Origin: Phytoseiulus persimilis | Lineage: Eukaryota > Arthropoda > Arachnida > Mesostigmata > Phytoseiidae | DNA: 64,000 nt | Assembly (NCBI GenBank): GCA_037576195.1 | Contig: CM075101.1 | Span: 10,044,001-10,108,000, forward strand | Reading direction: 5' to 3' | Shown: piece after piece, positions 1 to 64,000 of the stretch | Layout: the number at the start of each line of letters is the position of its first letter | Position numbering within the stretch: the first letter of the stretch is position 1 | The notes under the pieces: model-generated | Databases searched by the model: none | What the model saw: only the letters and a program-made list of their open reading frames with translations | What the model was told of the DNA's origin: nothing | Position numbers and translations under genes: made by a program

Positions 1-72
1 AGAACAAAGAACTTCGGCGAACAGTCGGAAAATAGGCTGCAGAAAGAAATCCTCCAAATTTCGCATGCTCAC

Positions 73-294
73 CTGTCCCCAGTCGTTGACGATCTCCAAC
101 AGATCCGGATGCGGGGTCGATCTCAAGTAACCGAGGAGTACGCCGCGAAGAGATCTCCGATTTTCGTAATCGACCGTCGCCAGTCTGAGATGAAGCAAGG
201 TGTCTCCATTGTCATCCTGTTTGTAAATTTCTTTCCAAACGTCACAGCTCTGGGAGCGGCTGTCGTCCAAATTGATTCCGGAGTCACCACTCGG
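73..294 (-). CDS. Cactus/I-kappa-B-like ankyrin protein, internal exon (partial gene)
   Basis: Read on the minus strand, this exon encodes PSGDSGINLDDS, then KEIYKQDDNGDTLLHL, then STPHPDLLEIVNDWGQ. It ends at a good donor (CAG|GTGAGC, last exon base 73). The best acceptor is a pyrimidine tract ending TTGCAG just above 294; the frame stays open to about 325, so an upstream acceptor near 320 is also possible. The acidic stretch followed by an ankyrin repeat starting DGDT-LHL, and the PHPDLL...NDxGQ step into the next repeat, match Cactus/I-kappa-B proteins. These hold Rel/NF-kappaB factors in the cytoplasm until they are phosphorylated and degraded. DSG resembles the beta-TrCP phosphodegron, but the second serine lies three residues further on than in the classic DSGxxS. 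The remaining ankyrin repeats should lie on the minus strand beyond position 1. No start codon is visible in this exon, and I could not place the first exon. Bcl-3 or another ankyrin protein is the alternative. Confidence 0.78.
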
Positions 295-319
295 CTGCAA
301 GGAGAAATCGGATGTCACG

Positions 320-3300
320 CGGCTGCTGTCACGCTCTGATTCGGAACAAACGTATGTTTATCGCGGAACCAGATGTCTATTCCAGACACGACCCGCAGCG
401 GCCTTCCTGTCAACGAGGTCATTGTGCCAAACCGCCAGCGGCCGTGGTAATGTTCGTTCGTTCGTTAGCGTCATGAACATACAATGCCGCAGTCCTACCG
501 GAGGTGAATTCGACGACTCGAGTGGGATGCGGCTGTGGCACATCACGGAATTTCCCTGACTCCGCGTGATGACGGAAGCAGACGCTGTATCCAAGGGAGA
601 TACACAGCCGCTGAGCGTGAGACCCGAACTCAGTTCAAACGAGCGAAAACGATTCTTGTGAGTACGATCGTCCCGAGCGAAGATCGCGTGTGAACGTGCG
701 CGGTCAACTAGCACCGCCCACTCGTTCGGGAATGAGCGCAGTTCACGCTGCGAACATCTCCCAAAACATGGACGCGAAAGGGTACCGGATAATGAGCTGA
801 ATAATGGCGAGAACCATTCAATGCATACGCGCTAACCAAGCGGTGAGATTTCTCCTCTCAATCTTTTGGCGAACTGCACGAGACGCTTTTCAATTCGCTA
901 CAATCGCCAAGGAACGTTGGACGAGGAAACTTCTCGATTAATGTATAGCAGCATCCGCGATTGTTCCGCGAGCGGGGGGCTAATCTGGTTGGCGCACAAT
1001 CAACAATTATCCGAGAAAGATGCCTCCTGACATCTCCAGAAACTTCACAAAACCACCGCTAGTTTGCCCTCGAACGCCTTGAAATGAAGAAGAAACAATT
1101 CCGAAGAGTTCTTCGATCCGAATAACAGGGCACTGATTGACGGCGCGCGGAAGAAAGACTGCGAAAAGTTCTTCCCACAATATTTCTGCGAGATAACACG
1201 ATCGGGCACTGAAGATTTCCGAACGACTCGATGTTGAATTCATCCAGATCCGACCAGCAGAAAATCTCGTTTCCCAATCTGATAGAAAGCACTCGCACCG
1301 CTGAAGCTTCTTACGTTTCGTTTGAGCTTCATTTTTTCGTGCATAATCCAACTGTAGGTTCTATCCTGCCAGGGGCTCGAAATCACTGAGAACTTCCCAC
1401 AACATGTTGACTGAGCACTGCAGCGGTAGAGATGCATGGTGACGGAGGCACGCACTAACACTTAGACGGAGTGAGAACTCCTTGGCAAATTGACTAGGAT
1501 CGAGGCAGTACAGCTGCCCGAGGGAACAAAATAGAGGTGGAATATAATAGGAACTTTGGATATTCGTTCACAACATTTGGAACGCCTGCTGCCTTATGCT
1601 CAACTGCTCATAGCAGCCGCGTCGTGGCGGTCGGAACAGCTTTCCGGGTAATTCCCGAAAGGGATCGCTCGTGCCCTCTCCGCGGTCCTCTCCATAGATT
1701 CTCCTCACTGTGAAGTTTCGCACAAGGGATTCCCCATCAACGTCCGTTGACGTATCTTCTCCATCCCAAACAATTCGTTAGCGGACAGCGCGCGCCGCTT
1801 CTCGTAGGCGATCTAGTCGACGAGCGATTCAGAGAACAAGGTGCCCTTTGACGGGATGATCTGGAGGATCGCTGGAGATGACCAACCGATCCAGGTCCCT
1901 GATGATCCAAACCCCAGAATCCGGCACGAGGAGGACTAGGACAACACCCCGAGTTCCAGCCCCGAGTGCAGCGCTGAAAGCTGGCGGCATCACGAAGTTG
2001 ATAGGCGGAACCGGTTCAAGATTTGGAAGCTTTTGGTGACGCTGCGTCGCGGTCGTGAGTTTTGAACTCATCGCGATCTGCGCCAACTCCTTCCAGGGAC
2101 CGTAGATTGCTGCTGATATAGGAGCTGGAGAATCCGCATTTGTCCGCCGTCACAGAAGTTGCTGACAACACGGTGGTGGATCGGCGATTATTTACAAACG
2201 ATACGGGCTGAGCTTCAGTTCTCGAACAGAGCGTCAAGATTCCCCTCGTCCCAAAGGTAAGAAGGTGCTCGATAGCGGCCACGCTCCGCCTCACCATCAA
2301 CAGACAGCGTATCTAGAAGGATGTGCCGCCAGGATGGATCGCTGGCCTTCCAAAGTCTCGGGAGAGCGCGTTGACCTAGAGGTCAATCACCATGGAAAAA
2401 CTGCTCGGGGAAATCCTTAGAGCCGCGACACGGTCAGCTCGGCCCGTTGTCTTTCTGCAACGGTTCGTCAACGTTCACCGTCGGCCATCGTTGATTCTTA
2501 CCTCAGGAGCTTGTGGAGCGATAGAAAAAGCTGACGCCACGTCCGAGCCGCTCTGAAGCTCGGACAGGTACCCTGAATCCGGGGCCTCTTGATGTTCCTG
2601 AAGCTAAAAAGAGGCAGATTGATAGTGGAGAATCATAGGAGAACAAAGTTTTGAGAACGATCGTTGCTGCCCGAAGAGGCAATGGGGAGACTTTCGGCAT
2701 TTCCTCGGTTTTTGACGATGACGACATTTCTGCTTGTTGATTTACTGCTATTCGCCGAATATTCATCCGAAGCGTGGAATCATTCATCGGAAGTCTGCCA
2801 CGCCGACTCAATACGTGTGACATATTTTCGGTGCGAAGGTCCTGCAGATGTATAATGCGCCTCCGGAACATTTCGACGAGGAACTGATTAGAGTGAGGGA
2901 GAGTTGTCGAACGGAGGGGCGGGTTCCGGAAAATCCTGGAGTTTCCCATCTTTAGGATTCTACCAGAGGTTATCTAGGTCGTGAAACGCGAATATGCCTG
3001 CAGCTGAACCCGAATGCTGATGTCCGAAAATGTAACTATTGTGACTCCTGCTGTTTCTGGAGAAAGTGACGCCGTCCTGCGGAGAGTTATAGATTGGCCG
3101 ACTACTTATGGATTCATCGATCACGTGTTCTCCAAGGTTCCGGAGAAAAGCGGAAAAATCGACCTCCATCGGTAGGAATTCACGGGACGGGAATTTCTCA
3201 ATGATGGAGTGCAACGTGGGCCAATCTGAATGATAGAGGGCGATTCCTCTCGAATACATCCCCCTCTCCCGTAGTTGAGACCGGCTGGGAATTCTGAGAA

Positions 3301-6300
3301 AGAGGAGACTCCGACATTCCAGTGTAATCCGATATAGAGCGCTCAACTAACAGAGACACGGTGATGTCATGTTATCCTTGCACGACCGACACCCATTCAG
3401 GAATATCAGATGAGCGCGATAACGCAGTAGCAGTTCGATAATCCGGCGGTGACGGTGGAGAATCGGTTGAAACGAGAGCCTTTTCCACGAGGTTCCCCGG
3501 AGTTCACATACTGCCTCTGCCTGATTAAGTACGCCTTGAAACTCGGAAGAGTTGCCCAAGCTATCATCGGGCGTTCGAATGGACGTCGCTCTCATTGCGA
3601 ATATTTCGGCACTGTTTGTGACAATTTCTTCACTGGTTGGGTCGATACATTCGTGAGAAGTCGTGGAGGAGGAGGGGGAGCCAGCAGGTTTTCGGTTGAT
3701 CGGATTGTCAAAGCCTTTCGAACTACTCGAAGCGATACATGTCGGCGAGAACTTATCTGAGGTCAAAAAGAAAAGAGATGTCGTCCGCGCATCCTCTGGA
3801 GACATTCCGAGCTCAACGAATGCATTCCCAAGACGATATCGTCTCCGACGAAACTAGAGAACCGCACCTTAGTCAGCTGCATCGCTGATTCACTCACAGC
3901 TCGTAAGTTGGCGTCTTATCGACTCGATTTCGCGGTTAATTAGATCGTGGGTTTTCCGTGCCACAAGGCAGAAATAACGAAGAAACCAGCTCGAAGTCAT
4001 GACAGGAAACTCCATAAGGTTCCTTGACGGACGTTGACACGGCAAACTTTTTGAATTACCAGGGTACACACGATGCTCCTCACATTGAGAGGAAAACGGT
4101 TGCTGTGCCGAAGGGAACTTTCTCTTCGGGCACGTTGTAACCGCCGGTTCTGACGAATCCGCAGCCTATTGCTTCCCTAAACAGGAAGCGAACAGGCTCA
4201 TCCAATAGCCACTCGGTGTTCCGGACACGCCGTTCGATGAATCGTTCTCTCTCCCTGAGATGTGTCTCACTCGGAGCATTCAACGATTTTGCGAAAGCAC
4301 TGGCATACCAACGTGACTCGCAACGCTCCGGATTCAGGCTTATGTTCCTGCGCACCAGGATCTCAGCTCTGAGCGACCATGGAGGCGGCGAGGGATCCTC
4401 TGGACATACCAGTAGATGAATGATCACCTAGCCAGTTGGTTTTACTCTCCAGACTCCGTGAGGTCGAATGATGGCATCCCAAGGACCAGCTGAAGCGGGT
4501 AAGCCCGGGCCTCGCACCTTTCTCAAAAGATGGGTAAGCTTCCCTTAGATCCGATACGCTCGGACGAGAGAAGGTCGTGAGCTCAAATAATTTTCTCTCG
4601 GTACGACAACACGCGAACCGGCGCGAATTGCGGGTGAGGAATTGTTTGCGCTAGCACAAACGAGAGATAATCACGACGGAACAGAGAGGAAATAGAATGA
4701 AAGCCCATCCAAGATTTGAACGATTGAATGAGGAGAAACAATGAGATGTTGGAGTTGGAAATCACGAACGGACCAGAAACCTGAACCCTCTACCGCAACC
4801 GAAGCTGAAGACGTCAGGCATTGTCTCCGATACCCAGGGAAACGACTTGAAAGGAGTCTTGCAGTTCCGTATTCTGCCGCGACCATCGGATTCGGTGATC
4901 TTATTGAATGCTGGAGTCGGTTCAAATTGTTAGTCACCAACGACGGCGACGTCATCGCCGAGGCCGCTAGAGCCACGATTCGTTGAGTCGTTCGGCAGAA
5001 CACAAACGTTACTGGTCTTCTGAAGCGCTCCGCGGAACTACAGCTACTGCTGCCTCCCCACAACAGCGAAACTGACTGTCAATCCTCCTATCACCGCGGT
5101 CTCTTCCCGTGGTTCTCTCACTGAGATTGGCGAGTGTGGGAGATGTCGCACTAGATCGCGACTTCAGACCTTCCGAAACTTCTGATATAACTTGGATCGC
5201 TTTGCGCGAAGTTTCGCTCAAGGAGACCTAGTTTCCTCAGGGCAGCACCTGTTGAGAACGCACAGATCGGAATAATCCTCACCAGACCTCTCCAGAATCA
5301 GCCCGAGATGGAATCGGTTTTCAGTCTGTGTGGGGGTAGGAAGGGAGACTGTGTTCCAGAAACGAATGCAGATACGCCGACATTCGCTGAAATTACCGTT
5401 TGCTTGATTGTCTGTAACGGGTGTCAGGGAGAGAACAACACGAGAAGCGATTGTCGATGGACGAAAACAGTTCCAAGGAAGACGTAGCTCGTCATCCCCG
5501 AGTCTATCAAAACCGAATGTCAGCGGATCCAATCCGAGAACCTTTGGCCGACGTCGACAAGACTCACAATTCCAACACCAATCAGGGGAGCTGGGACTGG
5601 TTCAAGTCAACATTCGAACATTCGATGTGAGACAGCCTGTGGGTTCACAGCTGTCTGACATCGACTGTGCGCGGCAAATTCGATACAAGACTTTCCATCG
5701 AAAATATACGAGCCTGGACAAAGCTGAAACGCGTTGCGAGCAGACCCACCTTTGTGAAGCGCTCCATTGCAAGTCCACGAGGAAATAACTTCAGATCCTT
5801 CGAAAGAGTTCCTGTCGCTGCGACCTCTCTGACCAACACTGAGCAGAACTCTTGTACACAGATTAACCACAGAATGCTGATCTTGAACAGGGAATCAGTA
5901 CCAGTCTGAAGATGAAAGCACTCTCAGATGTGATGCCAGGTGGTGTTCTCAATCGCACGAACAGAACGCGTGTGGGTTTGCTGGTCGACACCGTCTTCAA
6001 ACGCTGCAGCGATCGGTTGGGGAAGCCCCATTCCGGCCTTGTATGTTTGGCAACTTCGTCGTCGTTCTCGTCTGCGATGTGACGCTCGTCTGCGCGCGGG
6101 CTCTTCGAATATTTCCAGACGTCCCATGCTCATCTCTCGCCTACGGTGGAGAGCGTCGCCATCGTAGGGCGAATGAAGTCCGGTTATGGCCGAGCCGCCA
6201 GAGACACATCCTCATGAAGTGAGTGATAATGAACGGACATAGCCGACTCACGGTCACCCATGGATCTTGCTATCTGCAACTGCACGAGCTGCGCAGGGGC

Positions 6301-9300
6301 GAGGTTCATGAAAGAAACTCAGTCGTCCTCGTCGGTTCGGATCCCCGCCGCAATGAAAGATTGACAGCAATTCAAATTGCACAAGGAGCTAATTACAGTG
6401 CAAACCATCCCAGGCTCGATTCGGCCTCGACAGGGGTCAGGGTCATGAAGGTTTGTCCTCCTGTGTTTGATTAGCGCTGGCTGTAATCGATTGTAGTCCA
6501 GCTCAAAGTTTTGGCGATTTCACGAGTTCAGGGTCCATACGCCCAGGTCTCAGCAGGCGCCTTCACAGCGCCTGACATTCTCAGGATTGAAAGAGCACGA
6601 GGGGAATTCTATTCTGGTATTGTGACGAGTAGAATTGAGAGCGAAAAAACTTATCGCGCTGGAGAATGGGCTGCGACTCCGATTCGGATCGGATCCCACG
6701 AGCTGAAACTCCCTTTGCTGTGCTTACTGAGTCCTTTGCCACGGTTTGGACGGAAATGGTCCGACTGCAGTAGACTGATGATCGCATGCTTTTTTTCCTG
6801 GTGGCGTGGCGAGGAGAGACGGAGCAGGCTCTAGCCCCTCGAAGGTCGATTTCTGAAGACTAGCGAAACAGTACACCTACCAGCTTCCTCAGGGGGGAGG
6901 AAGGCGGGGTTCAGACGAAGAGTTGGACGACGGATGACATCTTCAGCTTCTCGAGAATATTCCAATCAATATAGACTCATACTCCCCAGTTCAAACAACT
7001 CACAGCCGTGGTTGGCCTGCAGCGGATGAAAAAAAGACAATGCGTTTCGTCGCTTTTGTGTACTCCTCTACGGAGGTTAGACCGCCGATGTCGGAATCTA
7101 GCCTGACCACGAGATTTGGATCGGTCACCGCGAAGTCCGCGGAAGTTGGACAGTTTCCAAAATTTTCTTGTGATACAACAGGATCCGTGACTGATGTGTT
7201 GTTCGGCATGGGCTCTCACTTATCGTCCACTGAGATGGAACTTCGATCGCTCGGCAAACACGTTCGATAACAGTATGGCAACATTTAGCTAAAGAACCCT
7301 GTCTGTCCAGATCGTTCCGTTCGAATTTGCCCTGCTTAGAGGTATCTGAGTTTTCGAGATTCTATTAACCGCTGGATCGAGTCTGCTTATTTGCGAAGAT
7401 CGTACGAACTTCTGTTGAAAGGAGCTGTGGAATCTCCGAGAGAGATGAGATGAGTTCTCCGGGAAAGGAAGAAATTGGAGACATTCATTATTCGAACGGC
7501 TTTGTCGGTACAGCTGGCCGAACTCCAAATTCATCACATCCCTGGACTTCAATCGCTCAATTCGCCGGCATTAGCGAATCCGTCCGTTCATAGCATCTAG
7601 CGGATACAAGGAGCATCAGAATATTTCAATAAGTCGCCAACCCTCCGGTACCTATACTGTCCCGGAATGCAGGTCGATAGAATGGGAGAATCTGCTTCGA
7701 AACCCGATCGCATCAGGCAGGTCAAGTTGATTCCTCCCATGAACACTCGCAATTCTCATCAGCCTCCGGGTCCACCTGTGACGAGGACGATTCGGAATTC
7801 ATAAATACGAGCCTCATATTTTCGGTGTGGTGAGACAAGTCGTCATTCTACGGAGAATACTGGAATCAATGTCCTGCGTAGCAAGCGAACCGCAGACGAG
7901 CTTCCATTTCCAATTGCCTCAGAGAGGGGGTCAGCGCAACTGATATCGCACACGCGCCCATTCGTGTGAAAAATCTGCAATCATACGAGTTTGGCCCGAC
8001 ACCAAAAGTGTTTTTGGCTCTGTCAACAGAATCAGCCACTGGAAACGGCTGATCGGTACCGACCTGTTGCGGGAGTGGACATGGGTAACGGGCGGGACCA
8101 CGGCTATGGTCCGATTCCATGGTGGCAAGTTTCCAACACCGTGTGGAAAGAGATTCCCCTCCGTTCTCCTTGCCGTGTCATGCGCCGGAGTTCATCAAAG
8201 GAAAACCATCGCCCTCACCGCGCTGCCAGCTGCGTGCGATTCGGATGACTGAGAAGAATTTTTGGGCCAGATCCCCACCACAGCGAAGTACACGACCTTC
8301 ATCCGAGCGGTTGACACATTCTGCTCGTGTCCTTACGAGGAGAACCGGAGAACGATCGTTGATCCCCTCCGTCTTTCGATTCCGTTGTGGAGACTGTACC
8401 TCAATGGGTTAGAACGAAGACTTTTGCTTGACCCACAGCTCTTGAAGAAGCTACTTCCCCGACGAATACCACAGAGTATCAGTAGCAACAAGGACGATGG
8501 TGTTGGACGTTCTCTAACAATGACAGGAGTCAGTCTGAACCTCTGTCCAGACTCTCAGGGTCTAAGGAGGGCGCTGACCTTCTACACAAGATAGCAAGCG
8601 CTTTTCGATTATTATCTGCGAAATATCTGACAGCTTAAGAGCACAGCCGGCTACCGTTTTCGCCACGACTCGGAGTGATGTGTTACAACGCCTAGCAACC
8701 AAACTCACATAGAATCATGGAAACTATGAAAACCACTTATCTACGGGCAAGTCGATTTAGTTCAGGAACTTTTTTTAGACCTATTCTATTTAGCCGACAT
8801 TCGGAGTCCATTGGATCACCTCGGAGCGTCTTCCAGCCCGTTGCCCGTTGTCGAAGTCGGAGCTTTCTCTAGGAGACTTCAGTGCGACAGGTTCCTCATC
8901 TTCGACGTTCCACCTCGTAAAAGATCGACTGATCATACCACCGACCCTTAACAAATAATATTAGCTTCCAGCCAATTGATTCAGGATCGGGAACTCCTCC
9001 ACCTCTCAGGAGCTTTTGCCATAGAAAAGGTTTTCCTCCAATACTTACGGGCTGCAAGTCGGAAATATTATTTTCAATGCGTATCCAATCGATGGGCATT
9101 CAGTTCTATACAAGGGACCAGTGATTCGGAACCACGAAGCGCTCGCTTCAAATCTCCTCGAGGAGTCCTTCTTTTCCAAGAAGACTGCGAATTAGTGAGA
9201 CTTCACGGGGCAAACAGCGAGCTGAAGGAAAATGGACGGCGCCGTCTCGGAATACTTCAGCGTGGCTACATCTCACTCAGGACGCAGGCAAATGTTATAT

Positions 9301-10632
9301 GCGATATGATTTCAGTCACCCTCTGATCCTCCCCGCGAATCTGGAATCCCTATCGCATGTCTGACATGAAGTACGAACGGCGCTGCGAAACCTCGACCGA
9401 ATCACCTGGCGTCGCAGCTCTGGGTTCCGAGACGCAGGAAGCTCGGATGAAGCCAAAAAACCGATCTGAGCTTTTGCTTGGTCTCATTGATTGTTGAGTA
9501 TTGAGTCACTCAGGTCTGTCGGACGATTCATTTCTCGCAGTCGCCTCAAAGTGAGGAGCCCCAGGATGATTACCCGAAACTCGCGCGCACAGAGAACTTT
9601 TGCTCTAATAAAGATGGCGGTAAGTGAATTCTGCGTTTGATAATACCTTTCGAACCTTCATGCTTCACGAGGATTCATTCGGCTGTGCGCTTTTTGTAGA
9701 AATCCAGCTCGTGGCAAGCTCCCGAGAGTTATCTGGTTCTTCGTACGAGCTAGTTAGCTTTCACCCCGAGTGTTGGATTCATGTCTTAGCTATGACCATT
9801 CGTAATCATAGTTTTTCAACCTGGCTGTCGAAGCTCGGCGTTACTTCCGGATTGACAGCGTGCGCATAAGAAGTCGACGGGGTTCGTCTCGGGGTTAGGT
9901 CTCGAGATCGAGTCAAAGTAGACACTCCCACGTCATGAACCTGGAAACGTGGTGTATCAGAAACAGAGTCAGATCAATCTTTATATCCAAACATCAATTT
10001 ATCGAGCCGAGTCATCCATTGACGTCATCAACAATGTTTCGAATGGATTTAACCTGCCAGCTTTCTAATCGACTGAATATGTGAAATCCCAAGAAGCCAC
10101 GATGGGATACCTGTGCTAGAGTGAGTTTAACGACCGAACTTCTCCGACGCTCGTCAGCTAGCAATATGTGCTCGGGACGATAGAAGACAATCATCTCTCG
10201 AATGAATGAAAGAATAGACACCAATTCAAAACTGAATGGATCTCCGAGCGGAGGGAAAAGATACATGTGATGCTAGGGCATGAATGTGGGCATTGGGTTG
10301 AGGCTGTGCCGTGCTTGGAGCATGCCTCGACTGCGTTCCATGGTCAGGTTTGTTGAGATTTCTATGCACTCTTGACTCTGGTGGTTTTCTGTGGGCTTGT
10401 GTTGTGCAGAAATGAAGCTATGTCGAAGAGAGAATCACAAAGACATCTTATGACACACTTATAAGCAGGGCATCGAAAGAATGGAGCATCGCGATGAAGC
10501 GTGGACGGCCTAACAAGTAAGTAACGGGCGTTTTCGGTCGGGAAAGCGGATGGGTTCACAATTCGAATTGGTTCCGGCAAAGAGAGGAGGAGCTTTTCAG
10601 CGTCCGAAATGAGGGAAGAAAGGGACTCAAGT
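320..10632. other. No recognised gene (about 10 kb)
   Basis: I recognise no protein family, RNA gene or transposon here. All six frames carry many short open frames, as expected by chance at near-even base composition. The least random-looking lie on the minus strand: a run of adjacent frames between about 2,503 and 4,427, and a 69-codon frame at 7,000-7,209 that begins MPNNTSVTDPV. Part of 320-1,000 may hold the 5' exons of the Cactus-like gene. Confidence 0.5.
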
Positions 10633-10638
10633 TTTATT
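10633..10638 (-). terminator. Probable polyadenylation signal of coronin
   Basis: The minus strand reads AATAAA here, 241 bases downstream of the coronin stop codon. It is the nearest canonical hexamer and would give a 3' UTR of roughly 260 bases. The assignment rests on position and motif only. Confidence 0.5.
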
Positions 10639-10878
10639 CTTCGTCCGAAAAGTTCCTCGGAGTAGAGCTCACTTCGAACACCACATATCGTGGCACTTTG
10701 GCATCGCCCGACGCAATTCGATCGTGTTTAACTCAAAGTATGCAAAATCGGTCTTCCTCGGTCGACCGTGTGCGCGCTGAGATTCCATGTCCCTGAACAG
10801 AGCGGGTTTTTCGTTCGAGACCCTCTTCTTAGGGCGCGTGAGAACCTGGGTGTGAAGTTGACCTCGGCTGGAGACGAC

Positions 10879-12955
<2,077 letters not shown>

Positions 12956-15600
12956 TTTGGCCTTTGAACCACCGACCGGGGAACTAAGCTTTCAGGACTA
13001 GAATGTTGATCCTGCAACCGTAGGGAAACTCGTTATCGGAAATCCTGGAGCTCGGAAGATTAGTGAAGGTGTTTCGATCGATCCGTATCCGAAAGCGACG
13101 TATGGTAACACCGAGTGGTCCTTGTAGGTCACGTGCCCGATTGAGCGGCAATCAAAGCGACGGAGCCTAGACAGTTCGAGGCCTTCAGAGCTCCGTTTTC
13201 CTCTTCTGTTTGGATGGCAACGTCATGAGATTGACTGAGGCAGCCTCCGGAGTGGAGCGTGCGATCCCCAATCGAATGAGTGGCGAAGAATGAGAGGATA
13301 GCTCTGCCCAGCGATCCGCCTCCCAAGAATACGCACATGGCGTGCAAAACAACGGGAAGTGAATTCGGTACCAGATTTCCACTCATCTCACGCGGCGAAT
13401 ACCTGCTATAAAGCGAATACGGAATCGAGGAGTCACGTTTTTCGGAGCTGATTCTCGAACTGGTTCAATGCTGACTTTATGCGAGGAGGGTTCTATTTCC
13501 GCGCTCAAGAAAAGATCGGATCGATTTCTTCCGGCTCCCTTGTGAATATTCGGGTTGATGTCCCACCACCACAAACGGCACCTAATCATCGTGGCTCAGG
13601 TTGTTTACAACATTTGGGATCGATTGCTCATGGCTTCGATCCCCGTCCTCCAACCGATATCAACAGGAAGCGAGAAAGTCACTCTCTCGGATTGGCTCCG
13701 AACTTGCAGAATACAGAGCTGTTTCGGACCATTACAATACACCGACCCAGATGGCTCGGACTTCAAGAAAAAAACGGGCACTCCGATCTCAAATGAGCGG
13801 TTGGAGCAGTTCTGCCTCGAACCAACAAATTGAGACCCGGATTCGATCCGTGACCAAAATTTGTAGGAATTAGCGGAGCGAACGAGGCTTCTTACCCCGG
13901 CGACCACTTATTCAGAGAACCGGACATTGCGGCTCAAAAACTTCTCATTTCCAGTCGAGTCGCGATCACAATATCTGGGCAAGAAAATAATGCTTATGCT
14001 GCACAGCACGTGCGGTAAAACGCTCCCGGGCGATTCACGAGGGAGTGATGAGGCTTCACTTGTCTCACAACATAAGGTACATATTTCTGTCACGTAAGGA
14101 TTCTGCCAGTTTCGGGAGATTCGTGCAGCCCATGGGGGGGGGGGGGCCCACAGGTCATCCTTCGCAAGATCCTCACACAGTTGAGTATTCAACATTATCG
14201 AACTCGAATCGATGCGGCTCCCGTTTTCCGTACGAGGCGCGACGAGCGGCAACCAACGTGGAGTGGAAAATCCGATCCGGGTTTTTATCGAACCTCGTCG
14301 ACGACCGCAACCTCCGAGCTTCGCCCAATGAAACCATCGGGCTGTTCTGCCACTATCACGAACCGACGAAGTCCACAACGAGTTGGATCTGCCGTCACAG
14401 GACGGAATTGCGGCGTCGTCCCCCGGTCAATCTTGCTTTGCCAAATTCAAGCTGAGATTCTAGTTGACGATCCACAAAAACCGCGACTCGCATCACTTAT
14501 TCGCTCACCGAGCTGGTGCTCAACGAGCTAAGATTCGAGCTTCGCCACCATGGGATTGGGTGTGATTTCCAATGACCGGCGATGTGTGTGAGTGTGATCG
14601 TTCCGATCGTTAGTCACACGGCTTTCAATTTATGATATTTTATCAACTTCCATCGTTGCGGATCGGCCGACTGCAACACTGAGCCGACTCGGGCAGAGTT
14701 TGATTATTCTTCGGGATCGCTGCGTCGGATAATCAGAAAAGGGGTGAATCATTCTTGTACAATGAGTCGACGGGACATGAGAACATGACGTAAGCGTAGG
14801 GACACCATAACGAATTCAAAGCAGACTCGATTGTACAACGAAGTTTTTCGAGAGAGCTCGTTCCACCGGTTAAAGACGATTCGTCCGGAAGGATTTCCAC
14901 TCCGGTTCTGGAAACGCGATCGAGATTCGAAACTCGAGGGGAACGGAAACAGAATCCGCGACACCGACCCTGACGACCATGTCGGCGTTCCTCTCTCCGA
15001 GACGGGCCGAAATCCGGAAAAATTTGAAAGTCCACAAAGAGATCTTCGACAACTCGGTGCACTGAACGCGTGTCGGCTCGTTCCATCGAAGACCGTGAAA
15101 CTCAGTTGAGACGCAGAAAACTCACCCAAGTTCCAAATCGCGAGACCAGAGGAGGATGGACAGAGTTCGGCAAGCTCTCTTAAGCACTCTCGAATTTAGA
15201 AAGTCCCGTAGAGTTAAATCGTCGATTGGAGCGAGCGAGCCGTCAGCTTATCGATGACCAACAACAGTTCTACGAGGGGACGTTCAATTTGAACGTTGCT
15301 CTCGTTCCAATCGAGGGAAAGAAGACGAAGGAAAAAGCAAACTTCCAAAGCATCTGTCTGACGTTACGACGACATGGTTGCCGCCAAACTCTAACACTCT
15401 CCTCCGCGGCACCAGCGCTTGTGTACTCGATCAAGGAACCGTCTTGGGCTGAGCGTGAGCCTGCCCCTCGGATAGGGTTGGTGAGGAACTTAACCCGGCG
15501 AGTCTTGCTCAAGCTGCGAGTTCCGTTGGGCGGCAAGAATCGTGCCGGAGATGTTGCACTGACTTGCACGCACAACATACAGGCACAAGCGATCGAGAAA
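12956..15600. other. No recognised gene
   Basis: The coronin promoter and 5' UTR should lie just above 12,955, but I see no clear core promoter element. The rest shows only short open frames without family resemblance. A run of 13 G at 14,134-14,146 is a likely sequencing or assembly weak point. Confidence 0.45.
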
Positions 15601-15716
15601 ACAAGTCACACATGCGAGCCGGCGGACAGCGAGCCGACGGTTTTGGGCGCTGTTCTTCGCCTGCTGATGCTTGGTAAGTTTGTTCGCTGGCTCGCTGCTC
15701 GTTCGTCGTCGATGTT

Positions 15717-15985
15717 GGTCGTGGTGGTGGTGGCGGCGGCGGCGGTGGTCGTCGTCGTCGTCGGCAGCGGCCGCAGCCACGGCGGCCGGTACAGCGCCAG
15801 TGCTGCCTTGTAAGGGTCTTCCAACCTCCTCTCGACGATGCGGCGGCGGCGGCGGCCGCTGCTACTGCTACAGCATCGAATGGTAATGGCGCTCTTGCTG
15901 CCACCGCCGCTGCTTGTGGTGGTGATGGTGGCAAGACGAAGAGGACGACGATGAACAAGAAAAGGAAGAGGAACCAACCAGCGGC
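15717..15985. repeat. Triplet-repeat-rich block with homopolymer-coding potential
   Basis: Impure GTG/GCG/GTC triplet runs lie at about 15,717-15,775, and a GCG run lies at 15,838-15,860. On the plus strand one frame gives Ser/Ala runs followed by a GT site (CCTT|GTAAGG). Another plus frame gives an alanine run, then TASNGNGALAATAAACGGDG, then a basic stretch KKRKRNQPAAA and a stop at about 15,990. On the minus strand the same bases give Ser, His and Pro runs. This looks like the amino-acid-run regions of regulatory proteins, but I recognise no family and cannot fix the strand. Confidence 0.35.
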
Positions 15986-15999
15986 AGCATGACTCGCAG

Positions 16000-18900
16000 C
16001 GACCGCTGATGGTTGCGGGGAAAAGAAGAAACTCTTCCTTCCGCTCGAGGCGCATGCTTCTCAAAGCGTCCCGTTATTTGCCTGACAGTTATTTTCCTGT
16101 CCGCATCGACCGCTGGTTCTGCAACTGCCTGTGTCCTGATCACCTCGCATGCAGCATGGGCTGGAACAGCATAACTCGCTGAATTATTGGCAGAGCTCGG
16201 AGCGGAGCGACCCGTGAAAGGAGAGTAGATGCGAGTTATTCGCAGACTTTTGTGGACTTCAACATCGCAGTAGGCAGGGCGACTGGTGGCACATCAGGAG
16301 CTATCGCGCTCAAACATTCCATGCGCACTTACTTTGAGCTGATTGAGACCGTGGTCGAGCGATCCTACACAATCGGGCGCGGATCGCGGAACGCATTCCC
16401 CATCGAGCAACAATAATGGCCCTCAGACTGCCTCGAAGTTTCGGCCAAGCGGCGGGGTGGATGGTAAGCCCTGGACATGAGTTCGGAAGTCCGCCGAAGT
16501 TCTTCCGCGGTCCACTTTTTCCACCGTCCCCTGAACCTCGATTCCCAATCGAACGCGGGTCATCGAACGAAACATCGCGCACTCATAGGCTATGTGGTGC
16601 CCGAGCTCACGACGTCGTTGGGAACCAGGAAGAGTCTCCGATCCGAGTCATTCCCAGGCTGCTCCAGAAAAGAACCTGATCTGATTGGTTAGGAGCTGGG
16701 TTCTCTGGAGTCGCCGATCGCTCACGGAGCCCGACCTTGAATGTTTGGTGAAAACGTCGAGTCACTAAAACAAACGAGAGGCGCCAGTTCGAAGTTGGCC
16801 CCATCGACGTCATTCCGGATGCGCTGTCTTAGATTCTTCCTTTCCAAACGGGAGTGCCATCGCGAAATCATCCCCGTACAACCAGCGCGAAGATCCTGTC
16901 TTTTCAGATGGTCGCTTCGGATGACATGAGCTTGTTCAGGAGCGCTCCGTCAGGAGGCTATCCGTTGCATTCTACTCCGCTGAGAATCGCATCATGGTCA
17001 CCGCGCTCTCTGTGGGAGTTTCCTACCGCTGGAGTTCTAGTTCGCTTGATGATCGCGTGGAACCAGATCAATACTTCCGAATTTTTTTGCTCGCCGTCTT
17101 TGTACTCTCGATTTCTGGGACATGCTCGCACGCGTATACGAGAGCGTCGGCCCTTTTTGCGCTTGCTCTGAATATTAGGAAGTCAGAATAACGATCACAT
17201 CGCTGTCGTCAGTCTCCCTGGCTGGGAAAGCTCAACCGAGCAAGTCAATTAGGGGAGTCCACTGTGTGGAATACTCAAATCAGTCGATATCTTCATTGTC
17301 GGTTTCAGGTTCAGCGGTGCATAGAGCATCTTGACAAACATGGAGCCGCGGACCGTCTTAGACACACGAGCACACGCAACGCCTGTTGTGAGAATCATCC
17401 CGCTCGCCTCCCGGAACGGGAAGATCCAACCACGCGTTAAATGTCAACAGAGGGTTGTCGAATCGCCGGGGAACTAGACTAAAATCCCAAGAACTATCGA
17501 GATATGAACGAACAAACGGTTGCAAGCGGAAGCTCGGAATATCATCATAATTCGCGGTCCCCATGAACGCTTCGCATCGTACGATTCGCGCATGGTCCTA
17601 CTTTGAGAATCATCCAGCTTTCCGCCGAGAAACTTTTCGAGCTGTTAAGGCGTCACTCGCTGGGATCGCGCCGAATCAGCCCGACTAACTCGGAGTCGGT
17701 CGAGTCCAGTAGCAGAGGCCTGGAAGGGCTCAGGAAACCAGTCGTCAGACGCTACTACCCCGCCCATCCACTCACGGGCGGCTTTTAACGCGCATCATCT
17801 CTTCTACCCAACAAGGACCTGTCTCGTTAAGACATTGCTGAGACCCGCAGGCTCGAGGGAAACTGCTCGAGTGTAATAACTGGGAATTTTTGAGGGGATG
17901 GGCAGAGTCAATCGCTGTAACTGTCTTTCCATTTTCGGGAAATCCGGTGTTCCATCCCGGTTCTTCTATTTCATGCGAGTTTCCATTTCCGCGGGCACTT
18001 CCGTGAAAGACCTCCGCGAAACAGAATCACCGCTTCGCTCAGACTCCCGTCGTTGGCGTCTGTTTTGTATTCGCAACGAGATCGACTCAAGACAGGCTCG
18101 TAGGTGTGCGGTCCCTGTCTTGGCCAGGTCTCTCCCGAAGTGTGACACTTCGCTGGAGACTCAACCGGTTCGGAGACCGTCCTCCGGGTTTGAGCCGCGC
18201 AACGACTCACGGGAACGGTCTCGGAGCCGGACGCTTGTGCGTGTGCGCCCTGGATCCGCACTTGGTTATCTCGGAGTCATGTGCGGGTCGAGAAGAGACA
18301 GCGCCGGGCTTCCCACGGACATATTCGGCTTTGTATCAGAGTAGAGAACCGGTCGCGGTATGGGCCCTCGCTCTCGGAGCAACTTCACAAACACGATGAG
18401 CGAGCGACCACTAAAGAGAGAACATCGCACGATTTCAGTGTTCGTTTCAAACGTTTCATCGCCGTGGGACAGATGAGTTTTCGATTCAGGACCAGGTGAC
18501 AAATAGGTCGATGTCGAGTTCACAAATACGACCGGTGTACTCACCGAGCGAGATCACTGGTTACCAGGACTGATTATGACTGCATCACAAGTCACAGCGC
18601 TCGGGTTAGTATCTGTATGGCAAGTGAGTGACCCACGAGAACCGTGTTCGTGTGATGGCACGGGGCGTCAGTCACTCAGCCAATGAGTGTTTGTGAGTGT
18701 GCGTGAGAGTTTGAGTGTTGTAACTATGAGCCTGTTTAGGCCTTAGAGTCTCAACCCTATTCAGGACACCCACTCAAGCGAGGGTAGAGCTTTCCGTTTC
18801 CACAGCTCGCAGCTGACTCTCACGCGGCAAAGCTTTCGCTTCGACTGCAGCGGCAATGGTGGTTGTGGTGGCAACACTTCCACCACTGCGAGGAAAGCCT

Positions 18901-21280
18901 CGCCTGTTGGAAGATATCGTGCTCACGTTCTCGGAATGCACGCCCACTCGGTGCAACGGCGTGTTCCGCTGAACAGGAAACGCAACATCCACAGCGGCGA
19001 GCGCTGAGATAGCTCGAACGAGTCTGTACAACCCCGGCCGTGTGGGAAGGTTTTCGAGCTCCGCCGTGTGGCGAGCCCGACAAGCCGTCTATCCGTCCCT
19101 TCCACCATCTCCGCGAATGTCAACGAGCGAGGATCTTTGGACGGGAGGAGAAGCCGCACCCGTCGCAGATGAGTTACAGAGCAGTGGAGCGAATTTTCCG
19201 GAGGTAAACACTGGACGATTCGATTCTGCTCATTCAGACGAACCCTCGATCATGAGCTATGGGATCGCATGCGCCCTCACCATCGGCGCCGACCGTGCTT
19301 CGCTGCCAAATTCGAGAAGCCTTCCGACAGACGGAGATCTCTGAACTGGGCCGCACGGATGAACTCTCTTCGGTGCATTCGATCAGCGGGTCGATTCAGC
19401 GAACTAAGGAGTATTCCATGAAGCTTTCGGACTAGTCAGGTTCGATAAGTGAAGGAGTTCAGATGATGTTTGGGAACTTCTTCCCACAGAAAAATCATCA
19501 ACGAGAATCTCGCCAACCTTAACCGGAACAGTCAGTCTTGAGGCGAGGTGTCTGTCATCTAGCCCCTGGGAGAAGGCCTTGCGCAATCGATCTTGCGCCC
19601 CCCGGTCTATCAGCACATGATGGAACACGAATGACTCCGTAGCGACGGCTCCCATGGGAGTCATGTGGGTTCTCTCGGAGTCTGAGAGACTCGATTTCGA
19701 CTTCCATGGAGCCCCTTGTCTTTCGGATATCGTTTCGGTGCGACTCCAAGGAAGTGGTTATGGAGCGCTACCAGAACACTTTGTCCTCTCTTCCTCTCTC
19801 GCGTGCTCGCTCGCTCGCTCGCTCCCTCACTGAATCCGCCCCAAGACACCACAACTGGAGATTGTAGGAGAAACTTGTGTTACAGTGGAACCCCGTTATT
19901 TAACGCCCTCGTCTTGATTGAACTATCTGCGGCTTTCTATCGCAGTTCTACTCACTGTCCGAGACGTTAATAAATCATTCTATTTTTTGAGAAGAATGAA
20001 TTCGTGGCCTCTCCGACTAGACAGGCAGTCTGAAACTTTTCTTCGAGGATTCATCTTCGAGCCTCGAGGTGACCTCAAGAATATCCAGGCCCTGACAAGT
20101 GTCAAGCCGACGACGAAGAGCTGCGCACGAGAGCTGCCGGAGCATGTCGCAATTTTCAAATCGCTCGGAGAGAGATGTACAGGAAGCCTTTGCCCCAATA
20201 ATGGCTCATATCATCACGGATAGAAGCGCTATCATCGTCGACATCGTTTTCTGTGGTTCACTCTAGACGGAGCTCACACTGGGACGCCCTCATATCGGAG
20301 GAATCTCCCTTTCAGTTCGAAACGGAATGCCTGTGAGGTTTCAGGAATCCAGGATCTCAAAGCAGGCTTCGATGTCGGAGATCGAGTCTGATGACGCAGA
20401 ACACTTCCAATCGAGCTCAGCCGCTACATGATGATCTCGCGCCCAACGCACAATTGCGTCGCGTGGCCTCCACGCTCGATCGCAGAATTCTTATCTGTCA
20501 TGGAATCGATCGGGCAACCGTCTCAACTCGCTTCGTAGTGAATGATTTCCCAATGAAATAGGCGCCGATGAATCACCAGAGCATTGCATAGTTGCGAAGG
20601 ATGCCACCCAAGACAAATATTTGAAACGCTGGGGCTGTCTAAGTGAGGTAATTCCGGAGAAATGATCTGAGAGTGTTTGAATGAGGCATCCTCGGTTCCC
20701 TCCAATCACACGGCAGACTGTCCCTAGAGTTTAGTTCCCGAGTCCAACTAACGCCCGACAACGCGTTGCCTACGATTCGTCAACTCCGATCTTAATCTGG
20801 AATCATGTGAAAACACGGGCGCGATGCCCGCAAGCTCGCTTGCAGTCAGAACGGATTCGAGAATAACTGTGTGTTTTGAACGTATCCCGAGTTCGAATCA
20901 TTTGAACGATTGTCCTGGACGACGGAGTATCGCGGTATGCTTCTTCAATCGACGAACATCTCGTGTAAGATCCGTGAGCTGAGGGCAATCCGAAGTCAAC
21001 CACTCGATTGAGAACACCATTTTAAGTGTGGTTCAATTATGTTCTGTTGCGGAATGACAACGGTGAGTCAATCGACTCGCAGATCCGGTCCCGAAACTTG
21101 TTGAACTCTCATTTTGTGTTGAGTTGACCTCGTAGTCCGCCTTTCAGGGTTGAGTTTCCATCGCTTGCTGAAGTTCTCCGACTAAACGTTCAATGCTAAC
21201 TAGGGATTTACCAGGAAAGTCCCCTGCACTTTTTGGCAAGCCCACTGTGGAATAGTCAGAGGGTCCTGGGACGTGGGACA
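16000..21280. other. No recognised gene
   Basis: Short open frames only. A GAGT/GTGAG-rich patch lies at about 18,617-18,720 and a (GCTC)n patch at about 19,801-19,825. I see no tRNA, domain or transposon ends that I can defend. Confidence 0.45.
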
Positions 21281-21290
21281 ATCCATGGGA

Positions 21291-21553
21291 CAGTTGAGTT
21301 CTGGGCAGGTGGGCCTGTCTTGGCCTGTACTGCCTGTGGTCTCCTATAAAGTTTGGGTTTGCGCTCAACATGGGCAGGAGTTGGTTCCTTTCATACAATC
21401 CCTATATTCCACCGGGGTCCTTTGCGTTCACTGCTCCTGCGTGGACCATCATTTCTGCAAACGTTGAGGAATAAACTCTGTTAACAAACTAGCTCCATTT
21501 ATGAGTCATGACCATGACAGGGTGGGACAGGCCCACCTACCCAAAACTCAACC
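21291..21553. repeat. Inverted repeat with about 35-bp arms around a promoter/polyA-like core
   Basis: The left arm at 21,291-21,326 (reading GTTGAGTTCTGGGCAGGTGG and on) is matched in reverse complement by the right arm at 21,521-21,553, with a few mismatches. Between the arms are a TATAAAG (about 21,345) and an AATAAA (about 21,470). It could be a short foldback element. The family is unknown. Confidence 0.45.
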
Positions 21554-21737
21554 GGTTCATCTCACATCCCAGAGCCCCCGAAGTATCCAACACTGAGTTT
21601 GCCAGAAGGTCGGGGCATGTTCCTGGCAGGTCCGTTGTTCGACGCAGTGACCTGGATCTTCGCCCACGGAGGGAACGACATATTATGTGTTCCAGAGCAC
21701 TTTTCTCTCTCTTCACTGGGTCAGCATCATGGTTTTG

Positions 21738-22363
21738 AGAAGTTTGGTCAGATTGAGCTCGTGATCACCCCTCCAGAGTTGGAAAGTAATGATGAGAATG
21801 GCCCCGGAATCACCCCTCCGGACTTGGAAAATAATGGTCAGATTGGTCCCGGAATCACCCCTCCAGAGTTGGAAAGTGATGCTCAGATTGGTCTCGGAAC
21901 CCCCCCCCCTCCCAGACTCTGAAAGTAATGATGAGAATGGTCTCGGAATCAGCCCTTCGGACTTGGAAAATAATGGTCAGATTGGTCTCGGAATAACCCC
22001 CCAGAGATGGAAAGTAATGGTCAGATTGGTCTCGGAATCAACCCCCAGACTTTGAAAGTAATGATCAGATTGGTCCCGGAATCACCCCTCCAGAGTTGGG
22101 AAGTAATGGTCAGATTGGTCTCGGGATCACCCCCCCAGACTTTGAAAGTAATGGTGGGAATGGTCCCGGAATCACCCCTCCAGACTTGGAAGAGTATGTT
22201 CAGATTGGTCTCGGAATCACCCCTCCCATACCCAGAGAAGTATTGTCAGATTGGTCTCGGAATCAGCCCTCCCAGACTCAGAGAAGTATTGTCAGATTGG
22301 TCTCGGAATCACCCCCCATACTCAGGAAAGTATCCTCAGATCGGTCCCGGATTATACATAGTG
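21738..22363 (+). repeat. 45-bp satellite, array C (about 13 units)
   Basis: Tandem units of about 45 bp share the phrase ATCACCCCTCCAGAGTTGGA and a CAGATTGGTCTCGGAATC linker. These are the same family as the two larger arrays near 30 and 42 kb, but more divergent, with gaps and C-run slippage (for example at about 21,901). No (TA)n border is evident at the left. The right border (about 22,355) reads into a TATA-rich sequence. Confidence 0.85.
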
Positions 22364-22969
22364 AGGATGATTTTCATGGGTCGTATATATGTAGGTTGGA
22401 GATGGAACGTGCACGAGTGCATGTGCCGGTCCCACGACAATATTTCCCAGATCGTGGCAATGTAACGGATGGACAGCCGGCTGCGGGTCGGCGATCACGG
22501 TGAGCCTGGTCTGGAGAGGGGATGAGGGCCCTTCGCTGTGCTAGTGGAGGGACCAAGCGATACTGAGAAATTCTTCTTTTTGTCGGGACCAGCGTTCCGA
22601 ATTCATTCGAGCGAGTCGCCAAGAGTTTCCTGTATCGCAGACTCGGTTCGGAACACGGAACTGTTCCTCGAAGCACGTAGATCCGGCCCGTGCTGGAACC
22701 AACCACATATCAAAGATCACCACTCGCTCCCGAATCCAGATTGATTTCAAGTACAAGAGGAATGATATTGATCCAGGGAAAAAGCTGCGAACTCTCATGG
22801 GGAACAAGAGGATCAACCATCGAAGGAGCCCGGCTCAATCTGTTCATAAGAACGCCGAATCGCAAATTGGGGAAGCGAGGACCCATCACCTGGGTTTGGC
22901 TCCAACGCGGACGTCCCCTCCCACTGTTCTCGACCTTAGTGGGGTACATTCGGCCTCGTTCGCGGAATA

Positions 22970-24036
22970 CAGGGTGGTCATCGTGAGTCGGGAATTTTCT
23001 TACTCTCTCTTCTTTTGCTCATAAATCGGTGGAAAATTTTCCGATTCTGGAAATTTTTGTTCGCGGTCGATAGCTGGAAGGATGGTGCATCTGATCTCCC
23101 TCGATTCTTGGATCGGTAGAAAATGAGTTTCGTCGGCTCGAAGATTGCCTTTTTCCCGCAAGTTTTCTCAAAAAAACAGTCGACAAACTTCTGAAGTCGA
23201 CCGATCGAATTTGGAAGTGCCAAGGTCGACGCAGGATAAGATGCTGCTCAAACGGCCTGGCAACTCTAGATTCCTAGCTCAGGATCTGTGAGATGGACGC
23301 AAGATCGTTTCAACCTTGAGCTCAAGATCGACATCCTGACAAGATCGCGTCCTCTTTGCAGTTTGGCCCGCAAATCCTCAGGTGAGCCGAATTCGGAAAA
23401 TTTTCCGATGGGAAAAATTTCCTAGATTGGTCCAGACTACCTGACGAAGAAGTTGTCGGGTCGATCCGACAACTTTGTTTCCCCCCCAATTCCCGCTTTC
23501 TCAATTGTTTGAAAAAGTTGTCGGATGGACCCGTAAACTCCTTTGACAGGTAGTTTGGATCATTCTCAGAACTTTTTGCCATCGGAAAATTTTCCGGAGT
23601 CGACTTCCCCGAGAAGTTAAGGGCCAAAATGCAAAGAGGACGCGATCTTGTCAGGAGGTCGCTCTTGAGATCAAGGTTGAAACGATCTTTCGTCCTTCTC
23701 ACAGATACTGAGCTAGAAATCTGGAGTTGCCGGGCAGCATCCTAATGTGCGTCGACCTTGGCAGTTCCGAATTCGATCGGTCGACTTGAGAAGATTCTCG
23801 ACTAATTTTTTGAGAAAAGTTGAACAACAAAGAAAGGCAATCTTTGAGCCGATTCGCGAGACACATTTTCCTACCGATTGAAGCGAATCAACAACAAAGA
23901 AGAAAGAGAACAAAAAGAGGCGCCATCCTTCCAGCTATCGAACGCAAAAGGAAATTGCAGAAACGGATAATTTCTCATCGTTATATGAGCAAAAGAAGAG
24001 AGACTAAAAAAATCCCGACTTATGATGACCACCCTG
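22970..24036. mobile_element. TA-target foldback DNA transposon, copy 1 (1,067 bp)
   Basis: Both ends begin CAGGGTGGTCATC on opposite strands. The arms stay complementary for many tens of bases (the GCTCATA and TCTCTCTTCTTTTG blocks occur in both). TA precedes the left end (22,968-22,969); the right flank reads CA, which I take as a mutated TA. Interior palindromes surround short GA-rich segments. There is no transposase frame, so it is non-autonomous. TA duplication and 5'-CAGGG ends point to a Tc1/mariner-type mobiliser. It is a relative of 38,502-39,304. Confidence 0.8.
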
Positions 24037-24258
24037 CATACCGATGAGGCGATGGGGGAAAGTTTGAGTCCGAAATCTCCAAGTCATCATTCGGGACGCC
24101 GTGATGAGGCCAACGCGTTTGGAACCAGATGCTGCTGAACCCTGGTGCTACCCACGTAATTTGACCCGATGAGGCATAATTTTTTTGTACCTTGCCACCT
24201 CGTTATTCGAAACGTTCGAAGTTCAGAGCTCTGAGAAGCTCATAGATTGGATCGCCAG

Positions 24259-25268
24259 TTAGGACGGGGCTGTTCGCTTCGCAGGTCTTGTCCGCGGTGT
24301 GAGCGATGATCTGTGGCGTTCCTCTCTACGAGCTTCAGCTTGTGACCGATGCTTCGGTGGAGTGTGTGTTGGGGTTCTCAGGTACCCTGCCATTTCGGCT
24401 CCAACCAGCCGCTCCCGGTGCCCAGTACGGATGTCACGCTCCCCGCTGAACAAACAGAGATGAGCTTCTTGTCCCCTGTTGCTCGCTCGAGGGCCTCCCA
24501 ACCTAAGCGATGAGAGTCTCGGTGTCGAAGCCGGGACCTCTCAGAGTCTCGAATGCGAACGGCCTGAAATCATACCCGCTCGACAGCGCGTTATACTTGT
24601 TTATTTCCGCCCTCGCCACGGCGGACCCCTCCACGCTGTCGTGACCGAAATACAGCCGAGCAAGCGCCACGTCATCTCTTGGAGAGAGGTGACGTCCTCC
24701 GATCCAGGTGCAAGCAATTCACACTTCGCTGGTTTCAGATCATACCCGCTGTTTTCATGTGAATCGAGAACGCACCGGACTTCTCGGACTATAGTCTCGA
24801 TGGGTCCACCGGGAATTCCGTTGTCCAGAAACTTGCACGCATTCAAGGGCGCCTCGATGGAGTCGACAAGGTCCCGAATTTCAAGACTGAACCGTGCCGG
24901 TCCGAGAGTACCCCCTTGCTGAATGCCAGTTGATCCGGAGTGACCATAAAATACAGACAACAGGAGACTAGGGTTCGCTTACGACTGCTGGACGAGGTGG
25001 GACGGGTCGGGCCCGCCATCGCGCACGACTCGCAGAAGGTGATCTGTACGAATACAGCTGGAAGCATTTCTGAAATACAGCTTCGGGAATACGGCACGAA
25101 GAGGACGAGAGACCACAGCTGCCTGAGTTGCATGGATCGCCGCTTCTGGTCCCCCCTTTCTTCTGAAACCCAGTTGATGAGGACCAAGATCTTCACAATC
25201 TGGTCCTTAATTTCGCGACATGCAAGTTTGGCCGCGATCCTGCGAGAAGTGGACGAGCAGGAATGCAC
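24259..25268 (-). mobile_element. Decayed non-LTR-type reverse transcriptase (LINE/R2-like)
   Basis: Minus-strand translations carry recognisable reverse transcriptase blocks in order: AAKLACREIKDQIV, then RTDHLLRVVRDGG, then GIQQGGTLGPARFSL, then DNGIPGGPIETIVREV, and last SGYDLKPAKCELLAPGSEDV. The block order and the QQG-LGP and LxPxKCEL motifs fit RVT_1 polymerases of non-LTR elements. The expected catalytic FLDDG box reads FLDNG. The coding sequence is interrupted in several places and lies in more than one frame, so it is a fossil. The upstream part would lie above 25,268, where the duplicated block begins. Confidence 0.72.
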
Positions 25269-25270
25269 AG

Positions 25271-26036
25271 CGGCTGGCAAATCGGGTTTCTGTGGAGCGT
25301 TGACTAGTCAAGCGATCTGCTCCGAGAACCGGATGGAGCCTACTCCCGCCGCCGATCCCTGACGCATTCCAATGTGGAGATAGGACCAGACGGGATGAAA
25401 TATTGAAGAGAAGTCATGCCAGTGTGCTTCCGGCCATCGTTCTTCAATGAAGAACGATTCGAACTGATTGTGTGCAAGTTGAGTTTTCGGCCATTCTGAA
25501 TTCTCTTTCGGGCTCACCAACATGACTACACTCACGTTTTCTGAATGCGGTTCCTCACAAGCTGCGGCTTTCTCCATCTGCCACAGGATTCGCTGCAACG
25601 ATATCCTTCCCCACCGACAAACTGAATGGTTTGGTGAATGGCACCTCACCGATGGGCTGGGCGGAACTTCGTTGACCTCGAACTTCTGCCTGACCGCTCT
25701 CCCCAACTGCTCCATAGTGGGCGCGATCACATCTCTAAGACTGTGCTCACGCCTCGAAAGCATTCTTCCATCCTTGTGGAGTTTCCGCATGGATTGAGCT
25801 TCCTATTTCAATCATACCTGGTTGCTAGTCTCCATCCCTCGGAACTGCGCTTTGACAAGTTCTCCGTTTCGTTGGTGTGTGACACACCGTACATATCCAC
25901 CGAATCTGTTGGCACTACAGCTGTCACACAATCCGCATTCATTTCACCCCGTCCACGACTCATAACAGGTATAAACAAAACCACGTTCTGTATTTCATGA
26001 ATCGCTCCTCCCTGGCGGTCCAATCAGGAATGATTC
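25271..26036. repeat. Module 1 of the duplication, copy A (unidentified)
   Basis: Paired with 35,456-36,187. It holds a minus-strand open frame at 25,308-25,790 (160 codons) with phrases such as MLSRREHSLRDVIAPTMEQ and SSIFHPVWSYLHIGMRQG. The matching stretch in copy B has lost part of it through a short deletion. It directly follows the reverse transcriptase relic and may be the upstream part of the same element family, but I recognise no domain. Confidence 0.5.
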
Positions 26037-26770
26037 TTTGTCAGGTTCCAAGTCTCTCCCTCGTGGGGATCCTGGTAGAGGATAATCCGGCGCGAACAGT
26101 TTGGCGCGGGCAATTTGACGCGGACGACTAGGCGCGAACGTTCAAGATACCGGACAACGCCAGTCCACCAAATCCCGAAAGGGGCCATCGGGGAGGGATC
26201 CAAATATAGAACAGAGCTTCCAACAGGCTTAGCTTTCGCGTGCGCCAAAGATCAAACTCGTGACAGAGGAGTTTTTTGCGAGATTGAGTCCAGGTTTTTC
26301 GCCCCTGTGCTACACAGAGCATTATTTAGAGACGAATCGAACATGTCCATTTCGCTTCAACTCGTCGGGCAGAAGCTCTCAGCATGTGCCGCAGAGTTTC
26401 GCGAACTGATTGGTTTCTCATAAGGCGATGTAGCTGAGCTCTGATCAACCCTCGAAAACCCCAGATAAGATATTTTACTTTTGACTCATATCCTCGCGTG
26501 GGCGGTCACCGAGAGTTCCCCGGGTCTCAGAAACAGGATTCCGAGAAGATCATCATGAAAGGTTTGATCCGTATTTCCAAAATCCTCAAGACAGGACGTA
26601 ATTCAAATTTTTGTTTGATTGCTATAGATAACGAAGCGTCGGATGAAGGTGGTGGAAGAAAGACACGTTTCTCACGAATTTGGACCATCAATGAGGAATT
26701 TACTCAGTTGACATAAACGGGCGATTGTTACTACCTCCGATTGACTCTTGTGGCGGCCACTGGTGGAGTG

Positions 26771-27247
26771 TCAGTTCATTTTGGACAAGTCAAGTGGCTT
26801 ATCTCGCGAACTATAGTCTAGCGGTTTATCTCTCGTGCAAAGGTCTAGTGGCTTAGGACAGGTGCATTCTTTTTTCTTTCTCGCTTCTTCCTCGTCATAC
26901 TGCTTTCGCCTGAACTCCGCCTGCTCTTGAGTCACGGACTTTTTGTCCGCCCCCCCTCTCAACGTCAACGTGATGACGGGAGCGGTGCCTCCCCTGGCAT
27001 CGGGCATCGACGCTGGGTGGCCATATGGGCAAAGAACCGCATGGGCGCGGTCGTGCGGAGCGGCGGAATCCTGGCGGATTCTGCCTCCACATAACACGGG
27101 CAGTCCGTTCGCGTGTTGACTTTGGGCCGCATGAGCGTATTCGTTCGGAGCCGAAACTTGACAAGATATACCATACTCAGAGGATAAACGTTCGCTGTTC
27201 GCGTCAGTGCAAGAGTAGTCCTCCGGGAAATAGAGATGGATGTGCAT
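26771..27247 (-). CDS. Unknown 158-aa protein with C-terminal PLDLS repeats, copy A
   Basis: ATG-initiated frame opening MHIHLYFPEDYSC. The middle has a Cys/His-containing stretch (LPVLCGGRIRQD, AVLCPYGHPASM), followed by a highly charged, probably helical segment (TQEQAEFRRKQYDEEEARKK). The end is three tandem 9-residue repeats, KPLDLCTRD, KPLDYSSRD and KPLDLSKMN, then the stop. PxDLS is the known docking motif for the corepressor CtBP, so a transcription-related role is possible; that is inference. The frame is preserved in copy B at 36,638-37,108, and over the shared 122 codons I count 7 synonymous against 4 amino-acid differences. I recognise no family. It could be a single-exon gene, the last exon of a larger gene, or a passenger of a mobile element. 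Confidence 0.5.
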   Translation of the reverse strand: MHIHLYFPEDYSCTDANSERLSSEYGISCQVSAPNEYAHAAQSQHANGLPVLCGGRIRQDSAAPHDRAHAVLCPYGHPASMPDARGGTAPVITLTLRGGADKKSVTQEQAEFRRKQYDEEEARKKKECTCPKPLDLCTRDKPLDYSSRDKPLDLSKMN

Positions 27248-27737
27248 CGTTGATTGCAGCGACTGATCAAGAATTTAGGAATCTTTGTTATCCGGAGTGA
27301 TTGACGCGTCAATTTATAGCTGAGTGGGTGCTCGATATCTTTTCCTCCCCTCGGCTGCAGCAGATCGTGGAACACAAATGTGAGCAGGATGATGGGTCAA
27401 ATTTCACGGAGGATGTAGAACCCAACCCGAGAAATACCACTCAATAGCTTGACCCCGGGGAGGCTTAACAAGGATCGGGAAATGAGAACGCTCCTGTATG
27501 CTCGAGGATAACGAGGTCGCAACAAGATTAGAAAGCCGGACCGATGTGCGGGTCGTCGAGTTCCAATATGCCTCGCCTTACACCCGAAACGGAGTGCGAA
27601 CCCTTATACTCATACTTATTTCGAATTTGTCGTCCGGATGAGTATTTGTCTCACGGCCTCTGGAGGGAGTAACATGCATTTCTGTCAAGTACACTGCGCG
27701 TCAGTTTATAGAGCATCGTAGGAGATCGGATCCAGAC

Positions 27738-27950
27738 TAGGGTTTCCAAAAGCCCGCATTTCCAAGACCGCAAGCTAGCGGTCTGAAAGTTCATCGGGTG
27801 ACAGCATTTTAAAGCCCGCAGATGGAGACCGCGGGCTCAATGGAGGCCGGCTCCGGAATGTTCCGCGGGTTTCAGCCCGCGGTCCTGACGCAACACATGA
27901 GGCCGCCCGCGGGCTTGCGGTCCTGAGAACGCGGGATCTTGTCAGCCCTA
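27738..27950. mobile_element. hAT-type MITE, copy A (213 bp, uninterrupted)
   Basis: The ends are inverted repeats of about 43 bp starting TAGGG (left TAGGGTTTCCAAAAGCCCGC, right in reverse complement TAGGGCTGACAAGATCCCGC), sharing further in the block GACCGCAAGC. An 8-bp direct repeat ATCCAGAC flanks it at 27,730-27,737 and 27,951-27,958. The 8-bp duplication and YARNG termini are hAT hallmarks. The interior is GC-rich and self-complementary, with no coding capacity. Confidence 0.88.
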
Positions 27951-27959
27951 ATCCAGACT

Positions 27960-29420
27960 CAAGTTCGATACGTGACTGTAAATGCCTGCAAGATGGTCGC
28001 TCCAGTCCTTTTGCTGGGAAAAACTTGGATTTACGAATAATGAAGGAACTCACACCCTCCTTGAGAATTTTTCCCTCGATTTGACCAGACCAGATCTAGC
28101 GGGCGCAACTTCTTCTTAGGGAAAGGAAAGGGAAAGGGTTCAGCAATGATAAACTTCTGTAATAACCGCGTGCATCTCATTGAAGATGAATGCCGGAGAG
28201 TTTTCTTGATAATTTCGTGTACGGCTCAAAAACCTCATCAAGTCGCAGGCAGAGAGAGATGTCTAACCGGATTCCCCTCCCCCATCGCTGATAATGAGAC
28301 GCGAAATGCTCACAGTAGAATATTGGAGGATGTGGTTAAGGGTCAGAATCAGGTGTATGGATCAGGCAGATACTATTTCCAACAGAATAACAAGTCGCTC
28401 CATGTTCCAAGAACACCAACTTATGCCCTCTGACTGCCACCTCGACCAAGATGTCCACTCGATTTTGAGTCAAGGTTCGTTAGGACCTCATCCGAAGAGA
28501 GAAGCCTGGTGACGTTCAAGAAGCAGTTAGTACGGTGTAGTCTGTTTGGCTACCGCAGCTCTGTTTTGGGCGACTTGAGGCTACAAAAGCACGCCGACAC
28601 AGGTAGCGATCTCGAATTCGCAGCGGAGTCGGGGGAACGACGCGGCGGCGAACCGCGCGTGGATTCAATGCTTCCACCATGTTGGACTTCACAGAAGAGT
28701 AATGGAACTGCGTCATGCTTTCCTTGAGTGCTGTCCTTTCCCCCAGGCTTCAAGATGCTGTTGAAGAATTTGATGCAACCTTCGAAGACCGACGCAGCGG
28801 GCTCTTATTTTCTGAATTTCCAGGGACTCATCCCTACAACTCGGTTCTGTGAGAATATTATCGAAAGCAGCGCGTCGCAATCGCGGGAGTCCATAGCGCT
28901 TTTCGAGTACGGCTGCCGCCAAGATGTGGGACTTCTCCAAGCAGAAGAGGGACCACGCTCGGGTTCGAGGGTTCGGACTTCAATAGCTAAGGAGCTCCCC
29001 GACCTATCATGTTGAGCTAGGCACGTGCCCCTGTTTGCTTTAAGCCTTCCTTCTCTCAACCTCCTCTCCGCCTGCCGCGGCTCCCCGCCTAGGCCCTATG
29101 CACTAGTCTGTTTGGCTCTCGCATTCGATCGAACGGGCTGGAAAAGCGCCCTTCTGGGCGACTTCTCTTTGCGGGAGCCTAACAGATCGTACCGTTATAA
29201 GCACTTGAACGCAGGATACGGGAGCGAGGGAAGCGGATGAAATGATGAGTCGCAAAGTTGTTGCAGCCCCGCTGGATAGACCTCAGGAAAAGCGGCTTTG
29301 GACAAACCCGTGAAGAGGGTCAACCTGACTTGGCCGCGAAAACAAGCTTCGAAATAGGAGCCCGCCGAAAAACGACAGCGCTGTCCCCGAAAACAGGATA
29401 GAGCTACCCATGGTAATGAT
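27960..29420. repeat. Shared non-coding block of the duplication, copy A
   Basis: Nearly identical to 39,842-41,300, with about one difference per 100 bases or fewer in the parts I compared. It contains short open frames only. Two partially similar stretches sharing AGTCTGTTTGGCT (about 28,536 and 29,105) suggest an old internal duplication. No family is recognised. Confidence 0.5.
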
Positions 29421-29425
29421 TTGTT

Positions 29426-29870
29426 TCACATGAGAGGATAGCGGAAAATGCTTAGTGAGGCAAGGATTACGCTTTCTAATGTCGTCGAACCTCCCTGTAA
29501 CTGAATGACGACGAAACTTCTCCTAGGCATACTCTCGATGAGATTGCGCACCAGATTAGCCCTGATAGCTTCCTTGAGCTGCGGGACGCCTTCGAATTGG
29601 CGACCAATCTTGTAAGCACTTCGCTCAATCATGCCCCAGAGGTTCTCGACGGGGTTCAAATCCGGACTGGCCGCCCGTCGTGGCAGTGGTATATTGATTT
29701 CTTTCTGTCGATGGTTTCTCTGGAAATCACTCTATCGTCATCGGCCGCTCCTTGCGTGACGCAGAACGAGTCGCTCTTGGGCTTCAGAGAGCTTCTTGTT
29801 CGTTCCGCCAACCCACTGCGTTGAGTGGGACGATCCGAAGTTGACAACATTGTCCACAACGCTCCTTGAA
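29426..29870 (-). pseudogene. Tc1/mariner transposase remnant, copy A
   Basis: The C-terminal part (29,426 to about 29,725) reads INIPLPRRAASPDLNPVENL, then a helix-rich tail and NLIESMPRRSFVVIQLQGGS. This is the classic end of Tc1 transposases around the third catalytic acidic residue. Just upstream, in another frame, KLSEAQERLVLRHARSGR resembles the N-terminal helix-turn-helix region. The central catalytic domain with the first two aspartates is missing, so this is an internally deleted copy. The same structure in copy B (41,305-41,749) shows that the deletion predates the large duplication. I could not place its terminal inverted repeats. Confidence 0.8.
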
Positions 29871-30337
29871 GCATGGGGGACACCGACCGACCTGGAGGAG
29901 GCTCGAAAACTATGTCCTGGAATCGCCTCCTTGAGACTGGAAGGGAAATCATGACTGGTTCGCAATTCACCTCACCGAGTGCAACACAGCAAATACTCAC
30001 GTTCCCACGCGAAACAAGCGGTAGTATCTAATCCTACCATTCCAGACTTTTTTCCTCACATCTGCCGGACAAGTCACCCTTGCCTGTGGATCATGTTTGT
30101 TCAGCCGATGGTCATCGAGCACCATCACCTCTCAAATATTCGCCTCCCTTTACTCACTTTTTCATTCAAAAAGGAGGCAGCTTCATCCTGGAAATTGCTG
30201 CCCGCATCGTGGAAGTCTTGGCATTCGTTACTCTCGTCATTAGTGGTGGAGCGGCACCATCCTGGTTTTAATGACGAAGCACTTTTTGCCCGACCTCCGC
30301 TCGGAGGAAGCCGATTTGGACGAAAGGCTGATTGCTC

Positions 30338-33300
30338 ATATATATACATATATATATATACTAGCCGGCCTTCGGCCGACTACGCTGGCCGACCCGTCCC
30401 TTGCTTCGGGAGTCTAGTGCTGACAGACTTGGAGAAGTATGTTCAGACTGGTCCCGGTTTCACTCCTCCAAACTCGGAAAGTAATGGTCAGATTGGAGAC
30501 GGAATCACCCCTCCAGGTTTTGGAAAGTACGGTCAGATTCGTCTAGGAAGCACCCCTCCGGACTCAGAAAAGTATTGTCAGATTGGTCCTGGAATCACCC
30601 CCCCAGAGTAGGAGAGTAATGGCCAGATCGGTTTCGTAATCACCCCTCCAGAGTTGGAAGCTAATGGCCAGATTGGTCTCGGAATCACCCCTCCAGAGTT
30701 GGAAACTAATGGCCAGATTGGTCTCGGAATCACCCCTCCAGAGTTGGAAAGTAATGGCCAGATTGGTCTCGGAATCACACCTCCAGAGTTGGAAATTAAT
30801 GGCCAGATTGGTCTCGGAATCACCCCTCCAGAGCTGGAAAGTAATGGCCAGATTGGCCTCGGAATCACCCCTCCAGAGTTGGAAAGTAATGGTCAAATTG
30901 GCACCGGAATCACCCCTCCAGAGTTGGAAACTAATGGTCAAATTGGCACCGGAATCACCCCTCCAGAGTTGGAAACTAATGGTCGGATTGGTCTCGGCAT
31001 CACCCCTCCAGAGTTGGAAAGAAATGCTCAGATTGGTTCCGGAATCACCCCTCCAGGGTTGGAAAGTAATGCTCAGATTGGTCTCGGCATCACTGCTCCA
31101 TAGTTGGAAAGTAATGCTCAGATTGGCCCCGGAATCACCCCTCCAGGAATTGAAAGTAATGGTCAGATTGGTCTCGGCATCACCCCTCCAGAGTTGGAAA
31201 GTAATGCTCAGATCGGTCTCGGCATCACTGCTCCATAGTTGGAAAGTAATGCTCAGATTGACCCCGGAATCTCCCCTCCAGAGTTGGGGAGTAATGCTCA
31301 GATTGGTCTCGGCATCACCCCTCCAGAGTTGGAAAGTAATGCTCAGATTGGCCCCGGAATTTACCCCTCCAGAGTTGGAAAGTAATGCTCAGATTGGTCT
31401 CGGCATCCCCCCTCCAGGGTTGGGATGTAATGGTCAGATTGGTTCCGGAATCACCCCTCCAGGGTTGAAAAGTGATGGTCAGATCGGTTCCGGAATCACC
31501 CCTCCAGAGTTGGGGAGTAATGCTCAGATTGGTCGCGGAATCACCCCTCCAGAGTTGGGGAGTGATGCTCAGATTGGTCCCGGAATCACCCCTCCAGAGT
31601 TGGAAAGTAATGCTCAGATTGGTCTCGGCATCACTGCTCCATAGTTGGAAAGAAATGCTCAGATTGGCCCCGGAATTTACCCCTCCAGAGTTGGAAAGTA
31701 ATGCTCAGATTGGTCTCGGCATCCCCCCTCCAGAGTTGGAAAGAAATGCTCAGATTGGCCCCGGAATCACCCCTCCAGAGTTGGAAACTAATGGTCGGAT
31801 TGGTCTCAGAATCACCCCTCCAAACAAAGTTGGAAAGTAATGTCCAGATTGGTCTCGGAATCACCCCTCCAGAGTTGGGAAGAAATGCTCAGATTGACCC
31901 CGGAATCTCCCCTCCAGAGTTGGGGAGTAATGCTCAGATTGGTCCCGGCATCACCCCTCCAGAGTTGGAAAGAAATGCTCAGATTGGTTCCGGAATCACC
32001 CCTCCAGGGTTGGAAAGTAATGCTCAGATTGGTCTCGGCATCACTGCTCCATAGTTGGAAAGTAATGCTCAGATTGGTCTCGGCATCCCCCCTCCAGAGT
32101 TGGAAATGAATGCTCAGATTGGCCCCGGAATTACCCCTCCAGGGATGGAAAGTAATGGTCAGATTGGTCTCGGCATCACCCCTCCAGAGTTGGAAAGAAA
32201 TGCTCAGATTGGTTCCGGAATCACCCCTCCAGGGTTGGAAAGTAATGCTCAGATTGGTCTCGGCATCACTGCTCCATAGTTGGAAAGTAATGCTCAGATT
32301 GGCCCCGGAATCACCCCTCCAGGAATTGAAAGTAATGGTCAGATTGGTCTCGGCATCACCCCTCCAGAGTTGGAAAGTAATGCTCAGATCGGTCTCGGCA
32401 TCACTGCTCCATAGTTGGAAAGTAATGCTCAGATTGACCCCGGAATCTCCCCTCCAGAGTTGGGGAGTAATGCTCAGATTGGTCTCGGCATCACCCCTCC
32501 AGAGTTGGAAAGTAATGCTCAGATTGGCCCCGGAATTTACCCCTCCAGAGTTGGAAAGTAATGCTCAGATTGGTCTCGGCATCCCCCCTCCAGGGTTGGG
32601 ATGTAATGGTCAGATTGGTTCCGGAATCACCCCTCCAGGGTTGAAAAGTGATGGTCAGATCGGTTCCGGAATCACCCCTCCAGAGTTGGGGAGTAATGCT
32701 CAGATTGGTCGCGGAATCACCCCTCCAGAGTTGGGGAGTGATGCTCAGATTGGTCCCGGAATCACCCCTCCAGAGTTGGAAAGTAATGCTCAGATTGGTC
32801 TCGGCATCACTGCTCCATAGTTGGAAAGTAATGCTCAGATTGGCCCCGGAATTTACCCCTCCAGAGTTGGAAAGTAATGCTCAGATTGGTCTCGGCATCC
32901 CCCCTCCAGAGTTGGGGAGTGATGCTCAGATTGGTCCCGGAATCTCCCCTCCAGAGTTGGGAAGTCATGCTCAGATTGGTCTCGGCATCCCCCCTCCAGG
33001 GTTGGAAAGAAATGCTCAGATTGGCCCCGGAATTTACCCCTCCAGAGTTGGAAAGTAATGCTCAGATTGGTCTCGGCGTCCCCCCTCCGGAGTTGGAAAG
33101 AAATGCTCAGATTGGCCCCGGAATTTACCCCTCCAGAGTTGGAAAGTAATGCTCAGATTGGTCTCGGCGTCCCCCCTCCAGGGTTGGGAAGTAATGGTCA
33201 GATTGGTTCCGGAATTTACCCCTCCAGAGTTGGGAAGTCATGCTCAGATTGGTCTCGGCATCCCCCCTCCAGGGTTGGAAAGAAATGCTCAGATTGGCCC

Positions 33301-34141
33301 CGGAATTTACCCCTCCAGAGTTGGAAAGTAATGCTCAGATTGGTCTCGGCGTCCCCCCTCCGGAGTTGGAAAGAAATGCTCAGATTGGCCCCGGAATTTA
33401 CCCCTCCAGAGTTGGAAAGTAATGCTCAGATTGGTCTCGGCGTCCCCCCTCCAGGGTTGGGAAGTAATGGTCAGATTGGTTCCGGAATTTACCCCTCCAG
33501 AGTTGGGAAGTCATGCTCAGATTGGTCTCGGCATCCCCCCTCCAGGGTTGGAAAGAAATGCTCAGATTGGCCCCGGAATTTACCCCTCCAGAGTTGGGAA
33601 GTCATGCTCAGATTGGTCTCGGCATCCCCCCTCCAGGGTTGGAAAGAAATGCTCAGATTGGCCCCGGAATTTACCCCTCCAGAGTTGGAAAGTAATGCTC
33701 AGATCGGTCTCGGAATCACCCCTCCAGAGTTGGAAAGAAATGCTCAGATTGGCCCCGGAATCACCCCTCCAGAGTTGGAAAGTAATGCTCAGATTGGTCT
33801 CGGCATCACCCCTCCAGGGTTGGGAAGTAATGGTCAGATTGGTTCCGGAATCACCCCTCCAGGGTTGGAAAGTAATGGTCAGATTGGTCCCGGAATCACC
33901 CCTCCAGGGTTGGGAAGTAATGGTCAGATTGGTTCCGGAATCACCCCTCCACGTTTTGAAAAGTATGGTCAGATTGGTTCTAGAATCACCCCTCCACGTT
34001 TTGAAAAGTATAGTCAGACTCGTACCGGAATCACCTCTCCAGACTCGAGAGAGTATGTTCAGATTGGTCCCAGAATCACCTTCATGTCGTTCAGAAAAAG
34101 TGCGGACAAACTGACAGACTAAGCCGATTATATATAGTAAG
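30338..34141 (+). mobile_element. mini-me/Helentron-like frame enclosing satellite, copy A
   Basis: A (TA)n run (30,338-30,360) is followed by a CTAGCCGGCC-TTCG-GGCCGAC hairpin-forming core ending near 30,415. The satellite comes next. The right end reads GCGGACAAACTGACAGACTA, then ATTATATATAG (to 34,141). The order (TA)n, core, body, (GACA/ACAA)-rich run, TA-rich end matches mini-me elements, now grouped by many authors with DINE/Helentron-type rolling-circle elements. An RTE-type LINE 3' end is the alternative. Confidence 0.55.
30421..34080 (+). repeat. 45-bp satellite, array A (about 80 units)
   Basis: Units of 45 bp (some 46 bp) differ at a few diagnostic sites: GGCCAG or GCTCAG or GGTCAG before ATTGG, and GAATC or CATC or GTC before the C-run. 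Because 45 is a multiple of three, reading frames run through the array; one plus frame reads QIGLGITPPELESNG per unit and another reads as LQSWKVMARLVSESP. Units with an extra T (GGAATTTACCCCTCC), mostly after 31,350, shift the frame. I regard the frames as a by-product of the period, not as a gene. Confidence 0.93.
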
Positions 34142-34596
34142 GATGGACTCCGGATGTCCTACTCCCCGTACGCGAAGTTTCGTCTCAACATTCGGCCGCA
34201 GAGACTTGTTTTTGTGCCACTTAGTCCAGAGGTCGGCAGAGTTTTCCCTCAGCGGATCCCCTCGAAGCCACTCCTCCGCCTAGAGAACACTTTGTTGTTG
34301 CCTTCCGTGAGTTATACAATGGTATTTTCCGAATCGTCGTTCATTTCCCTCAAAGATCTGAATCAAACTCCCCTGTCCGACTCCCGACGTAGCACAAGAA
34401 ATTCTGGACGGACGAAGCTTCTTCGCGATCACATCCTGTCAGAATAAGAGCTGAACTCACGATTGTAAGTGGAAGAAATAGATAGATTTCTCTCTGGTTT
34501 CCTTCAGCTACATTTTCGCGAGGCGCCCGATCTGGTAATTTTCATTGAAAGCACTCGCAGCGAGCTTTTTAGGAAGTTTCGCTCGAGACTGTAGGT

Positions 34597-35455
34597 GAAA
34601 CCGTTTTTAGGATCTGGCCTTCTCCGGTTCCTCAGTCCTCGACTATTTTAACGAGACCGGGAAGCAGTAGGGCGCCGGAATCCTCGCTTTGGCCACTTTT
34701 CACAATCTTTAGCATACCATGGACTTCCCGAAGACTTTTGGAGAAAGGGGGAATTCTGGCGAGACCCGTAGGGCGGCCTGACGTGCCTGATGGCGGATCC
34801 ATATACCAGAGGGACTTTTTTTTCCCGGAAAAATGGGGAATACCATGCGAGCTCTGCGATGCTTTGAAATTCAGAGGCGAAGCTTAGGGCTGTGTTGTCT
34901 TGTCGACGAGGTGGAATCGCCGATTCTGGGAACTCCGCTCAAATTCATCGTTGATGAGTATTGATTCAAATGAACTCGCACGAGCGTTTAGAATGACTCG
35001 AGCTCTCTTGGATAGTTCCGGCATGGACGAGCTCAGTTTGGAAGACTTCACACGAGCCCGAATACCGCGGGCGCGATAAAGCTCCACCCAGCAGAGAGCG
35101 CGCGATCTCGGTCGAGCTTATGTGCGCGGCAATGTTGCTCCTTTGGCATGAGTCGCGATCCCTCTCTCAGAATGGAGAAGCGTTCGGAAACCAGGTTCTT
35201 GACACGCTCGTGAATATAATATCTGAAATCATTTGTTCACCAGTTTCTTGTGTTTCGAGATGTTAATTGAGATCGATTCTGTGCCCGAGTCTTCTCGGAA
35301 TTCACAATTTTCCCAGTCAAATAGTTGGTCACAGCTGCATACATACAAATGATATTGCGAGCATCTTTCGCTACAAAGTGTGCATACACAGGTTTCGTCC
35401 GGCTCGTGTCTCGTCTTTTTGTTGCATATGGCACAAGCGCACATCGTTGCACAAG
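34597..35455. other. Spacer between the two large duplicates
   Basis: 859 bp of sequence that matches neither duplicate. It has no recognised gene or transposon ends. Mildly CT/GA-rich patches occur near 34,600-34,830. Confidence 0.5.
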
Positions 35456-36187
35456 CGGCTGGCGAATCGGGTTTCTGCGGAGCGTTGGCTAGTCAAGCGA
35501 TCTGCTCCGAGAACCGGACGAAGCCTACTCCCGCCGCCGAACCCAGACGCATTCCAATGTGGAGATACCACCAGACGGGATGAAATATTGAAAGAAGAAC
35601 GATTCGAACTGATTGTGTGCAAGTTGAGTGTTCGGCCATTCTGAATTCTCTTTCGGGTTCCTCCACCAACATGACTACACTCACTTTTTCTGAATACGGT
35701 TCCTCACAAGTTACGGCTTTCTTTATCTGCTACAGGATTCGCTGAAACGATATCCTTCCCCACCGACAAACTGAATGGTTTGCACCTCACCGATGGGCTG
35801 GGCGGAACTTCGTTGACCTCGAACTTCTGCCTGACCGCTTTCCCACACTGCTCCATAGTGGGCGCGATCACATCTCTAAGACTGTGCTCACGCCTCGAAA
35901 GCATTCTTCCATCCTTGTGGTGCTTCGCATGGATTGAGCTTCCTATTTCAATCATACTTGGTTGCTAGTCTTCATCCCTCGGAACTGCGCTTTGACAAGT
36001 TTTCCGTTTCGTTGGTATGTGACACACCGTACGTATCCACCGGATCTGTTGGTACTACAGCTGTTACACAATTTACATGCATTTTACCCCGTCCATGATT
36101 CATAACAGGTATAAACAAAACTACGTTCTGTATTTCATGATTCGCTCCTTCCTGGCGTTGCAAGCAGGAATGATTCTTTACCAGGAA
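35456..36187. repeat. Module 1 of the duplication, copy B (unidentified)
   Basis: Matches 25,271-26,036 at lower identity than the central modules, with indels including one that removes a stretch present in copy A near 25,405-25,445. From about 36,188 to 36,345 the sequence is unrelated to copy A. Confidence 0.5.
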
Positions 36188-36637
36188 GTTACTGCAGCAC
36201 ACTGTCCCGCGTCAATTAAGCCGGGCGCGTAGAAACCATGCGCAGCATCGCGGTACATAATAGAGTAATATTCACGATCGAGTAGCATGCACAATGCGGA
36301 GCAGCAACCGGGAGATTATCGTGTAATATCTAATTAATATTCTATTGTCGATTCATATCTCCGCGTGAGAGGATAGCGAGAATTTCCCGGGTCTCAGATA
36401 CAGGATTGCGAGAAGATCTTCATGGAAGGTTTGATTTGGATTTCCAAAATACTCAAGACAGGACGTAATACGAATTTTGGACTGATTGCTATAGATAACG
36501 AAGCGTCGGATGAAGGTGATGGAAGAAAGACACGTTTCTCACGAATTTAGACCATCAATTTGGGATTTACTCAATGGACACAAACGGGCGATTGTCACTA
36601 CCTCCGATTGACTCTTGTGGCGGCCACTGGTGGAGTG

Positions 36638-37108
36638 TCAGTTCATTTTGGACAAGTCAAGTGGCTTATCTCGCGAACTATAGTCTTTCGGTTCATCTCT
36701 CGTGCAAAGGTTTTGTGGCTTAGGACTTTCTTTCTTCTTTCTCGCTTCTTCCTCGTCATACTGCTTTCGCCTGAACTCCGCCTGCTCTTGAGTCACGGAC
36801 TTTTTGTCCGCCCCACCTCTCAACGTCAACGTGATGACGGGAGCGCTGCCTCCCCTGACATCGGGCATCGACGCTGGGTGGCCATATGGGCAGAGAACTG
36901 CATGGGCGCGGTCGTGCGGAGCGGCGGGATCCTGGCGGATTCTACCTCCACATAACACGGGCAGCCCGTTCGCGTGTTGACTTTGGGCCGCATGAGCGTA
37001 CTCGTTCGGAGCCGAAACTTGACAAGATATACCATACTCAGAGGATGGACGTTCGCTGTTCGCGTCAGTGCAGGAGTAGTCCTCCGGGAAATAGAGATGG
37101 ATGTGCAT
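36638..37108 (-). CDS. Unknown 156-aa protein with C-terminal PLDLS, copy B
   Basis: Paralogue of 26,771-27,247 with an intact frame from the same ATG to the same stop. The first two C-terminal 9-mers have drifted (PKPQNLCTRD and EPKDYSSRD), while the last, KPLDLSKMN, is unchanged. Other replacements are Leu to Pro, Ser to Pro, Ala to Val and Thr to Ser. A net difference of 6 bases near the C-terminal repeats keeps the frame. The Cys/His stretch and charged helix are otherwise the same. Function is unknown; the CtBP-type motif is the only clue. Confidence 0.48.
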   Translation of the reverse strand: MHIHLYFPEDYSCTDANSERPSSEYGISCQVSAPNEYAHAAQSQHANGLPVLCGGRIRQDPAAPHDRAHAVLCPYGHPASMPDVRGGSAPVITLTLRGGADKKSVTQEQAEFRRKQYDEEEARKKKESPKPQNLCTRDEPKDYSSRDKPLDLSKMN

Positions 37109-37676
37109 CGTTGATTTCAGCGACTGATCAAGAATTTAGGAATCTTTGTTATCCGGAGTGATTGACGCGTCAATTTATAGCTGAGTGGGTGCTCGATATA
37201 TTTTCCTCCCCTCGGCTGCAGCAGATCGTGGAACACAAATGTGAGCAGGATGATGGTACAAATTTCACGGAGAACGTGGAACCCAACCCGAGAAATACCA
37301 CTCAATAGCTTGACCCCGGGGACGCTCACACAAGGATCGGAAAATGAGAACGCTCCTGTATGCTAGAGGATAACGAGGTCGCAACAAGATTAGAAAGCCG
37401 GACCGATGTGCGGGTCGTCGACTTCCAATATGCCTCGCCTTACACTCGAAACGGAGTGCGAACCCTTATACTCATACTTAGAGTACGGATTTGTCGTCCG
37501 GATGAGTATTTGTCTCACGGCCTCCGGAGAGAGGAACATACATTTCTGTCAAGTACACTGCGCGTCAGTTTATAGAGCATCGTAGGATATCGGATCCAGA
37601 CTAGGGTTTCCAAAAGCCCGCATTTCCAAGACCGCAAGCTAGCGGTCTGAAAGTTCATCGGGTGACAGCATTTTAA

Positions 37677-39699
37677 GGGGGGTGTAACGAGGAAAATCGA
37701 AAAAAAATATGCATTTTCCGTTCATGGCATGGAGAGATAGAGGACGCATCCCTCTACCATCCACCACAAACCGGGCGTCGATATCGGTCGTAGTTTTTGA
37801 GATGTCCGTTTTTTTCGAAATATTTCCGATGTTGGTCAATGACGAACCCCAAGGTCCAAACGACCCAACCTCTGAGATCGAATCTATCAGATTGGATATC
37901 CCTTTTCTCAAACTGGAAACACAAGAATCTCTCGCCGAGAGCATCCCAACGTTTGAAATCCCCGCGGAAACAAACTCTCGGAATGCATTCATTACGTAGA
38001 GATTGTCGCTCTCAATTTTTCGTTCCGTCCGTGTCCACTGTGTCCCCGATTTCTCCTCGACAGGTTCTTCGATTTTGATGCGGTTTGTTTCATCTGGTAG
38101 CTAATGCATGTGGCTCGCGAATGAACTAGCATCATTGAGATTAGAGCGCCTCTTGGTGGGGAAGCACTCTGATGGCGAGGAAAGTAACAGTTTCTGGCTC
38201 TCTTGAACTCGGATTCTGAAATGTTTCCCCGGCTCCGATTCCAATACCGCTAGTTCAGCCTAAGAAGGACTCTTTTGGCTATATTTGAGAGAAAAAAATA
38301 AGTCTCTAGCTTGTTCTGGAGGCTCGGAATCATGTCCAGACCACGACACTCTGGGAACCCTCGGTTCGATGGTGGTTGACTTTGGAGCGCGATATCTCGG
38401 AATCGCTCCACTTTGTCCCTGATTCCTCCTCGCCAGGTGCATCGATTTCGATTCTGTTTTTTTTTATTTGTAGCCGAGGGATCCCGCAAGCGAATGAACT
38501 ACAGGGTGGTCATCGTAAGTCGGGAACTTTCTTACCCTCTCTTCTTTTGCTCATAGCTCGGTGAAAAATGGTCGGATTCTGGAAAATCTTTTTGCGTTCG
38601 ATAGCTCGAATTTCGTGAATCGGTAAAAAATTGAACTGTTTAAATCGGCCTAAAAATTGCAATTTTTTTTTTCAACTTTTCTCAAAGAACTGATCGACAA
38701 ACTTCTAAAGTCAACCGATCGAATCCGAAAGTGCTTAAGTCGAGGCAGGATAGGATGCTGCTCAAACGCCCGGCAACTCCAGATTTCTAGCTCAGGATCT
38801 GTGAGAAGGACGAAAGATCGTTTCAACCTCGACGTCAGGATCGACCACCTGACAAGATCGCGTACTCTTTGCATTAAGGCCCGTAGCTCCTCAGGGATGC
38901 CGAATTCGAAAATTTTTCCGATGGCAAAAAGTTCTTAGATTGGTCCAGACTACCCGACTATGGAGTTGCCGGGTCGATCTGACAACTTTTTTTTTCCCCC
39001 GAAAATCCCGCCGAAAAAAAAGTTGTCAGATCGACCCGGCAACTCCATAGCATCCTATCCTGCCTCGACTTAAGCACTTTCGAATTCGATCGGTTGACTT
39101 TAGAAGTTTGTCGATCAGTTTTTGGAGAAAAGTTGAAAAAAAAAATTGCAATTTTTAGGCCGATTTAAAAAATTCGACGAGAAAAAGACGCGCCGTCCTT
39201 CCAGCTATCGAACGCAAAAAGATTTTCCAGAATCCGGCCATTTTCCGAGTTATGAGCAAAAGAAGAGAGAGTAAGAAAGTTCCCGACTTACGATGACCAC
39301 CCTGTAGAACGGTTTTATTCGGAGCACACGTTCCCGATTGAGTCGTCGAGAACGGCAAGCGACGATTTTCATTTCTTTGAATTCGCATTCAGAAATTCTT
39401 CCTGTGCTTGGATCTCCATAATCCTAGTTCATTCGCAAGATCCCTTCGTAATCTACATGCGAAAAAAAGAATTAGGACCCTAGCTCATGCTGGTGACTGG
39501 TGAGGAGTAATCAGGGACGAAGGGCAAAATCGATAGGTTCCTCGTGCGAAGAGCGACAACGAAGTTGCGCCGCCATCTTTTTTTCGTGAATAGCTTGAAC
39601 CTTCCTCTACTCTGAACTCATTCCATATAATCTCTGGCTGCTCTCAAAGCAAAGATGTAGCCCGAGGGAGAAGACTCACATTTTCTCGTAACACCCCCC
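37677..39699. mobile_element. TTAA-target DNA transposon, non-autonomous (2,023 bp)
   Basis: Left end GGGGGGTGTAACGAGGAAAA and right end, in reverse complement, GGGGGGTGTTACGAGAAAAT form inverted repeats of about 20 bp. The flanks are TTAA on the left and TCAA on the right (one mutated base), and copy A shows a single TTAA at the empty site. TTAA duplication is typical of the piggyBac superfamily, though the G-rich ends are not the usual ones. There is no transposase frame; it is largely non-coding and carries a nested foldback element at 38,502-39,304. Confidence 0.75.
38502..39304. mobile_element. TA-target foldback DNA transposon, copy 2 (803 bp)
   Basis: Ends CAGGGTGGTCATCGTAAGTC on both strands, with perfect TA on each side (38,500-38,501 and 39,305-39,306). 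The long arms fold back almost throughout, around a centre near 38,990-39,015. It is shorter and cleaner than copy 1 at 22,970, so it is probably the younger insertion. No coding capacity. Confidence 0.85.
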
Positions 39700-39841
39700 T
39701 CAAAGCCCGCAGATGGAGACCGGCTCGGGAATGTTCCGCGGGTTCAGCCCGCGGTCCTGACGCAGCACATGAGGCCGCCCGCGGGCTTGCGGTCCTGAGA
39801 ATGCGGGATCTTGTCAGCCCTAATCCAGACTCAAGTTCGAT

Positions 39842-41300
39842 ACGTGACTCAAAATGCCTGCAAGATGGTCGCTCCAGTCCTTTTGCTGGGGAAAACTTGG
39901 ATTTACGAATAATGAAGGAACTCACACCCTCCTTGAGAATTTTTCCCTCGATTTGACCAGACCAGATCTAGCGGGCGCGAGTTCTTCTTAGGGAAAGGAA
40001 AGGGAAAGGGTTCAGCAATGATAAACTTCTGTAATAACCGCGTGCATCTCATTGAAGATGAATGCCGGAGAGTTTTCTTGATAATTTCTTGTACGGCTCA
40101 AAAACCTCATCAAGTCGCAGGCAGAGAGAGATGTCTAACCGGATTCCCCTCCCCCATCGCTGATAATGAGACGCGAAATGCTCACAGTAGAATATTGGAG
40201 GATGTGGTTAAGGGTCAGAATCAGGTGTATGGATCAGGCAGATACTATTTCCAACAGAATAACAAGTCGCTCCATGTTCCAAGAACACCAACTTATGCCC
40301 TCTGACTGCCACCTCGACCAAGATGTCCACTCGATTTTGAGTCAAGGTTCGTTAGGACCTCATCCGAAGAGAGAAGCCTGGTGACGTTCAAGAAGCAGTT
40401 AGTACGGTGTAGTCTGTTTGGCTACCGCAGCTCTGTTTTGGGCGACTTGAGGCTACAAAAGCACGCCGACACAGGGAGCGATCTCGAATTCGCAGCGGAG
40501 TCGGGGGAACGACGCGGCGGCGAACCGCGCGTGGATTCAATGCTTCCACCATGTTGGACTTCACAGAAGAGTAATCGAACTGCGTCATGCTTTCCTTGAG
40601 TGCTGTCCTTTCCCCCGGGCTTCAAGATGCTGTTGAAGAATTTGATGCAACCTTCGAAGACCGACGCAGCGGGCTCTTATTTTCTGAATTTCCAGGGACT
40701 CATCCCTACAACTCGGTTCTGTGAGAATATTATCGAAAGCAGCGCGTCGCAATCGCGGGAGTCGATAGCGCTTTTCGAGTACGGCTGCCGCCAAGATGTG
40801 GGACTTCTCCAAGCAGAAGAGGGACCACGCTCGGGTTCGAGGGTTCGGACTTCAATAGCTAAGGAGCTCCCCGACCTATCATGTTGAGCTAGGCACGTGC
40901 CCCTGTTTACTTTAAGCCTTCCTTCTCTTAACCTCCTCTCCGCCTGCCGTGGCTCCCCGCCTAGGCCCTATGCACTAGTCTGTTTGGCTCTCGCATTCGA
41001 TCGAACGGGCTGGAAAAGCGCCCTTCTGGGCGACTTGTCTTTGCGGGAGCCAAACAGATCGTACCGTTATAAGCACTTGAACGAAGGATACGGGAGCGAG
41101 GGAAGCGGATGAAATGATGAGTCGCAAAGTTGTTGCAGCCCCGCTGGATAGACCTCAGGAAAAGCGGCTTTGGACAAACCCGTGAAGAGGGTCAACCTGA
41201 CTTGGCCGCGAAAACATCTTCGCCGCTTCGAAATAGGAGCCCGCCGAAAAACGACAGCGCTGTCCCCGAAAACAGGATAGAGCTACCCATGGGAATGATT
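39842..41300. repeat. Shared non-coding block of the duplication, copy B
   Basis: Counterpart of 27,960-29,420 with very few differences. It contains no recognised gene. Confidence 0.5.
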
Positions 41301-41304
41301 TGTT

Positions 41305-41749
41305 TCACATGAGAGGATAGCGGAAAATGCTTAGTGAGGCAAGGATTACGCTTTCTAATGTCGTCGAACCTCCCTGTAACTGAATGACGACGAAACTTCT
41401 CCTAGGCATACTCTCGATGAGATTGCGCACCAGATTAGCCCTGATAGCTTCCTTGAGCTGCGGGACGCCTTCGAATTGGCGACCAATCTTGTAAGCACTT
41501 CGCTCAATCATGCCCCAGAGGTTCTCGACGGGGTTCAAATCCGGACTGGCCGCCCGTCGTGGCAGTGGTATATTGATTTCTTTCTGTCGATGGTTTCTCT
41601 CGAAATCACTCTATCGTCATCGGCCGCTCCTTGCCTGACGCAGAACGAGTCGCTCTTGGGCTTCAGAGAGCTTCTTGTTCGTTTCGCCAACCCACTGCGT
41701 TGAGTGGGACGATCCGAAGTTGACAACATTGTCCACAACGCTCCTTGAA
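41305..41749 (-). pseudogene. Tc1/mariner transposase remnant, copy B
   Basis: Same composition as 29,426-29,870: a C-terminal block with NPVENLWG and an NLIESMPRR tail, preceded in another frame by the KLSEAQERLVLR segment, without the central catalytic domain. The two copies differ at only a handful of bases. Confidence 0.8.
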
Positions 41750-42299
41750 GCATGGGGGACACCGAACGACCTGGAGGAGGCTCGAAAACTATGTCCTGGA
41801 ATCGCCTCCTTGAGACTGGAAGGGAAATCATGACTGGTTCGCAATTCACCTCACCGAGTGCAACACAGCAAATACTCACGTTCCCACGCGAAACAAGCGG
41901 TAGTATCTAATCCTACCATTCCAGACTTTTTTCCTCACATCTGCCGGACAAGTCACCCTCGCCTGTGGATCATGTTTGTTCAGCCGATGGTCATCGAGCA
42001 CCATCACCTCTCAAATATTCGCCTCCCTTTACTCACTTTTTCATTCAAAAAGGAGGCAGCTTCATCCTGGAAATTGCTGCCCGCATCGTGGAAGTCTTGG
42101 CATTCGTTACTCTCGTCATTAGTGGTGGAGCGGCACCATCCTGGTTTTAATGACGAAGCACTTTTTGCCCGACCTCCGCTCGGAGGAAGCCGATTTGGAC
42201 GAAAGGCTGATTGCTCATATATATACATATATATATATACTAGCCGGCCTTCGGCCGACTACGCTGGCCGACCCGTCCCTTGCTTCGGGAGTCTACTGC

Positions 42300-44071
42300 T
42301 GACAGACTTGGAGAAGTATGTTCAGACAGGTCCCGGTTTCACTCCTCCGAACTCGGAAAGTAATGGTCAGATTGGAGACGGAATCACCCCTCCAGGTTTT
42401 GGAAAGTACGGTCAGATTCGTCTAGGAAGCACCCCTCCGGACTCAGAAAAGTATTGTCAGATTGGTCCTGGAATCACCCCCCCCCCCCAGAGTAGGAGAG
42501 TAATGGCCAGATCGGTTTCGTAATCACCCCTCCAGAGTTGGAAGCTAATGGCCAGATTGGTCTCGGAATCACCCCTCCAGAGTTGGAAACTAATGGCCAG
42601 ATTGGTCTCGGAATCACCCCTCCAGAGTTGGAAAGTAATGGCCAGATTGGTCTCGGAATCACACCTCCAGAGTTGGAAATTAATGGCCAGATTGGTCTCG
42701 GAATCACCCCTCCAGAGCTGGAAAGTAATGGCCAGATTGGCCTCGGAATCACCCCTCCAGAGTTGGAAAGTAATGGTCGAATTGGCACCGGAATCACCCC
42801 TCCAGAGTTGGAAACTAATGGTCAAATTGGCACCGGAATCACCCCTCCAGAGTTGGAAACTAATGGTCAAATTGGCACCGGAATCACCCCTCCAGAGTTG
42901 GAAACTAATGGTCGGATTGGTCTCAGAATCATCCCTCCAAAGTTGGAAAGTAATGGCCAGATTGATACCGGAATCACCCCTCCAGAGTTGAAAACTAATG
43001 GTCGAATTGGCACTGGAATCATCCCTCCAGAGTTGGAAAGTAATGGCCAGATTGATACCGGAATCACCCCTCCAGAGTTGGAAACTAATGGTCGGATTGG
43101 TCTCAGAATCACCCCTCCAAAGTTGGAAAGTAATGTCCAGATTGGTCTCGGAATCACCCCTCCAGAGTTGGAAAGTAATGGCCAGATTGGTCTCGGAATC
43201 ACCCCTCCAGAGTTGGAAAGTTATGGCCAGATTGGTCTCGGAATCACCCCTCCAGAGTTGGAAAGTAATGGCCAGATTGGTCTCGGAATCACCCCTCCAG
43301 AGTTGGAAAGTAATGGCCAGATTGATACCGGAATCACCCCTCCAGAGTTGAAAACTAATGGTCAAATCGGCACCGGAATCACCCCTCCAGAGTTGGAAAC
43401 TAATGGTCGGATTGGTCTCAGAATCACCCCTCCAAACAAAGTTGGAAAGTAATGTCCAGATTGGTCTCGGAATCACCCCTCCAGAGTTGGAAAGTAATGG
43501 CCAGATTGGTCTCGGAATCACCCCTCCAGAGTTGGAAAGTAATGGCCAGATTGGTCTCGGAATCACCCCTCCAGAGTTGAAAACTAATGGTCAAATTGGC
43601 ACCGGAATCACCCCTCCAGAGTTGGAAAGTAATGGCCAGATTGATCCCGGAATCACCCCTCCAGAGTTGAAAACTAATGGTCAAATTGGCACCGGAATCA
43701 CCCCTCCAGAGTTGGAAAGTAATGGCCAGATTGATACCGGAATCACCCCTCCAGAGTTGAAAACTAATGGTCAAATTGGCACCGGAATCATCCCTCCAGA
43801 GTTGGAAAGTAATGGCCAGATTGGTCCCGGAATCACCCCTCCAGAGTTGGAAAGTAATGGCCAGATTGGTCTCGGAATCACCCCTCCAAAGTTGGAAAGT
43901 AATGTCCAGATTGGTCTCGCAATCAGCCCTCCAGAGTTAGAAACTAAAGGCCAGATTGGTCTCGTAGTCACCCCTCCAGAGTTGGAAACTAATGGCCAGA
44001 TTGGTCCCGGAATCACCCCTCCAGAGTTGGGAAGTAATGGCCTTATTGGTCTCGAAATCACCCCTCCAGGA
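42300..44071 (+). repeat. 45-bp satellite, array B (about 39 units)
   Basis: Same unit family as array A, with nearly all units exactly 45 bp, so one minus-strand frame stays open for 369 codons and one plus frame for 304. GGCCAG and GGTCAA unit types alternate over parts of the array (for example 43,560-43,790), forming 90-bp dimers. The first 0.6 kb is almost identical to the start of array A; after that the two arrays differ. Confidence 0.93.
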
Positions 44072-44234
44072 ATTTTTATTATAGATTTTTATGATAGATG
44101 TATAGGAGAGGAGGTGGGGAAGGATAACCGATGACGATGGGATGAGTCTGGCTGGCGTCATAACGGGGCGGTGCACCTTATCGTCAGAATTCGGATGCGG
44201 ATGACAGTATGGAGGGGGTCAAAGTTGGGGTAAA

Positions 44235-44266
44235 TCGCGAGGGGGGGAGGAGGGGGGAGGGGTGGG
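44235..44266 (+). repeat. G-run cluster
   Basis: Several runs of 3-7 G lie within about 30 bases (GAGGGGGGGAGGAGGGGGG and on), between the satellite and the (ACAA)n run. It is capable in principle of forming a G-quadruplex. Confidence 0.5.
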
Positions 44267-44535
44267 TGGCCTATGTCCTTCCCGGAGAGCCGCCCTACAT
44301 TATGCAGTTTGTTCCAAGTCGATCCGATCAATACCGGAGGAGCCTATTGAGGACAAACAAACAAACAAACAAACAGACCCTGGATTTTTATATATATAGA
44401 TATATAAACATATGTGTGAATGATAATCCGGATCAATAAAACCATGAACCATGGCCAAAAAGGTCGGGAATGGCTCCGTCCCTCTCCGAGACCCTTTGAA
44501 ACCTCATACGATGTTGAGGACTGCGAGAAGAGTCC

Positions 44536-45069
44536 TCAGCGAAAGAGGGCGATTCTGGAATCTGCTGCAAGAAAAAAATCAAAAAGAAGAGTCTTCTTCT
44601 CCGTTTTTCCCGAATACCCCCACTCAGGAACGCAAGACCAAGTCTGTACCCCGTCAAGATATAGGCCCAAACGAGCTCTATCGATCCTGCAAGTTGCATC
44701 CAAATCAAAAGGGACTTTATAGTGCACCATAATAGTGTATGACCCCAGCCAGCTTACATCAAATATCCTCATTTGAGAGATACTCCGTTTCTTACGCTCA
44801 GGACATCGTTTTGCTCCAAAACAAGTTTCACCACTCCGATTTCCAGCCATTCCGGACGAAGTCAAACTCATCCATTCGCCGACCTGGCCATTGACCTCAG
44901 CCGCGGATTCGGAGAGCAGGCAAGCTAAAAGAAAATCGTGTTTCCTAGCAGCACATTTCTGTTCACTAATCATGTTCTTTGGACAGGCCGGAGGCGGCCA
45001 CACTTCTATTCCAGCTTTTTCGGAGGCACCTCCATCACGCACGAACAGCTCCGTCAGTTCTGAAGCCAC
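44536..45069 (-). CDS. Unrecognised 177-codon ORF in the copy-B-only segment
   Basis: Open frame starting MASELTELFVRDGG and ending FDFFLAADSRIALFR, with several cysteines and tryptophans (QTWSCVPEWGYSG). It lies wholly in the roughly 1-kb stretch absent from copy A. I recognise no domain. Length alone does not prove coding, since frames of this size are uncommon but possible by chance in 64 kb. Confidence 0.22.
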   Translation of the reverse strand: MASELTELFVRDGGASEKAGIEVWPPPACPKNMISEQKCAARKHDFLLACLLSESAAEVNGQVGEWMSLTSSGMAGNRSGETCFGAKRCPERKKRSISQMRIFDVSWLGSYTIMVHYKVPFDLDATCRIDRARLGLYLDGVQTWSCVPEWGYSGKTEKKTLLFDFFLAADSRIALFR

Positions 45070-45809
45070 AAACCTTGCGTGAGCGGAGAATCACGGGCGT
45101 GACGTTGCAACAGCATCCCACTGTTCTTTAGGGAACAGTCCAGTAAGGAAATAGATTTATCAATTATGGACTCCGGATGTTATACTCCCCGTACGCGAAG
45201 TTTCGTTTCAACATTCGGCCGCAGAGACTTGTTTTTGTGCCACTTAGTCCAGAGGTCGGCAGAGTTTTCCCTCAGCGGATCCCCTCGAAGCCACTCCTCC
45301 GCCTAGAGAACAATTTGTTGGTGCCTTCCGTGAGCCACGATGATATTTTCCGAATCGTCGTCCATTTCCCTCAAAGATCTGAATCAAACTCCCCTGCCCG
45401 TCTCCCGACGTAGCACAAGAATTGCTGAACGGACGAAGCTTCTTCGCGTTCACATCCTGTCAGAATAAGAGCTGAACTCACGATTGTGAGTGGAAGAAAT
45501 TGATAGATTTCTCTCTGGTTTCCTTCAGCTACATTTTCGCGAGGCACACGATCTGGTAATTTTCATTGAAAGCACTCGCAAAGAGCTTTTTAGGAAATTT
45601 CGCTCGAGACTGTAGGTATCCAGGAACACTGATCCTCCTGTCTTACCCTGCTAAGAGTTGTGGTTATAACCGAAACAAGACGAGACTGTCGCCAAGAAGT
45701 GAAGAGATCGAATACTGCTGGCCGACGGGCTGTCTCTGTCCACTTTGAGACTCAACTCCTAGAGTGAATGCGCTCGGCAGTCTGGGCTTGGATGGTTTAG
45801 TGGAGGTGC

Positions 45810-46180
45810 TCAACACCATCGGACTAGAGCGAATGATTTTCCGGACTGGGCAGTCCGACTCGATTCGATCCACTGTGCGGTACCAAGTATTCCAGAGGAG
45901 GGAGTCCGGATCAGCGGAATCGGGGCTAAAAAAGCGTGAAGTCCCTCAGCAGGGTCTCTCCTCATGGAAAAATACTTAACGGACCATCGGACCAGGGCGA
46001 ATGATTTTCCGGACTGGGCAGTCCGACTCGATCCTATCGGCAGTGCGGTACCAGGTATTTCAGTGGAGGGGTCCGGATAAGCGGGATCGGGGCTGAATCA
46101 GCATGGAATCTCTCAGCAGGGTCTTTCCTCAAAGAAAAATACTTCCTGGACCGTCGGACCACGACAAATGGTTTTCCGTA
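45810..46180 (+). repeat. Tandem repeat with 168-bp period (about 2.2 copies)
   Basis: The phrase GAATGATTTTCCGGACTGGG recurs at 45,831 and 45,999, and a diverged third start (CAAATGGTTTTCCG) lies near 46,165. The units share GCGGTACCA, GATCGGGGCT and CTCAGCAGGGTCT blocks. It lies just outside the large duplication, between it and the NMDA receptor gene. Confidence 0.8.
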
Positions 46181-47611
46181 CGGTAGTAGACCAGGCGTGG
46201 TCGAGGGTTCGTTATTCGAGCAATGATGCAAGATGGACGAGTCAAGACACACTGTTTATTGAACTTCTACGCGACCTCGGATCGCATAGTTTCTGAACAG
46301 GATCATAACTGCTCAACAGCTACCTACCTCGAGCTTTGTGCCATGCATGGAACATCAGCCAGGCGGAGCAACTTCAAGCTTTCGTGTTATTCTCTCCGCC
46401 TCCCTTGAGATCCGTTCTGACCATTTTCGAATGGTCTTTCAATAGCTCCTAGACCGAGGTTTCGCGTATCGGTATTCCATGCGGGAACTTGACGCCAACG
46501 CTCTTCCGACGTCGAGCTCGAGCAGTTCGTATCAAATCCGTACAACTAACGCTTACTATACGGTGGCGAGGGACTTCAAGCTGATGGGACTGGCGTTTAG
46601 AATCGTATATGATCGTGAGGTCAGCCTTGAAAAATCGTTGATAATAGTTCCAGTTCATCTTCGATCAGATATTCGAAATAGAAGCTGTGTATTGGTTTGT
46701 TTTCCCGGGTTTCGTTTCCAGGAGGCACGAGGCGAGCGCTCCTTGAGGACACAGTTTCTCTTTGTGGAAATAATTGTCACTCGTCTCCTGGGGTTTCTGT
46801 CTTGTCCATCTTCCGGGTGACTTGCTCGGTGTCCACCCCGTTTGAAACGAGTCCAACGAAAGTTTGTGGCGAAAGAAGCAGCAAGCAACTCATAAAGCGA
46901 GGTTCCCATCTCACAAATGGATTCATGCTCCGAAGTTTCAGTGAACCTGGACCCCAAGAGGGGACTTGAATCGAAAGTTTCAAGTTCATTCAGTTGTGGT
47001 CGAGGAGGAATTCTAGCGAAACTCAATGCTGCTCGAGCGTCATGGTGCTCGAAATTGATGTTCGAAACAGTCAAAAATTCTGTTGGCATCGGAATAATTT
47101 TCGACTCAAAGCTCAACTCGCTCGACTGGAACCAATCCGACGTTCTCAGCAGCGGGAGCGCGGCCCTCCAGCCCGCGCTGGGCGATGTGGTATTGCATCG
47201 GTTTCCTGACCAGTTCCTTTTCCCCAAGCGATCCCCTCCGATTCGTCTTCAAAACGTAGATTCCTCTTCCAGGGAAGAATTCGGAACCTTCTATCATTCA
47301 GCTCGATCTTCACAGTGTAGAGCTGCGGCTCCTCTCTGAACGGACCTGGGTCCGACGAGTTGATTTACTAGAAGATATTGAGTCTGTTGTGCGCTAAACT
47401 CGGCACGTCGTGTCGTCATCTTCGTCCACGCCGTGTGACAAAGAGCCTCTATCTGCGGAGGTTTTCCATCGACTCGAGCATCGAAAAACTGGATTTGTTC
47501 AGGAGTTCAAGGAGCTCTAATGCAGTAAGCTGTATGTTCTTCATCGGTTGGGCGCATTTTACAGTTCAGCAGATACTTCAGCTTCGTCAGTCGCTCGATG
47601 ACCAGTGAGCT
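46181..47611 (-). other. Probable 3' UTR or flank of the NMDA receptor gene
   Basis: No recognised gene. The minus strand reads AATAAA at 46,255-46,260, about 1.35 kb after the NMDA receptor stop. It is the first canonical polyA hexamer I found there, so much of this stretch may be 3' UTR. A 190-codon minus-strand frame (46,655-47,227) and a 140-codon plus-strand frame overlap each other, and neither resembles a known family. Confidence 0.35.
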
Positions 47612-50600
47612 TCAAACATTAATATCGAAGGATATTGGCTTGTTCTCCTGCGCACCGAGAAGGTAACGCGTCGATGCATTCATTCTTATGGGTGGCGCAG
47701 CTGCCCGCACCGGTGGAAGTGGGGCAGCTGCTCGTAGTGGTGGTGGAGGCGGCGGGGGTGGAAGATCCATCTCAGTCGTATCGACGACACTGTTGCTTTT
47801 GCACGAGGAGGATGAGGCCGACTTGAGACGAATCAGACGACCTTGTATTTGACCTTGCTGAGAGGTTACAGTCCCGTCTTTCTTGAGGCTCTTCAGAGAC
47901 CCAGTCGCTGGTGTAAGAGTCTGTTGCACGTTCGATGGGAGCATTATGCGATGATGGGAAGTCCTACGGACGGTTCGCCGACGCTGTGGAAGAATTATTC
48001 AATTTCGTATCTGCTACAAACGAGAGAAACAATGCTAGGTGAACAAATTCGAAATGAATGGAAAACCACGAAACCTGCCTCGACCACTCCTCTCCATTTC
48101 GCAGCGGCTTTGCTGGCGACTTCCATCCGTCGCTTCTGTTCGGCTTTGTATCGTTTGAAGTAAACCTCGATGATGATCAGCACCAAACCCCCGAAAATTC
48201 CTGCCCCAACCAATATAAAAACACCGGCCATATTTGTCAGTCCAAGGGTTGCTGGCGTTCGTTCTAGCTTGCTTTCGCATCGTCGGCCTCCGTTATGAAT
48301 CCAACGTGAGTCAAGCTGCTCCATGTGGCCACTCTCGTGCATCTCGAGCAATGCGAGTGTGACCTTGTCCACCCAAAAGGAATTCCTTTGCAGGGCGACT
48401 CCATAGCCTGAACGTCCGAATTGCTCGCCCGCCGTCACAAGATCGCAATGACGCGCAGCTTCGTACTCGAGCCGTGACGAGTCCCAGATGAACGCATCAA
48501 TGTTTCTGCGGGGAAGTCAGAAATATGTTCGACCATAAAATGTGCAAACCCTCCGACTCATGACAACTGTCGAACTGATTCAGGATGCTGAAGACAGAGG
48601 AGAGAACTCACCCAGTCATAAGCGCCTCAATGCCATGGTCCACCGTGTCGAAATTCTTGCCTTCCATGATGCGGTACATATTTTGTAGTTCCACTTGCCG
48701 CTTGAAATAAGTGTCAACAGCACTGCCTCGCACGGTAGCATAAGTGAAGTTTTCCGATGGATTCCTCAGACGAGGATCGTTAATGCCCGATAAAGAAGAC
48801 TCAGGTTTTTCCAACACAAGGAAAGCGGCCAAATTAGCGGTGTACGAGGCTACGACTATCATGGCAAAGCCCGCCCAAACCATTCCAAGAACTCTCCCTG
48901 CAAGAGGGAAAACGAGCTGAGATCGGCAGCAGCGAGCGACGCGGAGTGTTTCACTCCTTAGCTTCAGCTCGTCCATGGGAATTTCGTCAGTCCCGCTTCC
49001 GTAGGGATTCAAGAGCGTGGGAAACAAGACGATGCTCACCTGAAAATGACCGAGGAGTGCCCTCCGCTATTCCCGAGTTGAGCAGAACACCCCACGCAAA
49101 CCAAAGTGCAGAGGAGAGATTTAAGCCGTCCTCGTCGCGTTCGCTCGGAGCGACTCGATAGTTCCCGAATGGGCTGAACCTGGAATCCGATTCATCATCA
49201 TTAAGTTTGCTTCAACAATACCACGAAGAGGGAGGATTCTGAGAAATCTCGCATGTCGAGTTGAAGTCGATTCGAGCTATTCGACGATGCTGGGATGTCG
49301 CGGATCACAGAAATTAGAATATCTAAGTCAACAAATCTCTGAAGAAATCAAGCCGCGAGGAGAGTTCCCCTGAACCTGAGAAGCTCAATTCGTTTTCCTT
49401 TTAACTATCATTTTCTCACCTGTCCAAAAGATAAAGTCCCAACGCAACTACATGAACTGAGAACATGACCACAATCCACAACGACTTTTGGAAAGGCTGA
49501 AGGAATGACGCCAAGGTGGAACTTTTGTCTTGCTGAAATCGCGTGACGATGGACAATGTTATTCTTAGCAGAATAACCCCCTTGCAGATGGGCAATCTGC
49601 AAGGGGGCACGAAAGTGGCGAGCGCCCGCTGTTCACATATCTTTGAAAGGCACTCTGATTCCCGTACCTTCTTGGCGAGTATGGTAATGCCTTGATATTT
49701 GAATGGTTTTGTGAAGTCGACTTCTAATGATCGCTCCGGGGTAATCGTCAGAGGTGCGACCACCATGTCGGCCCTCTTGCGCACGAGATCTCCGATCAGT
49801 CCTGTCCAAACTCTTCGTCCCTCCTCCTTGCTCTACATGAGGCGCAGAACAGAATCGTGGTTTGGAATCAAACATGGAATCATGACAACCGTTGCGTCCC
49901 TTCGCACGAATCGCTCACATATGTCTCAACTTCGACGACTCCGGGCTTACTGGTGACTCACCGGCTCAAGATTTCCATACTGAGCGTCTTCGACGAGATA
50001 CAGATCATAGCTGAAGTTGAGTTTGGACGAAAGAACTCTTAGAAGATCCATGCAGTATCCGAAGCAGCAAAACGCTTCGTCCGACTTCGAGGATCTGTTA
50101 TACCAAGGGCACGGCGTTTCGCTCGAATGGCATTCGCCCGAGCTGTTCACTTGTCGGGTCCATACAAAAGGACGTTCGGCTAATGTGGCCACCTGCGGAA
50201 ACGCGGACGTGTCTTTTCAGCCAAGTCTCCTCCGAAGGAAGGGGTGCATTATTCGCCGTGAATAAAAGACCTCCGAAGAGGGTTCTGAGCTTCCACCCAC
50301 TTTCAGATGTTTAGGAATGACGAATCCTAGCGGCTTCTCTTTGGAGCTGCCAGGCCACAGGACGAATTCGAGATTTATGTTGAGCTCCATCTCATTCTTC
50401 CACTCGTTATACGCATACTGGCCGACCTTGACCAGATGGCTCTCCTTTTCCTGATGAGAGAGCAACGCGGCTCCGATCAGAAGAAAGCCTCCACTGAGAT
50501 CAGGAAGCGATTCAGCTCGCAAACAGAGCTCGACCGCCCACTGTACCCACCCGTTGAATGTTGAAGATCACATAGTCGCTGTTCAAGCGGTCTCCTTTGT

Positions 50601-53600
50601 CGTCGAACTTGACATGACCAGTTTCACCGCTCATCAGGATTTGTTCTTTCAGAATGCTGAGGACCGTTGGTGTATGGTATGAGGGAAAATAACTCCATCA
50701 AACTCGAAAGTCTGATTCGTCTTATTCCCTCGAGCCAATATCCCGAACCAACCTGACAAGCTTGAGGCCGGCATCCCAGTTGTGTTCGAGACTGCTACAA
50801 TTCAGCCTGGGAGCGGAGACGCTCGCATCGCGCTGGAGCTTCTTGAGGGCGATCGCGATTAGGTTCACTGAATCGCGAATGTGGGCGCGCTCGTCCACCG
50901 CGTTCACCAAGTCTAGGCCAAGAACGCCTTGAAGACGGAGCTCTGCTTCAGTTCGTTGCTCGCGTGATCAACACACCTTTCCGTCTGATGGCTAATTCTC
51001 CGTTCCCGCTCAGAGAGCGAGTCCCACACTTCCCTAAAATCTCGATCATAATTCCCGAGCACGTTGGGAAATATTACGCGGACTCACCATCGGGACAGTT
51101 TGGTGCTTTGAGGGCTTGTTCGGAGACTAACCATACGTATCCTGCAGTATTCATTTCGAGTTTCTTTACAACGTCGAATATTTTTGTAGCTTCGTTCGTG
51201 CTGCAAAAGAACGGAAGCGTTGTATATCTGCTGTGTAAAGCGGGTACGACCTGCGCTATACGGTACGACCCGGCGAGGGTCGATTCGGGAAATATATTTC
51301 TTGGAAGAAATCCTCGGGGAGTCGCGGCGAATCCATGATCCCTTTCAGCGCTTTGCGTTACTTCTTCCAAAGCTAGGAAGTGGGAGAGTCCATCTCCGAT
51401 TTTTCCCCGGAGTCGGTCTTCCGGAGACGATACTTACTCGGCATACAAGACATACACGCGGCAGTGTCTCCGCGACGCGTTCCTCAGTTCAGCGGCCAGA
51501 TCCGTGGTGTCCGATTCGAATTCTATCACATGCTCGATCTGGAATCGAGATCCATTCATCATTAACCCCTCTCCGGGCCTTCATCTTCGATTGAGATATC
51601 AATAGATCCTCCTCGCTGACGAAGGGCAGAGATGTTGAAGCGTCTCGCCTCAAAGAGTTCTCGGCAGAAGCTTGAGAATTGGGCGGATCTACGTACGTGT
51701 ACAACATTCTTCTCACGTGCGGCCACATTATGGAATCTTCCCAGAGTGGCTCTGCCGTCGTTGTCTGACGAATGGATGAACACAATGCTGCTGTAGCCCA
51801 AATGACGCAACAGCTTTATCCAGACATCCGCTTGATGGGAATAGGGCGGAACGGTGCGCAGGAATGTCTTGTGGAGGTTCTGCATGCAACCAACAACGGA
51901 ATTCAATTAGTCTCCGTTAGTGCACCAGCCCGACGCTCTCTTCGCAACGGAAATAAATTTTATCACTTTGGTCTACCGTTCCTCGCCTCTGATCCGTCGG
52001 GAGTGCCATCCAAACCACAGCCTTCACCGGCCCCACCGAGCGATTTTCCCGTTGGAGTTTCCTCTCCTGGCTCTTACCACTCAGTCTCGCTTCGCATTCC
52101 CAGTCTTCAACTCGTCTTATCTGCCCTCGCTGTTCGTGGGCTCAGTCGAAGTCTCGGGGATTCAACTAGTCGAGCCGGCTGGAAAGCCTGGCGAAACCCA
52201 CTTTCACCGGAACGTACATCAACGTCGAGCCGGAAAACACTCAGCTTGGAGGGAAATCCTTCCAGAGCGGCTTTTTCCGGCTCTTACCCACAAGTCTCGG
52301 CTTCTCTCCCTCAGTTTGTCCCCCTCCGCACAATGCTCTGCCTGAGAATTTTTTCCCCTGCAAAAGCCCCGCATTATTCCGTATAGGAGAAGATGAAAAT
52401 GCATTGATTCGTTCAACTTCCTCCTTCTCCCGGGAGGACACGCGTGAGATCAGCAGAAGTATCGTGGAGGATGCAAACAGCTCTACGAATACTGTCTCGG
52501 AGCCTAATGCGGGCTCAACTTGAAAGCGACTCTTTGACGTGAAGCTTGGTGTATTCCAATCCCTGTCAACATGACCCACGGTCGGATTTTCCGTCCACAT
52601 TTCGACGGTGGTCATTTGGCCCCCGCATCCATCAAGAGACGTTTAAATCTAAGAGACGAATCTACCGTCAGGATCTCACCTTGTCGGATAATGAGCTATG
52701 TCTAGAGCTGATCCCAATCACGGGAATGCTGTAAAAGCCGCAAGTGTATGAAACTGCGGCCGGTGAAAGCTCGCCCTTCATAGGACTTGAGATTACCACG
52801 GCGTAAACTGGAAGGAGTTCGTTGAGGAGGAATTACTCCCATAGTCTTGCTCGGCGGAGCCGTGTGCTTTTCGCACCGAAAAGTGGGCTCTTTTACATGG
52901 AGCCCGATTGTGAACAATGCGGAAGATTGCTCACTCAGAGCCATTCCGGGTTATGATTGTTGAAAATGCTGACCTTTTTGCGAGATGAGTTCTTCGCAGA
53001 CGTTTTCAGCCATCCTGATCGGATTCAAATTCATGTGTACTGTTTTTGGCTTGAGGCTGATATCGTACGTCGCCATAGCGTCGGATATCGCTTCCTCGAA
53101 ATATTGGATGCCTTCGGGTGGACTAAGGACTGCACCTATGTTGAACACCGAATCCTGGTCTTGTGGAGGCGAAGGCCCAGAGGGAACTTCCTGAGCGTTC
53201 CTGGAAATTGAACGAGAATCGTGCGTCTAGAGTCCAGAGCCTGGTCCTTTCACAGAACTATCTCGGGAGTTTCAGTAGCCTGTTCGCTCTCCACTCCCTC
53301 GAGGGTTTCCAGGATCTTTCCTCGCTGGCTTCTCGTCTCCAGCGGGCTAATCGAATCAACCGAGGGTCGGTGACGTGCCCAAGAGGAGCTCGTGTCGTTT
53401 CGTAAGTGGCGGCGGGCTTCGCTCCGACGCCAGAGTGCCGTCTTTTGCCATAGACAATTTGTCTCGTCGCTCAGCGAGCGCGTGTTCAGCGCCGAATCAA
53501 CGAAGTGGTGATTCCGTTAGGACGACGACAACAACAACGGAAGAGTTCAGAGAAAAACGTTCGATACGGCTTTGAGAACTCACGCAATCGGAGATGCCCC

Positions 53601-53711
53601 AAACAGCAAGGCCGATCCGAGCAGGATGCATATGGAGTTGAGCAGCTTGCGTCTTGAAATGTTAAATGTCGAAAAAAGCGGAGTCGTGACTTGTCGGACA
53701 GTCGATGCCAT
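47612..53711 (-). CDS. Nmdar1: NMDA-type ionotropic glutamate receptor subunit 1 (GluN1), complete, 16 exons, 1,014 aa
   Basis: Exons (minus strand): 53711-53584, 53200-52974, 52807-52680, 51879-51697, 51538-51438, 51200-51088, 50927-50753, 50656-50551, 50450-50301, 50192-49962, 49832-49668, 49532-49420, 49179-49040, 48897-48612, 48505-48079 and 47983-47612. Phases agree throughout. The start ATG has A at -3 and leads a signal peptide ([16 protein letters not shown]). The amino-terminal domain reads [20 protein letters not shown] and [15 protein letters not shown]. Ligand-binding S1 has APLTITPER with the arginine that grips the glycine carboxylate. M1 is at about 582-604, the pore loop has WGVLLNSGI with the N-site asparagine, M3 carries [10 protein letters not shown]2 has [12 protein letters not shown], and M4 is at about 842-865. 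The subunit binds glycine or D-serine and is obligatory in NMDA receptors. The cytoplasmic tail has a proline run and ends FDINV, a hydrophobic-x-hydrophobic PDZ-type end. Joining exon 15 to 16 in frame needs a GC donor (GAG|GCAGGT) or a slightly different GT site. Confidence 0.96.
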
Positions 53712-56700
53712 ACTAGGATGGCGTTCCGGACGATTGTGATGATTCTGAGTATGCTTCTGTTTCACCTGCCCTGGGCGCGAATCGTTCAGGCGGTGATGTG
53801 GGTCAGAGTCAGGGCCTATTCGAACGCTCTGGAATAGGTCGAAGGTTGTTTCAGGCCGTTGGGGTTTCTTGTTTTCGAATCGTGAACACCTCTCGCCCGA
53901 GCCCCCCCCCCCCCCCCCCCCCCAGGAGCGTCCGCGGAACGCGAGAGCTCTACCACATGGAAGCCTTTCCGGAAGGACACCAACCTGAACCGGTATTGTG
54001 CCGTTCGAAGCTTCGGTTCAAAAGCTGAGATGATAGCTCAGTCGGAAATGATCGATTGTTTGGGAACTCGCTCGTCTGCTCGCCCAGCGGGTCCAGCCCC
54101 GGAGCCCACTGCAGCTGAGCGGGCAAGTGTGCGGCGAACTCGGCAAACTCGAACTCCGAACCTGAGCCTCGGTACCGTACGGAGCAACCGAATCGGGTGG
54201 GCGAGGCTTGGGCGTTCGAGAAGCGTAACTGACGAAGCTAACGGCTATTGCGAGGCGTCGACTCCAGCGTAGGCGGTCGCTTCTGCAGGCGTTTCGCGCT
54301 GTTTTGCGGCTCGGACACGATCACAACGAAGCTTGGTTGGAGGTCGCATTGAGATCGACGACGGCGATCGACCGAACGAAGGGAGGCACGAACGAACGCA
54401 CGAACGAACGCACAAACTAACGACGAGGTCGATGGCAGCAACGACGACCACGGCAGCTTTCTAGATCGGGAGTTATGGGTGGTCAGAAGAGAATGAGCAT
54501 TAGCAGCAGCGCAATACAAGCTTTAATCCATGCTCGACATTATTCTAGGTAGGAGCTGAGCCCTTGTTGCTCCTAGGAGTCCGAGGATGAGGAGGTCGTC
54601 AAGGAAACCCGAGTTCGTTATGGCGAGCACCGAGGGCGCCACCGTGCGCAGCGGCTCGCGTAGTCGCGCCCTTATTCTCTGCAAGTTTTCAGGACCGCGA
54701 TCCATGAGGACATTTGATGTCGGAGGGTGATGTGGAATAGGATACTCGGAGGGAAACTAAGGAGTGCTCAGACGGAGTAGATTGATGTTGATAGAGCCGG
54801 CATGTCCGCGACGAGTTTCGCTTTCTGGGTTCTACGCCGAGACAATCATCAACTCCATCGGAAAGTAGACTCCGATGTCTTGCTCTCGCACCGAATGACA
54901 GAGCTTTGGCTCTATGGCTTCATGGGCGAGTCATGTTGGGTCCTTCTTCAACACTCACACATAAGCGCCTTGGCGATTCCCCACACCTGAGTGAATAACG
55001 TCCCGTGCGTCCATCCACGTGGGTCGACAGGCTTATTATATGATGAAGCCGAACTCTCCTGATTTCGAGCCGCCGCCAGCGAGTTCGATTCCATCGAGTT
55101 TCTTCCGGAGTTAAAATGGATCAGATCTTCATGGGGTGGTATTCACCATTTCGTCACCCCTCTCCGCAAACAACCTGCTCGAGACTTCCAGAGATCGTAT
55201 CTCAGGGACCTCGCTCCACGAATAGAAGATCCAAAGCTGGGTTTTGCGGCCCGCCCATGTCCGGAGATGAGTTACGGATCGTATGTTGAACCCTGTGAGC
55301 TCCTCAACATGGGCCGCTCCCGAACGGTGTTATGGGTTCTATTTGGGGGCAGAGACCGAGCTCCCTGACTCTCGGTTCTGAGTGGCACATATGAGTGAGA
55401 CCATAATATGCGGAATTTAGGATCGCCTTAAGAGAATCCAGCCTTGCAACGCCTTTGAGTTCACCTCACGAATACTTTGTTCAGGCGACTGAAAATTCTC
55501 TTCAGGGGTTCGCCGCAGGATACACTTCGAATATCCTCACATCCCTCTCGGATTTCCAAAATCCAACTCGGCGCCACTAGCCGCTCATGGATTGCCGGGC
55601 ACCAACCCTAGCTTCTATGGCAGTTGAGTCTCTTCTCCGAATGCTGCTCTTCTCAGGTCTTGTTCAGCCTCTCGATGGAAATAAGTGTGTTCCTCTGTTC
55701 CAATCATGATCATCCCGCTGTCAGACTGACCTAGTGGCCTGATGCCGGAACGCATCGGAGTAGTGCACGGGAAACTCCGTACACGCGTTCTTGATGACCA
55801 AACTACTCCGAAACACGGAATATGCATTCTTGGCAAAAGAAAAATGAGAAGTATCGAAGGAAAGACATGGATGTGAATTATGCCTCCCGGACGAGAATAC
55901 TCTGGGAAACAACAGACGTGCGTGCCCTGTGGAAGAGAGCTTGCGAGTGCTCCTCCATCTCTCCGAGTTCCACAACAGATCATCGGAGCGGTTGCGAGCG
56001 CGTCGTCTCTGAGGAGCTCCTCCTCGAGCCTCGGGATGGGAGAGCGTCGATTGGACCTCAGGAGAGAAGATGAGAGGCAAGCCCAATTATGCCCTGAAGT
56101 CGCAACCATTGAGTTCCCAACATCTCGAACGCCGTGAGAGTTCGATCTTCCCGCCAGAGAACATATGACTGCTGTTCCAATACCATTCTCGCCTCGTCGC
56201 TGCTCCTGCTGGTGCTTGTTTTGATATTTCCTCGTTGTCATGTCTAGAACAGAGCAGATGCGGAGAAGCCATATTGCGATCGGAACGGAGGACGCGAGAT
56301 ATTTCGATTCTCACGCCACCATTGATTCGATTGCTGAAACTGATCCGCTATTAGTTGCGAATAGAATCCAGCCTCTATCCGGGAAGAGCAGAACTCGGGA
56401 CCACCGACTCAAAAGACGTCTTTGAGGAGCTGTGTGCTGGGAATTCGTGTTTTCCCGACGAAACCCGTGGACGACGAGGTTCCTCCGGCGGAGTTCTTTC
56501 CCTGAGCTTCCGTCATATTGAAGACAACGACTGCCGCCGCAACGAGGAATCAGAGAGGGAATCCGATTGGACAATATTGTTCGGTGCTCGAATAGCGTAA
56601 GTCTGGAACCACGGCAGATTTAATCCATGATCGATCCAAGCGACCGGGTCCATGAATCTCAATTCTGATAGCATCTCAGGGTATTCCCTCCAACCGTACC

Positions 56701-58000
56701 TTAAGCCGCGCCTGCGAAGCGGTCCACGATTCGACCAGATCTGGCCTCGATGTTACGGAGTCCCCCGGGTATGGTCTCGAAAGAACCGCGAAGGGCTCCG
56801 TTTCAGTGCTTTGCTGTGGAATTGGAGGCGCTGTTCGACTCACTCGCTCCATGGAACGCGCATATCAAATAGGAAACGTCAACTTCTCCCTGAAGTGTCC
56901 TGAGCGCGATACCGAGAGATTAGCTCCATGCAGGAACAATTTTCGAAATGCTTCAGTAGCCATCGAGTCGCCGCCACAGATGAAGGATCAAGAACTCAAC
57001 GAGACGCCCGTCGTCTGTCTCCTATCTACTAACGGCTCAAGAACAGAGCGAGAGAGCAACCATCTCGACGCAATTACCCGAAGATCGATGGGGGGGGGGG
57101 GGTGTTGCGGCTATCGAACAGGTGGGCGGCAATAAGTTACCTCTACCATCGCTACCAGTATGTCAGCAGCATCATCCGTATTCTTATCATCATTACTGTT
57201 ATTCATTTCTTCCTTGAAACACGACGAATGAGAACTACGGCGTCGGCACTTCCGATCCCTGCAGAGCCCTTGGAAGGCCTTCCGCGGCTCCACTGATCGA
57301 GAGCACTTGTGGAGCATGCCGCAATCCTCCGAGGAAGGAGCCCTGCTCGCCGTCATCTCCCAGATTCATGATCTGGACGAACTTTGCGCTGCAATGGGAA
57401 AGAAAGCGGAATCCTTGTTCTTTGCACGGGGTACCCCTTCGCATCGGTGCAGAGGCACCGCTTGCGTTGGGACGTTACGCGCGCCGCTCCATGAAGTGAG
57501 GTGGCGAGCCGCGTATGGCGTTCCTTGATTTTCTGCATGATTGAGCATCTCCATGGGCTCCGTGGATGTCGGAATCCGTTGTATGCCCCTCCGACTCTGA
57601 AAAGAATAATTATGAATACACGGGACTTGACACAAACAAGCTTGCTGGAATTTATGGTCCCATAACCGAGCACAAGCGACTCCGCGAAGATAATCGACGC
57701 TCTGTTCGGTTTAGAGAGGAGGAGGCCGCCTGAAGGCGGCTGAGAAGGCTGCCGATCTATGTAAAGCACGTCATCGAAAACAGCTCTACGCAAATAACCA
57801 CGCCACCCGGTCGTGTTGAAGACGGAGCGTGTCACGATCAAGCACATACTTTCCTCCAGTTCGTCAGGCCTTGGCTCATTGTACTTCGAAGCTCTATTCC
57901 AGACCAAAATCTCCGAGAAAACTCGGGGCCGCTCTCGACCAACTCGGAACTAATTCATTCTCACGGTGTTTGTCGCGGATCCTCGCTCGCTGTCCACCGA
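53712..58000. other. No recognised gene; expected NMDA receptor promoter side
   Basis: This lies upstream of the receptor start codon and should include its 5' UTR and promoter; I see no convincing TATA or initiator. A run of 22 C at 53,902-53,923 and an (AACG)n-like patch at about 54,374-54,420 are the only clear simple repeats. A run of 13 G lies at 57,090-57,102. Confidence 0.45.
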
Positions 58001-61000
58001 GTTCGCGGGCTAGGAAGCCATCGCCATAGCTCATGGGCGAGATTCCTCGCTTACTCGACGGACACCGATCCTCGTCCTTCCCCGTCGCAGCAAACATGAT
58101 TCCTGGTCCGCTCCGTCTTGCCAGGGAGGCTTACGGCCAACTACCCATACGTCACCCGGAACACGAGAATGAGGCGAGGACTTCTCAAATGAGAAGAGAA
58201 TACTGGCATTCACTCCCAGCCCAGCGACATGTTTTCAAGGAAAGGATGACGTGGACGCCTACTTTTTCCTCTCGACGAAATTACTGCTCGAGCGCCGCTG
58301 CTCCAGAGCGCGGTCGGAGTTGATCACAGCCAGACAACAAATCGGTCGAAGAACCTCGTAGAAACAGATTAGCCTGCTCGAGGAAGTTTTCTGAAATCCG
58401 TTCGCTTATCGAAATACCCGTTTAGCGCCCGGAGCTCTCCACTCCCAACAGGATGGTGTTCTGCGACCCATTTCAAGAGTGAATCGATATCGGATTCCGC
58501 GGCGGCAAGGTCCCACATCGGGAAACATACAGCAATCGCGAATCGGTGGGCATCTTACTCTCGTTGTTCTTCTCCACGTTTCCGGCTTTCGACGTATGTA
58601 CTTGAATGAAGGTACTTGACGTTCATTTCCAACGAGAGAATTTTCGAAGTGAGCCCACCGAGTCCGGACGACTTCGAGCGTTCCTCGCTCCCGAGTTGGC
58701 TCCAAAGTATCCAAACTATTCGCGGGTGCTCTCAATTTGGGAGTTGTTCAGAGAACGGGTTCAAGAACTGACATCGAGTAAATGATCCATCGGACAACAA
58801 CGCTCGAACCGGGATTCTTGCCAGCAACAAGATCAAACATTCCGGAGTAGTCGAAGAGCCGACTCGGGAGTTTTTCACGCGAGCTGATAGAGTTTGGTGA
58901 GATCCCAGCTATGAAGAAGTGTCAGGGGAAACTCGGAAGATGTGGAATTTCCAGGAACAATCCAATGGGAATTCCGCTCCCATCCCGAACGCGGAGCTCT
59001 CGAGATAATCTGTTTGCACGACGGGGGGAGCGGCGGTGCAAGTTTTCCCGCGCGTACTGACGCACCCGACCTCAAGTTCCCATTAGTAGGACTCGAAACG
59101 GGAGCCAGTATTTTTTCCGGAGAAAAAGCCGGGTCCCAGACGCAAGAATTCCCGGATTCAACAATTCATAGATATGAGCATCAGCTTGATAAGCGCTGCG
59201 TGGGCTTGGGTGGAGACCCGGTCTGAGGAATCTCGTAGGTTGTGGTCACATCCCGATGCCTGAGTATGGGTTTCCCCGGAACCCCGGAGTTTCGGCCGTA
59301 AGCGAGAAACTAGTTCTTGGATTCGGCTATCCTCGGTAGTCCCTCTCACTCAGGAGCTTAATGTTCACGACTGCAGTCGTACAAGGAGCAGGGACTTCCT
59401 AGAAAACGGAAAAACAGACTTGACGTGATCAAGAACGAGCTCGTAAATCAAGGGAACCCGATTCATGGACAAAACTTTACGGCATGAGCTCGATTGGGGG
59501 CTGGAAGTTCAGGCATTCATCATCTTCTTACTCCTATCATCTACCCTATGGGGAAAGGGATGGATGAGTCTCTGATGGCTGAGTTGATCAGCTCCCGCGG
59601 CAATAATGCATGATTCATCAATCTATCAATTTATCTGGCCACAGATCCATGCAGAGATGTATGATGATTAATGAATAATGTTTGAACTTCCAAGCTCTGA
59701 GCTCGATGCAGAGTGGAGCCTGTGACTGAAATCCGATAGGAAAGCTCTCTTGACCCAAGATAATTATGGCCCTCGGCTGATTTCTGCGTTTGACTTATTC
59801 CCGCGAAAAATCGGTGGGGCGTCGGCTTAGCTCCTCAATACAGAATTCCAGCTCCCTAGCATTCAGGTGTTTTTCCTCGAGTCGAGAGAAGTAGCTGTCG
59901 AGTTTCCTCAGCGTAATCCGCCGTCTCTGGAATCTCGCATCCGAGGATCGGGAGCTGGAGGATAAGAAATCCCCGCGATTCCTTCGCTCTCGCTCTTGAG
60001 CTTGAGTTCGAGAAGCTGTGTCACCGGGTGGAAATCACCACTGCGCGCAGGCAGACTCCGAATGTTTATCATCATTCGTGAAACACAGAAGAGGTTGGTG
60101 AAACAAAACAAAACAGAGCCGGGTTATGGAAGCCCAAGGTAGTTCATAAACAATATCCGGAGAGTCGGTGTGATGTAACTCGAACCAGGACGTAGCGCAC
60201 GATTCTATAAGCGAGCATCGATGCGCCAGCAGCCGATTATCGCACAGAGTGTAATCACCTGTAGTCTGCTCTCAGAACCACAGCTCTAAGTGGTGGACTA
60301 CAGCGTTTCGAGTCTCGTCCTACGTACCAGCCGGTCGTGGCCATCGTAGATGAATTCAATGCCGATGATGAGCACCCGAGAGACACTGGGTTACTGAGAA
60401 GACCAACACTCTCCGAATCATTTCCAACTTTTCCGGCCGACATTCAAATGAACGGGGAACTCATCGGAACCCGTCGGAAGACCGACAGCTGGATCAAAGG
60501 TACTTTGATTCCGGTCGGTTGGTCTCCAGCCTACGAAAAGAGGACCCCTTCCCGAATTCGCGGAGCTTCCTCCGGTTGATGCCTGACGGGACCTTGGACG
60601 ATCATACAATACGGGTCAGCATAGCTAGTTGAGGATCGTGATAACTAGCCTGCCTTTCGCTCTTTGGAGTGTGGTGACTGCAATTTCTCCCTTGAGCTTC
60701 GAAACTTTCTTCGACATCAATCCAGCACTGAGAACGGTGAGGGGCCAGAACCCCATCCCACCCCGTTCTCAAAAATGTTAGGCGCACAACGTTTCTCCCT
60801 CATTCTGATGATAGGAGCCCGGGGCTCTCATGCTAATTCATAAAATGCATAAGATCACAAATTTCGCAGGTTTTCGGCACATATTGTATAAGTCAGACGT
60901 TGGAGGCTAAAGCTACCGAGAGCGTGAATTCCTGTTGAGTCAACATGTCGTCTCTTGAGTTTTTCCGGAAACGCTCGCTGATTGTCGTTGCTACGGTCGC

Positions 61001-64000
61001 GAGAGCTCGCGGAGAGGTATGTCAGACGTTCCCGCCAAGCCATCGGAATTTCGTCTTTCAACCATCGCCCCGCAATTACGGAATTCGTCTAACTGAGGGC
61101 TGAGACTGAGGTGCAGCGGTCTTTCATACTCGGAATTTCATGAATGAAACCTTCGCATCCATTTCGGGAAATCAGTAATTGTCAAAAGAACCAGCACCTG
61201 CTCGACCGCATGTACTGCACAGAGACTTTCCCGAACTCACAAAATGAGCTGTTCTGCCCGTCCCAAGGGCATGAAATATTTCAAAGCCAGTTGCTCTCTG
61301 GGGACTCCTTTCGAAACTCCACCTCTCCGAATATTTTTGAAGTATCGCCGGTTTTTATTCGTGAGAAATCCCTCTCCTCCAAACTGTATTCATACCTGCG
61401 GGAATTCGGTGGCAGAGAAATTTCCACTCAATCCCTTCACGCAAGATTTGCGAGCGAGGAGCCAAGGCCGAGCGGAAATCTCAAGTAAGCCAGCGCAGCA
61501 GCGGTGGCGAGCACTGAACGAGTCGTTAGTGGGCGCCGCAGGAGAACAGTCTCGAATAAGGCCCGATCTCTGGGATGCTTCTTTTTCGGCTGGGTTACCG
61601 CTAAGAAGTTGTGAAATGCTTGGCTGAGAACTTTTCTCGAGGAAGTGCAGTGCCAAACGACTTCCATCGTCAACAACTCGACGCGAAAACTACAGCAAAA
61701 GCGTCTACGAGCAGAGGTGGCACATCATCAGTGGCTGAAGGAGTGGCAGATGGAGCTGTCCGGGTCTCGATCGATGGGAACGCAAACGCAGCAGGACGTT
61801 CCGTCGCTCAGATCGTTGTGCGATTTTTCGGAACTATAGAATTCCGCAGTTCTCTGCTGCACGCAGAGAGCCTGGAAGAGGTACACGGCACCGCGATCGC
61901 CCGAATCTTCATGGACTCACTGTCGCTCCGCTGCCTGAAGGAAATTTAGTCTCGGAATATGCTTCTTCCGGCGCCGCCTCGAGTCGGCGATCAGAGTCGC
62001 CTATCTTCCGAGAGGTTTCTTCCGGGACGGCATCGCCCCCTCAGCCGGCTCCCGAAATGAGGGAAACATGGATGAATGCGGCGATCTATTGGAGCCGAGA
62101 TTTCGTCGCGGTCTCATCCACCGCTGGAGAGCTTGACGCGACCGAAGTCGACTCCAGTGCTCCGTCAAAGACCATGAAACATCCTTGAGGAGTGGGGGCG
62201 CCCCCCTCGTGGCGAGTATGAGTGTCTTCGGGGACCAGGTGTGCCAGGGATGCGGAATGGTTCTTTCTCAAAATACCTGACCATATTTCTTGAAGGAGGG
62301 AGAGAACACACGCTGCGGGATTATGCTCCTCGAGGCGGACGACCGTTTCATTCCGTCAAGGCTCGCATCGTTGAAGGACTCGCCGATGACTTAAGTTGCC
62401 GTGGAGAGGACATATTCCATCCTGGAACAAACCTCGAGCGATCGAACATCTTGAACAACTTCCCGATGTGAAGAGTGATCAATGGAAGCTCGACCCCTAT
62501 CATGGACCTCGAAGCTCACAATTCGGCTCCGTATCATATTGGCTGAATTTTTCACCGCACTTTCCCCTGTCATTGCGCTGAACGATTCCCATCCACATCG
62601 GGGCAGTTTTCGCGCGGGAGCCAGCATTTTTCCTGGCGGGGACCGGATGTCCCTCCCTCCGCTTGCGAAAGTTGAGCGGACGAGCGGCAACAAGCACACA
62701 AACCCGGCTTTTCTCTATTCGACGGAGCTATTAGCCACGGGTACAGCAGCTGAAAGCAGGAGCGAAGCTAACTGTGTTAGCGAAATACGCGGACCGGGGC
62801 TCGATCGCTTTTCCGCGCCGGCTTCCGTTCGGAAGGACGGACAGTGCGAACTCGCCGGAGGAAGCAGCGACGACACGGAACCATGGCGGTGTTCTGCACG
62901 CGGCGAAGGTGGTGTCCACCGACCCCTGCGTCGAAGGCATACAAGCATGCGAAGCGGGCCAGGGAATCGACGCTGGTCCTAGTCCCAAATTAACTGAGCC
63001 CCATGCGGGTTTGCTAACGACAGAATCTTGTATGCGATGCACCTTGCTCGCCCGGAGAGGAACGAGAAAAAACCCAGCCTGTCAAAGGCAAACTCTGTCC
63101 AGCAGAACTTCGAGACTCGAATTAGCGTCCCCTCAGCTCCTGCGTTCGAGGGAGACCCGTTGGCAACACCGGCAGCTGTCGTCTCGAACGCTTCGGAAGC
63201 TCTCCGATCCCTCGCAAATCTGTCGAAGATTTGATTTCTGTTCACCAGTCCGACCATAGGTGTTGAGGTGTTCCGTGTCGATTGTGTTGCGACTTGCGAC
63301 GATGGAACGTTCGATCCCAGCCTTCGAGCACCTGGTAAAGCACGATGGGTTCGCGTTGAACCCCGGAACCCGGAGACCGGAGCATTAAACTGTTCCGTCG
63401 CGGGGGAAAGTTCGGCTCGGAATTAGGAGATTCGGGCTAAGCTGCAAGTAAGACGGGAGGAAAAAGATAATACGGGAAGAAGCCGCAGGACCAAGTGTCC
63501 GAGGGCGCCGACTTGTATTCAGGAGCGCTGCGAGCCCGCTCTTCTTGTTCGCTTCCTCTCAGATCTGCGTGCCGCGAGCAGTGGGCACGAAAGCTCTGCT
63601 CGTTCAGAGGTCCGTACAATGTCGTCGCAGCGGAAGGTGGCGAGAGGAACAGAATCGCTCGAGTCCCATTCACGAGCTCTGGTCAGGTGGCTCATCTCTT
63701 CGTATCGCCGTTCCCGCTCTTCTGACCATCGTTTGAACGCGATTCGGAGTCTTTCTCGCCGCCACGTTCTGTACTTGAGCCGCCACAGCTTCCTCCGATC
63801 CTAAGATTCGCGCTCAGAATCGCAAGCATGGAGTTCGTTGAGAATCTGTCGCCGCTGGGCGTGCCCGTTCGACTGCATGTCCGGACAAAATCGACTGAAT
63901 GCTCCCGTGTCGCAACTCATTAATCTCTCACGTGACGCCACTGTAGCCAGACAGCTTCGTCTCTGTCTTGCGTCAGATTGATTAGAGTCCACTTCAGGAC
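58001..64000. other. No recognised gene
   Basis: Only short open frames on both strands. The most protein-like are a pair of overlapping frames at 60,255-60,443 (minus, ending at a good GTACGT donor-like site) and 60,337-60,579 (plus). I cannot assign a family or strand. Confidence 0.4.

Follow-up and report, generated by a model that had tools for sequence, protein, structure and literature searches.

The window analysed here, a 64,000-nucleotide stretch of the Phytoseiulus persimilis genome (contig CM075101.1, positions 10,044,001 to 10,108,000), carries two closely related minus-strand open reading frames, ORF copy A and ORF copy B (Table 1). They lie between coronin and NMDA receptor 1, on otherwise unique DNA, in a local duplication of roughly 10 kb amid transposon debris. 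The first-pass annotation had described intact frames of 158 and 156 residues whose 6-base length difference keeps the frame: translation revealed no internal stop in either copy, and the length difference was traced to a single 6-nt indel. This indel and the 19 base changes between the two frames introduced zero stops and zero frameshifts. No Rfam match at gathering score and no tRNA gene by ARAGORN (bacterial code) was found in the window.

Table 1. Features of the duplicated locus, in window coordinates.
Feature	Coordinates	Strand	Remarks
ORF copy A	26771..27247	-	158 codons + stop
ORF copy B	36638..37108	-	156 codons + stop; protein 94% identical to A
Duplicated block around ORF A	26470..27812	.	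partner 36337-37676; 76 substitutions/1337 aligned bases
Duplicated block around ORF B	36337..37676	.	partner of 26470..27812
Further duplicated block	25264..26045	.	partner 35448-36185
Further duplicated block	27840..32187	.	partner 39713-44069; 1.1% divergence over 27840-30660
TATAAATTGACGCG upstream of A	27305..27318	-	genome sequence search
TATAAACTGACGCG, second upstream occurrence for A	27697..27710	-	genome sequence search
TATAAATTGACGCG upstream of B	37166..37179	-	genome sequence search
TATAAACTGACGCG, second upstream occurrence for B	37561..37574	-	genome sequence search
Charged segment, residues 107-127	26867..26929	-	predicted helix, low to moderate confidence (AlphaFold2)
Motif 1 of A, PLDLC (PQNLC in B)	26837..26851	-	non-canonical
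Motif 2 of A, PLDYS (PKDYS in B)	26810..26824	-	non-canonical
Motif 3 of A, PLDLS	26783..26797	-	residues 151-155/158; sole canonical PxDLS
PLDLS of copy B	36650..36664	-	residues 149-153/156; unchanged

A protein search of the 181-Mb genome returned two matches, copies A and B themselves, both inside the window, and found no third copy. At the DNA level the ORF block gave 28 matches: 26 were parts of the block's first 93 bases only, and the remaining two were again copies A and B. Likewise, no third match of the duplicated block 25264-26045 was found in the genome. Divergence across the duplication was a mosaic (1.1% to 13.9%), so gene conversion may account for part of the similarity between A and B. 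The block 27840..32187 contains transposon debris along with a portion of a 45-bp minisatellite. Transposon remnants occur on both sides of the ORF block: positions 24601-24978 hold a reverse-transcriptase fragment and 29429-29731 a DDE_3 fragment, each scoring under curated cut-offs. Such surroundings, together with the occurrence of PLDLS in the viral proteins E1A, EBNA3C and Meq (as given in the cited part of PMC11209466), would suit a gene that entered on a mobile element or with an integrated virus and was later confined to the locus. On the other hand, no third copy was found of either the frame or the neighbouring block, Pfam returned no family up to E 10 for copy A or B, and of five pattern matches in viral_contigs none was confirmed by tblastn (where a one-protein query detects close relatives only); we therefore regard this origin as very improbable. 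In particular, the lack of dispersed copies makes a transposon-borne gene unlikely, and the earlier suggestion of a transposon-borne factor was not supported, even though the block is flanked by degraded transposons.

Frame length carries no evidential weight here, because second-order Markov sequence yields 16.4 frames of at least 165 codons per 64 kb and 18 were observed outside satellites. Codon usage was scored with a model trained on 26 kinase loci: of 147 family matches listed, 30 were fetched as loci, and four of these were left out, namely L018, L028 and L041, which are on small contigs, and L032, which has a stop. By mean codon-usage score B ranked 4th and A 5th among the 140 non-satellite frames of at least 100 codons, the three frames above them lying at the coronin gene. 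None of 128 null frames matched the mean score of A (-0.008, best null -0.009), and among 3024 simulated frames 0.2% attained the score of A and 0.1% that of B. At the level of best-scoring local segments the copies were unremarkable: among 266 segments B came 28th and A 51st, a result that speaks against strong coding signal at the local scale. Synonymous-only codon bias was weak (B rank 23 and A rank 32 among 141, under a 20-kinase-locus model).

The first part of the frame shows an excess of silent substitutions between the copies. Over codons 1-122, 11 codons differ, with seven synonymous and four amino-acid changes, in agreement with the count first reported; by single bases the figures are 8 silent and 4 replacement, since TTA/CCA represents two changes. 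Ka/Ks was 0.34 over all aligned codons, 0.17 over codons 1-122 and 1.49 over the last part of the frame, which holds the motifs. Thus the first-pass proposal that the frame is constrained was supported for the first 122 codons (prefix test P 0.0024 with the choice of segment simulated), but not for the motif-bearing end as a whole. For the whole frame the silent/replacement test gave P 0.040 by simulation, and values between 0.019 and 0.094 as kappa ran from 1 to 6; among 42 co-open frames in the duplication, the P of the ORF (0.058) was third lowest, two of the 41 others being lower (0.036 and 0.049). As there are two copies only and no outgroup, the selection estimate rests on 19 base changes, and constraint on the frame, as read from this comparison, has support that is present but modest.

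These results bear directly on whether the ORF is simply a chance frame on unique non-coding DNA, duplicated locally, with a silent excess and a motif that are coincidental. Its expected length, its merely third-lowest P, its local segment ranks and the lack of a homologue in Pfam, PDB sequences (one match at E 1.9, rejected) and viral_contigs are all consistent with such a frame. Several observations nevertheless argue the other way: i) the mean codon score exceeds that of every null frame, if by a small margin; ii) the prefix test stays low after correction; iii) base changes and an indel have accumulated without a stop or a frameshift; iv) the PxDLS motif sits at the extreme C-terminal end. 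We consider a chance frame rather unlikely, and the ORF, which is duplicated and coding-like by two of the measures applied (mean codon score and Ka/Ks), has a good likelihood of being coding.

The reading frame is open for 9 codons 5' of the ATG, and CCTAAATTCTTGATCAG just 5' resembles, by eye, a branch point plus acceptor; both features would suit an ORF that forms a single exon within a longer spliced gene, whose protein would begin or end elsewhere, a reading compatible with that of a protein-coding ORF binding CtBP. The segment scan found no clear partner exon common to both copies: among same-strand segments shared by them only transposase debris (9.6) scored above the frame itself (B 8.5, A 7.5), and the segments 36208-36288 and 37787-37846 score 8.3 but are B stretches without an A partner. 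A larger spliced gene thus appears unlikely. Upstream of the frames, TATAAAYTGACGCG has four genomic occurrences, two per copy. A candidate core promoter formed by TATAAA starting at 27318 and the nearest TCACT, at 27300, was rejected, because the two are 20 bases apart, less than the spacing of about 30 that a standard initiator has. On the 3' side, about 770 bases beyond either copy contain neither AATAAA nor ATTAAA, AGTAAA only.

Copy A ends in three 9-residue units, with motifs PLDLC, PLDYS and PLDLS, whose equivalents in B are PQNLC, PKDYS and PLDLS; this bears out the earlier description of three PLD-type repeats with the last alone unchanged in B. The units lie 4 residues apart, and within A their Lys, Pro, Leu and Arg are conserved via differing codons (AAG/AAA, CCA/CCG, CTA/CTT and AGA/CGA). 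Each copy has one canonical PxDLS motif, and RDKPLDLSKMN and the stop codon after it are the same in A and B; across 26727-26799 the copies differ at 1 of 73 bases. A PxDLS anywhere in the frame was seen in 3 of 1188 simulated frames of at least 120 residues, and within the last 12 residues in none of the 1188; among window frames of at least 100 residues, 2 of 174 carried one, copies A and B alone. A third genomic RDKPLDLS (C2:1169760, L015) lies inside a 17-codon frame between stops and was taken as chance.

The same genome encodes CtBP, the expected partner of such a motif. Its product aligns with chain 1hku_A (C-terminal binding protein) over 245 residues (E 6.4e-127) and is well conserved in the N-terminal region. 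The genome's Su(H) contains RKPLDMS, the CtBP motif of Metaseiulus occidentalis Su(H) as printed in PMC6777938, and shares a 15-residue peptide with the sequence printed there, which supports a mite, probably a phytoseiid, as the source. The idea of a CtBP dock therefore held in part: the terminal PLDLS is canonical and unchanged and its partner is encoded, while motifs 1 and 2 are non-canonical, with further alteration in B, and the stretch holding all three is, taken as a whole, unconstrained by Ka/Ks. If the ORF is coding, its PLDLS is, judging by the motif, fairly likely to be a CtBP dock. A real orphan protein whose PLDLS goes unused, because it never meets CtBP or because the motif is a relic of the 27-bp repeat, would accord with the state of motifs 1 and 2 and with a motif of just five residues; it accords poorly with the sameness of motif 3 in A and B, with a CtBP gene in the genome and with a start that by eye is not signal-peptide-like, and we judge it improbable.

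AlphaFold2, run on the two-sequence alignment of A and B, gave a mean pLDDT of 42, and the modelled protein is probably mostly disordered. Tryptophan is absent from both copies. Pfam and the low-confidence model revealed no recognised zinc-finger domain, and the Cys/His section singled out in the first-pass annotation was not borne out as a recognised domain.

We therefore favour, at a probability of roughly 0.45, a lineage-restricted, largely disordered mite protein of ~158 residues, present in two tandem copies, that binds CtBP via a C-terminal PLDLS. The gene, apparently mite-specific and small, with its two copies side by side, would make a protein whose PLDLS, three residues from the C-terminus, would dock on the host corepressor CtBP. 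Because no DNA-binding domain is recognised in it, the protein would most likely act either as an adaptor carrying CtBP to a different partner or as a competitor drawing CtBP off PxDLS repressors. We infer transcription, translation, nuclear location, CtBP binding and one of these two roles; the protein is a plausible new regulator. It is a doubtful further step to see here a young mite-specific regulator that arose de novo without its own DNA-binding domain, captured CtBP by a short motif while its tail grew as 9-residue repeats, and was recently duplicated. On that reading, with three PLD units kept in A and a single intact one left in B, the two copies might be moving apart, from multivalent binding of CtBP towards monovalent binding.

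If this orphan gene is expressed, its function could be put to the test at once, because the partner (CtBP) and the contact motif (PLDLS) are named beforehand. CtBP is unusual in mesostigmatid mites: its C-terminal domain is replaced in the three species sampled in the cited part of PMC9907507, and Hairless, the Su(H) adaptor, is restricted to Pancrustacea in the account cited from PMC6777938. A young CtBP ligand in mites would show short motifs rewiring a conserved corepressor.

Among known CtBP-binding systems, Hairless resembles the ORF protein in its C-terminal CtBP-type motif and its adaptor logic; in contrast, the ORF protein lacks tryptophan, is only 158 residues long and, on inspection by eye, contains no domain for binding Su(H). 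Adenovirus E1A is small and mostly disordered. It too carries a PxDLS motif in its C-terminus, and it vies with endogenous proteins for CtBP (cited part of PMC5930299), whereas the ORFs lie at a host locus with no confirmed viral_contigs match and are set beside E1A by description only. The chelicerate S-CAPs share with the ORF protein their chelicerate host and a CtBP motif in the C-terminal half. As described in the cited parts of PMC6777938, a conserved tryptophan follows the SBD in S-CAPs, those of chelicerates add ELM2 and SANT domains, and M. occidentalis possesses its own S-CAP gene; the ORF protein differs in having neither tryptophan nor a Pfam match (ELM2 and SANT absent up to E 10).

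RAI2, a tandem ALDLS protein and CtBP polymeriser, is similar in having repeated PxDLS-like motifs and no folded domain (cited part of PMC11187106); its two motifs are identical and are joined by a linker of 21 residues, of which a shortened construct lacks 11. The ORF protein has, instead of the two or more intact PxDLS motifs of such a polymeriser, one canonical motif per copy, in units 4 residues apart, and B has changes in two of its three units. Drosophila Deadlock and Bootlegger, of the piRNA pathway, are arthropod CtBP binders via short motifs, compared here by motif only, and Deadlock of D. erecta carries PLDLS itself (both from the cited part of PMC12992792). The best reading is that the ORF protein would act like Hairless or E1A while being a member of neither family.

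The two minus-strand frames, copy A (158 codons) and copy B (156 codons), had been described in the first-pass annotation as a duplicated, apparently constrained ORF with tandem CtBP-type motifs. Both translated as described, the hand count of seven synonymous and four replacement codon differences over codons 1-122 was matched, and the length difference was an in-frame 6-base indel beyond codon 122. Ks, Ka and their ratio (Nei-Gojobori) were 0.087, 0.029 and 0.34 over all aligned codons, 0.096, 0.016 and 0.17 over codons 1-122, and 0.052, 0.077 and 1.49 past codon 122, where base changes were one silent and six replacement. With the 19 base changes dealt neutrally (transition weight 2), the silent/replacement P for the whole ORF was 0.040 (0.019 to 0.094 across kappa 1 to 6), and it was 0.0024 with choice of the best prefix (at least 60 codons) also simulated. 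In a control of 42 frames of at least 60 codons open in both copies (non-satellite blocks), this ORF had P 0.058 and two frames were lower (0.036 and 0.049), one of them the opposite-strand overlap of the ORF. Codons 1-122 look constrained, on modest support, and the remainder does not; the two lower control frames count against constraint.

From 147 family matches listed, 30 kinase loci were fetched, and 26 of them (6692 codons) supplied the codon-usage model. Among the 140 non-satellite frames with at least 100 codons, mean usage placed copy B 4th and copy A 5th, above two NMDA-receptor frames and below three frames at coronin (12350-12655, the coronin name of which does not come from a domain scan of that frame itself, 10882-11508 and 11820-12362). 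Taking both copies and the minus-strand frames of coronin and NMDA receptor 1 out of the 140 left 128 null frames, all of which scored below A, though the best of them came close (-0.009 vs -0.008); among 3024 simulated frames, 0.2% reached the score of A and 0.1% that of B. The synonymous part of the score was weak (A rank 32, B rank 23 of 141), which places most of the signal in amino-acid composition. Best-local-segment scoring gave no standout for the ORF (B 28th, A 51st of 266 segments), and frame length was uninformative on coding. On these sequence measures the ORF is fairly likely to be coding, an estimate lower by 0.05 because the segment ranking was weighed in. Two short minus-strand segments of copy B (36208-36288 and 37787-37846), partnerless in A, scored almost as the ORF did for coding.

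The window spans 10044001-10108000 of contig C1, one of 127 contigs that make up a 181-Mb genome. Its neighbour genes were named from WD40_4, Lig_chan, Lig_chan-Glu_bd and CaM_bdg_C0 matches and our own reading. Arrays of a 45-bp minisatellite (30424-34080, ~81 copies; 42355-44069, ~38; 21745-22351, ~13) account for several open frames and a crowded list of long ORFs. Two mutually related foldback (inverted-repeat) stretches (22963-24043 and 38499-39307) and a tandem repeat (45815-46178, 167-bp unit, 2.2 copies) were also observed. TATAAAYTGACGCG, one form of which contains the palindrome TTGACGCGTCAA, was found four times in the 181 Mb, twice upstream of each ORF copy, at pair spacings of 392 and 395 bases.

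Features of the window
Feature	Position	Strand	Remark
Coronin, exons	10882-13000 (~10.9-13 kb)	minus	neighbour gene; domain matches and reading of sequence
NMDA receptor 1, exons	47600-50700 (~47.6-50.7 kb)	minus	neighbour gene; domain matches and reading of sequence
Copy A	26771-27247	minus	158 codons
Copy B	36638-37108	minus	156 codons
TATAAAYTGACGCG, upstream of A	27305-27318, 27697-27710		
TATAAAYTGACGCG, upstream of B	37166-37179, 37561-37574		
Duplicated pair	25264-26045 / 35448-36185		substitution divergence 6.5%
Duplicated pair holding ORFs	26470-27812 / 36337-37676		substitution divergence 5.7%
Duplicated pair	27840-32187 / 39713-44069		1.1% divergence over 27840-30660
Duplicated pair	34143-34596 / 45166-45617		substitution divergence 5.1%
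Degraded reverse-transcriptase element (retroposon)	24601-24978		RVT_1 E 9.5e-4, weak, under curated cut-off
Repeat around it	24640-25261		
Tc1-like transposase fragment	29429-29731		DDE_3 E 0.0025, weak, under cut-off; dispersed matches
Its second copy, B half	41308-41610		

Divergence across the duplicated blocks was mosaic, and the low value of 27840-30660 against 39713-42540, beside 4-14% in adjoining parts, suggests gene conversion or several events. Around the ORF, substitutions numbered 21/565 upstream, 19/471 in the CDS, 8/100 in the near and 28/201 in the far 3' flank. Divergence in the ORF is lower than in its 3' flank and no lower than in the 5' flank; as steps of this kind can arise by gene conversion, the level of divergence alone proves nothing. 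Between two duplicated blocks, copy A has a stretch partnerless in B (26046-26469), within which 26210-26436 had one dispersed match among the matches listed.

A transposon-borne factor had also been proposed. The repeat surrounding the reverse-transcriptase fragment ends at 25261, 3 bases from where the duplication begins. A genome search with the protein, to E 10, gave at least two matches; the two listed lie within the window, which argues against such an origin. The ORF-bearing block had 28 genome matches, two being the copies and 26 limited to part of its first 93 bases, and both matches of block 25264-26045 were within the window. With two protein matches, local block matches and degraded elements around it, the ORF is an island of unique DNA amid repeats.

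The protein looks mostly disordered, as it has no Pfam match, no tryptophan, balanced charge (21 K+R, 22 D+E in A) and a model with mean pLDDT 42 and one charged helix at 107-127; the thin two-sequence alignment may be part of the cause of this low confidence. Copy A ends in KPLDLCTRD-KPLDYSSRD-KPLDLSKMN, and the annotated motifs of both tails were exact. Base identity between units was 19/27 (1 and 2), 14/18 (1 and 3) and 10/18 (2 and 3), with several residues kept via differing codons, a pattern to be expected if the repeats are held at the protein level. Units 1 and 2 differ between the copies at four residues; at each of these A matches its own remaining units, unlike B, whose residues are therefore probably derived. 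As for tandem CtBP-type motifs, PLDLC and PLDYS are non-canonical against P-x-D-L-S; the safe statement is one intact PxDLS per copy, and a multivalent ancestor of the tail is a possibility. In simulated frames of at least 120 residues, PxDLS occurred in 3/1188 anywhere and 0/1188 within the last 12 residues.

The CtBP gene of the genome (locus L046, one of six PF00389 matches) has a long exon frame aligning over 245 residues, N-terminal region included, with C-terminal binding protein chain 1hku_A (E 6.4e-127). On a small contig (C12), a frame that we read as Su(H) (locus L052, 1501-1530) carries the CtBP-type motif RKPLDMS and GADRKPLDMSAAHRS, letter-for-letter the Metaseiulus occidentalis peptide printed in PMC6777938, other mesostigmatid Su(H) peptides being outside the comparison; a genome paper cited there describes that species as a phytoseiid predatory mite. 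The DNA therefore probably comes from a phytoseiid or from a mite closely related to that family.

A gene at this locus is plausible but unproven, and its protein is outside every named family tested. Among the matches listed, the accessible portions of literature (subscription papers mostly outside scope) on CtBP/PLDLS in Drosophila, viral PxDLS, phytoseiid genomes, chelicerate Hairless and orphan CtBP ligands named no such mite gene. The terminal PLDLS could i) link CtBP to a second partner, as Hairless does, or ii) compete for the CtBP cleft in the manner of E1A, a rival of endogenous proteins for CtBP (PMC5930299). In Drosophila, repressive domains that carry PxDLS within transcription factors both enrich CtBP and require it (PMC9890238). 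Repeated motifs in RAI2 can polymerise CtBP, across a linker of 21 residues, or 11 fewer in a shortened construct (PMC11187106), whereas 4 separate the units here. If functional at all, the ORF protein would work like known PxDLS ligands.
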